DNA of 47,900 bases from a virus. The position numbers and the translations under genes were made by a program. Each line of letters begins with the position of its first letter. The first letter of the stretch is position 1. The notes beneath the pieces are model-generated. The model was not told the DNA's origin. It was given only the letters and a program-made list of their open reading frames with translations, and did not search any database. This document shows positions 1 through 47,900 of this stretch, in pieces. Where the stretch lies: IMG/VR virus record IMGVR_UViG_3300034073_003229, positions 1 through 47,900 of that record; one strand, 5' to 3'.

Positions 1-1
1 A

Positions 2-3000
2 AGTAGTATAGGAAATTCTGCTACAAATTTTGCTGAAGCATACTTAGAAAACATTTACACTAAAGTATTAAGATCAAATACTGGTGATATACAAATTCGA
101 CCATCTTCAAATGTAACTGAAATATACGGAAATGTACGAGTTTTGGATGGTGATAAACCAATAGGAACGGCCCCTGTAGTTACCAATATTTTATATGTCA
201 CTGTTGATGGTAATGATACCAATGATGGTAGGGCGATGGATGCAAGTAGAGCTTGCAGAACTATAGGTGGGGCTATTAATAGCCCATATTATCAACCAGG
301 AACACAAATACAAGTTGCACCAGGAAGATATCTTGAAGATAACCCTTTAAGAATGAAACCATATACTACTATTCGTGGTGCAGACTTAAGAACAACATTT
401 ATTGAGCCAATTAATAAAACACAAGATATAATACACGTTGATAGCGGGTGCTATATAACTGGTGTTACATATTTAAATGGAAGAAGTGGATTATTAGAAG
501 GAGTTTATGCACCCGGTACTAATAGAGGTGCATATTGTACTGCATTCCCCCCATTAACTGGTAATGATAGAATAGATCTTTTCCATAGTCCATATATTCA
601 AAATTGTACAAATCAAAGTGGACCATGGTTAAAAGACGGCACTTTATATCAACCAAATCAAACTGTTCAAGTTCCGGCTGCTGTTGGGACAGGTACTTGG
701 GTAGCTAATACTACATCAATCATTGTAAATGTAACAACTGGAACAATTTCTGCTGGTATGAGTATTAATGCTGGGCAACAAAATCCTGGTTTCTTTAATG
801 CTAGAACATTACTACTTGCTAACAAACCATTCTTACAAGAGCAAACAGTAAAATATATTAATGATTTAGTTGATTCAAATTCAGGTAATCCATCATCGAT
901 ATGGTATGAATTTGAATATAATCAAGAAAAATGTTTTAGAGATGTTGGAATATTAGTTGAAAATGTTGCATATGATGCAGCATTTGGTGGTAATGAAAAA
1001 TCAGTTGAAAGTGGTTTGGCTTATTATGACGGTGTAGTTAGTTTAATTGCAGGTCAAGAACAGCAGACTACTGTAGCTATAAATTATTTGAGTTCATTAA
1101 CACAGGCAGTAATAACAAATACTACTGCTACTGATTTATATAATCCCGGTGAAGCACAGTATTCGCAGGTTATTAACTATGTGTTGACCGGTGGCGAAAT
1201 ATCTAGTAATTCAATAAGTAGCTTATTTTTTACTATAACAAATATAATTAATAATGGACCTGATGTAGCTCCACAAGTTTATAAGAGTACAGGACCAGAT
1301 GCTGCTTTTGTTAGTGCTGAAGTGTTATTAGAATCCAATCGTTCATTTATACAGCAAGATACTATTAATTGGATTAATAATACATATCTAAGTTTCCCAT
1401 ACAGTGAAATTAAATGCAGAAGAGATACTGGACTTATTATTGATTCAGTATTAGTTGATATGCTTTACTTTAAGGTAGGCTTAAATAATTCAACATTTGC
1501 TGGATTACAATACTGGAAACAAGATGATACAATACCAAATTTCTTAAATGATTTTACTACAACTACTTCAGTTGTTTCATATTTGAAAGAATTATCAGGT
1601 AAAATAGTAAGAAATATCACAGAAGCAGATGATTTGATTCCAAGATATCAAAGCGCAGTATCACAAGATACTAGTACTTATCAGGCAGCTACTTTAGCGG
1701 AAGTTGTAATAATAAATAATAGATTTGATGAAATTTTAGAAATATTAGGTGGTAATACTATAGGTTGGTCTGATAGAATAATATCAAACGGTTTACCTAG
1801 TGATTTAGATAGTATAATTAATGCTTCAAATAATTTAAGAGACAATGTTCCATATTTGACTGCTGAAATCGCTGCTTTTATAGATGCAACATCACCTATA
1901 TCTTACGATACTGATACTCTTAACAGAGATGTTGCACATATAGTTTATGCAGTTGCATTTGATTTATTACATGGTGGTAATAGACAAAGTGTTCAACAGG
2001 GGTTATATTTTTATGATTTCAGTTCATCTACATCAACTGTTGAAACTCAAACTACCCAAACTATTGCTGCTTTTAATTATTTAGAATCTATAATTGGAAA
2101 TGTATCTCGTAATATACCAGTGACACCTAGACAAAATTTTGTAAAACAGATATTTACAGATCAAACTGGTTCAATTACACATGAGATTATTCTTCAAGGT
2201 GGAATACAAACTATAAAAAGTATAATTGAATCTGGTCCTAGTGTAGCATCTACTAATACGGGTGCTCCATTATTGGGAACTCCTGATGTTTTTCAAACTC
2301 TTCCAATCGAAGAAGGTTATTATTCTTTTAATAATGTTAAGTTGAATAAAGATTTCTTAATTGAAGAAACTATAGCATTTATTGATCAAACTTATAATCC
2401 AAACTCATTTAATTATGATGAAGCAAAATGTTACAGAGATATTGGACTTATAGTTGATGCTGTAAGTCAAGATATATTACTTGGTGGAAATCAAAAATCT
2501 ATAGAAGCTGGATTGGCATATTGGAGTGCTGGATATAATTATGTATCTGGTCAAGTAAGCACTACTACCGCTGCAATTAATCATGCTAGAGATATATCTC
2601 TTCAAATTATAGCAAATCAGGCAGTTGATCCACAAACTGGTACAATAATTCAACAGATTATAAATCCATTTTTCCAGTATGGTGGTGATTATATGCCACA
2701 GGAAGCTGTTACTAGAAACTTTGGAATTATAACAAAAATTATTGAAGATGGTCCTTTATATGCACCTCCAGTTTATGCTGGCGGTGGGTTATTTGCACTC
2801 ACTGGATTGAATGGATCTGATGTAATTATATCTCCAAAAGTGACATCTATCACATCTCTAGGTGATAATAATTATAGAATTGGATTAAGTACTTCAACAA
2901 TTGGCTTTGGTAATGAAGCAACTTTGTATTTCGGTGATACAACAGTATTCCCGTATAGAGATAGTGAAGTTGAAACTTTAAGTTATCAATACACTGGAAA

Positions 3001-4801
3001 TACATCTACTTGGAATCAAAGAAAAGTTGATCCAATTGGAGCAATGGGAGGAAGTTTAGTTGATGGTAACGTAATTTCTTCTAGATCTCCAATACAGTCA
3101 TTCGTCTATGATGCATTTACTCAAGTTACTCAGGGTGGCAGGGGTATACACATTAAAAATGATGGATATGCTCAATTAGTTTCTGTGTTCACGATTTTCT
3201 GTTCTATCGGAGTAGAAGTAGAATCTGGTGGAATTGCGTCAATTGTTAATAGTAATGCAAACTTTGGAAATATATGTTTGTTAGCTAAAGGTTTTGGTAA
3301 ACGTAAATTTAGCGGACATATATATAATCCAGTATTTAAAGCATATCCAGAGTCTCCTTCAATAACAGAAGATTATCTAGATCAATATTATCCTAATGGA
3401 TTCTGGCCAAATGGCGCTAGAGTTAGAGTATTTTTGCCAGATATTGATGATAGACCACATATAAGTTTAGTTATGGAAGTAGTTCCTCCAGAAGATTATA
3501 TAAATGATCAATTATTACCTGGATTTTTAACAGCTACTCCAACTAAAGGAGTACTAAACACTGGAAGTATTGTAATAAATGATATAGATACTGAAGGTAT
3601 TGCAATTGGTAATTATGTTTTCATACGGGATCAAGAAGATAACAGAGATTATGTAGCAACTGGTACATTTGTTACTGATATTGGATTTAGAAGTATAACT
3701 TTAAATAAAGCATTATTGGCTGGGGGACAAGACCCAACTAATACTGAAAATTCAATAAATGATAATTGGTTTGAATTTTATTTCTACGGTAATGCTTATT
3801 ACACAGTATTGAGTAGTGAAGTATCTGAAAATCCAAAATACAATAGGAATAATGAATTAATACCTTTAAATGTAAATGTATTATCAACTGCAACTTCTGG
3901 TTGGCCAATTGATCAAATTACTTCTCATATTCAAACACTTGGATATTTAAATGATTTGGTAAATGATGTTGTATCTAATACTACTATAAGTCCTGTATTA
4001 AATACTACAACAAGTCAAATTATTATGCCATTAGTTACTGGTGGCAGTCAAGCCAATTCATTTATAGATCAACGATTTGCTAATATAATAAACATTGTAT
4101 CTGCGACTAATATACTCGCAGCGGAAGCTGTTGTTCCTACAAATTTAAGAACCAAAGAAGGTACTATTCCAAATGGGGCTGGTAGTGCAGTAACTTTAAT
4201 TAATGAAAATATACAATTTTTTGCTGATGAAGTGGCCGCATATGTTGAAACTAATTTTTATCCAACATTCCTATCTCAAGGATTAACTCAAGAAACTTTA
4301 GATTATATAACATCTAAATGTAAACGTGATACAAAAGTTATAATACAAAGATTAGTATATGATTTGGAAACTGGTGGAAGATATAATTCTGTAATGGCAG
4401 GATTAAGCTACTGGAATAGAGCTGGTACATATCATATTGTTCAACTTGGTGAAAACGTCAGACGTCCAGATTTATTCCCGGACGGTTGTGTGATAAATTT
4501 CTATCAAAGAAGTTATATGAGTGCTTCTGGATACGTATTTGAATATGTGGGTGCTGGGACTGATTATGGTGCGTTGCCTCAAGTTGGTCAAGCAGATCCT
4601 GTTCAAAATAAAGAAACTGTTCAATTGAGTGGTGGAAAAGTATTCTTTACCAGTACTGACCAAAATGGCGATTTTAGAATAGGTCCAGGACTTGTAATAA
4701 GTCAGGCAACTGGTGTATTAAGTGGTCGAACATTTACTAGATCGTTGTTTGCAAACTTGACGCCATTTATTTTAGCTATTGAAGGATCTGGATTAATATA
4801 A
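2..4801 (+). CDS. Large virion fibre/structural protein with pectin-lyase-like segments and five internal repeats (5' partial)
   Basis: The frame is open from base 2, so the gene begins upstream; 1599 residues are visible. A TTG at 143 lacks a good ribosome binding site, and the upstream codons read as ordinary fibre sequence, so I do not treat it as the start. The N-terminal part (about 190-600) has the look of a right-handed beta-helix of pectin-lyase type, with ILYVTVDGNDTNDG and a later PYTTIRGAD turn. A second such stretch (about 3130-3330) contains GRGIHIKNDGYAQL. Between and after them lies a repeat of about 160-170 residues marked by a K-C-x-R-D motif and a following G-G-N-x-K-S. Copies start at nt 929, 1412, 1916 (degenerate), 2426 and 4316. 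Large proteins of this type are virion components of T4-like cyanophages. The fibre genes that follow support a tail-fibre or baseplate-appendage role. The exact role is unknown. Confidence 0.75.
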   Translation, partial: SSIGNSATNFAEAYLENIYTKVLRSNTGDIQIRPSSNVTEIYGNVRVLDGDKPIGTAPVVTNILYVTVDGNDTNDGRAMDASRACRTIGGAINSPYYQPGTQIQVAPGRYLEDNPLRMKPYTTIRGADLRTTFIEPINKTQDIIHVDSGCYITGVTYLNGRSGLLEGVYAPGTNRGAYCTAFPPLTGNDRIDLFHSPYIQNCTNQSGPWLKDGTLYQPNQTVQVPAAVGTGTWVANTTSIIVNVTTGTISAGMSINAGQQNPGFFNARTLLLANKPFLQEQTVKYINDLVDSNSGNPSSIWYEFEYNQEKCFRDVGILVENVAYDAAFGGNEKSVESGLAYYDGVVSLIAGQEQQTTVAINYLSSLTQAVITNTTATDLYNPGEAQYSQVINYVLTGGEISSNSISSLFFTITNIINNGPDVAPQVYKSTGPDAAFVSAEVLLESNRSFIQQDTINWINNTYLSFPYSEIKCRRDTGLIIDSVLVDMLYFKVGLNNSTFAGLQYWKQDDTIPNFLNDFTTTTSVVSYLKELSGKIVRNITEADDLIPRYQSAVSQDTSTYQAATLAEVVIINNRFDEILEILGGNTIGWSDRIISNGLPSDLDSIINASNNLRDNVPYLTAEIAAFIDATSPISYDTDTLNRDVAHIVYAVAFDLLHGGNRQSVQQGLYFYDFSSSTSTVETQTTQTIAAFNYLESIIGNVSRNIPVTPRQNFVKQIFTDQTGSITHEIILQGGIQTIKSIIESGPSVASTNTGAPLLGTPDVFQTLPIEEGYYSFNNVKLNKDFLIEETIAFIDQTYNPNSFNYDEAKCYRDIGLIVDAVSQDILLGGNQKSIEAGLAYWSAGYNYVSGQVSTTTAAINHARDISLQIIANQAVDPQTGTIIQQIINPFFQYGGDYMPQEAVTRNFGIITKIIEDGPLYAPPVYAGGGLFALTGLNGSDVIISPKVTSITSLGDNNYRIGLSTSTIGFGNEATLYFGDTTVFPYRDSEVETLSYQYTGNTSTWNQRKVDPIGAMGGSLVDGNVISSRSPIQSFVYDAFTQVTQGGRGIHIKNDGYAQLVSVFTIFCSIGVEVESGGIASIVNSNANFGNICLLAKGFGKRKFSGHIYNPVFKAYPESPSITEDYLDQYYPNGFWPNGARVRVFLPDIDDRPHISLVMEVVPPEDYINDQLLPGFLTATPTKGVLNTGSIVINDIDTEGIAIGNYVFIRDQEDNRDYVATGTFVTDIGFRSITLNKALLAGGQDPTNTENSINDNWFEFYFYGNAYYTVLSSEVSENPKYNRNNELIPLNVNVLSTATSGWPIDQITSHIQTLGYLNDLVNDVVSNTTISPVLNTTTSQIIMPLVTGGSQANSFIDQRFANIINIVSATNILAAEAVVPTNLRTKEGTIPNGAGSAVTLINENIQFFADEVAAYVETNFYPTFLSQGLTQETLDYITSKCKRDTKVIIQRLVYDLETGGRYNSVMAGLSYWNRAGTYHIVQLGENVRRPDLFPDGCVINFYQRSYMSASGYVFEYVGAGTDYGALPQVGQADPVQNKETVQLSGGKVFFTSTDQNGDFRIGPGLVISQATGVLSGRTFTRSLFANLTPFILAIEGSGLI
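929..4450 (+). repeat. Five-copy protein repeat (K-C-x-R-D ... G-G-N-x-K-S unit) inside the first fibre gene
   Basis: Units carry, in order, a segment ending in NK.F..E...YI, the K-C-x-R-D motif, a hydrophobic stretch of the type GLIVDAV, a GGN.KS turn and an aromatic segment such as AGLAYW. Motif starts are 929, 1412, 1916, 2426 and 4316, giving spacings of 483, 504, 510 and 1890 nt. The third copy has lost the Cys and Lys. The last copy is separated from the others by the second beta-helix-like region. DNA identity between copies is low, so the duplications look old. Confidence 0.65.
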
Positions 4802-4811
4802 AGGAATAAAA

Positions 4812-5195
4812 ATGGCACTAATACCATTAAATACGTTTAAAACTAAAACAGCACTGTTAACTACCAATACAAGTGCGGCAATATATACCGCTCCTATTGG
4901 TGTAACATCGATTATACTAATGGCACAAGTTTCAAACATTAGTACTCAAACCCAATATGTTACGTGTAAACATTTTAGAAACAGAAGAGTTTTAAGTGAT
5001 GCACAAGGTTTAGGTGGTCAACCTGCCAATACGGAATCCATTTTAGTTAATGAATTTCCAATACCAAAAAATGATGCAGCCAGTTTAATAACTGGAAAAT
5101 TAATTATAGAGGAGTTAGATTCAGTTAGAGCACACGCACTTACTTCAGGTACATGTCAAATAGTATTAAGTATACTTGAAACAGCAAACGAATAA
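4812..5195 (+). CDS. Small conserved virion-associated protein, unknown function
   Basis: This is a 127-residue protein starting at ATG with AAGGA seven bases upstream. It sits 10 nt after the large fibre gene and 10 nt before the next one, clearly in the same operon. The sequence is beta-rich, with alternating hydrophobics such as GVTSIILMAQVSN and a C-terminal CQIVLSILETANE. It has no signal peptide, membrane segment or catalytic motif. Its size, composition and position between fibre genes suggest a small structural protein, perhaps a fibre connector. I recognise the general type from T4-like cyanophages but cannot name a function. Confidence 0.6.
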   Translation: MALIPLNTFKTKTALLTTNTSAAIYTAPIGVTSIILMAQVSNISTQTQYVTCKHFRNRRVLSDAQGLGGQPANTESILVNEFPIPKNDAASLITGKLIIEELDSVRAHALTSGTCQIVLSILETANE

Positions 5196-5205
5196 GAGAT
5201 AAATT

Positions 5206-7269
5206 ATGGCAAGATTACTTAGCGGTTCAACTTTAAGATCAGGTGGTAGTGGTGATTTTATTACCCTAGCGGATGCTCAACCACAATTACCTCCAACTGA
5301 TACAATTGAAACGGGATTTACATTAATTACAGATGAATTATTGAGAACTTCTTATCGTTCTAGTTTAGGTTTTGTAGAATTTAATCAAGCACAGTTGTAC
5401 AGTTCATTACCTTTAGGTACTATAAAAATTTTAGCAACAGGATCTACATTTTTAAGTGTAAGTACGCAAACTGGAAATTTAGTAGTTGAAGGCGGTATCG
5501 GTGTCGGTGGCAATATGTATATTGCTAAAGATATAGTTGTTAATGGGTTAACGATAGGTAAAGGATTTGAAGGTAAAAATAATATTGTAATAAAAGGTGT
5601 CGCAGAACCACAATTAGATGAATTTAACAATGGTCAGCAATCAATATCTATAGGTTATGATGCATTAACCGGATTAAGTACTGCGTATAAAGATATTGCA
5701 ATTGGAAGAAATGCATTGGGTTCAGGTACTAATATATCAAAAAGTATAGCAATAGGTGATAATGCATTACAAAGTATTGGATATATTAATTCAATACCTG
5801 TTGCTAATATATCTAATATTTCTAACGCAGACCCTATAGTTGTAACTGCCAATGATCATGGTTTATCATCTGGTACAAATGTATTATTAGTTGATATTGG
5901 TGGAACAACTGAAGTTAACAATCAAAATTATTATATAAGTGTTATTTCTGCAAACGAATTTTCACTATATAGCGATTTGTTATTGAGCGAAACAGTTGAT
6001 GGCACTGGATATGGAAATTATACTTCTGGTGGAACTGTAAATAGAGTTCTTGTTAGAAATAATAATATTGCTATAGGTACAGATGCTGCCAGAAATCTCA
6101 TAGATGGAGAAAATAATTTCTTTTTTGGTGATGGTATAGCAAGAAATTTAACTACAGGTTCTAATAATTTCTTTATTGGACATAATGTAGCTCAATATAT
6201 AACAAATGGTAGTAATATAATTGGTATCGGTGCAGACAATTTAGTAGACGGTCTCGATAATCAAGTTAATATTGGTAGTGTATTTTATTATAATGGTTTG
6301 GGTAGTTTACAATTAAATTCCGATACAGAAGTTGGATTAGGTACTAGTGCAACTATAACTCCTGTGGGACAATTTGTTTCTACTAGCACTTACACTGGTG
6401 GTCTTGTAGTAATCGGCGGATTAGTGGTAACTGAAAATGTTATCATAAACAAGTCAGTTGAAATACTAACAAATATAGAATCAAACAATTACCAATCGGG
6501 TAGTTTGATTGTCGCTGGTGGAGTGGGCATCGGTAATAGTCTTAACGTAAATAATAAATTGACTGTTGCTGGAACAGGTACTGTTAGATTAGAACCTAAT
6601 AATGGTGGTACAGTATTCATCTATCCAGTAAACGATGTTGGTATGATAGACAATATGTCTATTGGATTACTACAACCAAGTGACGGTAACTTTGTAAATC
6701 TAACAGCGGAAACTATTAGAGTTACATCCAATGATAATTCTGAGAACACTAATTCTGGGGCATTGGTTGTAGCCGGTGGGGTTGGTATTGGTAGAGATTT
6801 GCATGTTGGCGGTAGAATTTTTGGTCCAGATGGTCAAACTATAGATGGACGTTCAGATGTTTTATATGTTGGTACCGCAACTAATGAAAAATATTATGTT
6901 ACCTTATCTAGAGGAATTGGTACACTTACAAATATTTTAAGCACTAATACTTTTTATTTTGATAATTTGCTTGAATTATTGGATACTCCAAAATTAAATG
7001 TGACTAGTGATTTACATAATACACAAACAGTTACGAATCAATCAATGTACGTGAGTGGCGGCGCTTATATAGATAGAGGAATTTACAGTAATTATTCTGG
7101 ATTTGTTGATGAAAACTATTTGGTATATACGCCAAAAGTTACGGTTTCTGATACAGCCCCGTCTACTCCAAGAATAGGAGATTTTTGGATAGATCCAACT
7201 TTGGGGGTTGAATTCCAGTTTATTAAAGATGGCACATCTACATTTTGGGTACAATTTACAGGATTATAA
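5206..7269 (+). CDS. Tail-fibre-like structural protein with YadA-like and E1-FCCH-like segments
   Basis: A 687-residue protein. Four copies of the fibre motif (S/T)GxLxVxGGxGIGxxLxVxx are visible, for example at residues about 88-110 and 515-545; the motif recurs in the next fibre genes. Residues about 145-195 and 285-350 carry repeats of the type NIAIGxxA, resembling the head repeats of YadA-type trimeric adhesins (IGYDALTG, IAIGRNALGS, FFIGHNVAQ). Between them, residues about 198-276 resemble the FCCH fold (HGLSSGTNVLLVDIGG, then NQNYYISVISANEFSLY). The C-terminus has APSTPRIGDFWID, a common closing segment of phage fibres. The protein is probably trimeric and virion-exposed. Its partner and receptor are unknown. 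Confidence 0.72.
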   Translation: MARLLSGSTLRSGGSGDFITLADAQPQLPPTDTIETGFTLITDELLRTSYRSSLGFVEFNQAQLYSSLPLGTIKILATGSTFLSVSTQTGNLVVEGGIGVGGNMYIAKDIVVNGLTIGKGFEGKNNIVIKGVAEPQLDEFNNGQQSISIGYDALTGLSTAYKDIAIGRNALGSGTNISKSIAIGDNALQSIGYINSIPVANISNISNADPIVVTANDHGLSSGTNVLLVDIGGTTEVNNQNYYISVISANEFSLYSDLLLSETVDGTGYGNYTSGGTVNRVLVRNNNIAIGTDAARNLIDGENNFFFGDGIARNLTTGSNNFFIGHNVAQYITNGSNIIGIGADNLVDGLDNQVNIGSVFYYNGLGSLQLNSDTEVGLGTSATITPVGQFVSTSTYTGGLVVIGGLVVTENVIINKSVEILTNIESNNYQSGSLIVAGGVGIGNSLNVNNKLTVAGTGTVRLEPNNGGTVFIYPVNDVGMIDNMSIGLLQPSDGNFVNLTAETIRVTSNDNSENTNSGALVVAGGVGIGRDLHVGGRIFGPDGQTIDGRSDVLYVGTATNEKYYVTLSRGIGTLTNILSTNTFYFDNLLELLDTPKLNVTSDLHNTQTVTNQSMYVSGGAYIDRGIYSNYSGFVDENYLVYTPKVTVSDTAPSTPRIGDFWIDPTLGVEFQFIKDGTSTFWVQFTGL

Positions 7270-7279
7270 GAGATAAAAT

Positions 7280-8158
7280 ATGAGTGTTTTAAATTTTCCA
7301 TCAAATCCAACAATAGGACAAAGATATTCCATTGGTACAAAAACTTGGGAATGGACAGGTTCTGCATGGATTAAAATAGAGTCTCTTGACAAAATTTTTA
7401 ATTTTGTTACTGCAACTAATATTATTATAAGCACAAATACTAATGCAGTATCTACTACAACCGGAGCATTGGTGGTGTCGGGTGGAGTAGGTATAGGCGG
7501 TGATTTGTACGTTGGTGGTAATTTTTATGCAGGAGGTGAAGCAGTTTTAACTACTGCAAGCTTTGCTTATTCTGTAGCTGAAGGAGATGACATAAAAATA
7601 ACAATAAGTTCCAGTACTGGATTCTTGGTATTTTCAAATGCATCAACTCTGCAAACTGTAACTAATAGAGGAAATTCTACTACCAATAAAATAATAATTT
7701 CAAATGCAACCGAATCTACTAGTACAACTACTGGTGCACTAATAGTTCGCGGAGGAATTGGTATCGGTGGAAATTCATATATTGAGGGTAGAGTAGATTG
7801 TGAAAGTGTAAAAATTGAAGATACTGTTTTTGATTCAACTATGGTTTCTATAATAACAAATAGTACGACAGTTATAGATACTTATTCATTGAATCAATAC
7901 CGTGCAGCAAAATATTTCGTCCAAATTTCAGAGGGATCTGGTGCTAGTGCAGAATTCCATGCACAAGAAATCACCGTTATTGCAAGTAATACAGGTACAG
8001 TCGATATAAGTATATATGGATTAGTAACTACAAATGGGCCCGAAGGTTTGGGTGAATTCGATGCGATTGTTGATGGATCAGATGTTAAATTAAGATTTAC
8101 ACCTGATTTTGCAACTCAAAAAACAATAAGGGTTTTAAGAACTGCTATGGCAGTATAA
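7280..8158 (+). CDS. Short tail-fibre-like structural protein
   Basis: A 292-residue protein in the fibre operon, 10 nt downstream of its neighbour. The N-terminus (NFPSNPTIGQRYSIGTKTW, then a WTGSAW turn) is the common phage-fibre segment that reads like a short beta-hairpin. Two Gly-Gly fibre motifs follow (TGALVVSGGVGIGGDLYVGG and TGALIVRGGIGIGG). The last 110 residues (from the Q-Y-R-A-A-K-Y segment, through EITVIASNTG, to a final TIRVLRTAMAV) match the C-terminal domain of the next gene, so the two share a terminal module. It is probably a subunit or alternative tip of the same fibre system. Confidence 0.68.
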   Translation: MSVLNFPSNPTIGQRYSIGTKTWEWTGSAWIKIESLDKIFNFVTATNIIISTNTNAVSTTTGALVVSGGVGIGGDLYVGGNFYAGGEAVLTTASFAYSVAEGDDIKITISSSTGFLVFSNASTLQTVTNRGNSTTNKIIISNATESTSTTTGALIVRGGIGIGGNSYIEGRVDCESVKIEDTVFDSTMVSIITNSTTVIDTYSLNQYRAAKYFVQISEGSGASAEFHAQEITVIASNTGTVDISIYGLVTTNGPEGLGEFDAIVDGSDVKLRFTPDFATQKTIRVLRTAMAV

Positions 8159-8170
8159 TAAGGAGCGATA

Positions 8171-11086
8171 ATGGCTACTACTAATAAAGATTTCATAACT
8201 AGATACGGTGTTTTAATTCAAGGTAACGGTGCTGTAACTAGTTCTACGGAACAAACAAACGCATTGCAAGTTAATGGTGGAATCGGTGTAGCCAAAAATA
8301 TCATAGTTGGTACAACCGCCACTGTACATGGTGACATAATTGGTAAAAGAACATTAACTATAGATGGTAATGCACAGATATCAGGACAAACTAGTTTAAC
8401 GGGTTCTTTAAATGTATCTGGTGTATCTACATTTAGTAACACACTAACACTAACAAGTGGATTTATTAGTAATGGTGATAGTGTTTTTAACGGATCAATC
8501 ATTATAAATGGTGGAAATACCTTAGATTTAGGTACTGGAAGTTTAGCATTATCTGGTGATTTGACTGTAGATGGCACTGTAACTTTTAATAGTTCAACTA
8601 GTGCGGCTACTGGTGGGATTGGTGCTCTTGTTGTGCCAAATGGTGGTGTTTATGTTGGTGATAATTTATATATTGCTGGAACCACTGCGAATGATGGAGT
8701 TAACACATCTAACGCTTTATATATTGCCGGTGGTGCATGGATAGAAAAATCGTTAGTTGTTGAAGGCGCAGTCTTATTTAAAGATGGTGTAACATTTAGC
8801 GGAACAGCTACTTATGTTTATAGTACGAATACTATATTCTCTGATAATATAATTAATGTACATACTCCTCCAGGTGGTGTAGGTGGTACATGGACTCAAG
8901 ATGATGGAAAAGATATTGGATTAGTATTCCATAATTATAAAGGATCAGATAACGATTCATTTTTAGGATGGGCTAATGACAGCGGATATCTAGAATGGTA
9001 TGGCAATGGTTTAGAAACTGCTGAAGGTACATTCACTAACGGTGTATATGGAATATTTAAAACTGGTGGAATTAAATTAACCAATACTGAATCTTCTATA
9101 TCTACTTCTACAGGTGCATTACAAGTCGCTGGTGGTATTGGTGCATCAAATGTATATTCTGTTAATAATATTAGTGGTGGAACTTTAACTGCGCGTAATC
9201 TAACACAGGGTAGAATAGTTTTCGCTGGTGTCGGCGGTGAATTAACTGATGATGCTGAATTAACATATGATGCAGTCACTAATTTATTAAGTGCTGATGC
9301 TAGTAGAGCGACAACAGCTACTAATTTAGCAGGCGGTGGTCCAGGAATGATACCATATCAATCTGATGTTGGTATAACTAATTTTGTTGCAACTGGTACA
9401 ACTGGTTTCGTTTTAATTTCTCAAGGAACAAGTGCACCACAGTGGGAAGCATTAGGTAGCATTTCTGCGGGTAATGCATTTACTGCAACTAATATAGCTG
9501 GTGGAACAGCAAATCAATTAGTAATTCAAACAGCCCCAGGTGTAACAGGTTTTGCTGGGCCAGGAAATGCTGGACAATTCTTAAGAAGTAATGGTTCTGG
9601 ATCTGCCCCCACATATGTTAATACTGGTAATATGTATGTTGGTTACGCAGTTTGGGCTGATAATTTAAAAGGTCCTGCAAATGCAATTCCATATCAATCT
9701 GCATTAGATACTACACATTATATAATACCAGGTGGAAATGGAACATTATTACAAAGTAATGGTACTACTGCGACATTCGTAAGTACTACTACATTATTGG
9801 TTGGATTTGCAGAAAATGCGTTCACTGCTGACAGATGGACAACTCCAAGAACTGTTACATTTGGTGGGGATTTATCTGGATTTGTAACAATTGATGGTAG
9901 CGCAGATGCAATATTTACTGCTACAGTAAATTCTGGTGGATTTGCAAACACTGCAACTAATATAGCAGGTGGAACGACAGGGGCTATTCCATATCAATTA
10001 GCAGCTAGTGCTACTACATTTTTATCATTATCTGGTACTGAACATTCTGTAATATCTGCGGGGACTACCGCACCAAAATATGTTACTGAAGTTCAAGCCA
10101 AATCTGGTACTGGAAGTGCTACTGCCTCTTCTGGACAAAGTTTAATTGTTACCGGTGGTATTGGTATAACAGGCGAAAGCTATTTTGTTAATAATGTTGG
10201 ATTTGGGTCTAATATAAAAATTCTAGGATCATCTGATTCTAACAGTACTGATTCAGGATCACTACAAGTTGTTGGTGGCGCAGGTATTGCAAAAAATCTT
10301 TATGTTGGAGGTGATTTACAGGTCAATGGTGTATTTACTGCATCAAATGTAACTAAAATTACCAATACTACAGAATCAAGTTCAACTTCGTCTGGAGCTT
10401 TAATAGTCTCCGGTGGAGTTGGAATCGCTAAAAACTTATTTGTTGGATCTTCTGCTACCTTTAGTGGAAACTTGATACCAAGTGAAAATGGTCTTTATAA
10501 TTTAGGAAGCCCAACAAAAAGATGGAATACCCTGTTTGTTTCTTCATCCACTATAGATATGGATGGGGTTACTATTCAGGCTATCAATAATAGATTACAG
10601 ACTGAAAAAATAACAATATCCGACACGGCTAATTCTGATTCCACTCAAACTGGCGCTTTAGTTGTTTCTGGTGGTATTGGAGTAGCTAAAGATTTAGTTG
10701 TTGGGGCTAGTGTAAAAATAGGACCTACTGTTAATTCAACAATTGTTCCAGCAGTTTATAGTAATAACGTTATATTAGCAAGTTATACAAGTCCAACTTT
10801 AACTACCACTGATCCAGTAACGATAGATCAGTATATAAAAAATGATTATAGAACTGCTAGATATACTGTTCAGGTAGTTGATGGTAGTAGCATACATATT
10901 ACTGAAATTCTTGTAACACATAATGGAACAAACGTATACTTAACTGAATATGGTATTATAACTAACAATGGGGATTTGGGAACATTTACTGCGACATCTG
11001 ATGGAACAAATATTTCATTAACGTTTAATCCTGCTTCCGTTACTTCGATGACAATCAAAGTCGTCAGATTTGGTATAACTGCTTAA
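8171..11086 (+). CDS. Large tail-fibre-like structural protein with repeated modules
   Basis: A 971-residue protein with a good AAGGAG site before its ATG. It has about eight copies of the Gly-Gly fibre motif. Residues about 203-300 form a module (TATYVYSTNTIFSDNIINVH, then DDGKDIGLVFH and a YLEWYGNG turn) that is duplicated in the collagen-like fibre downstream. Residues about 378-640 hold four repeats of the type ATNIAGGT..AIPYQ....T.F...GT....S.GT.AP, a common phage-fibre repeat. The C-terminus (IDQYIKNDYRTARYTVQV ... TIKVVRFGITA) is shared with the preceding gene. It is interpreted as a fibre shaft plus tip. No enzymatic motif was seen. Confidence 0.72.
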   Translation: MATTNKDFITRYGVLIQGNGAVTSSTEQTNALQVNGGIGVAKNIIVGTTATVHGDIIGKRTLTIDGNAQISGQTSLTGSLNVSGVSTFSNTLTLTSGFISNGDSVFNGSIIINGGNTLDLGTGSLALSGDLTVDGTVTFNSSTSAATGGIGALVVPNGGVYVGDNLYIAGTTANDGVNTSNALYIAGGAWIEKSLVVEGAVLFKDGVTFSGTATYVYSTNTIFSDNIINVHTPPGGVGGTWTQDDGKDIGLVFHNYKGSDNDSFLGWANDSGYLEWYGNGLETAEGTFTNGVYGIFKTGGIKLTNTESSISTSTGALQVAGGIGASNVYSVNNISGGTLTARNLTQGRIVFAGVGGELTDDAELTYDAVTNLLSADASRATTATNLAGGGPGMIPYQSDVGITNFVATGTTGFVLISQGTSAPQWEALGSISAGNAFTATNIAGGTANQLVIQTAPGVTGFAGPGNAGQFLRSNGSGSAPTYVNTGNMYVGYAVWADNLKGPANAIPYQSALDTTHYIIPGGNGTLLQSNGTTATFVSTTTLLVGFAENAFTADRWTTPRTVTFGGDLSGFVTIDGSADAIFTATVNSGGFANTATNIAGGTTGAIPYQLAASATTFLSLSGTEHSVISAGTTAPKYVTEVQAKSGTGSATASSGQSLIVTGGIGITGESYFVNNVGFGSNIKILGSSDSNSTDSGSLQVVGGAGIAKNLYVGGDLQVNGVFTASNVTKITNTTESSSTSSGALIVSGGVGIAKNLFVGSSATFSGNLIPSENGLYNLGSPTKRWNTLFVSSSTIDMDGVTIQAINNRLQTEKITISDTANSDSTQTGALVVSGGIGVAKDLVVGASVKIGPTVNSTIVPAVYSNNVILASYTSPTLTTTDPVTIDQYIKNDYRTARYTVQVVDGSSIHITEILVTHNGTNVYLTEYGIITNNGDLGTFTATSDGTNISLTFNPASVTSMTIKVVRFGITA

Positions 11087-11114
11087 TAAGAATAATATAA
11101 TATTATGCTATAAG

Positions 11115-11121
11115 CTAAATA
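11115..11121 (+). promoter_or_regulatory. Candidate T4-type late promoter for the collagen-like fibre gene
   Basis: CTAAATA lies in the 72-nt gap before the collagen-like gene, one of the few real gaps on the left side. The predicted transcription start is near 11127, giving a leader of about 32 nt containing AAAGGG. An AT-only 7-bp inverted repeat lies just upstream near 11095. The same heptamer precedes gp18. Confidence 0.55.
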
Positions 11122-11158
11122 CTCTTAAAGTCGAACGTGGAAAGGGAAACCGACGACA

Positions 11159-14100
11159 ATGACAACTAATTTTATTGACTTCAAGGTCAAAAATGGCCTA
11201 ATTGTATCTAATACTGCAACAATACTAGAGAATGAAAATTCTATTAGTACAACTACTGGTGCGCTAATTATATCTGGTGGGGTTGGTATTGGGAAAGATT
11301 TATATGTTGGTGGTCAAATTGTCGTTGAAAGACTAACTATTCAATTAACAACTGTTACTACTACTTTAGTTGAAACAGATGATATAATTAAAACAAATAA
11401 TTCTACAGAGTCTTCTAATACAATTACTGGCGCATTAGTTATTACAGGTGGTGCTGGTATAGGTGGAAATTTAAATGTTGGTAACAAAATAAACAATGTT
11501 ATTATAACCAAACCAAATAATAGTTCCACTTTAACGATCAGAGATAATAGAACAGTAGATTTTCCACAGAATTTAACCTTTCCATTGACGAATGGAAATA
11601 GTGATTATGTTTTAAAAACTGATGGTACGGGTAATTTAGATTGGATTCCATTAAATAGTGGACCTCAAGGTTTAGATGGAATACAAGGAGCACAAGGATT
11701 TCAGGGAGCACAAGGTTTTCAGGGTAGCCAAGGACACCAAGGTTTTCAAGGAAATCAAGGGCATCAAGGATTTCAGGGACATCAAGGTTTCCAAGGAGCG
11801 CAGGGATTCCAAGGAAATCAAGGGCATCAAGGTTTCCAAGGAGCACAGGGATTTCAGGGAAATCAAGGACATCAAGGATTCCAAGGACACCAAGGTTTTC
11901 AATGTGCTGATGGTATTCAAGGAAATCAAGGACATCAGGGATTTCAAGGAGCACAGGGATTTCAAGGTGCAGATGGAATCCAAGGAGCACAAGGTTTCCA
12001 AGGATCACAAGGCTTCCAAGGAAATCAAGGACATCAAGGATTCCAAGGAGCACAGGGCTTCCAAGGAAATCAAGGACATCAAGGATTCCAAGGACACCAA
12101 GGCTTTCAAGGAGCACAAGGATTTCAAGGATATCAAGGGTATCAAGGTGCTCAAGGTATTCAAGGATCTCAAGGTACAGCAGGTACTCCAGCAGCAGTCG
12201 GTGCACAAGGAGCACAGGGATTTCAGGGTAATCAAGGACATCAAGGTTTTCAAGGAAATCAAGGACACCAAGGTTTCCAAGGAAATCAAGGACACCAAGG
12301 TTTTCAAGGAGCACAGGGATTTCAGGGAAATCAAGGACATCAAGGATTCCAAGGAGCACAGGGCTTCCAAGGAAATCAAGGACATCAAGGATTCCAAGGA
12401 CACCAAGGCTTTCAAGGAGCACAAGGATTTCAAGGATATCAAGGTTTCCAAGGTGCACAAGGTATTCAAGGAAATCAGGGACATCAAGGATTCCAAGGAG
12501 CACAAGGATTTCAAGGAAATCAGGGACATCAAGGATTCCAAGGGCATCAGGGCTTTCAAGGATCACAGGGTTTTCAAGGACGTCAAGGACATCAAGGTTT
12601 CCAAGGGAATCAAGGATTTCAAGGAGCACAAGGATTTCAAGGTGCAGATGGAATCCAAGGAGCACAGGGCTTCCAAGGAGCACAGGGATTTCAAGGTACT
12701 CAGGGTACAGCGGGTACACCCGCAGCAGTAGGTGCGCAAGGGGCGCAAGGTTTTCAGGGACATCAAGGATTTCAAGGTGCGCAGGGATTTCAAGGTGCAC
12801 AGGGTATTCAAGGAAATCAAGGGCATCAAGGTTTCCAGGGAAATCAAGGTTTTCAGGGACGTCAGGGTTTTCAAGGAAATCAAGGACATCAAGGATTCCA
12901 AGGAGCACAAGGTTTTCCTGGTCCAATTGCTACTGTAGCAAGTGTTGCAAATTCAGAACATTATTTAACATTTGTCGATAGTAATAATTTAACACCATCT
13001 ACTGAAAATATATATACTACCAGTACTTTTACAATTAATCCAGTAAACGGAAGTGTAAGTATACTTGGAATATTACAAAGTACTTCTACTGTAGCTGACA
13101 ATGCACTTTATGTAAAAAGTGGTGTTGGTATTGACGGTTCATTATATGTAAAAGGTAAAGCTTATTTTGACGATAGTGTAATATTTTCTGGTACTTCTAC
13201 TTATGTATATTCTACCAATACTCTTTATACAGATAATTTAATAAATTTACACGTACCCGAAGGAAGTGAAGGAACAAATCATTCGTGGGTGGCAGATGAT
13301 GGTCAGGATATAGGTTTCGTCTTCCATTACTATACTGATCAAGATCGTGATGCCGCTTTAATTTTAGCAAATGATTCAAAATACTTAGAATGGTATAGTG
13401 ACGGAGAAGAAAATCTAACTAATGGTACTTTTACCGGTACTAGTTATGGTACATTTAAAACTGGTAATATAATTTTAGTCAGCACTGCTACTTCAGTATC
13501 TCCAACAACCGGTGCATTAATTGTTTCAGGTGGAGTGGGTGTAGGTGAAAATATCTATATTGGTGGAAACGTATATGTTTCAGGATATGGACAAGTTATA
13601 AGTAATGAAGGAACATGGACCGGGGCAACTGTTACTGGTTTCCAAGGAGCACAGGGATTCCAAGGACATCAAGGACATCAAGGATTCCAAGGAGCACAGG
13701 GATTCCAAGGAGCACAAGGTCGTCAAGGAGCACAAGGGTTTCAAGGACATCAAGGATTCCAAGGAGCACAAGGTCGTCAAGGAGCACAAGGATTCCAAGG
13801 AACACAAGGTACAGCAGGTACACCGGCATCGCCTGCTCCTCCCGGAGTTCAAGGAGCACAAGGTTTCCAAGGAGCACAGGGATTCCAAGGAGCAACAGGA
13901 GCACAAGGTCCGGGAGGTGCACCGGGAGCACAAGGTCCACAGGGATTTCAAGGAGCACAAGGTCGTCAAGGAGCACAAGGTTTTCAAGGAGCACCGGGAG
14001 CACAAGGTCCACAGGGATTTCAAGGAGCACAGGGATTTCAAGGAGCACCGGGAGCACAAGGTCCACAGGGATTTCAAGGAGCACAAGGTCGTCAAGGAGC

Positions 14101-14917
14101 ACAAGGATTCCAAGGAACACAAGGTACAGCAGGTACGCCGGCATCACCTGCTCCTCCTGGAGTTCAAGGAGCACAAGGTTTCCAAGGAGCACAAGGATTC
14201 CAAGGAGCAACAGGAGCACAAGGTCCGGGAGGTGCACCGGGAGCACAAGGTCCACAGGGATTTCAAGGAGCACAAGGTCGTCAAGGAGCACAGGGATTTC
14301 AAGGAGCACAAGGATTCCAAGGAACACAAGGTACAGCAGGAGTTCAAGGTCCACAGGGATTTCAAGGAGCACAAGGTCGTCAAGGAGCACAGGGTTTTCA
14401 AGGAGCGCAGGGATTTTCTGGACCTATTTCTACCGTTGCTACAACTTTAAATGCTACACACTACGTTACATTTGTAGACAGTAATAACTCTCCTGCTGCT
14501 CAAGAAACAGTTTATACAACTAGTAGTTTTGTAGTTAATCCTAGTACAGGTGATGTTACAATTAATGGTGGCTTATTTGCTACAACAAAGAGCTTCTTAA
14601 TTGATCACCCAACTAAAATTGGTAAAAAATTAAAATATGGTAGTTTGGAAGGACCAGAAAACGGTGTATATGTTAGAGGTAGACTAGTAGGATCAACAGT
14701 TATAAATCTTCCAGATTATTGGGTAGAATTAGTTGATTTTGAAAGTATAACAGTTAATTTAACACCAATAAATTACTATCAAACATTATTTGTGAAAGAA
14801 ATTCATAAAAATGCAATCATTATTGAAAATGGATTAGGATCTGAAAAAGATATAGATTGCTATTTTATTGTATTTGCTGAACGTAAAGACGTGGAAAAAT
14901 TAGTAGTGGAGATATAA
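11159..14917 (+). CDS. Collagen-like tail fibre (Gly-X-Gln tracts) with conserved C-terminal domain
   Basis: A 1252-residue protein. Residues 1-165 carry two Gly-Gly fibre motifs. Residues 168-590 and 827-1090 are Gly-X-Y tracts in which Y is nearly always Gln ([15 protein letters not shown]). The first tract has very little Pro and few charged residues; the second has more Pro. Between the tracts lies the YVYSTNTLYTDNLINLHVPE module shared with the preceding fibre, and a [17 protein letters not shown] segment shared with the second collagen-like gene. The last 105 residues (from KSFLIDHPTKIGKKLKYG through YGSLEGPENGVYVRG) are a conserved C-terminal domain of phage fibres. Register breaks include AAV triplets, a Pro-rich segment and a Cys at residue 249. 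It is probably a long trimeric fibre. Confidence 0.8.
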   Translation: MTTNFIDFKVKNGLIVSNTATILENENSISTTTGALIISGGVGIGKDLYVGGQIVVERLTIQLTTVTTTLVETDDIIKTNNSTESSNTITGALVITGGAGIGGNLNVGNKINNVIITKPNNSSTLTIRDNRTVDFPQNLTFPLTNGNSDYVLKTDGTGNLDWIPLNSGPQGLDGIQGAQGFQGAQGFQGSQGHQGFQGNQGHQGFQGHQGFQGAQGFQGNQGHQGFQGAQGFQGNQGHQGFQGHQGFQCADGIQGNQGHQGFQGAQGFQGADGIQGAQGFQGSQGFQGNQGHQGFQGAQGFQGNQGHQGFQGHQGFQGAQGFQGYQGYQGAQGIQGSQGTAGTPAAVGAQGAQGFQGNQGHQGFQGNQGHQGFQGNQGHQGFQGAQGFQGNQGHQGFQGAQGFQGNQGHQGFQGHQGFQGAQGFQGYQGFQGAQGIQGNQGHQGFQGAQGFQGNQGHQGFQGHQGFQGSQGFQGRQGHQGFQGNQGFQGAQGFQGADGIQGAQGFQGAQGFQGTQGTAGTPAAVGAQGAQGFQGHQGFQGAQGFQGAQGIQGNQGHQGFQGNQGFQGRQGFQGNQGHQGFQGAQGFPGPIATVASVANSEHYLTFVDSNNLTPSTENIYTTSTFTINPVNGSVSILGILQSTSTVADNALYVKSGVGIDGSLYVKGKAYFDDSVIFSGTSTYVYSTNTLYTDNLINLHVPEGSEGTNHSWVADDGQDIGFVFHYYTDQDRDAALILANDSKYLEWYSDGEENLTNGTFTGTSYGTFKTGNIILVSTATSVSPTTGALIVSGGVGVGENIYIGGNVYVSGYGQVISNEGTWTGATVTGFQGAQGFQGHQGHQGFQGAQGFQGAQGRQGAQGFQGHQGFQGAQGRQGAQGFQGTQGTAGTPASPAPPGVQGAQGFQGAQGFQGATGAQGPGGAPGAQGPQGFQGAQGRQGAQGFQGAPGAQGPQGFQGAQGFQGAPGAQGPQGFQGAQGRQGAQGFQGTQGTAGTPASPAPPGVQGAQGFQGAQGFQGATGAQGPGGAPGAQGPQGFQGAQGRQGAQGFQGAQGFQGTQGTAGVQGPQGFQGAQGRQGAQGFQGAQGFSGPISTVATTLNATHYVTFVDSNNSPAAQETVYTTSSFVVNPSTGDVTINGGLFATTKSFLIDHPTKIGKKLKYGSLEGPENGVYVRGRLVGSTVINLPDYWVELVDFESITVNLTPINYYQTLFVKEIHKNAIIIENGLGSEKDIDCYFIVFAERKDVEKLVVEI
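11660..12928 (+). repeat. Collagen-like Gly-X-Gln tract 1
   Basis: A 9-nt periodic repeat encoding 423 residues (168-590). The main triplets are GFQ, GNQ, GHQ and GAQ, with occasional GIQ, GSQ, GRQ and GYQ. Two AAV triplets interrupt the glycine register, and codon 249 (TGT at 11903) replaces the expected GGT. The long open frames on other strands and phases here are by-products of this periodicity. Confidence 0.9.
13637..14428 (+). repeat. Collagen-like tract 2 with a 315-bp internal duplication
   Basis: This encodes residues 827-1090. A block beginning GGAACACAAGGTACAGC occurs at 13799 and again at 14114, 315 nt apart, with near-identical downstream sequence. 315 is a multiple of 9, so the duplication keeps both the reading frame and the Gly-X-Y register. 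Pro-containing triplets (GPQ, GAP, GPG) are more frequent than in tract 1. Confidence 0.88.
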
Positions 14918-15129
14918 TGAGTAACAATACTAGTATACAAATTAAATCTGTTCCTATAAATGTTTACAATTCAGATTTTTTAATTGCAACAGACGAATTA
15001 AAAACATACAGATTAAACATATGTAATTCTTGTGAAAATAAAGTAAATGAAATTTGTAAAGAATGTAGTTGCTTACTTATAGTTAGAACATCATATACAG
15101 ATAGTTTTTGTCCAATAGGAAAATGGTAA
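14917..15129 (+). CDS. Small cysteine-cluster (probable zinc-binding) protein
   Basis: A 70-residue protein whose ATG overlaps the stop of the collagen-like gene (TAATG), with GGAG upstream, so translation is coupled. The C-terminal half has C-x2-C, then C-x2-C-x-C, then a final C before PIGKW. This is a compact zinc-ribbon-like pattern; the ending CPIGKW is familiar from small marine-phage proteins. The N-terminal half has no recognisable motif. Its place between a fibre gene and LamG genes suggests a virion assembly or accessory role, but the function is unknown. Confidence 0.65.
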   Translation: MSNNTSIQIKSVPINVYNSDFLIATDELKTYRLNICNSCENKVNEICKECSCLLIVRTSYTDSFCPIGKW

Positions 15130-15699
15130 ATGGGTACATCATATGGTCCGGGTTCTATCCCTATTTTTTCTTCGTTAGTTGATTCTATTAATATAACTGG
15201 TGGTACTGTACTAAGTACGGTAGATGATCCTTCAAATGGGTACACTGTGACATTTCGTCATGATTTAGCTGGATGTGGTTCTCCAGATTCTGGTATTTTC
15301 ATTGTTATTCTTGATTTCATGATTTGGAGATATATGAGTTGTAGATTTAGATTATTGGGAACGGCATCTTGTTGGAGTTTTATGAATAGTTCGGGATATG
15401 GAAGTGCTACAGGCACTACCAGTGGTAACATGTTAAATTATGATGAAAGTTTAGGTGACAGAATAATTAGAACATATCTTGCACAAGATGAACCAGAATT
15501 TGTAACTCATAATAAAGTACTCGCATGTGACAATAATGCCGATAATTTTATGAGATTTAATGGAAATGAATATAAAATTTTTACTATGGTTAGACGGAGA
15601 AATGTAAACGGATCTCTTGCAGGAGTCCATCACGGTAGAAGTTGTAATTCAACGGGGGCAGGGGCATTGACAATAGTTGATCAAATAAGGGTATGGTAA
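15130..15699 (+). CDS. Unrecognised protein in the fibre operon
   Basis: A 189-residue protein. Its ATG directly follows the upstream stop codon, so it is probably translated by coupling. It is beta-rich with a hydrophobic stretch (GIFIVILDFMIWRYMSC) that could pass for a membrane segment, but it lies inside alternating polar sequence and is more likely a buried strand. There are several Cys residues but no regular metal motif. The terminal segment (GALTIVDQIRVW) resembles the last strand of a jelly-roll. Because LamG-type proteins follow, a lectin-like virion protein is possible. I do not recognise it. Confidence 0.5.
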   Translation: MGTSYGPGSIPIFSSLVDSINITGGTVLSTVDDPSNGYTVTFRHDLAGCGSPDSGIFIVILDFMIWRYMSCRFRLLGTASCWSFMNSSGYGSATGTTSGNMLNYDESLGDRIIRTYLAQDEPEFVTHNKVLACDNNADNFMRFNGNEYKIFTMVRRRNVNGSLAGVHHGRSCNSTGAGALTIVDQIRVW

Positions 15700-15700
15700 T

Positions 15701-16402
15701 ATGGCATTAGCACATTCGCCTAGAATTGTTACTGATGGACTAGTATTGTATTTGGATGCTACTAATCCAAAAAGTTATCCTGGTAGTGGTACTATTTGGA
15801 CGGATTTGAGTGGGAACGGTTACGGAGGATCATTAAGCGGATCAGTATCTTACTCTTCTTCTCCTAGTAGATTTGACACAAACGCCGTAGATAGACTTAC
15901 TCGGGATTACTTAACTACATCATCGCAAATAGTATTTAATGACTTAAGTAGTTACACTTTTGATTTTATCGTAAAATTAAGATCATCGGCACAAGCAACT
16001 TTTAATAGTTTAACTGGTAGATTAGCTACAACTCCTTGGATTTCCATTTATCCTGTAGATACCACAGGTGATAGTTGGAATATTAGATACAGACAAAGTG
16101 GAGGTACATATATTTCAACATCTAATGTTAATTACAACATACAAAATAATTGGGCTAATATAGTATTGTCTGTAGATACATCAAGAAACTTAAATTTTTA
16201 TTTGAATGGAATATTACAGGAAACAATTAACCCTACTACAACTTTATTTTATGTAGATTTGATAGGAGGTGGATATTCAGCTAGTGGTAATTATTATGCT
16301 CTTCAGGGATCTATTGCATCATGTAAGATATACAGTAAAACATTATCAGAACAAGAAATTCAGCAAAACTTTAATGCCATTCGAGGAAGGTTTGGATTAT
16401 GA
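15701..16402 (+). CDS. LamG/concanavalin-A-like jelly-roll protein, paralogue 1
   Basis: A 233-residue protein. The start VTDGLVLYLDATNPKSYPGS and the following WTDLSGNG are typical of phage and bacterial LamG-type (laminin G, concanavalin-A-like) domains. The ending, ASCKIYSKTLSEQEIQQNF followed by NAIRGRFGL, is the usual last strand and tail. LamG folds commonly bind carbohydrate. In this operon it is probably a virion-exposed sugar-binding protein or fibre tip. It overlaps the next gene by ATGA and is about half identical to it at both ends, indicating a tandem duplication. Confidence 0.75.
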   Translation: MALAHSPRIVTDGLVLYLDATNPKSYPGSGTIWTDLSGNGYGGSLSGSVSYSSSPSRFDTNAVDRLTRDYLTTSSQIVFNDLSSYTFDFIVKLRSSAQATFNSLTGRLATTPWISIYPVDTTGDSWNIRYRQSGGTYISTSNVNYNIQNNWANIVLSVDTSRNLNFYLNGILQETINPTTTLFYVDLIGGGYSASGNYYALQGSIASCKIYSKTLSEQEIQQNFNAIRGRFGL

Positions 16403-17055
16403 GCGTACATGGTGGACCAAATATTATTGAAGATGGATTGGTTTTGTGTTTGGATGCTTCTAATCCAAAAAGTTATCCTAGAAGTGGTGATACTTGGTAT
16501 GACTTGAGTGGTAATAATTATCATATGACATTGAGTAATAGTCCTACATTTTCCAATTCTAATAATGGTGTTCTACAGTTTAACGGAACTAACCAATATG
16601 GTTCATTAACTTCATTAGATTATTCAGCATCTTCTTTTACTATAATTGCTGCATCGAGATATTCCGGTGCGACTAGAGGTAGAGTTATATCATCAATGGC
16701 TAATAACTGGTTATTCGGTCATTGGAGTAATGGTTCTGAAGAATATTATGCTTCAGGTTGGATTTTACAAGGAACTCCAAACGACACTGATTGGAGAATT
16801 TATTGTGCTACAGAAAATTATACATCAGATCAACGATCATTTTATGTTAATGCAGCTTCTAGAATTTTAAATTCTACGGCAGGTTCTACTGGATTTAATG
16901 GGCTAAGTGTTGGTAGATGGGGAGCGGGTAATTCAGGTGCAGGGACAGAATATTCTGCTTGTGAAGTATCATTTATTTATGTTTACAATCGTATTTTTAC
17001 TGATAGCGAAATCCAACAAAATTTTAATGCACTTCGTGGACGGTTCAATATATAA
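16399..17055 (+). CDS. LamG/concanavalin-A-like jelly-roll protein, paralogue 2
   Basis: A 218-residue protein starting in the ATGA overlap with paralogue 1 and preceded by GGAAGG. It repeats the diagnostic start (EDGLVLCLDASNPKSYP, then WYDLSGNN) and end (FIYVYNRIFTDSEIQQNFN, then ALRGRFNI). The middle strands differ strongly from paralogue 1, as expected if the ligand-binding face is diversifying while the scaffold is kept. Role by family: carbohydrate recognition. A virion location is inferred from the operon. Confidence 0.75.
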   Translation: MSVHGGPNIIEDGLVLCLDASNPKSYPRSGDTWYDLSGNNYHMTLSNSPTFSNSNNGVLQFNGTNQYGSLTSLDYSASSFTIIAASRYSGATRGRVISSMANNWLFGHWSNGSEEYYASGWILQGTPNDTDWRIYCATENYTSDQRSFYVNAASRILNSTAGSTGFNGLSVGRWGAGNSGAGTEYSACEVSFIYVYNRIFTDSEIQQNFNALRGRFNI

Positions 17056-17063
17056 TTTTATTA

Positions 17064-17071
17064 AATAAATA
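17064..17071 (+). promoter_or_regulatory. Candidate T4-type late promoter for the second collagen-like fibre
   Basis: AATAAATA (7 of 8 to TATAAATA) lies in the 37-nt gap before the ATG at 17093. The predicted start is near 17077, leaving about 16 nt of leader with a weak AAGAG. It marks the start of a new transcription unit of fibre and propeller genes. Confidence 0.45.
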
Positions 17072-17092
17072 GTATAAGAGATCAATATCAAT

Positions 17093-18988
17093 ATGGCAAC
17101 AACAGATCGTAACATAATTATTACACCTAACAGAAGTGGTAGTGCTGAACCAAATATAAAATTTATTGGTGCAGATGCTAGTTCTAGTGCTACTATAACA
17201 TTAAATGTATATAATTCTGGTACAACTGGGATTTTAAGTTTTGAAGGATCAGTAGGACAACTTTTTTCAATTTCAGATGATTTGTCTGGAACTATTTTTA
17301 GTGTAAATGATATAAGTGGAATACCAAGTATTGAAGTTTTAGATACTGGTGAAGTTAAATTAGCAGAATATAACGGTTTTGTAAATATATTAAATAGTAC
17401 TTCTGCAACTTCAACAAGTTCTGGAGCATTGCGTGTTACTGGGGGTATTGGTATTGGTGGTGATGTACATGTTGGTAAAGGTGTTTATGTTTCTGGTTAT
17501 GGACAAGTAATAAGTAATGCTGGAACATGGACTGGAGCAACAGTTTCTGGATTCCAAGGAGCACAGGGTCGTCAAGGGGCACAAGGATTTCAGGGAAATC
17601 AAGGACATCAAGGATTTCAAGGAGCACAAGGATTCCAAGGAGCACAGGGTCGTCAAGGGGCACAAGGATTTCAGGGAAATCAAGGACATCAAGGATTCCA
17701 GGGAGCACAGGGTAGACAAGGAGCACAGGGATCATCAGGAGTTCAAGGACCTCCGGGAGTGCAAGGACCTCCAGGTGTGCAGGGAGCACAGGGATTCCAG
17801 GGAGCACAGGGATCATCAGGAGTTCAAGGACCTCCGGGAGTGCAAGGACCTCCAGGTGTGCAGGGAGCACAGGGATTCCAGGGAGCACAGGGATCATCAG
17901 GAGTTCAAGGACCTCCGGGAGTGCAAGGACCTCTAGGTGTGCAGGGAGCACAGGGATTCCAGGGAGCACAGGGTAGACAAGGAGCACAGGGATCATCAGG
18001 AGTTCAAGGACCTCCGGGAGTGCAAGGACCTCCAGGTGTGCAGGGAGCACAGGGATTCCAGGGAGCACAGGGTAGACAAGGAGCACAGGGATCATCAGGA
18101 GTTCAAGGACCTCCGGGAGTGCAAGGACCTCCGGGAGTTCAAGGACCTCCGGGACCTCTAGGTGTTCAAGGTGCACAGGGATTTCAAGGAGCAACTGGTA
18201 TACAAGGTGCACAAGGACCAGCAGGATCGCAAGGTCCAGGTGGTTCACCGGGAGTTCAAGGGCCTCCAGGAGTTCAAGGACCTCCGGGACCTCCAGGTGT
18301 TCAAGGTGCACAGGGATTTCAAGGAGCAACTGGTATACAAGGTGCACAAGGGCCAACAGGAGCACAAGGACCAGCAGGAGCACAAGGTCCAGGAGGAGCA
18401 CCGGGTTCACAGGGGCCAGCAGGGGCACAAGGACCAGCAGGAACGCAGGGTGCACAGGGTAGACAAGGTTTCCAAGGACCTGCTGGATCACAAGGTCCGG
18501 GTGGACCTCCGGGAGCACAAGGACCACAAGGTTTCCAGGGCGCGCAGGGGTCAGCCGGTGCATCTACATCGACTCAGGCAACAGATGATACATCTACAAC
18601 CACATTGTATCCAATGATGGTTGCTTCAGCGGGATCACCTGAAACAATTAAAGTTACTACATCTAAATTAACCTTTAATGCATCTTCTGGTGATTTAAGT
18701 GCAACTAATTTTAATTCGTTGTCCGATATGGTTGCTAAGCAAAATATTAAAACATTGGAAAATTCTTTAGAAAAAATACTATTAATGAGAGGTGTATCGT
18801 TTGAATGGAAAGACAATCATCATAAATCTATTGGGGTAATTGCACAAGAAATAGAAAAAATAGTACCTGAAATAGTTAATACAAATGGTCAGGGCATGAA
18901 AGCAGTTTCATATGATAGTATTATAGGATTATTGATTGAATCTATTAAAGAACTAAATAAAAAAATAGAAAATTTGAGTAATAAATGA
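17093..18988 (+). CDS. Collagen-like tail fibre with C-terminal S74 intramolecular chaperone
   Basis: A 631-residue protein. Residues 1-150 are a beta-rich head domain with one Gly-Gly fibre motif and the [17 protein letters not shown] segment shared with the first collagen-like fibre. Residues 153-490 are Gly-X-Y, with many GPP and GVQ triplets besides GFQ and GAQ. Residues about 542-631 match the Peptidase_S74 family, the self-cleaving chaperone of endosialidases and long phage fibres: SDMVAKQNI, then [19 protein letters not shown], then a C-terminal coiled coil. The Ser544/Lys549 pair fits the catalytic Ser-Lys dyad, so trimerisation followed by release just before Ser544 is expected. Its stop overlaps the next gene by ATGA. 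Confidence 0.85.
17549..18562 (+). repeat. Collagen-like tract with 81-bp and 99-bp tandem units
   Basis: This encodes residues 153-490. A unit beginning GGATCATCAGGAGTTC starts at 17729, 17810, 17891, 17990 and 18089, so spacings are 81, 81, 99 and 99 nt. Copies are nearly identical; the third differs at CTAGGT versus CCAGGT. Both unit lengths are multiples of 9, keeping frame and collagen register. The near identity points to recent expansion. Confidence 0.9.
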
Positions 18989-19989
18989 GCTATAAAGTAG
19001 GGAGTTTTCATACTGCAATAACAGATTCTTATAATGCATACGTTGGGGATGCAAGAATATATTCGTCACATGGATCTTTTTTACCGCCAGCAATGGGAAT
19101 TGAAAACGGATACGTGGCTGGTGGAGTTTCCCCGCTCTCTAATTCTATAGATAGATTCCCATTTAATACTAATTTTACTACATCCACCGATATTGGAGAT
19201 TTGACTCAATCTAGATCTCAATCATCTTCTCAGGCATCCGCAACTTATGGTTTTACTTCTGGTGGATATGCTCCACCGAGTTTATCTGCTGGTTCCAATA
19301 CCATTGATAAATTTCCATTTAGTACACCTTTTACTACTGCAACTGATGCAGGTGATTTGAGTCAAAGAAGAAGAAATTCGTCAGGACATTCTTCTAATGA
19401 ATATGGTTATTCGTCAGGTGGATATATTGCTACGCCACAAGTAAATACTATTGATAGGTTTCCTTTATATTCACCATTTGCTACTGCAACTGATGCTGGG
19501 GATTTAAGTGGAATAAGAGAAGAGATGGCTGGGCATTCCTCTACAACTGACGGATATACATCTGGCGGATATTTGACTCCATCCACTAGACTAAATACAA
19601 TAGATAAATTTCCATTCAGTACACCGTTTACTACTGCATCAGATGTGGGTGATTTAAGTCAAGCTAGAGCTTTTATGGCTGGACAGTCTTCTGAAAATTA
19701 TGGTTATACTTCTGGTGGAAATACTCCAGCATTGACTAATATTATTGATAGGTTTCCATTTAATACTCCATTTGGGACTTCTACTGATGTTGGTGATTTA
19801 AGTTTTTCTAGACAGCGAAATGCTGGCATTTCTTCAAATATAAATGGTTATACTGCTGGTGGTATTTCACCCCCAACGGTAAATGTAATAGATAGATTTC
19901 CATTCAGTACGCCTTTTTCGGCTTCAACGGATATAGGTGATTTGAGTATGCCACTTGGAATACAACAGGCTGCCGGTAATCAAAATTAA
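18985..19989 (+). CDS. Six-repeat Kelch-like beta-propeller protein A
   Basis: A 334-residue protein starting in an ATGA overlap with the fibre gene. After a variable N-terminal module of about 40 residues come six repeats of about 47-50 residues. Each has an aromatic strand and diglycine (GYTSGG), a short variable loop, [12 protein letters not shown], then TATDVGDLS..R and a Gly-x-Ser-Ser turn. The order diglycine, hydrophobic-Asp, aromatic, Asp-Leu, Arg matches the Kelch repeat, so a six-bladed propeller is predicted. The last repeat stops before its final strand, which the first GYVAGG strand could supply as a velcro closure. It is probably a receptor-binding or fibre-tip protein. No enzymatic motif was seen. 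Confidence 0.65.
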
Positions 19990-22000
19990 TTATGTCATTA
20001 AAAATAACACAAACTAATATTGTTTCAGACCTTTTAAATGCTAGATTAAATGAAACATATGTTAGAACTTTGACTGTTTCGGAGCGTTTATCATATGCTG
20101 TTGGAACTAATTATGGATATGCGTCCGGTGGTGAACCTGTAGGTCCTGCGCCACCACTATCAATAAATGCTATTGATAGATTTCCTTTTAGTACTCCATT
20201 TGCCACTGCAACTGATATAGGAGATTTGGCTGGAACAGCTAATAGTTCAGCAGGAGTTTCATCGGACACTAATGGATATAGAATTGGTGGGGAAGAAGGT
20301 ACTCCAGTCGGAATAAATGCATTGGATACATTTCCATTCTCTACACCATTTACAACAGCTATTAATATAGCTACTTTAACAATTGCTAAATCACGTTCTG
20401 CCGGGCAATCTGGTATAACTGATGGATACAACTCTGGTGGGATTTCTTCTCCAGGAGTATTATTAAATACAATAGAAAGATTCCCATTTTCTACTATTTT
20501 TTCTTCTACCACCGATATTGCTGATTTATCTGCCCCTAGACAGTACGTAACAGGACATTCATCTGTTGATAATGGTTATACTTCTGGTGGAGGAACACCA
20601 TCTGTTACCACTACTATTAATAGGTTTCCATTTACTACTCCATTTGCCACAGCATCAACTGTAGGTAATTTAGCTACGGCCAAGGATACTACCGCAGGTC
20701 AATCATCTAATAGTCATGGGTATGCATCTGGTGGTGGTGCAGCTCCTGGATATGTTAATACTATTGAAAGATTTCCATTTAATACTCCTTTCACTACTGC
20801 TACTGATATTGGTGATTTATCGTCAGTGCGGGATAGAGCATCTGGGCAATCTTCAACAGAATACGGGTATTCATCGGGTGGGCAAACTGGTATCCCTAAT
20901 ACAACTTATGTTAATACAATTGATCGCTTCCCATTTAGCACACCTTTTACAACTGCAAGTGATATTGGTGATTTGGTTATAGCAAAAAGTGGAACTACTG
21001 GACAGGTGGATTAAAGAATGGCTATTAAAGTATATAATACAAAAGTTATAGATGATAATTATAGTTATACTATAGACAATCACTACTTAACCACCACCAC
21101 GGGTTTTGTTCAAATTACTGGTTTTCAAGGAGTAATAGCTGGTTATACTTCTGGTGGTCGAATTCCTCCAAGTACATATCGTAATACGATAGATAAGTTT
21201 CCATTTAGTACTCCATTTGCGACAGCCACTGACGTTGGTGATTTATCTCAAACTAAATACGCTGTTGGTGCTAATTCTTCCCCAACTGATGGTTTTGTGA
21301 CGGGTGGATTAATTCCTCCATATTCTAATACAGTTGATAAATTTCCATTTAGTACTCCATTTACAACATCTACGGATATTGGTGATATTACAGCAGCTAA
21401 ATACGAAATTTTTTCTCATTCTTCTGCTTCTCACGGATATACCGCAGGTGGATTTGGTCCAGCAGCTGTGTCAAATACTATAGATAAATTTCCTTTTAAC
21501 ACACCATTCACAACAGCATCTGATATTGGTGATTTATTTCAAGCTAGACAAAGTGCTGCATCAAATTCTTCTGATACTGATGGATATAGTATTGGTGGTA
21601 TTGTATCAGTTGCTACTAATGTAGGTGATAATTTCCCATTTTCTACCCCTTTTACTACTGCTTATTCAGTTGCCACGTTATCTCAATCTAGGTATGGATC
21701 ATCTGGGCAGTCCTCAGAAACTACTGGTTATATATCTGGTGGTCTTACACCTACTATCCCCGTAGCTAGAATAGATAGTTTTCCATTTAGCGCATTTTTT
21801 TCTAATACATCGAATATTGGAAATTTAGCTGCATCTACTAGTGGTCCTATTGGGCAATCTTCAATGACAGATGGATATGCTAGTGGTGGACGATCGCCGT
21901 CAGTCACCAATACAATTAATAAATTTCCTTTTAGTACGCCATTCGCAACTGCTACTGATGTAGGGGATTTATCGCAAGCTAGAGATACCGGTGGGGGTCA
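19114..22000 (+). repeat. Eighteen Kelch-like repeats in three tandem propeller genes
   Basis: Each unit is about 140-150 nt and includes close variants of TTTCCATTTAGTACACC and of ACTTCTGGTGG. With the twelve units at 27650-30300, about thirty copies of this core lie within 11 kb. The short conserved blocks alternate with variable loops, which would allow in-frame exchange between units or genes by homologous recombination. Confidence 0.8.
19992..21014 (+). CDS. Six-repeat Kelch-like beta-propeller protein B
   Basis: A 340-residue paralogue of the preceding gene, starting two bases after its stop. The N-terminal module (MSLKITQTNIVSDLLNARLN) belongs to the MxIKI type seen in the other propellers. 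Six repeats follow, with diglycine strands GYASGG, GYRIGG, GYNSGG, GYTSGG, GYASGG and GYSSGG. Repeat 2 is the most divergent (AINIATLTI in place of ATDIGDLS). Loops between the diglycine and the FPF core vary most in length and sequence (for example GEPVGPAPPLS versus GGTPSVTT); in propellers this is the surface used for ligand binding. A virion adhesin role is inferred from position only. Confidence 0.63.
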   Translation: MSLKITQTNIVSDLLNARLNETYVRTLTVSERLSYAVGTNYGYASGGEPVGPAPPLSINAIDRFPFSTPFATATDIGDLAGTANSSAGVSSDTNGYRIGGEEGTPVGINALDTFPFSTPFTTAINIATLTIAKSRSAGQSGITDGYNSGGISSPGVLLNTIERFPFSTIFSSTTDIADLSAPRQYVTGHSSVDNGYTSGGGTPSVTTTINRFPFTTPFATASTVGNLATAKDTTAGQSSNSHGYASGGGAAPGYVNTIERFPFNTPFTTATDIGDLSSVRDRASGQSSTEYGYSSGGQTGIPNTTYVNTIDRFPFSTPFTTASDIGDLVIAKSGTTGQVD

Positions 22001-22010
22001 TCAATACTAG
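21018..22010 (+). CDS. Six-repeat Kelch-like beta-propeller protein C
   Basis: A 330-residue paralogue, third in a tandem series. The N-terminal module is MAIKVYNTKVIDDNYSY and extends to about residue 42. Six repeats follow with diglycine strands GYTSGG, GFVTGG, GYTAGG, GYSIGG, GYISGG and GYASGG. Repeats 4 and 5 are degenerate in the ATDIGDL segment (AYSVATL and TSNIGNL). The protein ends LSQARDTGGGHQY, again lacking the last strand as expected for circular closure. It is the final gene before the promoter and palindrome of the modification cassette. Confidence 0.63.
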   Translation: MAIKVYNTKVIDDNYSYTIDNHYLTTTTGFVQITGFQGVIAGYTSGGRIPPSTYRNTIDKFPFSTPFATATDVGDLSQTKYAVGANSSPTDGFVTGGLIPPYSNTVDKFPFSTPFTTSTDIGDITAAKYEIFSHSSASHGYTAGGFGPAAVSNTIDKFPFNTPFTTASDIGDLFQARQSAASNSSDTDGYSIGGIVSVATNVGDNFPFSTPFTTAYSVATLSQSRYGSSGQSSETTGYISGGLTPTIPVARIDSFPFSAFFSNTSNIGNLAASTSGPIGQSSMTDGYASGGRSPSVTNTINKFPFSTPFATATDVGDLSQARDTGGGHQY

Positions 22011-22039
22011 TTGATATTTTTTTAAATTTGTGTTATAAT
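22011..22039 (+). promoter_or_regulatory. Sigma70-type promoter of the first modification cassette
   Basis: TTGATA at 22011-22016 and TATAAT at 22034-22039 are separated by 17 bases. Transcription is predicted to start near 22046, giving a leader of about 14 nt with no ribosome binding site before the ATG at 22060. The -10 box lies inside the left arm of a perfect inverted repeat. Confidence 0.65.
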
Positions 22040-22059
22040 AATACATTATAACACAAATT
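22025..22059. promoter_or_regulatory. Perfect 15-bp inverted repeat overlapping the -10 box, probable operator
   Basis: The left arm 22025-22039 (AATTTGTGTTATAAT) is the exact reverse complement of the right arm 22045-22059, with a 5-base spacer. The left arm contains the TATAAT box and the right arm ends directly before the ATG at 22060. No T-run follows, so it is not a standard terminator. A dimeric DNA-binding protein is the simplest explanation. A hairpin would also form in any read-through RNA from the fibre operon and could hide the start codon. Confidence 0.7.
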
Positions 22060-22725
22060 ATGAATTCTTTTGAAACATTATTCAAACAACATCGTGAAAA
22101 ATATACATCTAAATGGAGACATTATTTTTCTATATATGATAGACATTTATCTGATTTGATTGGAAAAGAATTTACACTTATAGAAATAGGCGTAAATCAA
22201 GGTGGATCGTTACAATTATGGAAAAAATATTTTGGAAATAAAGTTAAAATTATAGGTATAGATAAAAATAATGATTCATATTTTGAAGAATCTCAAATAA
22301 AAATTTTTATAGGTGATCAATCAGATGAAATTTTTTTAAAAAAAATTATAAATTCTATAGATTCCCCTACTGTAATTATTGATGATGGAAGCCACATACA
22401 AAGTCATATACTAAAATCTTTAAATATTTTATATCCCGCTCTTTCGTTTGGTGGTACTTATATAATTGAAGATTGTCACACATCTTATTGGCCTAGATTT
22501 GAAGGTGGGGTTAATTCACATTTAAATATAGTAGAAATTTTATCTAGATCAACACATGATGTTAATACTAGATGGTATAATCTACCTAAAATACCAATAT
22601 TATCAGATCTCAATTCAATTTGTTTTTATGATTCAATGATAGTGTTAGAAAAACAGGAAAATAATTGTAAAAGAATGAGCGTAGATGCGGATTCTACTGG
22701 TGCTAGAATAATAGAGGTAATATGA
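22060..22725 (+). CDS. Class I SAM methyltransferase, sugar O-methyltransferase-like
   Basis: A 221-residue protein. Motif I is LIEIGVNQGGSLQLWKKYFG followed by IGIDKNN, the SAM-binding loop and acidic residue. IIDDGSHIQSHI followed by FGGTYIIEDCHTSYWP is characteristic of the metal-dependent sugar O-methyltransferase group that includes the macrolide enzymes MycE and TylF; the Asp-Asp-Gly-Ser-His segment would carry metal and catalytic residues. The likely reaction is methylation of a sugar hydroxyl on a glycan, substrate unknown. It is first in the AT-rich cassette, and its stop overlaps the sulfotransferase start. Confidence 0.72.
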   Translation: MNSFETLFKQHREKYTSKWRHYFSIYDRHLSDLIGKEFTLIEIGVNQGGSLQLWKKYFGNKVKIIGIDKNNDSYFEESQIKIFIGDQSDEIFLKKIINSIDSPTVIIDDGSHIQSHILKSLNILYPALSFGGTYIIEDCHTSYWPRFEGGVNSHLNIVEILSRSTHDVNTRWYNLPKIPILSDLNSICFYDSMIVLEKQENNCKRMSVDADSTGARIIEVI

Positions 22726-23561
22726 AAACTGTTCATTTTTGTGGAGGCATGCCTAGATCAGGTAGCACGGTCTTGATGAATATTCTTCAACAAAATCCAA
22801 ACATATTTACTACCGGAACATGTGCATTATCAGATTTAATACAACAGCATGTTTTAGTAAAATCTAGATTTCGTGAACAATTTCAAGCTATGGATGTGAA
22901 ACAAGCTGATAAAGCTTTATATGGATTTGTAATGGGAGGTATAAATGGTTGGTTTAGTGAATTAACGACTAAACCATTGATAATTTCTAAAAATAGAAAT
23001 TGGTCAGGTATATTTCATATGTTTAAACAATCCAAATATATAGTAATGTTAAGAGATATACGTGACATAATTGAAAGTTTTGAAAAAATAAATTTTAATT
23101 CTTTGGCATTACATACAGTGGACAATCAATCCTATAATATAGTTTATGGAATGTCTGAGAATGAAAAATTAAATTATTATTTAAAATCTAAAAATTCGGT
23201 AAGTGCAAGTTTATATACAGAAATTCCTAGAATGATGGAATGGTTTCATAAAGATCCTTCCCGGGTTATCTTTATAAGATACGAAGATTTCACTAAAAAT
23301 CCAATATATATGTTGGAAAAATTATATAAATTTTTAACAGAAGAATACTATGAACATGATTTAGATAATATACCATCATCTACATTATATGAGCATGACA
23401 ATGCTTATTTTTGTGAGAGAACCTCACATAAAACAAACTCACAGTTTCAATATTATAAAGAACCATCTCGTAGTTTGTCTATGAAATTTCATAATAATAT
23501 TGTAAAAAATTTAAATTGGTATTACGAGGCTTTTTATCCAGATGAACTCAAATATACATAA
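22722..23561 (+). CDS. Sulfotransferase family protein
   Basis: A 279-residue protein. FCGGMPRSGSTVLMNILQQN near the N-terminus is the PAPS 5'-phosphosulfate-binding loop of sulfotransferases, and YIVMLRDIRDIIESF at about 107-121 fits the 3'-phosphate-binding segment (Arg ... Ser). Later, RVIFIRYEDFTKNP matches a strand conserved in the family. The enzyme is expected to move sulfate from PAPS to a hydroxyl on a glycan, protein or small molecule. It shares ATGA with the methyltransferase and overlaps the next gene by 20 nt. DNA here is very AT-rich (11 G/C in 23041-23100). Confidence 0.78.
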   Translation: MKTVHFCGGMPRSGSTVLMNILQQNPNIFTTGTCALSDLIQQHVLVKSRFREQFQAMDVKQADKALYGFVMGGINGWFSELTTKPLIISKNRNWSGIFHMFKQSKYIVMLRDIRDIIESFEKINFNSLALHTVDNQSYNIVYGMSENEKLNYYLKSKNSVSASLYTEIPRMMEWFHKDPSRVIFIRYEDFTKNPIYMLEKLYKFLTEEYYEHDLDNIPSSTLYEHDNAYFCERTSHKTNSQFQYYKEPSRSLSMKFHNNIVKNLNWYYEAFYPDELKYT

Positions 23562-24099
23562 CATATTTTCAGTCCCTATATGGGGTTATATTTTTAATAA
23601 TGAAAAATATCATTCGGAAAATTATATTGAAAAAATAATACAGTTAAGTAAAACAACTGAAACAGTCAAAAAAAGTAATCAATATGGGTGGCAATCATCT
23701 GATGAATTACATAAACTGCCTGTATTTGCAGAATTTGTTAAGCATGTGAATTCTATATGTAACAATTCTTTGAATGAAATAAAACCAAATTCTCCTAAAA
23801 TTGGAATAACGGAAATGTGGGCCAATATTAATTATAAAAATTCATATAATCATCACCATATCCATTCTGGAGTTATATCTGGAGTTTTTTATTTAAAAAT
23901 ACCAAAAAATTGTGGCAGATTAATTTTAGTAAATCCAGCGATTCGTTCAGATGGAAACTTTATTAGAGTCAATAATTATGGCGTTGAGCCTATTAAATTG
24001 GCATGTATTTTATTTCCATCATGGTTGGAACATTATGTTGAACCAAATATATCGGATGAAGAGCGTATTAGTATAAGTTTTAATACAAATTTTATATGA
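23542..24099 (+). CDS. 2OG-Fe(II) oxygenase (TIGR02466-type)
   Basis: A 185-residue protein. NIFSVPIWGYIF at the start and NHHHIHSGVISGVFYLKIP at about 108-126 are typical of the short TIGR02466-like putative 2-oxoglutarate/Fe(II) oxygenases common in T4-like marine phages. His residues in HHHIHSG would supply the first metal ligands, the His in PSWLEHYVEP the distal one, and the Arg in EERISISF the 2OG carboxylate contact. The substrate is not known for this family. The start overlaps the sulfotransferase by 20 nt, so translation is probably coupled. Confidence 0.75.
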   Translation: MNSNIHNIFSVPIWGYIFNNEKYHSENYIEKIIQLSKTTETVKKSNQYGWQSSDELHKLPVFAEFVKHVNSICNNSLNEIKPNSPKIGITEMWANINYKNSYNHHHIHSGVISGVFYLKIPKNCGRLILVNPAIRSDGNFIRVNNYGVEPIKLACILFPSWLEHYVEPNISDEERISISFNTNFI

Positions 24100-24809
24100 A
24101 AAAACTTATAGTAACAATGTGTATGAATAACTGGGAACCAGAAATAACAAATCTTACGTTCCCATTAATGAAATTTCATGCCAAAAAAATTGGAGCAGAT
24201 TTCTTAATAATTGATGAAAGAAAATTTGAAAAATTACCTTTACAATTAGAAAGATTTCAGATTTATGATATTTCAAAAAATTATGATTGGATAATTCAAC
24301 TAGATGCTGATTTACTGATGCATCCAGACATGCCAGATTTAACTCAAAATATTTCTAAAGATTTTACTTTAATTAGTAGATGGGATTTGTTGTCAAAAAG
24401 ATTTAAATCTGATCATTATTTCAATAGAGATGGTAGATTTATATCTGCTCCTGGATTTTTTACGATTACTTCTGATTGGTGCAGAGATTTTTGGAAACTT
24501 CCTACTGATATTGATTTGGAAACTGCTCTTAGTAATACAACACCTCTGTTACATGAGTTTGATGGTAGAAAAGTTGATAATACCCATATAGTTTTTGATT
24601 ACTTAATAAGTAGAAATATAGCAAAATATGGACTGAAAGTAAAAAGCTTTCAAGAAATTTTTAGTATTTTAGACGAAAAGTTTAAAATAGGTGTTATAGA
24701 AGACTATATCTGTCACAATTCATGGTTGCCAATACATCATAAAAGGCAACACTTGAAAAATGTAATCGAGAAACATTGGAAAATAAATATAGAAAGGTTG
24801 CCTTTGTAG
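24096..24809 (+). CDS. GT-A-fold glycosyltransferase-like protein
   Basis: A 237-residue protein starting in an ATGA overlap. The layout is that of a nucleotide-diphospho-sugar transferase: an N-terminal VTMCMNNWEPE strand, LERFQIYDISKNYDWIIQLD leading into D-A-D (the metal-binding DxD motif) at about residues 69-71, and HNSWLP near the C-terminus, which resembles the His of GT8-like enzymes. It is soluble, with no membrane segment. The expected role is transfer of a sugar from a nucleotide donor, acceptor unknown. It is followed by 11 nt and the double oxygenase. Confidence 0.6.
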   Translation: MKKLIVTMCMNNWEPEITNLTFPLMKFHAKKIGADFLIIDERKFEKLPLQLERFQIYDISKNYDWIIQLDADLLMHPDMPDLTQNISKDFTLISRWDLLSKRFKSDHYFNRDGRFISAPGFFTITSDWCRDFWKLPTDIDLETALSNTTPLLHEFDGRKVDNTHIVFDYLISRNIAKYGLKVKSFQEIFSILDEKFKIGVIEDYICHNSWLPIHHKRQHLKNVIEKHWKINIERLPL

Positions 24810-24820
24810 CATAAAATAAT

Positions 24821-26125
24821 ATGGAAACAATAAAATATTTTGAAAAAAATGGTTACGTCGTTCTTACTGGAGCATTAAGTGAAAAATTATGTGATGATTT
24901 AACGTCATATATGTTTGAGTTATTTGAAAAAAGGGAATTAACAAAGGATGATCAATGTCCATTAAGTGATTCTATCTATGGATCTCCAGTTTTTGATAAA
25001 TTTTTACAAGATTTTGCTGAACCTATCGGAAAACATATAGGTAAAAAATTACTACCAACTTATACTTATAGTAGAATTTATCGACCGGGTGAAATATTAA
25101 AAAAGCATAAAGATAGACCGGCTTGTGAAATAAGCGCCACTCTTACTTTAGGATTTGATAAAAAACCTATTTGGCCTATTTTTGCAGACGAAAACAAACA
25201 AACTGCTATCACCTTAAATAAGGGTGATATGATGGTATATAAAGGGTGTGAATTACTTCATTGGAGAGAAGAGTTTAAAGGAAAGTGGCATGTTCAAGTA
25301 TTTTTTCATTATGTAGATGCTAATGGTCCTTATAAAAATCATTATATGGATGGCAGAAATAATTTTGGTACACAAAAACATGCAAATGTCAATACAGTGA
25401 CACCTAAAAAAGTATCGTTGGGAGAAGTTAAAGAGGTTGCGTTTAATGATAATATTGATGAAAATAATAAAAAACCTATTAATGTAAAAAAACCTGTATT
25501 TAACTCTATTATTATTCCAAATAATGATGATTCTTTTCCTGGATACTTATGTTTTGATAATTCAAACTTTAGAGATTTAAAATTTACTAATGAAGAATGT
25601 GATGCATTAATTGCTTTAACTAAATCTGTATATGGAAATCAAGCATCAGTTGGTGGAAGCATTGATAATAGTGCAGTTCAACAAAATATACGTAGCGCTA
25701 TAATTTATGATTTATTAAATGATTCAGAAAATAGATGGATATACGAAAAAGTTTTAAAATCAATTGTAATTGCAAATAAGATTCATTTTGATTTTGAAAT
25801 TTCTGGAATTATACATAATTTACAGTTGATTGAATATAATACAAATGATAAGAAATATCCAGGTCACTATAATTGGCATGTAGATGCAGGTAATGGTGAC
25901 CCTGCTACTCGAAAAATATCATATGTTGCTCAAATAAGTGATCCATCAGATTATGAAGGTTGTGAACTGGTAGTTAATAACTTTGGTAATGAAATAATCG
26001 CTAATAAAGAAAGAGGATCAGTACACTTATTTCCAAGTTATATGGTTCATAAAGTCACACCTATAACTAAAGGAAAAAGATTTTCTTTAGTAATTTGGGT
26101 TCATGGTTCAAGGAGATTTAGATAA
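24821..26125 (+). CDS. Two-domain 2OG-Fe(II) oxygenase (prolyl-hydroxylase-like repeats)
   Basis: A 434-residue protein with two distinct oxygenase domains. Domain 1 (about 1-175): YRPGEILKKHKDRPACEISA gives H-x-D, and LLHWRE the distal His; the usual Arg region reads GKWHVQVFFHYVD, so the 2OG-binding Arg may be replaced. Domain 2 (about 225-434): HYNWHVDAGNGD gives H-x-D, MVHKVTPITKGKRFSLVIW the distal His and Arg, as in PKHD/P4H-type hydroxylases. One domain may be catalytic and the other regulatory or substrate-binding. It is the last gene of the first cassette, and an AGGAG inside its 3' end serves the next gene. Confidence 0.75.
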   Translation: METIKYFEKNGYVVLTGALSEKLCDDLTSYMFELFEKRELTKDDQCPLSDSIYGSPVFDKFLQDFAEPIGKHIGKKLLPTYTYSRIYRPGEILKKHKDRPACEISATLTLGFDKKPIWPIFADENKQTAITLNKGDMMVYKGCELLHWREEFKGKWHVQVFFHYVDANGPYKNHYMDGRNNFGTQKHANVNTVTPKKVSLGEVKEVAFNDNIDENNKKPINVKKPVFNSIIIPNNDDSFPGYLCFDNSNFRDLKFTNEECDALIALTKSVYGNQASVGGSIDNSAVQQNIRSAIIYDLLNDSENRWIYEKVLKSIVIANKIHFDFEISGIIHNLQLIEYNTNDKKYPGHYNWHVDAGNGDPATRKISYVAQISDPSDYEGCELVVNNFGNEIIANKERGSVHLFPSYMVHKVTPITKGKRFSLVIWVHGSRRFR

Positions 26126-26126
26126 A

Positions 26127-27056
26127 ATGAGTGAAAATAATAAAAACGAAGTTGCTATATTTGAAGAAATACGTAGAGACTTAACTGTCAATCAACAGTT
26201 AAAAGTTCCAATGAGTTATGTTTTTGGAAGAGGAACTGTTGGTAATATTGCAAGTTTTGGTGGAAATTCTTTAGCTGAAAATGCAGTTAAAGTTGATCAA
26301 GCTATGGTGGTATGCACCGAACTCCAAAAAATATGGAACCATAGTCATACACAATGGTCATGGAAACACATTAATATGGATAATGTGTCTCCCTTTGATA
26401 ATATGAGACAGATTTCTGCTGAATTAGCCGGTAAAAAGAATGCTCTAAATGAAGCTAAATGGAGACATGTAGAATCTGAGCTAAAATTAAAAAAATTAGA
26501 AGATGAATTACGTAGAGGTAAAGAAGATAACACAATTGATTATTGGAGAGAAGTTGAAATAAACATAAAAATTGCTAAATTAAAAGAAGGTTTGTCCGAA
26601 GGGATGACTTATATAGAAGGTGCAATGAAAGATGTTCTTGCTCTTAATGAATTGTATGAACAATTAACTGCAAGAATATCTAATTTTTCAGAAGCTGATT
26701 TAGAAAAAGCAGAAAGTAAAAACCATTTACGTCGTGCATTAGCACAATCAATACGAGATGTAAGAATGACTGGTTCTATTACTAAAGGTGAACAAGAATT
26801 AATGGAACAAATTGGTGTAAATCCAATGAAATTACAAAAAATACTAAGATCGTATGTGGCTCAAGAAGAAAAGCAAGAAACCTGGGGCATTGATGAGTTA
26901 TACAACTTTATAAATAAATTAACTGATGAGTTAATTGATGAACATAAAATAGATGTAATCCGAATGAATTTACAAGGATTTACGCAAGATTCACCGGAAC
27001 AGTATTCTTACATAAATAAGGTTGCTAAACTAAAAAATAATGACGGAGAAAGTTAA
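26127..27056 (+). CDS. Conserved T4-like phage protein with coiled coil, unknown function
   Basis: I place the start at ATG 26127, 11 nt after AGGAG at 26111-26115 and just past the upstream stop, rather than at ATG 26103 inside the previous gene; this gives 309 residues. The middle (about 90-190) is strongly helical and charged (ALNEAKWRHVESELKLKKLE), probably a coiled coil. GRGTVGNIASFGGNSLAEN near the N-terminus is a Gly-rich loop I associate with proteins of T4-like cyanophages. No catalytic motif was found. It forms a block with the next two small genes. Confidence 0.6.
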   Translation: MSENNKNEVAIFEEIRRDLTVNQQLKVPMSYVFGRGTVGNIASFGGNSLAENAVKVDQAMVVCTELQKIWNHSHTQWSWKHINMDNVSPFDNMRQISAELAGKKNALNEAKWRHVESELKLKKLEDELRRGKEDNTIDYWREVEINIKIAKLKEGLSEGMTYIEGAMKDVLALNELYEQLTARISNFSEADLEKAESKNHLRRALAQSIRDVRMTGSITKGEQELMEQIGVNPMKLQKILRSYVAQEEKQETWGIDELYNFINKLTDELIDEHKIDVIRMNLQGFTQDSPEQYSYINKVAKLKNNDGES

Positions 27057-27388
27057 TGGCAATTGTAGAATATTTGCTTCATAGAAATGAACAAGGTCAC
27101 AAAATTGTACCACCATTTATTATAGATGGTGGTCATTGGTGGAATCCTGTTGATTTTACGATGGTAGGGTGGATAGATGATGTCCGTGATTACTATGTTC
27201 CTGATACTCTTATAATTTTATCAAAAGAAGAGTTTGCCAATAGATTATTAAGTATGCATAATGTAAATCCATTAATGGCAGAAAGCCAATCACCTGAAGC
27301 TGAACCAACTCCAATGACTAATGAACAAGTTATTGATATTGCAAATGAATGGTATGATAAATTTACACAAACTCATACTGGAAGTTAA
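27056..27388 (+). CDS. Conserved small T4-like phage protein, unknown function
   Basis: A 110-residue protein coupled to the previous gene by TAATG. The pattern DGGHWWNPVDFTMVGWIDD, then DYYVPDTLIILSKEEF, then a Pro/Glu linker and a helical end (NEQVIDIANEWYDKF) is recurrent in small proteins of T4-like marine phages. There is no signal peptide, membrane segment or metal motif. Its role is unknown. It sits between the modification cassette and the second propeller group. Confidence 0.6.
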   Translation: MAIVEYLLHRNEQGHKIVPPFIIDGGHWWNPVDFTMVGWIDDVRDYYVPDTLIILSKEEFANRLLSMHNVNPLMAESQSPEAEPTPMTNEQVIDIANEWYDKFTQTHTGS

Positions 27389-27391
27389 TTT

Positions 27392-27520
27392 ATGGAATTA
27401 TTGATTGCTAATAAATTAAAAGAAATGGATTTAATTGAACTTATTGAGTTTTTAAGAAAGCTCAAGTTCGAAGATTATGATGCATTTAGAAAGTTGAAAG
27501 AAGTATTGGATGATATTTAA
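27392..27520 (+). CDS. 42-residue helical protein
   Basis: ATG at 27392 to TAA at 27518-27520, sharing a base with the ATG of the next propeller gene (TAATG), which supports real translation. The product is almost entirely helical and charged (MDLIELIEFLRKLKFEDYD), with spaced Leu and Ile suggesting an amphipathic helix pair. Without it, the 131-nt gap would be unusually long for this cluster. Its function is unknown. Confidence 0.6.
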   Translation: MELLIANKLKEMDLIELIEFLRKLKFEDYDAFRKLKEVLDDI

Positions 27521-28524
27521 TGGCTATAACTATCTATTCAGATAAAATTGTAATAGGTGATTACACATTATTGGAAACACCAACTGGTTTTTCTATTGAT
27601 GGTAATTTAGATGCGAATTCATTTGGTATAACAGCCTCTACAGCATATACACTCGGGGGTACTACTGGGACTCCAGTTAATACTATTAATAGTTTTCCAT
27701 TCTCTACCCCATTTACAATTGCAACTGATTCTGGAGATTTATCTCAAGCTAAGTCTATTGCTGCAGGGGCATACTCATCTACTAATGGGTATTCTGCTGG
27801 TGGATTTACACCAACTGCAATAAATACTATTGATAATTTTCCATTTAGTACACCCTTTATAACAGCAACTGATATAGGTGATTTATCAGTTGTTAGAGCT
27901 AATGCGGGTGGAGGTAATTCTTCATCTTTACATGGATATGTGTCAGGGGGGCAATCAAATCCTTCTTTTCTGTATTTAAATTCTACTGATCGATATCCAT
28001 TTAGTACACCATTTGCAACTGCTACACCTGTAATAAATCTTTCAAGTAACCGAATTGCACATGCAGCACATTCTTCTTCAACTGATGGATATGTTTCAGG
28101 TGGTAATAACCCTCCAGTTGGAAGACTTAACAGCATCGAAAAATTTCCATTTAGTTCACCATATACAATTACTGATATAGGAGATTTGACATCAACTATA
28201 CAGGCTACTTCCGGTCATTCATCGCCCGATAGCGGATATACTGCTGGTGGAAATTCTGGTTCACCTACTAATATAATTCAAAGTTTTCCATTCAGTACTC
28301 CGTTTACGACTGCTACTGATATTGGAGACTTAGTAATATCTAGAGAATATCCTGGTGGTAATTCTTCTGCAACTGATGGGTATAACTCCGGTGGAAGAAC
28401 ACCTCCGATACCAGCATATTATAATATCATAGATAAATTTCCTTTTACTACTCCATTTGTCACAGCTGTTGATATTGGTGACATAACGGTATCTGTGGGT
28501 GGAATAGTTGGAGTTCAAGGATAA
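27520..28524 (+). CDS. Six-repeat Kelch-like beta-propeller protein D
   Basis: A 334-residue paralogue of the three propellers near 19-22 kb, starting in a TAATG overlap. The N-terminal module (MAITIYSDKIVIGDYTLLET, then a TGFSIDG turn) closely matches those of the next two genes. The six diglycine strands are AYTLGG, GYSAGG, GYVSGG, GYVSGG, GYTAGG and GYNSGG. The third repeat is odd (YPFSTPFATATPVINLSS) and the fourth is one residue shorter (SSPYTITDIGDL). It ends in GGIVGVQG without a final strand. It is inferred to be a virion adhesin; no biochemical role is visible. Confidence 0.63.
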   Translation: MAITIYSDKIVIGDYTLLETPTGFSIDGNLDANSFGITASTAYTLGGTTGTPVNTINSFPFSTPFTIATDSGDLSQAKSIAAGAYSSTNGYSAGGFTPTAINTIDNFPFSTPFITATDIGDLSVVRANAGGGNSSSLHGYVSGGQSNPSFLYLNSTDRYPFSTPFATATPVINLSSNRIAHAAHSSSTDGYVSGGNNPPVGRLNSIEKFPFSSPYTITDIGDLTSTIQATSGHSSPDSGYTAGGNSGSPTNIIQSFPFSTPFTTATDIGDLVISREYPGGNSSATDGYNSGGRTPPIPAYYNIIDKFPFTTPFVTAVDIGDITVSVGGIVGVQG

Positions 28525-28527
28525 ATT

Positions 28528-29301
28528 ATGGCAATTAAAATAACACAAAATAGTATATTATTTGGTGAATACGCATTAAGTGAAACTCCTACAGGTTTAA
28601 CATTTGATGGTGAAATTCAAGGATATTTTCCGCCTGCAATTTTAACTGTCGGTTCAGCGCCTACTCCCACTCCTACCCCTTCGCCTCCACCACCTCCACC
28701 ACCGCCTCCACCACCTCCACCACCACCTCCTCCTCCTCCCCCAGGAAGTAATACTCCTACTGCACCATTGTTGACTTTTAATTATACTGCACCAACAACA
28801 ACAGTCGGTCCAATAAATATTTACTATAGACGTCTTTTGTTTAAGACAATATATACTGCGGCAGAATTAAATACTGCTGGATGGACATCTTCAGATACTA
28901 TATATAGAATATCTTTTTATGTAACTAGTGTTCCAGTATATCAACCTATACCAGGATGGACCATTGGGATGCAAAACACTGCTTCTGCTGTTGGATCAGA
29001 TTTGACAAGTGGATGGACTACTGTTCGTGCAGCTACCAATTCTCCAACTTTTACAGTAAATACAGAAAATATTATTACTTTAGATATTGCTTTTACTTGG
29101 GATGGAACTAGTAATCTTGCTATCGGTTTTGCTAGTTCTCAAATTAGTCCTACATATAGCCCATCAGGTGCAGTTCGAGGTAATACCCCTGGAAACTCAA
29201 GAAGTGCCCGCACGGACTCAGCAGGTAGCTATACGCTGATAACCGCAGCTCCTACGACCACTACATATCGTCCAATAATAACACTATATAATTCATTATA
29301 A
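28528..29301 (+). CDS. Poly-proline adhesin-like protein sharing the propeller N-terminal module
   Basis: A 257-residue protein. Residues 1-33 (MAIKITQNSILFGEYALSET, then TGLTFDG) are the same module as in its propeller neighbours. Residues 46-52 are Thr/Pro and Ser, followed by 20 consecutive prolines (53-72), a rigid polyproline-II spacer. Residues about 78-257 are beta-rich: YYRRLLFKTIYTAAELNTAG, then ISFYVTSVP, then WTIGMQNT, TLDIAFTWDGTSNLAIGF. This resembles the jelly-roll seen in large secreted adhesins of Bacteroidota. It looks like an anchor-spacer-head protein in which the propeller has been swapped for another binding head. Confidence 0.62.
   Translation: MAIKITQNSILFGEYALSETPTGLTFDGEIQGYFPPAILTVGSAPTPTPTPSPPPPPPPPPPPPPPPPPPPPGSNTPTAPLLTFNYTAPTTTVGPINIYYRRLLFKTIYTAAELNTAGWTSSDTIYRISFYVTSVPVYQPIPGWTIGMQNTASAVGSDLTSGWTTVRAATNSPTFTVNTENIITLDIAFTWDGTSNLAIGFASSQISPTYSPSGAVRGNTPGNSRSARTDSAGSYTLITAAPTTTTYRPIITLYNSL
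28684..28743 (+). repeat. Run of 20 proline codons
   Basis: Twenty consecutive CCN codons (CCT, CCA, one CCG, one CCC). It is a clear C-rich island in AT-rich DNA. Translation of such a run normally depends on host EF-P. The mixed codons argue against simple slippage of one triplet. Confidence 0.95.
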
Positions 29302-30335
29302 TGACAATAACGATATCTGGAAGTTCAATAAATTTTGGTACTTATTCATTAGAAATAAGTGATACTGGTATTTCTTTAACTAATACTGGCACTTTATATG
29401 CTAATGCATTTACTGATTTGCACCCTAATGTAATGGGTCAAATAGAAGGATATAATGCTGGTGGATTAGTTCCGCCTTATACTAATACTATTGACAAATT
29501 TCCATTTAGTTCACCTTTTGCTATAACTGATGTTGGTGATTTATCTTCTGTAAGATTTACACTTGCTCCGCAAAGTTCTTCAAGTAATGGTTATTTTTCT
29601 GGAGGAACTGTGCCTCCAGTAACTCCAATAAATAGTATTGATAGTTTTCCATTTAGTACTCCATTTGCAACAGCAACTGATGCCGGTGATTTATCGCAAT
29701 CTAGAAGTGAAGCTAGCGGACAGTCTTCTTCAACTGAAGGGTATACTTCTGGTGGATTTGCCCCTCCATTTTCTAATACAATAGATAAATTTCCATTTAG
29801 TACACCATTTACAACTGCTTCTGATGTAGGTGATCTAACACAAGCTAAAAATAGATTAAGCGGTCATTCTTCTGCAACAGAAGGCTATAATTCTGGTGGC
29901 AATTTGCCATCTCAGACTAATGTAATTGAAAAATTTCCTTTCAGCACTCCAGTTTCAGTATCTGACATCGGAGATTTAGCCCAAAGTAAATATTTTCACA
30001 CTTCACATTCTTCAAAATTGTATGGATTTTCTGCGGGTGGATCAATATTTACGCCTAGTACTAGAATAAATACAATAGAGCGTTTCCCTTTTAGTACACC
30101 ATTTACTACCGCTTCTGGTATTGGATATTTAAGTCAATCAAGAGATAGGGCTGGTTCTCAAAATTCTACAACTGAAGGGTATACTTCTGGTGGAACATTA
30201 ACTCCCCCGGCTCCCACTCCAGCTAATAATATTAATACTATTGATAAGTTTCCATTTACTACTAGATTCATAACTGCAACTGATGTGGGTGATTTAGCTG
30301 ATAATAGGACTGATGTATCTGGAAATCAATATTAA
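29301..30335 (+). CDS. Six-repeat Kelch-like beta-propeller protein E
   Basis: A 344-residue paralogue, coupled by TAATG to the poly-Pro gene. The N-terminal module is MTITISGSSINFGTYSLEIS followed by a longer linker. It has six repeats with diglycine strands GYNAGG, GYFSGG, GYTSGG, GYNSGG, GFSAGG and GYTSGG; repeats 1 and 4 carry the one-residue deletion also seen in protein D. The loop before the last core is long and Pro-rich (TLTPPAPTPANNIN). It ends LADNRTDVSGNQY. This is the fifth and last propeller of the window. Confidence 0.63.
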   Translation: MTITISGSSINFGTYSLEISDTGISLTNTGTLYANAFTDLHPNVMGQIEGYNAGGLVPPYTNTIDKFPFSSPFAITDVGDLSSVRFTLAPQSSSSNGYFSGGTVPPVTPINSIDSFPFSTPFATATDAGDLSQSRSEASGQSSSTEGYTSGGFAPPFSNTIDKFPFSTPFTTASDVGDLTQAKNRLSGHSSATEGYNSGGNLPSQTNVIEKFPFSTPVSVSDIGDLAQSKYFHTSHSSKLYGFSAGGSIFTPSTRINTIERFPFSTPFTTASGIGYLSQSRDRAGSQNSTTEGYTSGGTLTPPAPTPANNINTIDKFPFTTRFITATDVGDLADNRTDVSGNQY

Positions 30336-30376
30336 CTTAATTTATAAATTTATATAAAATAAAAATATAATACCTA

Positions 30377-30405
30377 TTTACAATAATTTTAAATTGCTGT
30401 ATAAT
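30377..30405 (+). promoter_or_regulatory. Sigma70-type promoter of the second modification cassette
   Basis: TTTACA at 30377-30382 and TATAAT at 30400-30405 with a 17-base spacer. Only 7 bases separate the -10 box from the ATG at 30413, so the transcript is predicted to start at or within a base of the start codon. No ribosome binding site is present. ATAATACGTGTTAT at 30401-30414 is an imperfect palindrome sharing GTGTTAT with the operator at 22025. Confidence 0.62.
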
Positions 30406-30412
30406 ACGTGTT

Positions 30413-31267
30413 ATGACTATAAAAATTCTTGTAATGGGATTGCCAGGATCTGGTAAAACATACTTCTCTGAAAAGTTAAAAAAATATTTAGAAGAAAATT
30501 CCAGTTATGATTCAATGCCCGCATATCGTATGGGTCAGTATGAATTACCTCCTATACATTATAAATCTAAAGTAGACTGGTTTAATGCCGATGAAATTAG
30601 AAAAAAATTTAATGATTGGGACTTTTCTAATGAAGGTAGAATTAGACAAAGTTTACGTATGGCAGAATTTGCTTTAAAATGTTCTGGTGATTTTGTTATA
30701 TGCGACTTTGTTGCACCGTTACCAGAAATGCGCTCTAATTTTAAAGCCGATTGGACAATATGGATGGATACTGTTAATGAAAGTATATATGAAGATACTA
30801 ATAAATTATTTGTTCAACCAGAAGTTTATGATTTTAGAATAAATGAAAAAAATGCAGATAAATGGGTAAAATTTGTTGGGGATAGTATACTTTTTAATAA
30901 AAAAAGACCCATTTTTGATTATAAAAAAGAATCTACTTTGATGTTAGGTAGGTATCAACCATGGCATGCTGGACATCGTGCTCTTTTTGAAAAAGCTTTA
31001 TCAAAGACTGGACAAGTTATTATACAAGTTAGGGATTGTAAAGGATGGAATGGCAGTAATCCATTTGATTTTAATCAGATAAAAAATTTTATTAAACGTG
31101 ATTTAGATTTACTTTATCAAGGTCAATATGATATAATATTGGTACCTAATATAACTAATATCGTTTATGGTAGAGATGTTGGATATAATATAGAAAAAAT
31201 AGAATTAACTGAAGAAATAGAAAAAATATCGGCAACAGATATTAGAAAAAGTATGGGCCTTGTATAA
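30413..31267 (+). CDS. Kinase-nucleotidyltransferase fusion (APS-kinase-like plus NMNAT/cytidylyltransferase-like)
   Basis: A 284-residue protein. Residues 9-16 (GLPGSGKT) are a Walker A loop. WFNADEIRKKFNDWDFSNEG, then RQSLRMAEFA and VICDFVAPLPEMR, follow the layout of APS kinase. The second domain (about 172-284) has MLGRYQPWHAGHRALFEKAL with HxGH at 185-188 and ISATDIRKS at the end, as in NMN adenylyltransferases and related cytidylyltransferases. It may phosphorylate and then nucleotidylate one substrate, or act in PAPS, NAD or nucleotide-sugar supply. The second domain is far too short for a classical ATP sulfurylase. It is coupled to the next gene by TAATG. Confidence 0.68.
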   Translation: MTIKILVMGLPGSGKTYFSEKLKKYLEENSSYDSMPAYRMGQYELPPIHYKSKVDWFNADEIRKKFNDWDFSNEGRIRQSLRMAEFALKCSGDFVICDFVAPLPEMRSNFKADWTIWMDTVNESIYEDTNKLFVQPEVYDFRINEKNADKWVKFVGDSILFNKKRPIFDYKKESTLMLGRYQPWHAGHRALFEKALSKTGQVIIQVRDCKGWNGSNPFDFNQIKNFIKRDLDLLYQGQYDIILVPNITNIVYGRDVGYNIEKIELTEEIEKISATDIRKSMGLV

Positions 31268-31971
31268 TGTTTAAAACACCATTTCCTCATATAGTTATTG
31301 ATAATTTTTTAAATGAGGAATTAGCACTTGAATTATCAAATGAATTCCCAGATTATAAAGATGAAAAATGGTATTATTACGATAATCCATTAGAAAATAA
31401 AAAAGCCAATAATAATTGGGGTATGTTTCCTTCAACAACATATAATTTTTTTCACTACTTAAATTCTGATATTTTTATAAATTCTTTAAAAACAGACTTT
31501 AATATAGCAAAATTATATCCCGATCATGGATTACATGGCGCAGGATGGCATATGCATTCTGCTGGTGGTAAACTAAATGTTCATTTGGATTATTCAATCC
31601 ATCCTAAGTTAAAATTACAACGAAAATTAAATTTAATTTTATATCTTACACCTGATTGGAATCCAGCATGGGGCGGTAATTTAGAACTATGGGAACATAA
31701 TCCAATAACTAATCAGCCTTTAAAATTATCAAAAACAATAGAAAATAAATTTAATAGAGCAGTTATTTTTGATACTACCCAGAATTCTTGGCATGGATTT
31801 GCGGAAGAAATTAAATGCCCGAATAATGTATATAGAAAAAGTATTGCAATGTATTACTTGACAAATTTGGCAGAAGATACTGAAGTTAGATATCGAGCTT
31901 TATATTCTCCAAGTAAAGACCAAATGGGTAATCCATCAATTGAAGAATTAATAAGAAAGAGATCACGTTAA
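31267..31971 (+). CDS. 2OG-Fe(II) oxygenase (prolyl-4-hydroxylase-like)
   Basis: A 234-residue protein. FPHIVIDNFLNEELALELS is the usual start of this family. LNVHLDYSIHPKL at about 106-118 gives the H-x-D iron ligands, followed by KLNLILYLTPDWNPAWGGNL, a strong family signature. NSWHGF supplies the distal His and YRKSIAMYYL the 2OG-binding Arg, so all core residues are present. It would hydroxylate a protein side chain or small molecule; the substrate is unknown. It lies in the cassette between the kinase fusion and the glycosyltransferase-oxygenase fusion. Confidence 0.8.
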   Translation: MFKTPFPHIVIDNFLNEELALELSNEFPDYKDEKWYYYDNPLENKKANNNWGMFPSTTYNFFHYLNSDIFINSLKTDFNIAKLYPDHGLHGAGWHMHSAGGKLNVHLDYSIHPKLKLQRKLNLILYLTPDWNPAWGGNLELWEHNPITNQPLKLSKTIENKFNRAVIFDTTQNSWHGFAEEIKCPNNVYRKSIAMYYLTNLAEDTEVRYRALYSPSKDQMGNPSIEELIRKRSR

Positions 31972-31973
31972 TT

Positions 31974-33710
31974 ATGAAAAATAAAAAAACAAAAATTGTA
32001 ATGATGTCAATGTTTAGAAATGAAGCTAAAACTATTGGCAGAATGTTAGAATCATGTTACAAGTATATTGATTATTATGTATTACAAGATAATGGTTCAA
32101 CTGATGGGACTCCTGAGGTTGTAGCAAATTTTTTCAAAGATAAAAATATTCCTGGTTTTGTATATAAAGTTGAAGAAGGATGGGTTGGATTTGGATGGAA
32201 TAGGGATCATTTAGTTCAAACTGTTCAAAAAACTAATCACGGATGTGATTGGATTTTAAAAATGGACTGTGATGAAGTTTTGGTTGTTGATGATGATTTA
32301 GATTGGCGTGTTTTTGATGATACATCAATTCAAGCTTTTCATGTTCCCGCAGTAGCTGATAATTGTCTTTATCATCGGGCTTGGATGTATAACTCTAAAT
32401 TTCCTTGGAGATTTAATCATGATACTGCCCACGAAACTGTATATATGGATATTGAAGGAATTAAAGAAAACTTTCAATGTGTAAATTTACCATATGGTTT
32501 CAGACAAATCGGATATACTGATGGGCAAAGTTATGGTGTAAAAACAAAATACATAACAGATTCTCTAAAATTAGAAGAAAAATTAATTCGTGAAGAAACG
32601 ATGCTTACTGACTATTATCATTTTTGGTACATAGGAAAAAGCTATTATGACTCATTTAGAAGTGATTTTTATCCATTAAAAAGAAAACATTCTGAAGAAT
32701 TTGCTAGAAGAACAATATTTTATTTTAAAGAGTGGATAAATCATGCGCATAAAACATATGAAGAAACAGGAAAGCCTGAAAGAATAGATGAAATGGCATA
32801 CTATGCATTAATGTGCATTGGTTTAGTTTATAGATTTTTAAATGATACACCTGCTGCCATTAAGTCTCTGTTAGATGCATCCGATTTTTCTCCTCCAAGA
32901 AATGAGCATTATATGAGGTTAGCAGAAATTTACTATAGTGAAAATATGTTTAAGGAATTATTTGATATTACTGAATTCATGTTAAAATCAGATAGAAAAA
33001 ATCCGTTTCCTTTATACAATTTTATTATAGAAACTTATGCATATTATGATACTGGTCCTAAAATAAAAGAATTAAATCAATATGCAAGAGAAAAATTAAA
33101 CATAATTGAAGAGAAAAAGCCAATAGAAACCAATTTATATAACATTAGGATAAACCAAAACATGAAAAAAAGACTATTTGTAGTAGATAATTTTTATGAA
33201 AATGTAGATGATATTAGAAAATTTGCATTATCACTAGAATTTAAACAAGATTTAAGATGGTATAAAGGACTTAGAAGTACTTTAACTTTTAGGCCACCTT
33301 CAATTAAGGAAGCATTTGAAAAAATAATTGGTGAAAAAATACAGGTTTGGGATGAACATGCATTTAATGGATGTTTCCAAATAACAACTGCTGAAGATCC
33401 TCAAGTATATCACCATGATGTTCAAAAATGGGCAGGTATGATATATTTAAGCCCTGATGCACCACTAGAAAGTGGTACTAGATTGCATAGATCTAAAATT
33501 TCTGGTGCTAGACATGCAGATGAATCTAGTATTGATACTGCATTTTCTGGTGGATTTTATGACAGTACTAAATTCGATATAGTTGATAATGCTGGTAATA
33601 TCTACAATAGATTAGTTATAATGGATGCACGCTGTATACATTCTGCTGGATCGTATTTCGGTAATAGTAGTGAAAATGGTAGATTAATTCATTTATTTTT
33701 CTTTGACTAA
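31974..33710 (+). CDS. Fusion of GT2 glycosyltransferase, helical repeat and 2OG-Fe(II) oxygenase (DUF6445-like)
   Basis: A 578-residue protein. Residues 1-230: GT2 transferase with MMSMFRNEAKTIGRMLESC, then LQDNGSTDGTPEVV, and a D-C-D motif in KMDCDEVL. Residues about 255-380: helical TPR-like repeats (IKSLLDASDFSP, then YMRLAEIYYSENMFKELFDI). Residues 397-578: an oxygenase core beginning MKKRLFVVDNFYE, with H-H-D in QVYHHDVQKWAGMIYLSPDA, distal His in CIHSAG and Arg in NGRLIHLFF. An internal ATG at 33162 has AGGA upstream and could yield the oxygenase alone. One polypeptide could hydroxylate and glycosylate the same target, as animal and giant-virus collagen lysyl-hydroxylase/glycosyltransferases do. 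Confidence 0.75.
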   Translation: MKNKKTKIVMMSMFRNEAKTIGRMLESCYKYIDYYVLQDNGSTDGTPEVVANFFKDKNIPGFVYKVEEGWVGFGWNRDHLVQTVQKTNHGCDWILKMDCDEVLVVDDDLDWRVFDDTSIQAFHVPAVADNCLYHRAWMYNSKFPWRFNHDTAHETVYMDIEGIKENFQCVNLPYGFRQIGYTDGQSYGVKTKYITDSLKLEEKLIREETMLTDYYHFWYIGKSYYDSFRSDFYPLKRKHSEEFARRTIFYFKEWINHAHKTYEETGKPERIDEMAYYALMCIGLVYRFLNDTPAAIKSLLDASDFSPPRNEHYMRLAEIYYSENMFKELFDITEFMLKSDRKNPFPLYNFIIETYAYYDTGPKIKELNQYAREKLNIIEEKKPIETNLYNIRINQNMKKRLFVVDNFYENVDDIRKFALSLEFKQDLRWYKGLRSTLTFRPPSIKEAFEKIIGEKIQVWDEHAFNGCFQITTAEDPQVYHHDVQKWAGMIYLSPDAPLESGTRLHRSKISGARHADESSIDTAFSGGFYDSTKFDIVDNAGNIYNRLVIMDARCIHSAGSYFGNSSENGRLIHLFFFD

Positions 33711-33711
33711 A

Positions 33712-34458
33712 ATGAGTAAAATTGCTGTATTTTATATGATCGGGCAATATAGCCCGAGATGGAAAGAAGACTTCTTTGACAATCAAATGTCTCTTCTATA
33801 TAATACTGGGTTGCATGATGAAATAAAATTTATAGAAATTTTTGTAAAAGGTGATCAACCTTTGTCAGCATTACCCTCAAAAGTCAATAATTTAACATAT
33901 TTGGGGGATATAGAGGAAGAAAGAAGTTATCATAGAAAATTGTATCGTGCATACAACTACATTCAACAACGAATATGGTGTTTTGCACAAGCAAATCCTG
34001 ATTATAAAGTATTATTTTTCCATTCATTAGGTGTTTCTAGGTCAGATCCAACTGTTTTAAAATATAAATTAAAATGGAAAGATTACATGGAAACACTGCT
34101 AATAAAAAATTGGAAACAATGTGTTGATTTATTAGATCATTATGATTGTGTCGGTACGGAATATATACCCTTTGCTACATATAAGGAAGAAACTATACAA
34201 TTTGAAGCCCCACATTATCAAGGATTTTTTTGGTGGGCGAATACTAATTATCTAAGAAAATTAGATCCAACATATTTTTATCAAGATGTAGAATGGCAAC
34301 CATACTTATGTGAACTTTGGATTGGCAGTGGTAAGCCAAAAGCTTATAATTTTTATACAAGTTGGTTAAATCATTATATGCATGAAATTAATCCACCATA
34401 TGAAGAAATTTTAAATTCGTCTACACAACATTTGAAAGAATTGAATAATGAACTATAA
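33712..34458 (+). CDS. Glycosyltransferase-like protein of uncharacterised family
   Basis: I use ATG 33712 (248 residues); a TTG nine bases upstream lies inside the previous gene. Features include KIAVFYMIGQYSPRWKEDFF, a segment VLFFHSLGVSRSDP, LLDHYDCVGTEY, then HYQGFFWWANTNYLRKLDP. The last pattern (His ... Gly ... Phe-Trp-Trp-Ala-Asn) recurs in proteins found with glycosyltransferases. There is no DxD motif where one would expect it. A sugar-transfer or sugar-binding role is likely from context, but the family assignment is weak. The next gene starts inside its 3' end (11-nt overlap). Confidence 0.5.
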   Translation: MSKIAVFYMIGQYSPRWKEDFFDNQMSLLYNTGLHDEIKFIEIFVKGDQPLSALPSKVNNLTYLGDIEEERSYHRKLYRAYNYIQQRIWCFAQANPDYKVLFFHSLGVSRSDPTVLKYKLKWKDYMETLLIKNWKQCVDLLDHYDCVGTEYIPFATYKEETIQFEAPHYQGFFWWANTNYLRKLDPTYFYQDVEWQPYLCELWIGSGKPKAYNFYTSWLNHYMHEINPPYEEILNSSTQHLKELNNEL

Positions 34459-35707
34459 ATTTAGTATAATAACACCGGAACATAATGTAAAAAATCTTCC
34501 ATTTTTAATGGAATTATATGAGAGTATTTGTTCTCAAACATATGAAAATTGGGAATGGATTTTATACCTCAATGGTAAAATGACTAAAGATCAATTACCT
34601 ACAGAATTCTTGAAAAATGAAAAAATTATAATCCTAAAAGAAGAAACAGATAATTCAAATATTGGATATTTGAAGAATAAAGCATTTTTTGCTGGTACTG
34701 GTGACATTTTAGTAGAAGCTGATCATGATGATATACTAATTGATACATGTTTGGAAAAGTTGAATCAAGCATTTCAAAATACTGAAATAGGATTTGTTTA
34801 TAGCGACAACGCTATACTACATATGAAAGATGAATTTGTACCATTCAACGCACTATATGGATGGTCTCATACTAAATTTAATTGGAAAGGTAAAGAATTA
34901 TTTTCAATGAATTCTTTTGAACCGACCAGTCATTCTTTAGCTTATATATGGTATGCGCCTGACCATGTAAGATCATGGAGAAAATCTGTTTATCATGAAA
35001 TTGGTGGGCATAATGCAGAACTTTCTATATGTGATGATCACGAATTGTGTATACGAACGTACTTACATACCAAAATGCATAGGATTCCAGAAGTACTTTA
35101 TATCTATAGAATTACCGGAGAAAATACCTGGTTAGAAAGAAATGAAGCTATTCAAATAAAGACACAAGAACTTTTTGGTAAGTATGCTATGAAACTAGCA
35201 GAAAAAGATGCAAATGATAAAAAGTTGCTACTAGTTGATATCGGGGGTGGGTTAAATCCTTTGCCTAATTATCTTACCATTGATAAGGAAGAGGCCATGA
35301 TAAATTATGATTTAAATAACGGCATTCCACTACCTGATAATAGTGTTGGTGTCATTAATGCGAGTCATGTATTAGAACACCTAAAAGATCCTATTTTTTC
35401 AATGCGTGAAATTCATAGAGTCCTAGCACATGGTGGATGGGCATTTATAGAAGTTCCAAGTACAGATGGTAGAGGTGCTTTCCAAGATCCAACACATGTA
35501 AGTTATTGGAATGAAAATAGTTTCTTATATTACACTGACGGATATCTAGCTAATTTTATTAGAAATAAAGACATTAGATTTCAAAGTTTTAGATGTCAAA
35601 CATGGTTTCCAAATGAATGGTTAAAAAGCTTAAATGTTTGTGTAGTTTCAGCTTGGTTGGTCGCAGTTAAAGATGGTCCAAGACTACCACATTTGCTAAA
35701 AATTTAA
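34448..35707 (+). CDS. Fusion of GT2 glycosyltransferase and SAM methyltransferase
   Basis: A 419-residue protein. Residues 1-230: GT2 fold with FSIITPEHNVKNLPFLMELY, QTYENWEWILYLNG and an E-A-D-H-D-D motif for metal and nucleotide-sugar. Residues about 255-419: class I methyltransferase with LLVDIGGGLNPLPNYLTID, PLPDNSVGVINASHVLEHLK and HGGWAFIEVPSTDG. Transfer of a sugar followed by its methylation is the likely combined activity. Its TAA at 35705 overlaps the stop of the convergent Nudix gene. A hairpin with a T-run lies 27 nt beyond. Confidence 0.75.
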   Translation: MNYKFSIITPEHNVKNLPFLMELYESICSQTYENWEWILYLNGKMTKDQLPTEFLKNEKIIILKEETDNSNIGYLKNKAFFAGTGDILVEADHDDILIDTCLEKLNQAFQNTEIGFVYSDNAILHMKDEFVPFNALYGWSHTKFNWKGKELFSMNSFEPTSHSLAYIWYAPDHVRSWRKSVYHEIGGHNAELSICDDHELCIRTYLHTKMHRIPEVLYIYRITGENTWLERNEAIQIKTQELFGKYAMKLAEKDANDKKLLLVDIGGGLNPLPNYLTIDKEEAMINYDLNNGIPLPDNSVGVINASHVLEHLKDPIFSMREIHRVLAHGGWAFIEVPSTDGRGAFQDPTHVSYWNENSFLYYTDGYLANFIRNKDIRFQSFRCQTWFPNEWLKSLNVCVVSAWLVAVKDGPRLPHLLKI

Positions 35708-36144
35708 AATATTTCTATAATAGTGTTTATTTTAATGATGTTATTTTTATTAGATAGCATCATTTTTAAATTTTGGTGTAACGGTTTCGGCCATTTTCCA
35801 AAGTTGCACCAACAATAACCATTATGTTCGTGATTAAGAATTGGTACAAATTCTTTATCTACTATTAATACATATGTATTGTATTGAAAATTTAAATCAT
35901 TTGATATAAAAATCTCAAGGGGTATAATTTTTTTTATTTTTGGTTGTATCCCTATTTCTTCAATGATTTCTCTGTTTAGTGTGTCAATAAGAGTTTCGTC
36001 ACTTTTTTCTTTTTTGCCACCTACTAAACTCCACGTGTTTGCAGTTTTTCCAAAAGATCTTTGTAAAAATAAAAATCTTTTTGTGTCCTTAGATAAAAAT
36101 AGGCCACCACTACATAGTATTTTATTTAAAGTATCAGTCGCCAT
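35704..36144 (-). CDS. Nudix hydrolase
   Basis: A 146-residue protein on the minus strand with ATG at 36144, overlapping the gp15 stop region by 19 nt. The Nudix box is GGKKEKSDETLIDTLNREI followed by IEEIGI: it retains R-E-I-x-E-E-x-G but has six rather than five residues between the Gly and the first Glu. The family hydrolyses nucleoside diphosphates linked to another group (oxidised nucleotides, nucleotide sugars, ADP-ribose, capped RNA); no substrate can be assigned. It is last in the HNH-gp14-gp15-Nudix operon, convergent with the glycosyltransferase-methyltransferase gene. Confidence 0.82.
   Translation of the reverse strand: MATDTLNKILCSGGLFLSKDTKRFLFLQRSFGKTANTWSLVGGKKEKSDETLIDTLNREIIEEIGIQPKIKKIIPLEIFISNDLNFQYNTYVLIVDKEFVPILNHEHNGYCWCNFGKWPKPLHQNLKMMLSNKNNIIKINTIIEIF
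35734..35767 (+). terminator. Probable rho-independent terminator for the plus-strand cassette
   Basis: Left arm 35734-35746 pairs with right arm 35752-35764 (13 pairs, two G-U) around a 5-base loop, and a T-run continues to 35767. On the minus strand no T-run follows, so it would act only on plus-strand transcripts. It lies inside the 3' part of the Nudix coding sequence. Confidence 0.55.
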
Positions 36145-37517
36145 AAACTTTTATCGTATATTCCTTCATAACTTTTACTCCAAACTTCATTTTCCCATTT
36201 ATATTGAATACCAGTAAATGAATTTGTTATATAAGTAACGGTATCTGTGGTAGTTGAATTAAAAATAACATTCCAATTAGTGCCATCCCATTCAATTATA
36301 TCATTAGCATATGCCTGAAAATCTGAATTGTCTGAATTTTTCCAAGCATCGGGGCCATCATAATCAACCTCATCAAATTTATCATTTATATTTAAATTTT
36401 CTAATATTAAATATCTAGTTCCCACCGATTTGCTAGTAGGATTATATGTTTGTGGATTAATTATTGCATCAATAGTACCTCTTCCTGATATAATGGTATT
36501 AGTTGGTACCGTATCGGTGTCCACACTTAACATCATTTGTGTTTCATCATTGGGATTTAATGTTATATATGATATAATTTCAGAATTATTAGATTTTTGT
36601 AATCGGAGTTGACTTAATCCTGGTTTAAATTTACCAGAATACATATCTAATAATTTTAACCATGAAACTTTATTTTCTGGTAAAGTGATATCAATATCAT
36701 TAAGTTCTTTGCTTGGCTTAATAAGAGTTGCGACATTATCTAAAACTAATAAATCAAAATTTCCTGGTGTTACAATAACTCTGGAATCCACCTCATCAAA
36801 TATTATTTCCTGTGTAGTATCCGAATAATTATTTTTTATTTCAGAATTTCCAAGTATAGTAGCATTAGAAATAATTTTTGTAATTATACCAAGTTTTTTT
36901 ACTTTTGCTGGAGGTGTTATCCATATCGGTGCAGTAAAAGTTAAAGACAAAATATCAATATTTTGTTCTGTTCCTTGTGGAATACTTCTACTTGACCATG
37001 TTTGACTTGTTAATTCTATATAACTCAAACTTGTCCAGTCAATATAATTATCAGTAGTCTGAATTTCTAAACTAGGATTAAATAAAACTACTATTTGTTC
37101 CCATAATTGTAGTTTTTGATCAATATTGGTAGTCCATATGTCTGCATTAAATGTTATAGTATATGGTGTAGGCATTATTCTTTCTACAGTATAATTCGCA
37201 CCCTGTGTATTTAAATATGCATCCCCTGCTTCATTTAGTTCACGCTCTCTTATATTGATCTTGCTAACAAATGTTGGATCTTGCATTCTTGGTCTATCAA
37301 ACTGCAAATCTTTTATATAACAAGCAATAAATGGTGCAGATGCTACAATATTTTCACTATTTTTATTAAGCACACTTGCAACTTGTAAAGATAAATCCCC
37401 ATATCTAACTGGAACTTTTGTTACATTACCTTTAGCATCTTTATAACCAAAATTGCTCATAACTCTAATAAATTGAGTTAGATACCTTCTTACTTGTGCA
37501 TCATAAAACCAATCCAC
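36126..37517 (-). CDS. gp15: T4 gp15-like tail completion / sheath terminator protein
   Basis: A 463-residue protein with a GTG start at 37517 and AAGGAG upstream. The N-terminal half aligns by eye with T4 gp15: WFYDAQVRRYLTQFIRVMSN, then VPVRYGDLS, SAPFIACYI, MPTPYTITFNADIWTTN and LWEQIVVLFNPSLEIQTTDN. gp15 caps the contracted-tail tube end and joins tail to head. T4 gp15 is about 270 residues; the extra C-terminal part here (about 230-463) includes a DDYDGPDAW-like region and an IEWDGTNWNVIF hairpin, as in cyanophage relatives. It lies on the strand opposite gp13, gp18 and gp19, which is unusual. Confidence 0.8.
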   Translation of the reverse strand: MDWFYDAQVRRYLTQFIRVMSNFGYKDAKGNVTKVPVRYGDLSLQVASVLNKNSENIVASAPFIACYIKDLQFDRPRMQDPTFVSKINIRERELNEAGDAYLNTQGANYTVERIMPTPYTITFNADIWTTNIDQKLQLWEQIVVLFNPSLEIQTTDNYIDWTSLSYIELTSQTWSSRSIPQGTEQNIDILSLTFTAPIWITPPAKVKKLGIITKIISNATILGNSEIKNNYSDTTQEIIFDEVDSRVIVTPGNFDLLVLDNVATLIKPSKELNDIDITLPENKVSWLKLLDMYSGKFKPGLSQLRLQKSNNSEIISYITLNPNDETQMMLSVDTDTVPTNTIISGRGTIDAIINPQTYNPTSKSVGTRYLILENLNINDKFDEVDYDGPDAWKNSDNSDFQAYANDIIEWDGTNWNVIFNSTTTDTVTYITNSFTGIQYKWENEVWSKSYEGIYDKSLWRLIL

Positions 37518-37527
37518 TTATATCTCC

Positions 37528-38709
37528 TTAAACATCAGCTTTAGGTCTTAATGCCTTACTTAATGCTTGTTTTTCTTTTACAACTGAACCAGCAATTGTT
37601 GCTGTATTATTATTATTAATGAAACTTGTTTTTTGTGTTAATCTCTTATCTTTGCCAGAATTTATACCAACTAGGTCTTCTTCACCAAAATTATTAAGTG
37701 TCATTCTAACATTGTCTTCAAATTTAATCCACTTAGTGCCGTCATATCTATATAATCTGTTTGGTAAGTGATCTGTTCTTAAATAAAATTCTCCTTTTAC
37801 TGGACTATTAGGAAATTCTATTCCATATCCATATCGTGCACCATTTGGTGGAACGCCATCGCCAGTTAAATAACCAACATATAAATTTCTAGACGGTGTT
37901 TGTAATACATAACTTGCATCTACATTTATAGAGCTGACATCTATATCAGTTTCTGATGCATCTGCTACATCTATAAATCCATTATTATCCATACTTAGAA
38001 CATATAAGTGCTTAGTTTCGTATCCACTCAATGGTGCATCTAATTCTGCTTGTTCTACAATTTGATTATTAATCTCTATACTTTGTTTATAGGTAGATAT
38101 CAAGTCTCTTAATGATGTATCATCGCCATTTCCAGAATCACTGTCCAATATTTCTTTAAATTCTTGACTATCTACTAACGGTGCACATTTTGCTCTTAAT
38201 AAATGTGGATACCAAGTTTGACTAAATCCACTAGCTGGTCTGGTGACACTTTGAACAACATAAAATCTCTTTAACGCAACTAATTTGTCATCTAATGCAT
38301 ATTCATCTTTAAGATGTGGTAATTCTAATACATCACCTGCCATTAATTTTCTACCTAATACATCTATTGTATTTTTTAAATGAAAATTAATCAATATATT
38401 ATCATTCTGTAAGAATAATCCAAATTGACTTAAATTAAAGTCAAGATCTTGCATTGTATAAATTGCACGTGTGGTATAAACATCTGAATCATAATGTCTG
38501 TCTCTATTTTCCATAAAAATTAAATCTTGAATTCCTAATTCTGGAATAGAATTTGTATTATTCGGCAATGAAGGATTTGCTTCACCTTCTTCGGGATTAA
38601 CAGGACCTAAGTATTTGTAAATGACAACATCAGTTCCGCCAACTTGAAATTGTTCATTTATTATTCTGTCTAGAAATCTAAAATCATTGCTTTTTTCTGG
38701 TTTATACAA
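37528..38709 (-). CDS. gp14: T4 gp14-like neck protein
   Basis: At least 393 residues. DFRFLDRIINEQFQVGGTDV, IPELGIQDLIFMENRDRHYD, DLDFNLSQFGLFLQNDNILI, GDVLELPHLKDEYALDD and FSQTWYPHLLRAKCAPLVDS are typical of gp14-like neck proteins of T4-like cyanophages; a C-terminal extension has KGEFYLRTDHLPNRLYRYDG. gp14 joins the portal to the tail. The start is uncertain: TTG 38709 has no nearby ribosome site, while GAGGAG at 38737-38732 is 7 nt before an in-frame ATT at 38724, inside the HNH 3' end. The in-frame sequence from there (ITRLSLYKPEK) looks native. Confidence 0.8.
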   Translation of the reverse strand: MYKPEKSNDFRFLDRIINEQFQVGGTDVVIYKYLGPVNPEEGEANPSLPNNTNSIPELGIQDLIFMENRDRHYDSDVYTTRAIYTMQDLDFNLSQFGLFLQNDNILINFHLKNTIDVLGRKLMAGDVLELPHLKDEYALDDKLVALKRFYVVQSVTRPASGFSQTWYPHLLRAKCAPLVDSQEFKEILDSDSGNGDDTSLRDLISTYKQSIEINNQIVEQAELDAPLSGYETKHLYVLSMDNNGFIDVADASETDIDVSSINVDASYVLQTPSRNLYVGYLTGDGVPPNGARYGYGIEFPNSPVKGEFYLRTDHLPNRLYRYDGTKWIKFEDNVRMTLNNFGEEDLVGINSGKDKRLTQKTSFINNNNTATIAGSVVKEKQALSKALRPKADV

Positions 38710-38711
38710 AC

Positions 38712-39434
38712 TTAAACGAGTAATTTTACTTCTCCTCTTTTTTTACAATTTTCACCATGCCATCTTTTATAATTGCTAATCGATGTTGCAAGTCCGCAAT
38801 TTTCGCAAGTATGTAATGGCATATTTAAAATAGATTTACGAATTTTTTCTTTAGTTTCTTCAGAAACTACTCTACCTTTGTGAATTCTTTTAGCAATATG
38901 TTCAACAGTTTGTTTTCTTCCTTTAGTTTTTTCTGATTGTTTTAGTCTCGATTCTAAACTTCTTACTAATCCTTTGTGAGCATTTGAACCATTTATTTTC
39001 ATCTCTTCAGTCCATTTTTTTCCATAAGCTGGGTGTAAATTTCCTTTTAAGCCATACATAGGATTATTTTTTCCTGAAAATTTTAAGCTTTTAATTTTTG
39101 ATCCTTCTTTTTTTATATTTTCAAATTTCCTCGATGTTATTTTATATCGTTTTTGAAACTTATTGTTTCTGTATAACATACAACTAAAAGCATTCCACAA
39201 TTGGAACTTGTGTTTTTTATTTTCAACCATTTTAGTGAGAAGCCAATGGCATATAAAATGTTCACGTGATGTTAGTTTGACTAAGTTTTCTTTTTTATTA
39301 TTTCCTCCTAAACATTTTGGTATAATATGATGATTTTCTGTGTAATCAAAAATTTCTCTGTTTTTTGCTTTAATGATAATATTAAAATACCATTTTGTGT
39401 ACTTGTTTTGAGAGAAAGTAAATAGATTCGACAT
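38712..39434 (-). CDS. HNH homing endonuclease with NUMOD3-type motifs and C-terminal zinc finger
   Basis: I start at the ATG at 39434 (240 residues); the longer frame to 39488 would run into gp13. KYTKWYFNIIIKAK, then ENHHIIPKCLGGNNKKENLV and LTSREHFICHWLL form the HNH nuclease region of phage homing endonucleases. FSGKNNPMYGLKGNLHPAYG is a pair of NUMOD3-like DNA-binding motifs. GRVVSEETKEKIRKSI follows, and C-x2-C-x12-H-x3-C near the end is a probable zinc finger. It is free-standing and inserted between the divergent neck genes gp13 and gp14, its 3' end abutting gp14. It probably spreads by cutting phages lacking it near this site. Confidence 0.88.
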   Translation of the reverse strand: MSNLFTFSQNKYTKWYFNIIIKAKNREIFDYTENHHIIPKCLGGNNKKENLVKLTSREHFICHWLLTKMVENKKHKFQLWNAFSCMLYRNNKFQKRYKITSRKFENIKKEGSKIKSLKFSGKNNPMYGLKGNLHPAYGKKWTEEMKINGSNAHKGLVRSLESRLKQSEKTKGRKQTVEHIAKRIHKGRVVSEETKEKIRKSILNMPLHTCENCGLATSISNYKRWHGENCKKRGEVKLLV

Positions 39435-39441
39435 AGTATAA

Positions 39442-39448
39442 TATTTAG
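39442..39448 (-). promoter_or_regulatory. Candidate late promoter of the HNH-gp14-gp15-Nudix operon
   Basis: CTAAATA read on the minus strand. By T4 late-promoter geometry transcription would start near 39436, two bases before the HNH ATG. It touches the oppositely directed gp13 element at 39449-39456, so the two promoters overlap back to back. Confidence 0.5.
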
Positions 39449-39456
39449 CATAAATA
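39449..39456 (+). promoter_or_regulatory. Late promoter of gp13 with predicted leaderless start
   Basis: CATAAATA (7 of 8 to the T4 late consensus) ends five bases before the gp13 ATG. In T4 this octamer covers about -13 to -6, which puts +1 on the A at 39462. No ribosome binding site exists upstream, and the upstream gene is divergent. Confidence 0.6.
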
Positions 39457-39461
39457 TATTC

Positions 39462-40220
39462 ATGAATGAAAATGATCAAGAACGTCAAAAAGTTATAGAT
39501 TATATATCTACTATGCTTGCTGAAGGCATAGTAGATGTTGAATTGGATTCAAAACATTATAATACTGCTATTGATAAATCTTTAGCAAAATATCGTCAAC
39601 GAAGTAGTAATGCTGTTGAAGAAAGTTATGCATTCTTAACACTACAAGTTGATACTAATGAATATATTTTGCCTAAAGAAGTAATGGAAGTTAGGCAATT
39701 ATTCCGCAGATCCATCGGCAGTAGATCCGGTGGTGGTGATGGTGGTACCGTTTTTGAACCATTTAATTTAGCATATTCAAATACATATTTGTTAACTTCA
39801 ACAAATATGGGTGGATTAGCAACTTATTACGCTTTTGCCAGCTATCAAAAACAAGTTGGTAAAATGTTTGGCTCTGATATAAATTTTGTATTCAATAGAA
39901 CAACAAAATTGCTAACTATAATGCAACGTCCCCGTACAGAAGAAGAGTTACTAGTTTGGCAATACAACTATAAACCAGATTTTATATTATTGCAGGACCC
40001 ATACGCTGGGCAATGGTTAAAAGATTATGCACTTGCTACAGTAAAAATTATTTTAGGTGAAGCTAGAGAAAAATTTGGATCAATCGCTAGTCCACAGGGA
40101 TCTACTACTTTAAATGGCGCAGCATTAAAAACAGAAGGTAAAGCTGAATTGGAAGCATTAGAAACTGATTTAGTTAATTATAAAACAGGTGATATGCCAT
40201 TGACTTGGGTTACAGGTTGA
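39462..40220 (+). CDS. gp13: T4 gp13-like neck protein
   Basis: A 252-residue protein. YNTAIDKSLAKYRQRSSNAV, ESYAFLTLQVDTNEYILPKE, QLFRRSIG, FEPFNLAYSNTYLL, GLATYYAFASYQKQVGKMFG and LQDPYAGQWLKDYALATVKI are the successive conserved blocks of gp13-like neck proteins from T4-like cyanophages. The protein joins the portal vertex to gp14 at the head-tail interface. The ATG at 39462 has no Shine-Dalgarno sequence and coincides with the predicted transcription start. It is the only neck gene here on the plus strand. Confidence 0.82.
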   Translation: MNENDQERQKVIDYISTMLAEGIVDVELDSKHYNTAIDKSLAKYRQRSSNAVEESYAFLTLQVDTNEYILPKEVMEVRQLFRRSIGSRSGGGDGGTVFEPFNLAYSNTYLLTSTNMGGLATYYAFASYQKQVGKMFGSDINFVFNRTTKLLTIMQRPRTEEELLVWQYNYKPDFILLQDPYAGQWLKDYALATVKIILGEAREKFGSIASPQGSTTLNGAALKTEGKAELEALETDLVNYKTGDMPLTWVTG

Positions 40221-40225
40221 CAATA

Positions 40226-40254
40226 TTGAAAATTCATGAGTGATGTAGTATAAT
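40226..40254 (+). promoter_or_regulatory. Sigma70-type promoter of the dNMP kinase gene
   Basis: TTGAAA at 40226-40231 and TATAAT at 40249-40254 with a 17-base spacer. The predicted start is near 40261, and AAGGAG follows before the ATG at 40275. A sigma70-type promoter inside the structural region implies early or middle expression of this gene. Confidence 0.68.
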
Positions 40255-40274
40255 CATAGTCTCAAGGAGAATCT

Positions 40275-40907
40275 ATGATTGTTGGTTTTGTTGGATTTAT
40301 AAATTCTGGAAAAAATTCTGCTGCTCAATATCTAACACAAAAATATTCTTTTAAAGAAGAAAGTTATGCAAATTCCCTAAAAAACGCTTTGGTTAGCATT
40401 TTTGGTTGGGATAGAGAATTGATAGAAGGTAAAACAGAAGAATCTAGGATATGGAGAGAAACAGTAGATCCGTGGTGGTCTAAAAGATTAAATATTCCTC
40501 ATCTCACTCCACGATGGGTAATGCAAAATTTTGCAACGGAAGTATGTCGTGGGACATTTCATAATGATATTTGGGTTGCAAGTCTAGAAAAAAAATTACA
40601 AAATACTGATTATAATTACGTTATCAGTGATGTAAGATTTAAAAATGAATATAAAAGTTTAAAAAGTATTGGTGCAACTATAATTAGAATAAAAAGAGGC
40701 GATGATCCAGTATGGTTTGAAGATGCTGTATTAGCAAATGCTGGGGATCATGTTGTTGGATCAGCTATTGCAAAAGCAAAAATGAGAACGTATAAAATTC
40801 ATTTATCAGAATGGGAATGGACAGCATTTACTCCAGATCATATTATAGAAAATAATGGAACATTATCAGATTTGTATAAAAAAATAGATCAAGTATTAAA
40901 AATATAA
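40275..40907 (+). CDS. Deoxynucleoside monophosphate kinase (T4 gp1-like)
   Basis: A 210-residue protein. VGFVGFINSGKNSAAQYL is a Walker-A-like loop at the N-terminus (GFINSGKNS), followed by SYANSLKNALVSIFGWDREL, PRWVMQNFATEVCRGTF and NYVISDVRFKNEYKSL with the conserved Asp-x-Arg. The end has HIIENNGTLSDLYKKID. This is the layout of T4 gene 1 dNMP kinase, which phosphorylates dNMPs for phage DNA synthesis in the cytoplasm. The ATG has AAGGAG eight bases upstream. It is a metabolic gene placed between gp13 and gp18 with its own promoter and terminator. Confidence 0.8.
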   Translation: MIVGFVGFINSGKNSAAQYLTQKYSFKEESYANSLKNALVSIFGWDRELIEGKTEESRIWRETVDPWWSKRLNIPHLTPRWVMQNFATEVCRGTFHNDIWVASLEKKLQNTDYNYVISDVRFKNEYKSLKSIGATIIRIKRGDDPVWFEDAVLANAGDHVVGSAIAKAKMRTYKIHLSEWEWTAFTPDHIIENNGTLSDLYKKIDQVLKI

Positions 40908-40925
40908 AAAAATTTTCTGGTGGAC

Positions 40926-40949
40926 TAGGTTATTAAGCCTATGTTTTTT
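40926..40949 (+). terminator. Candidate rho-independent terminator after the dNMP kinase
   Basis: TAGGTT at 40926-40931 pairs with AGCCTA at 40936-40941 (one G-U) around an ATTA loop, followed by TG and six T. The stem is short but well placed, 18 nt after the stop. Confidence 0.5.
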
Positions 40950-40958
40950 ATTATACTT

Positions 40959-40966
40959 GCTAAATA
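40959..40966 (+). promoter_or_regulatory. Candidate late promoter before the small ORF
   Basis: GCTAAATA; the predicted start is near 40972, followed by AAGGAG at 40982-40987 and a TTG at 40996. It is the same CTAAATA heptamer as before gp18. Confidence 0.45.
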
Positions 40967-40995
40967 TAATAAAAGTCCACTAAGGAGATTGTTGC

Positions 40996-41133
40996 TTGGA
41001 TAAATTTAGTAAAATATGTGAACCAAATATTAGAAAAAAATCATATTATGGTAATAGCATAATTAATAAATTCAGTAATGATTATTTAACTAGTGGTAAG
41101 ATAGTGGCGTATAAAGATATAAATGATATCTAA
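40996..41133 (+). CDS. Small 45-residue protein with TTG start
   Basis: TTG at 40996 lies eight bases after a perfect AAGGAG, and the frame runs to TAA at 41131. The product is polar and basic near the start (DKFSKICEPNIRKKSYYGN) and resembles nothing I know. Support comes from the strong ribosome site and from a late-promoter element upstream. The absence of ATG and the small size keep this uncertain. The stop codon lies within the next late-promoter element. Confidence 0.45.
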   Translation: MDKFSKICEPNIRKKSYYGNSIINKFSNDYLTSGKIVAYKDINDI

Positions 41134-41136
41134 ATA
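41129..41136 (+). promoter_or_regulatory. Late promoter of gp18
   Basis: TCTAAATA; the predicted start is near 41142, leaving a leader of about 22 nt with GGAG eight bases before the ATG at 41164. The element overlaps the stop codon of the small ORF. Confidence 0.6.
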
Positions 41137-41163
41137 CAAATAAAAATTATTGGAGAATAAATT

Positions 41164-44127
41164 ATGTTAACATCACCAGGCGTAGAAGTACAAGTTATAG
41201 ATGAAAGTTTTTATACCCCAGCTGCTCCAGGAACTGTTCCTCTTATCGTTGTTGCTTCTGCCCAAGATAAAAGTAATGCATCAGCTACTGGTACTGCACA
41301 AGGTACTACATCTGCAAATGCAGGAAAGGTTTATGTAATAACAAGTCAACGAGATTTGACAGATACCTTTGGTACACCATTTTTCTATACTGATGCTACT
41401 GGTAATTCAGTTCATGGAAGTGAAATTAATGAGTATGGACTTCAAGCAGCATACAGTTTGTTAGGTGTAAGCTCTAGAGCATATGTAGTTCGTGCGGATA
41501 TTGATTTAGATCAGCTACAACCAACAAGTTCTGCACCTACTGGTGATCCAGTTTCAGGTACTTATTGGTTTGATACTGATTCAACATTATATGGAATTAA
41601 TGAATGGGATGCAGTAACTAATAAATTTACTACAAAAACTCCATTAATAATTAATGATGATAATGTTGCTACCGCTGCCTCTGGTGGAACTCCATTGGAT
41701 AGCTTTGGTGCACAAGGTGATTACTTAATATACGCAGTAGCTAGTACTCCAATTCAATTATGGTATAAAACTACTGCTACAAGTAACTCATGGGTAACAG
41801 TTCAAAATACATTTAATGGTGGTAAATCACTTACAATTGCTCCACATACATCTTATCCAGATTTTACTACTAGCACTGGTAACAGTGCAGTAACTGGAAG
41901 CGTATGGATCAAGTCAACTTCTCCAGGCCGTGGTGCAAATTATAGCGTTAAGTATTACAGTGGCGCAACACAAACTTGGTCAACTGTTCCCGCTCCTATC
42001 TATACTAATAGTCTGAAAGCAATTGATGGCTATGATTTGGCTGGTGGTGGTACTAATATAGCAGTTGGATCATTGTATGTTGAAGCAGATCCTGCTGTTC
42101 AAGGAACTGATCTTGATGCAGAATTTAAATTATGGAGAAGAAATGCCAGTGGTAATATGGCAATTACTTCTGGTGCAGCTACAACTGCAACAAATGCATC
42201 AGAAACTACATTCTTAATTAGAGAAACAGTCAAGGTTGGAAATAATTGGACCTGGGGATCTACTGTTACTGCAATAGTTGCGGCAAGTACAACTACCAGT
42301 GTAGCTAGTAGATTGCCAACTTTATTGGCTAACAGCTTAACAAACGTTTCTGTAACATTCAATAATACAACAAACAAATTAACCGTAACTCATTTAAAAG
42401 GTGGCGACATTGAATTTGACGATCAGTGGGTTACAAGTGGAATATTTACAGCAACTAATGCCAATCTTTACACAATAATTGATGGTTCATTTGATTACAT
42501 TGCAACTAACTGGAAACCTTTAGTTTATGAAGCTAAAAATAATGCACCAACAACTGATCCAGCTGACGGAACATTATGGTATAACAACGTAGTAGACGAA
42601 GTTGATATCATGATTCACGATGGAACAAAGTGGGTTGGATATAGAAATTATTCACAAACAAGTGGTACTGATCCTAAAGGACCTCTTGTTAAGGCTTTAG
42701 AACCGGTAGATGGTGATCGTTCTGACGGTGGAAATCTAGTAAATGGTGATATTTGGATATCTACAGCTAATATGGAACGTTATGGTAAAGACATTTATGT
42801 ATATGATGCCATTAACAAAGCATGGGTATTACAAGATGTAACTGATCAAACAAGTCCAGATGGATGGGTATTTGCTGATGCTCGTTGGGCAACATCAGGC
42901 GCAACTCTAACTGCTAGTTCTATAGAAAATTTATTGACAAGTAATTATGTTGATCCAGATGCACCCGATCCTGCTTTATATCCAAGAGGTATAAAGTTAT
43001 GGAATACTAGACGTAGTGGATTTAATGTAAAACGTTATGTAAAGAATCACATAAACATTCTTGCAAATGAAGGATTAAATCAACGTTATCCATATGATTC
43101 TGGTGAATCTATGGAAAATTATGAAACTGATCGTTGGATTTCAGCAAGTCCAAATAATGAAGATGGTTCCGGTACATTTGGAAGAAAAGCGCAGCGTGCT
43201 ACTGTAGTCAGAGAATTAAAATCTCTAATAGACACCAATTCTGCTATCAGAGATACTGATACTGTTGAATTTAACTTATTAGCATGTCCTGGATACCCAG
43301 AAGTAATTCAAAATCTAATTTCATTAAATGTAGATAGAGGAATAACCGCCTTTGTAGTCGGTGATACTCCAATGAGATTAGAACCAAATGGAACAGCACT
43401 ATCTAACTGGGGAAATAATAATGCACTAGCATTTGACAATGGAGATGATGGTGCAGTATCTTATGACGAATACATGGGAATGTTCTACCCAGCAGGATTT
43501 ACAAATGATAACGCCGGAAACAGAATAGTAGTACCTGCAAGTCATATGATGCTAAGAACTATAGTTAATAGTGATAGTAAGAGTTATCAATGGTTTGCAC
43601 CTGCCGGTACACGCAGAGGTGGAGTAGATAATGCAACATCAGTAGGTTATATTGATGGGTTAACTGGTGAATTTAGAACAGTATCTTTATATGAAAGTTT
43701 ACGTGATGTTCTAGCAACCGTTAAAGTTAACCCAATAGCAACCATGCCCGGTGTTGGTATAGTTAATATGGGTCAATATACACGTGCTAGAAATGCAAGT
43801 GCATTAGATAGAATTAATGTCGCACGTTTAGTAGTGTATTTAAGACGTCAATTAGCTAAATTAGCTAAACCATTCTTATTTGAACCAAATGATGCACAAA
43901 CAAGAAGAGAGATTAAAGCTGCGGCAGAAAGTCTAATGCTTGAATTAGTTGGTCAAAGAGCATTATACGACTTTATTGTAGTTTGCGATGAGAGTAACAA
44001 CACACCTGCTAGAATTGACCGTTCTGAACTATACATGGATATAGCGATTGAACCAGTTAAGGCAGTTGAATTTATTTACATCCCATTAAGAATTAAAAAT
44101 ACAGGAGATATAGCAGCTGGATTATAA
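41164..44127 (+). CDS. gp18: T4 gp18-like tail sheath protein
   Basis: A 987-residue protein. The N-terminus (LTSPGVEVQVIDESFYTPAA, then GTVPLIVVASAQDK) and the C-terminal third (ATSVGYIDGLTGEFRTVSLY, then ARLVVYLRRQLAKLAKPFLF and YMDIAIEPVKAVEFIYIPLR) are the conserved sheath core that contracts around the tube. Residues about 125-560 are inserted domains, with Trp/Asp-rich hairpins such as GTLWYNNVVDEVDI and GDIWISTANMERYG. T4 gp18 has 659 residues; the larger size is in keeping with cyanophage relatives, whose sheath surface is decorated. It has its own late promoter, and GGAG eight bases before the ATG supports high expression. Confidence 0.88.
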   Translation: MLTSPGVEVQVIDESFYTPAAPGTVPLIVVASAQDKSNASATGTAQGTTSANAGKVYVITSQRDLTDTFGTPFFYTDATGNSVHGSEINEYGLQAAYSLLGVSSRAYVVRADIDLDQLQPTSSAPTGDPVSGTYWFDTDSTLYGINEWDAVTNKFTTKTPLIINDDNVATAASGGTPLDSFGAQGDYLIYAVASTPIQLWYKTTATSNSWVTVQNTFNGGKSLTIAPHTSYPDFTTSTGNSAVTGSVWIKSTSPGRGANYSVKYYSGATQTWSTVPAPIYTNSLKAIDGYDLAGGGTNIAVGSLYVEADPAVQGTDLDAEFKLWRRNASGNMAITSGAATTATNASETTFLIRETVKVGNNWTWGSTVTAIVAASTTTSVASRLPTLLANSLTNVSVTFNNTTNKLTVTHLKGGDIEFDDQWVTSGIFTATNANLYTIIDGSFDYIATNWKPLVYEAKNNAPTTDPADGTLWYNNVVDEVDIMIHDGTKWVGYRNYSQTSGTDPKGPLVKALEPVDGDRSDGGNLVNGDIWISTANMERYGKDIYVYDAINKAWVLQDVTDQTSPDGWVFADARWATSGATLTASSIENLLTSNYVDPDAPDPALYPRGIKLWNTRRSGFNVKRYVKNHINILANEGLNQRYPYDSGESMENYETDRWISASPNNEDGSGTFGRKAQRATVVRELKSLIDTNSAIRDTDTVEFNLLACPGYPEVIQNLISLNVDRGITAFVVGDTPMRLEPNGTALSNWGNNNALAFDNGDDGAVSYDEYMGMFYPAGFTNDNAGNRIVVPASHMMLRTIVNSDSKSYQWFAPAGTRRGGVDNATSVGYIDGLTGEFRTVSLYESLRDVLATVKVNPIATMPGVGIVNMGQYTRARNASALDRINVARLVVYLRRQLAKLAKPFLFEPNDAQTRREIKAAAESLMLELVGQRALYDFIVVCDESNNTPARIDRSELYMDIAIEPVKAVEFIYIPLRIKNTGDIAAGL

Positions 44128-44155
44128 AATGGGGGAAATAAAAAAATATTTTCAG

Positions 44156-44163
44156 CATAAATA
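44156..44163 (+). promoter_or_regulatory. Late promoter of gp19
   Basis: CATAAATA; the predicted start is near 44169, giving a leader of about 17 nt with GGAG at 44175-44178, seven bases before the ATG at 44186. This is the conventional late-gene layout and contrasts with gp13 and the gene at 44886. Confidence 0.62.
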
Positions 44164-44185
44164 ATATAAAAGATGGAGCATAATA

Positions 44186-44821
44186 ATGCCAATAGCAAGT
44201 TTGAATAGATTTACAGTACCGTTAGCAAATAACCAAAACAGTAGCATACAAGGTATGCTAATGCCTAAACTAAAGTATCGCTTTAGAGTTACTTTAGAAA
44301 GTTTTGGTGTTGCTGGAACACCTGCTACTGAATTAACTAAACAAGTTATGACAGTAGGAAGACCTTCCGTTAGTTTTTCACAGATAGAATTACCAGTATA
44401 TAATAGTACTGTAAAGTTGGCAGGTAAACATAAATGGGATGATATAAGCTTGAAATTGAGAGACGATGTTACTGGTGCAGTTGCTGGTAAAGTAGGTGAG
44501 CAATTGCAGAAACAGTTTGACTTCTATGAACAAGCAAGTGCTGCTAGTGGTATTGATTATAAGTTTAGAATGAGAGTTGAAATACTTGATGGTGGAAATG
44601 GTGCATTTGAACCAGTTGCTCTAGAAAGTTTTGAATTATTGGGATGCTATGTAGTTAAAGCAGCATATCAAGGGGGAGATTATGGATCTAATGATCCATT
44701 GGATATTGATTTATCAATTGCTTACGATAATGCAATTCAATTAAATCGTCCAGGAGGAGAGAGAACCGGTATTGGTGTAGAAATCGGAAGAACCGTAAGA
44801 ACACTAGCACTGGGTGGTTAA
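44186..44821 (+). CDS. gp19: T4 gp19-like tail tube protein
   Basis: A 211-residue protein. PKLKYRFRVTLESFG, QVMTVGRPSVSFSQIELPVY, STVKLAGKHKWDDISLKLRD and ESFELLGCYVVKAAYQGGDY match the tube-protein fold of T4-like phages, which stacks as hexamers inside the sheath. T4 gp19 has 163 residues; the extra length is mainly at the ends. It directly follows the sheath gene, the usual order, and is followed by a strong terminator, which allows it to be expressed as a short abundant transcript. Confidence 0.87.
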   Translation: MPIASLNRFTVPLANNQNSSIQGMLMPKLKYRFRVTLESFGVAGTPATELTKQVMTVGRPSVSFSQIELPVYNSTVKLAGKHKWDDISLKLRDDVTGAVAGKVGEQLQKQFDFYEQASAASGIDYKFRMRVEILDGGNGAFEPVALESFELLGCYVVKAAYQGGDYGSNDPLDIDLSIAYDNAIQLNRPGGERTGIGVEIGRTVRTLALGG

Positions 44822-44841
44822 TTTTTTTAAAGGTACAGCAG

Positions 44842-44868
44842 AAAAACCTAGCTTCGGCTAGGTTTTTT
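44842..44868 (+). terminator. Rho-independent terminator with TTCG tetraloop after gp19
   Basis: An 11-bp perfect stem (44842-44852 with 44857-44867) including AACCTAGC/GCTAGGTT, closed by a TTCG loop and running into a T-run to 44868. It is one of the clearest terminators in the window. Confidence 0.9.
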
Positions 44869-44872
44869 ATTT

Positions 44873-44880
44873 TATAAATA
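44873..44880 (+). promoter_or_regulatory. Perfect T4 late promoter with predicted leaderless start
   Basis: TATAAATA matches the consensus exactly and lies five bases before the ATG at 44886, so +1 falls on the A of ATG. There is no ribosome binding site, and the gp19 terminator just upstream should block read-through. Confidence 0.72.
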
Positions 44881-44885
44881 ATATT

Positions 44886-46028
44886 ATGAGTAATGCATTC
44901 ACAAATTTTTTAAGCGGTATAGCATCAGGTATTTTTGATAGCGGGGCAGATTTAAAAGACTTTCAACATGCTGATAGATTGTATGTTAAAGATACTTATG
45001 CCAGAGCACCAAAAGTTGGTTTTTTATATTATGTTATTTTTGAAATAAATCCGACAGTAACAAAAAATGATCAATGGCTACAACGTGGGAAGCCTAATAT
45101 AGGACTATTAGTAAAAAAGATAGATTTGCCTAAATTTTTGTTAACAGTTGAAGAACTGAATCAATACAATAGAAAAACTTTAGTTCAAACAAAAATAAAA
45201 TATCAGCCTATTTCTATTGATTTCCATGATGACAACAGTAATATAACAACTAATCTTTGGAAAAGTTATTTTCAATATTATTACAAAGATTCTAATTATG
45301 GAAAAACTCAAAGAGAATATTTAGAAGCTTATATGGATACCAAATATAATGTAAAATATTACAATTATGGTTTGGCTAATTTTCAAAAAGAACCTTTTTT
45401 TAAAAAAATAGACATATTTGTTTTACATCAAGGCAATTATTCTCAATACACATTAGTAAATCCTATTGTTAGCGAATGGGCACATGACCCTTTAGATCAG
45501 GCAGAACCTTCAAAAGTTTTGGGAAATAGAATGACCGTTAACTATGAAACAGTTCTATATAATACCGAACCTAACAATAAAATTTCAAGCTCAAAACCAG
45601 AGAACTTTGGAAAATTTTATTATGATAGTACCCCAAGTCCATTAGGTGTAGGGGGCAAAGGTTCAGCTACATTATTTGGACAAGGTGGAATTATATCTGG
45701 AATTGATTCCGTTTTTGGTTCATTGGCAAATGCAAAATCTCCTTTAGACTTTTTAGGCGCAGCTATACAAGCAAATCAAGTGGCTAAAAATGTAAAACAA
45801 CTTTCCAAAGCAGGTTTACAGCAAGAAGGATATAGTATTCTAAAAGGTGTTCTAGGTGATATACAAACCAGTGGAAATCAACCTGGAAGTGTTGGTGAGG
45901 GAATTAGAACAGCTATAAATAATGGTAATTTTGGAACATTAGGTAATATTGGAGTTGGATTATTTAAAAATAATACAGTTGATAAAACCCAGACAGCCAA
46001 TTTAAAGAAACTAGCAAGTCCTGAATAA
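44886..46028 (+). CDS. T4-like tail-tube/baseplate-associated structural protein (gp48/gp54-like, tentative)
   Basis: A 380-residue protein. LYVKDTYARAPKVGFLYYVI, VGLLVKKIDLPKF-like text (here IGLLVKKIDLPKFLLTVEE), NRKTLVQTKIKYQPISIDFH, LWKSYFQYYYKDSNYG and IFVLHQGNYSQYTLVNPIVS recall a conserved structural protein of T4-like cyanophages. The first 240 residues look like a tube-type beta fold; the rest is Gly-rich and helical. A tail-tube initiator or baseplate-cap role (T4 gp48/gp54) is plausible from the fold and its place after gp19, but I cannot confirm it. It has a perfect late promoter, and transcription is predicted to start at its ATG. Confidence 0.55.
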   Translation: MSNAFTNFLSGIASGIFDSGADLKDFQHADRLYVKDTYARAPKVGFLYYVIFEINPTVTKNDQWLQRGKPNIGLLVKKIDLPKFLLTVEELNQYNRKTLVQTKIKYQPISIDFHDDNSNITTNLWKSYFQYYYKDSNYGKTQREYLEAYMDTKYNVKYYNYGLANFQKEPFFKKIDIFVLHQGNYSQYTLVNPIVSEWAHDPLDQAEPSKVLGNRMTVNYETVLYNTEPNNKISSSKPENFGKFYYDSTPSPLGVGGKGSATLFGQGGIISGIDSVFGSLANAKSPLDFLGAAIQANQVAKNVKQLSKAGLQQEGYSILKGVLGDIQTSGNQPGSVGEGIRTAINNGNFGTLGNIGVGLFKNNTVDKTQTANLKKLASPE

Positions 46029-46030
46029 TT

Positions 46031-46411
46031 ATGCAAAATACATATACAAATTTACCAGCAAAACCTGAAATTAAAAGTAGCAGTGATTACACTGTAAGAG
46101 CATTTAATTTATATTTTCAATCTCCTGTTGAAATTAGTTCAGAAGTTCTTTCTGCTATGGAGGGATTTTTTGAAAAACGTGGATTTGATAAATTAGCTGC
46201 AAAAAATATTGCAGTTACTATCATAACTCAAGCTAAAAAAGATGGATACAATCCAATGAGAATTATGGATACGCTGTCTGGTTTAGATAACGTTGAAATT
46301 AGTGCCCTTGTTTCAGAAATATTAAATTATAATAGAGTTAAATCTAGCTTTTTGGGATATGCTCAAAGTTTTATTACTAATGATGAAATATTAAGAAATA
46401 TTAAGGCATAA
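46031..46411 (+). CDS. Conserved small T4-like phage protein, unknown function
   Basis: A 126-residue protein two bases after the preceding stop. It is mostly alpha-helical: FEKRGFDKLAAKNIAVTIIT, then PMRIMDTLSGLDNVEISALV and FLGYAQSFITNDEI. I associate this pattern with small proteins located near the gp4 and tail genes of T4-like cyanophages, probably virion or assembly components. No catalytic motif or membrane segment was seen. Confidence 0.55.
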   Translation: MQNTYTNLPAKPEIKSSSDYTVRAFNLYFQSPVEISSEVLSAMEGFFEKRGFDKLAAKNIAVTIITQAKKDGYNPMRIMDTLSGLDNVEISALVSEILNYNRVKSSFLGYAQSFITNDEILRNIKA

Positions 46412-46414
46412 TAG

Positions 46415-46843
46415 ATGAGCTTTAAATTTGCAAAAGATTTTTATAAAATTAGAAATCCAGAAAAGTATATTGGTACAAAAAAACCATTATACAGAAGTAG
46501 CTGGGAAATGACTTTTATGATGTTTTGTGATAACAATCCATCAATACAAGAGTGGGCAAGTGAACCATTACAAATTCCATATAGAGATCCATTAACTGGA
46601 AAAGCAACTGTGTATGTGCCAGATTTTTTAATATCTTACATAGATAAAAATCAAAAGAAACATGTAGAACTAATAGAAATAAAACCAAAAAATCAAACTT
46701 TTATAGAAAATGTTGGTAAAAACGAATATAACCAAGCTCAATATATAAAAAATCAAGCAAAATGGGCAGCAGCTAGGCAATGGTGCAAAAACAAAGGCAT
46801 AAATTTTAGAGTGATTAGTTCTGATGATATATATGTGAAGTAA
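46415..46843 (+). CDS. gp4: T4 gp4-like head completion protein
   Basis: A 142-residue protein. YKIRNPEKYIGTKKPLYRSS, WEMTFMMFCDNNPSIQEWAS, EPLQIPYRDPLTGK, VYVPDFLISY and HVELIEIKPK, then QAKWAAARQWCKNKGINFRV follow T4 gp4 block by block. The E ... D ... E-x-K arrangement (Glu in the RSSWE segment, Asp in VPDF, E-I-K) resembles a PD-(D/E)xK/TnsA-type nuclease fold. In T4 gp4 is needed to complete the DNA-filled head before tail joining. It is followed by the probable small terminase gene, placing packaging and head-completion functions together. Confidence 0.8.
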   Translation: MSFKFAKDFYKIRNPEKYIGTKKPLYRSSWEMTFMMFCDNNPSIQEWASEPLQIPYRDPLTGKATVYVPDFLISYIDKNQKKHVELIEIKPKNQTFIENVGKNEYNQAQYIKNQAKWAAARQWCKNKGINFRVISSDDIYVK

Positions 46844-46855
46844 GAAAGAATTGAA

Positions 46856-47335
46856 ATGACTAAAAAATTAGAAGAAGTTTTAAATTTAACTCCATCTGAG
46901 GAAACTATACCAGAATTTAAAAAACAAGATACTGAAATAGTTACTGTTGACTTACAAAATCAATTGGAAGAATTTGATAAAATATCAAAAGCGCTTCCGA
47001 TAGTTAAAGGTTTAGGTGAAATAAGTGATAAAGAATTAGACGATTTATCTAAAAAAGCTGAAAAATCTTACGAAGAATTGATGGATCTTGGAATGAATGT
47101 TGAAGCAAGATACAGTGTAAGAATGTTTGAAGTTGCCGCACAAATGATGAATGCTGCTATTCAAGCAAAAAGTGCAAAAATAGATAAAAAACTAAAAATG
47201 GTAGACCTTCAAATCAAGAAACTGGCGATAGATAAAAAGAATTCAAATAAAGATGAAGATCCGATCGAAGCCGAAGGTTATGTAATTTCAGATCGAAACA
47301 GTCTTCTTGAAAAATTGAAAAAAATTAATAAATAA
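46856..47335 (+). CDS. gp16: Probable T4 gp16-like small terminase subunit
   Basis: A 159-residue protein. After a flexible acidic N-terminus, a helical core has LDDLSKKAEKSYEELMDLGM, then NVEARYSVRMFEVAAQMMNA and AAIQAKSAKIDKKLKMVDLQ, ending EGYVISDRNSLLEKLKKIN. The pair of central helices, the R-x-F-E-V-A segment and the acidic/helical termini are the layout of T4 gp16, which forms a ring that recognises DNA for packaging. The large subunit gp17 is not in the window. It could be another helical assembly protein, so the call is moderate. Confidence 0.55.
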   Translation: MTKKLEEVLNLTPSEETIPEFKKQDTEIVTVDLQNQLEEFDKISKALPIVKGLGEISDKELDDLSKKAEKSYEELMDLGMNVEARYSVRMFEVAAQMMNAAIQAKSAKIDKKLKMVDLQIKKLAIDKKNSNKDEDPIEAEGYVISDRNSLLEKLKKINK

Positions 47336-47342
47336 AATTACT

Positions 47343-47900
47343 ATGAAAAATTTTAAAGAATATTTATCTGAAAATAAAAAACAGTACAACTTCAAAGTGA
47401 AAGTTGCTGGGGATTTTTCTTCCGAACAAGAGAAAAAAATGAAAGCTTGTTTAGAAAAATATTCAGTCGGTGGATTTAAAAAAGTCGGAAAAACTCCGAT
47501 TCAATCATTGCCATTAGACTTCCCACAAGTTAAAAATTGTGAAGTTAGTATATTCGAAGTTACTTTAGATTATCCAACAACCCCGTTTGAACTCACTGAA
47601 TTTTTATCAAGTGAATTAAAAATAGGAAAGCAAAATCTAGTTGTTAGAAATCCAAATGAACCCGGAGAAATGTACCAAGAACCCACTGAAAAACGTGAAG
47701 GTGCATTACTAAACGATTCTGAATACAAAGAAGCAGAAAATCATAAATTCGAAGATTTTTATGGGGACAAATATAATAGCCAATTTATAAAAGAGCTAAA
47801 CAATCTTTTAAAATTGGAAAGAAAGGCCCGTGGAGAACAAATTCCCGAATCTGAGACAGTTAAGTATAATACTGATTCAGAACCAAACACTAAAAGTGTT
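47343..47900 (+). CDS. Conserved T4-like marine phage protein, unknown function (3' partial)
   Basis: The ATG at 47343 follows seven bases after the preceding stop; 186 codons are open to the window edge. YNFKVKVAGDFSSEQEKKMK, then TPIQSLPLDFPQVKNCEVSI and VTLDYPTTPFELTEFLSSEL form a ferredoxin-like alpha/beta pattern that I associate with a protein of T4-like cyanophages, followed by VVRNPNEPGEMYQE. The later part is acidic and helical. Position after gp4 and the small terminase suggests a late protein. Its function is unknown. Confidence 0.6.
   Translation, partial: MKNFKEYLSENKKQYNFKVKVAGDFSSEQEKKMKACLEKYSVGGFKKVGKTPIQSLPLDFPQVKNCEVSIFEVTLDYPTTPFELTEFLSSELKIGKQNLVVRNPNEPGEMYQEPTEKREGALLNDSEYKEAENHKFEDFYGDKYNSQFIKELNNLLKLERKARGEQIPESETVKYNTDSEPNTKSV

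Follow-up and report, generated by a model that had tools for sequence, protein, structure and literature searches.

Reports of Kelch proteins in bacteriophages go back years, but no function has been assigned to them (PMC5259590, PMC7760394), and in the latter report their function is called unknown. Three of them have been reported for Pectobacterium phage CBB, one of which, CBB_552, was detected in the purified virion by mass spectrometry (PMC5259590). The propellers described here have the same fold as CBB_550, CBB_552 and CBB_554 and as proteins of Burkholderia phage BcepSaruman and Synechococcus phage S-SKS1 (BFVD). However, compared with the three Kelch proteins of CBB, our family and its relatives are arrayed at 5-13 places, and their N-termini are swapped. 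We found no description of such an amplified, head-swapping Kelch family in the open-access literature, and the family links the phage Kelch proteins to tail-fiber modules.

Two further systems invite comparison. The fibers of extracellular contractile injection systems combine a beta-propeller with collagen (PMC12923769). The same combination occurs in one relative of our proteins (locus L060, positions 13814-15559), in which a propeller and a collagen-like shaft belong to one protein, whereas the window, i.e., the whole 47.9-kb virus record that was analyzed, keeps collagen fibers and propellers as separate genes. The second system is the major tropism determinant (Mtd) of a Bordetella phage, a protein with a C-type-lectin fold. 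Some relatives of the window family carry an Mtd_N domain in front of the propeller, so that the head occupies the place of the receptor-binding domain, but this head is a Kelch propeller. A diversity-generating retroelement was also considered, but no reverse transcriptase (RVT_1) match was found in 11 records, which may be fragments.

Repeat architecture and predicted fold

The source of the window is an uncultured, T4-like phage. The first-pass annotation had proposed five six-repeat paralogues, and all five open reading frames were recovered where it had placed them (Table 1), each with six repeats of 44-53 aa. The GYxSGG strands and FPF cores that it had described also recur six times each per paralogue, 47-55 residues apart. 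Departures from the first motif across the paralogues are one each of AYTLGG, GYRIGG, GYSIGG and GFVTGG, while one FPL and one YPF occur among the 30 cores, and the diglycine is retained in all 30 window blades. Paralogues 1 and 2 are 48% identical. The HMM phrog_19111, to which PHROGs assigns no function, matches all five proteins (E 1.9e-15 to 2.1e-27).

Table 1 Features of the propeller locus and its surroundings (window positions).
Feature	Position	Strand	Remarks
Collagen-like tail-fiber protein, 1252 aa	11159-14917	+	Upstream; PF01391 1.9e-106; tail fiber PHROGs
LamG/concanavalin-like lectin-fold protein	15701-16402	+	Same block; PF13385 1.2e-11
Collagen-like fiber with C-terminal S74 chaperone domain	17093-18988	+	PF01391 2.1e-53; PF13884 1.9e-13
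Kelch-propeller paralogue 1, 334 aa	18985-19989	+	Six blades, ~19108-19986, after unique ~41-aa N-terminus
Kelch-propeller paralogue 2, 340 aa	19992-21014	+	Six blades, start ~20115
Kelch-propeller paralogue 3, 330 aa	21018-22010	+	Six blades, start ~21141
Sulfotransferase	22722-23561	+	PF13469 1.9e-16; recurs in 17/39 non-redundant propeller loci
2OG-Fe(II) oxygenase	23542-24099	+	PF13759 1.2e-19; recurs in 15/39 loci
2OG-Fe(II) oxygenase	24821-26125	+	PF13640 1e-11; recurs in 26/39 loci
317-aa protein, no assigned family	26103-27056	+	Recurs in 25/39 loci; weak phrog_1409 match, E 0.004
110-aa protein, no assigned family	27056-27388	+	Recurs in 23/39 loci
Kelch-propeller paralogue 4, 334 aa	27520-28524	+	Six blades, start ~27643
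Shared ~32-aa N-terminal beta module, paralogue 4	27520-27615	+	HMM without window sequences, E 3.1e-13
Non-propeller protein: shared N-terminal module, long poly-Pro linker, different C-terminal domain	28528-29301	+	HMM without window sequences, E 7.7e-12
Kelch-propeller paralogue 5, 344 aa	29301-30335	+	Six blades, start ~29448
Shared N-terminal module, paralogue 5	29301-29396	+	HMM without window sequences, E 4.2e-9
Tail-sheath-stabilizer type virion gene	36126-37517	-	Downstream; phrog_11196 5.5e-88; phrog_227 2.1e-20
Tail sheath protein	41164-44127	+	Downstream; phrog_10581 7.8e-222

Relatives came from a single scan of IMG/VR, in which the 18985 protein was the query and 65 loci were obtained; they were picked at ≥3 motif hits, so that seven-repeat proteins were not excluded by the selection. 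With a repeat HMM, six copies were detected in all but two of 181 proteins (the five paralogues and 176 IMG/VR relatives), i.e., in 179, so that the six blades are not due to chance and are a property of the family. One of the two exceptions, in locus L004, is truncated by the end of the locus. The other, in L044 (1857-2894), matches a six-blade gene of L041 (11557-12741) apart from a few substitutions and the in-frame absence of exactly one blade, which may represent either real recombination or assembly collapse.

The expectation that AlphaFold would return closed six-bladed propellers was borne out in both paralogues modeled, the 18985 and 27520 proteins. The AF2 model of the former (70 aligned sequences) reached a pLDDT of 89.3 and a pTM of 0.87, with the propeller strands arranged as 6x4; for the latter, one of five models converged, and the best model had a pLDDT of 91.9. 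As the annotation had anticipated, the ring is closed in the models, with the final strand (residues 330-333) completing it, and alignments to crystal Kelch domains cover residues 39/40-334. The best PDB matches of the 18985 model are Kelch domains (Foldseek; 5nkp, E 3.5e-18), on which it superimposes with Z 38-40 and an rmsd of 1.7-2.1 over 271-281 residues (VIA-align); the 27520 model gives Z 40-42. The proposal of a Kelch-like propeller is well supported by Z 38-42 over ~280 residues in comparisons with crystal structures of Keap1, KLHL and designed Kelch proteins. With Keap1, KLHL2/3/12/17 and the designed SAKe6 the predicted window propellers share a ring closed by six blades of four strands each, the diglycine strand and the strand register. 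They differ from these proteins in their phage origin, in being only 14-20% identical and below the Pfam Kelch_1 cut-off, in that BTB/BACK domains were not found with them, and in that the residues of the variable face are not conserved.

A Pfam search with PF01344 (Kelch_1), a family named in the annotation, gave no match in the window and no record above the curated cut-off. Short repeat matches to the Pfam families DHR-2_Lobe_B, DNase_NucA_NucB, THDPS_M and DUF4907, mostly without an individually significant stretch, were rejected as artefacts. The family profile matches KLHL12 with E 0.0019-0.0022 over the whole sequence. Since the best single stretch scores just 13.5 bits, this sequence link is weak when taken alone, although it is independent of the structural matches and agrees with a Kelch fold. 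The predicted Kelch fold is secure, for two paralogues by model and for the other three by homology.

N-terminal modules and genomic context

In each of the 174 IMG/VR relatives that have six blades, at most 0-4 residues follow the propeller before the protein ends, and N-terminal parts of ~20-500 aa precede it. Among these parts we recognized Mtd_N (E 1e-17 and 2.9e-14), TIG (2.2e-6), a glycine-rich domain and, in one relative, collagen (5.2e-13) together with a T7 tail-fiber N-domain just below threshold (2.4e-5). The five window paralogues carry neither an Mtd_N nor a collagen fusion and their N-termini match no known attachment module; in relatives, Mtd_N or collagen precedes the variable C-terminal head. 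Where N-termini are 80-90% identical, the paired propellers have a median identity of 64% versus a background median of 58%. Judged by sequence comparison, the N-terminal parts have evidently been exchanged wholesale, including tail-fiber modules in relatives.

Within the window, paralogues 4 and 5 share a short beta module (Table 1), which in the single good AF2 model of paralogue 4 consists of four short strands (pLDDT ~80-89). The N-terminus of paralogue 3 bears a marginal likeness to it (N-terminal HMM E 0.09), and two of the five paralogues have an N-terminus without a recognizable module. The same module begins the protein encoded at 28528, which had no Pfam or PHROG match and no relatives in a scan of viral contigs, and which belongs to this set although it has no propeller. 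In locus L037, an 81-aa open reading frame at 12458 consists of an N-terminal module and a single blade and is likely a deletion remnant.

The propeller genes sit between fiber genes upstream and genes for sheath stabilizer, neck, sheath and tube proteins downstream, and the first of them overlaps the 17093 fiber gene by 4 nt. Genes near the relatives encode T4 neck, gp15, sheath, portal and terminase proteins as well as S74 and collagen proteins. A tblastn search of 50,697 phage records with the 317-aa and 110-aa proteins encoded at 26103 and 27056 gave no match. The late-promoter motif TATAAATA is rarer than chance in the window and is absent from the 120 nt that precede each propeller gene, so that it lends no support to a virion role. 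Adhesin genes alternate with modification-type genes at 22722-26125 and 31267-35707, in the neighborhood of the collagen-like fibers: 2OG-Fe(II) oxygenases (23542, 24821, 31267), a sulfotransferase (22722) and glycosyltransferases (31974, 34448), whose products could possibly modify fibers or heads. Elsewhere in the window, positions 143-4801 encode a 1552-aa tail-fiber-type protein with repeated CxRDxGLIVD-like segments, whose weak Phycobilisome match (1.9e-5) is probably spurious, and a homing-endonuclease-like open reading frame with a NUMOD3 motif (38712-39488, minus strand) lies among the virion genes.

Variable loops and a putative host-binding role

We calculated loop entropies from 653 blades of relatives and the 30 window blades, with 809 of 834 repeats classified. 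Mean entropy is low (0.6-1.1 bits) in the conserved strands B, C and D and in the C-D loop, while the B-C loop varies in both residues and length, and the three D-A loop residues after a conserved R/K are the most variable single positions (3.3-3.7 bits). The first-pass annotation had described conserved cores and the loop after the diglycine as most variable, which holds for the cores and for loop length (8 lengths in 30 blades); in single residues, however, the three D-A positions rank first (3.3-3.4 bits). Strand order supports a predicted placement of both variable loops, B-C and D-A, on the same side of the propeller, where Keap1 and related Kelch domains bind their ligands. The asymmetry between the faces is strong but not absolute, since three residues of the A-B loop, on the opposite face, have a mean entropy of 2.5-2.6 bits and are thus fairly variable as well.

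From fusion partners, gene position, context and variability we infer, with a probability of about 0.75, that the propellers are a modular set of putative virion-attached, host-binding heads. Modular receptor-binding heads had already been suggested in the annotation; this reading is strengthened by the fusions, the virion-gene context and the combination of conserved N-termini with diverged propellers. Each gene encodes a short module at the N-terminus and, behind it, a single predicted Kelch propeller of six blades in a closed ring, with which the protein ends. The N-terminal part would anchor the protein to a fiber or to the baseplate, while glycan or protein ligands on the host surface would be bound by the variable face, which corresponds to the ligand face in Keap1 and KLHL proteins. 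One phage could thereby carry several heads of different specificities, and new heads would be supplied by gene duplication and recombination. If true, this would add to the host-recognition scaffolds a class that carries its own repertoire, and would provide an annotation for phrog_19111.

Other roles have to be weighed against the same evidence. As decoration or structural proteins of the tail or capsid surface, or as whiskers, the propellers might provide weak non-specific adhesion or particle stability in place of specific receptor recognition. Such a role would be compatible with the virion-gene context, with the high copy number (ten IMG/VR records have 5-13 places each) and with diverse N-termini, which could address many virion sites. 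We nevertheless consider it unlikely, as variation concentrated on one face and propellers that diverge faster than their N-termini suit recognition better than stability.

Kelch domains elsewhere are often protein-binding adaptors inside cells. It is conceivable that the phage proteins are injected or expressed early and, like the Kelch proteins of poxviruses and eukaryotes, bind host or defense proteins; intracellular peptide binding is common among Kelch folds, and the nearest solved natural structures are intracellular adaptors. The Mtd_N, collagen and TIG fusions in relatives and the location in a virion-gene block between fiber and sheath genes do not fit an intracellular function, which makes it very unlikely. 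That the propellers are enzymes, e.g., capsule depolymerases, seems highly improbable, even though six-bladed propellers have been reported among Klebsiella phage depolymerase domains (PMC11448410): conservation is confined to fold-type positions that recur in every blade, no fixed active site was recognized on the candidate ligand face, which is hypervariable, and the Kelch domains that head the structural matches are not enzymes.

An extension of the reading as host-binding heads, which we put forward tentatively and regard as somewhat doubtful, is that of an antibody-like repertoire, in which a fixed Kelch scaffold would display hypervariable loops on one face, and 5-13 copies per phage with differing N-terminal addresses would be directed to different virion sites. 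Renewal would proceed by duplication, blade loss and inter-repeat recombination without a retroelement, and the sulfotransferase and 2OG oxygenases whose genes lie between the heads may decorate them.

Distribution and evolution of the family

The propeller family is widespread in uncultured T4-like phages and has one cultured carrier. This carrier, Synechococcus phage S-SKS1, was the only sequenced isolate found by tblastn (36% identity), and its copies are located at the ends of the record, near tail-fiber and baseplate-wedge genes. The ten larger IMG/VR records contain 5-13 matching places each, a few of which are fragments. A scan of bacterial genomes gave six matches, all on MAG contigs. 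The five window paralogues form one clade (99, FastTree) and look like old duplicates at the sequence level, because their synonymous sites are near saturation. Recent gene conversion among the window repeats was rejected (codon identity 0.55 versus 0.51 expected). Unlike those of the window, the paralogues of locus L001 are strongly homogenized, with a codon identity at synonymous sites of 0.79 versus 0.48 expected.
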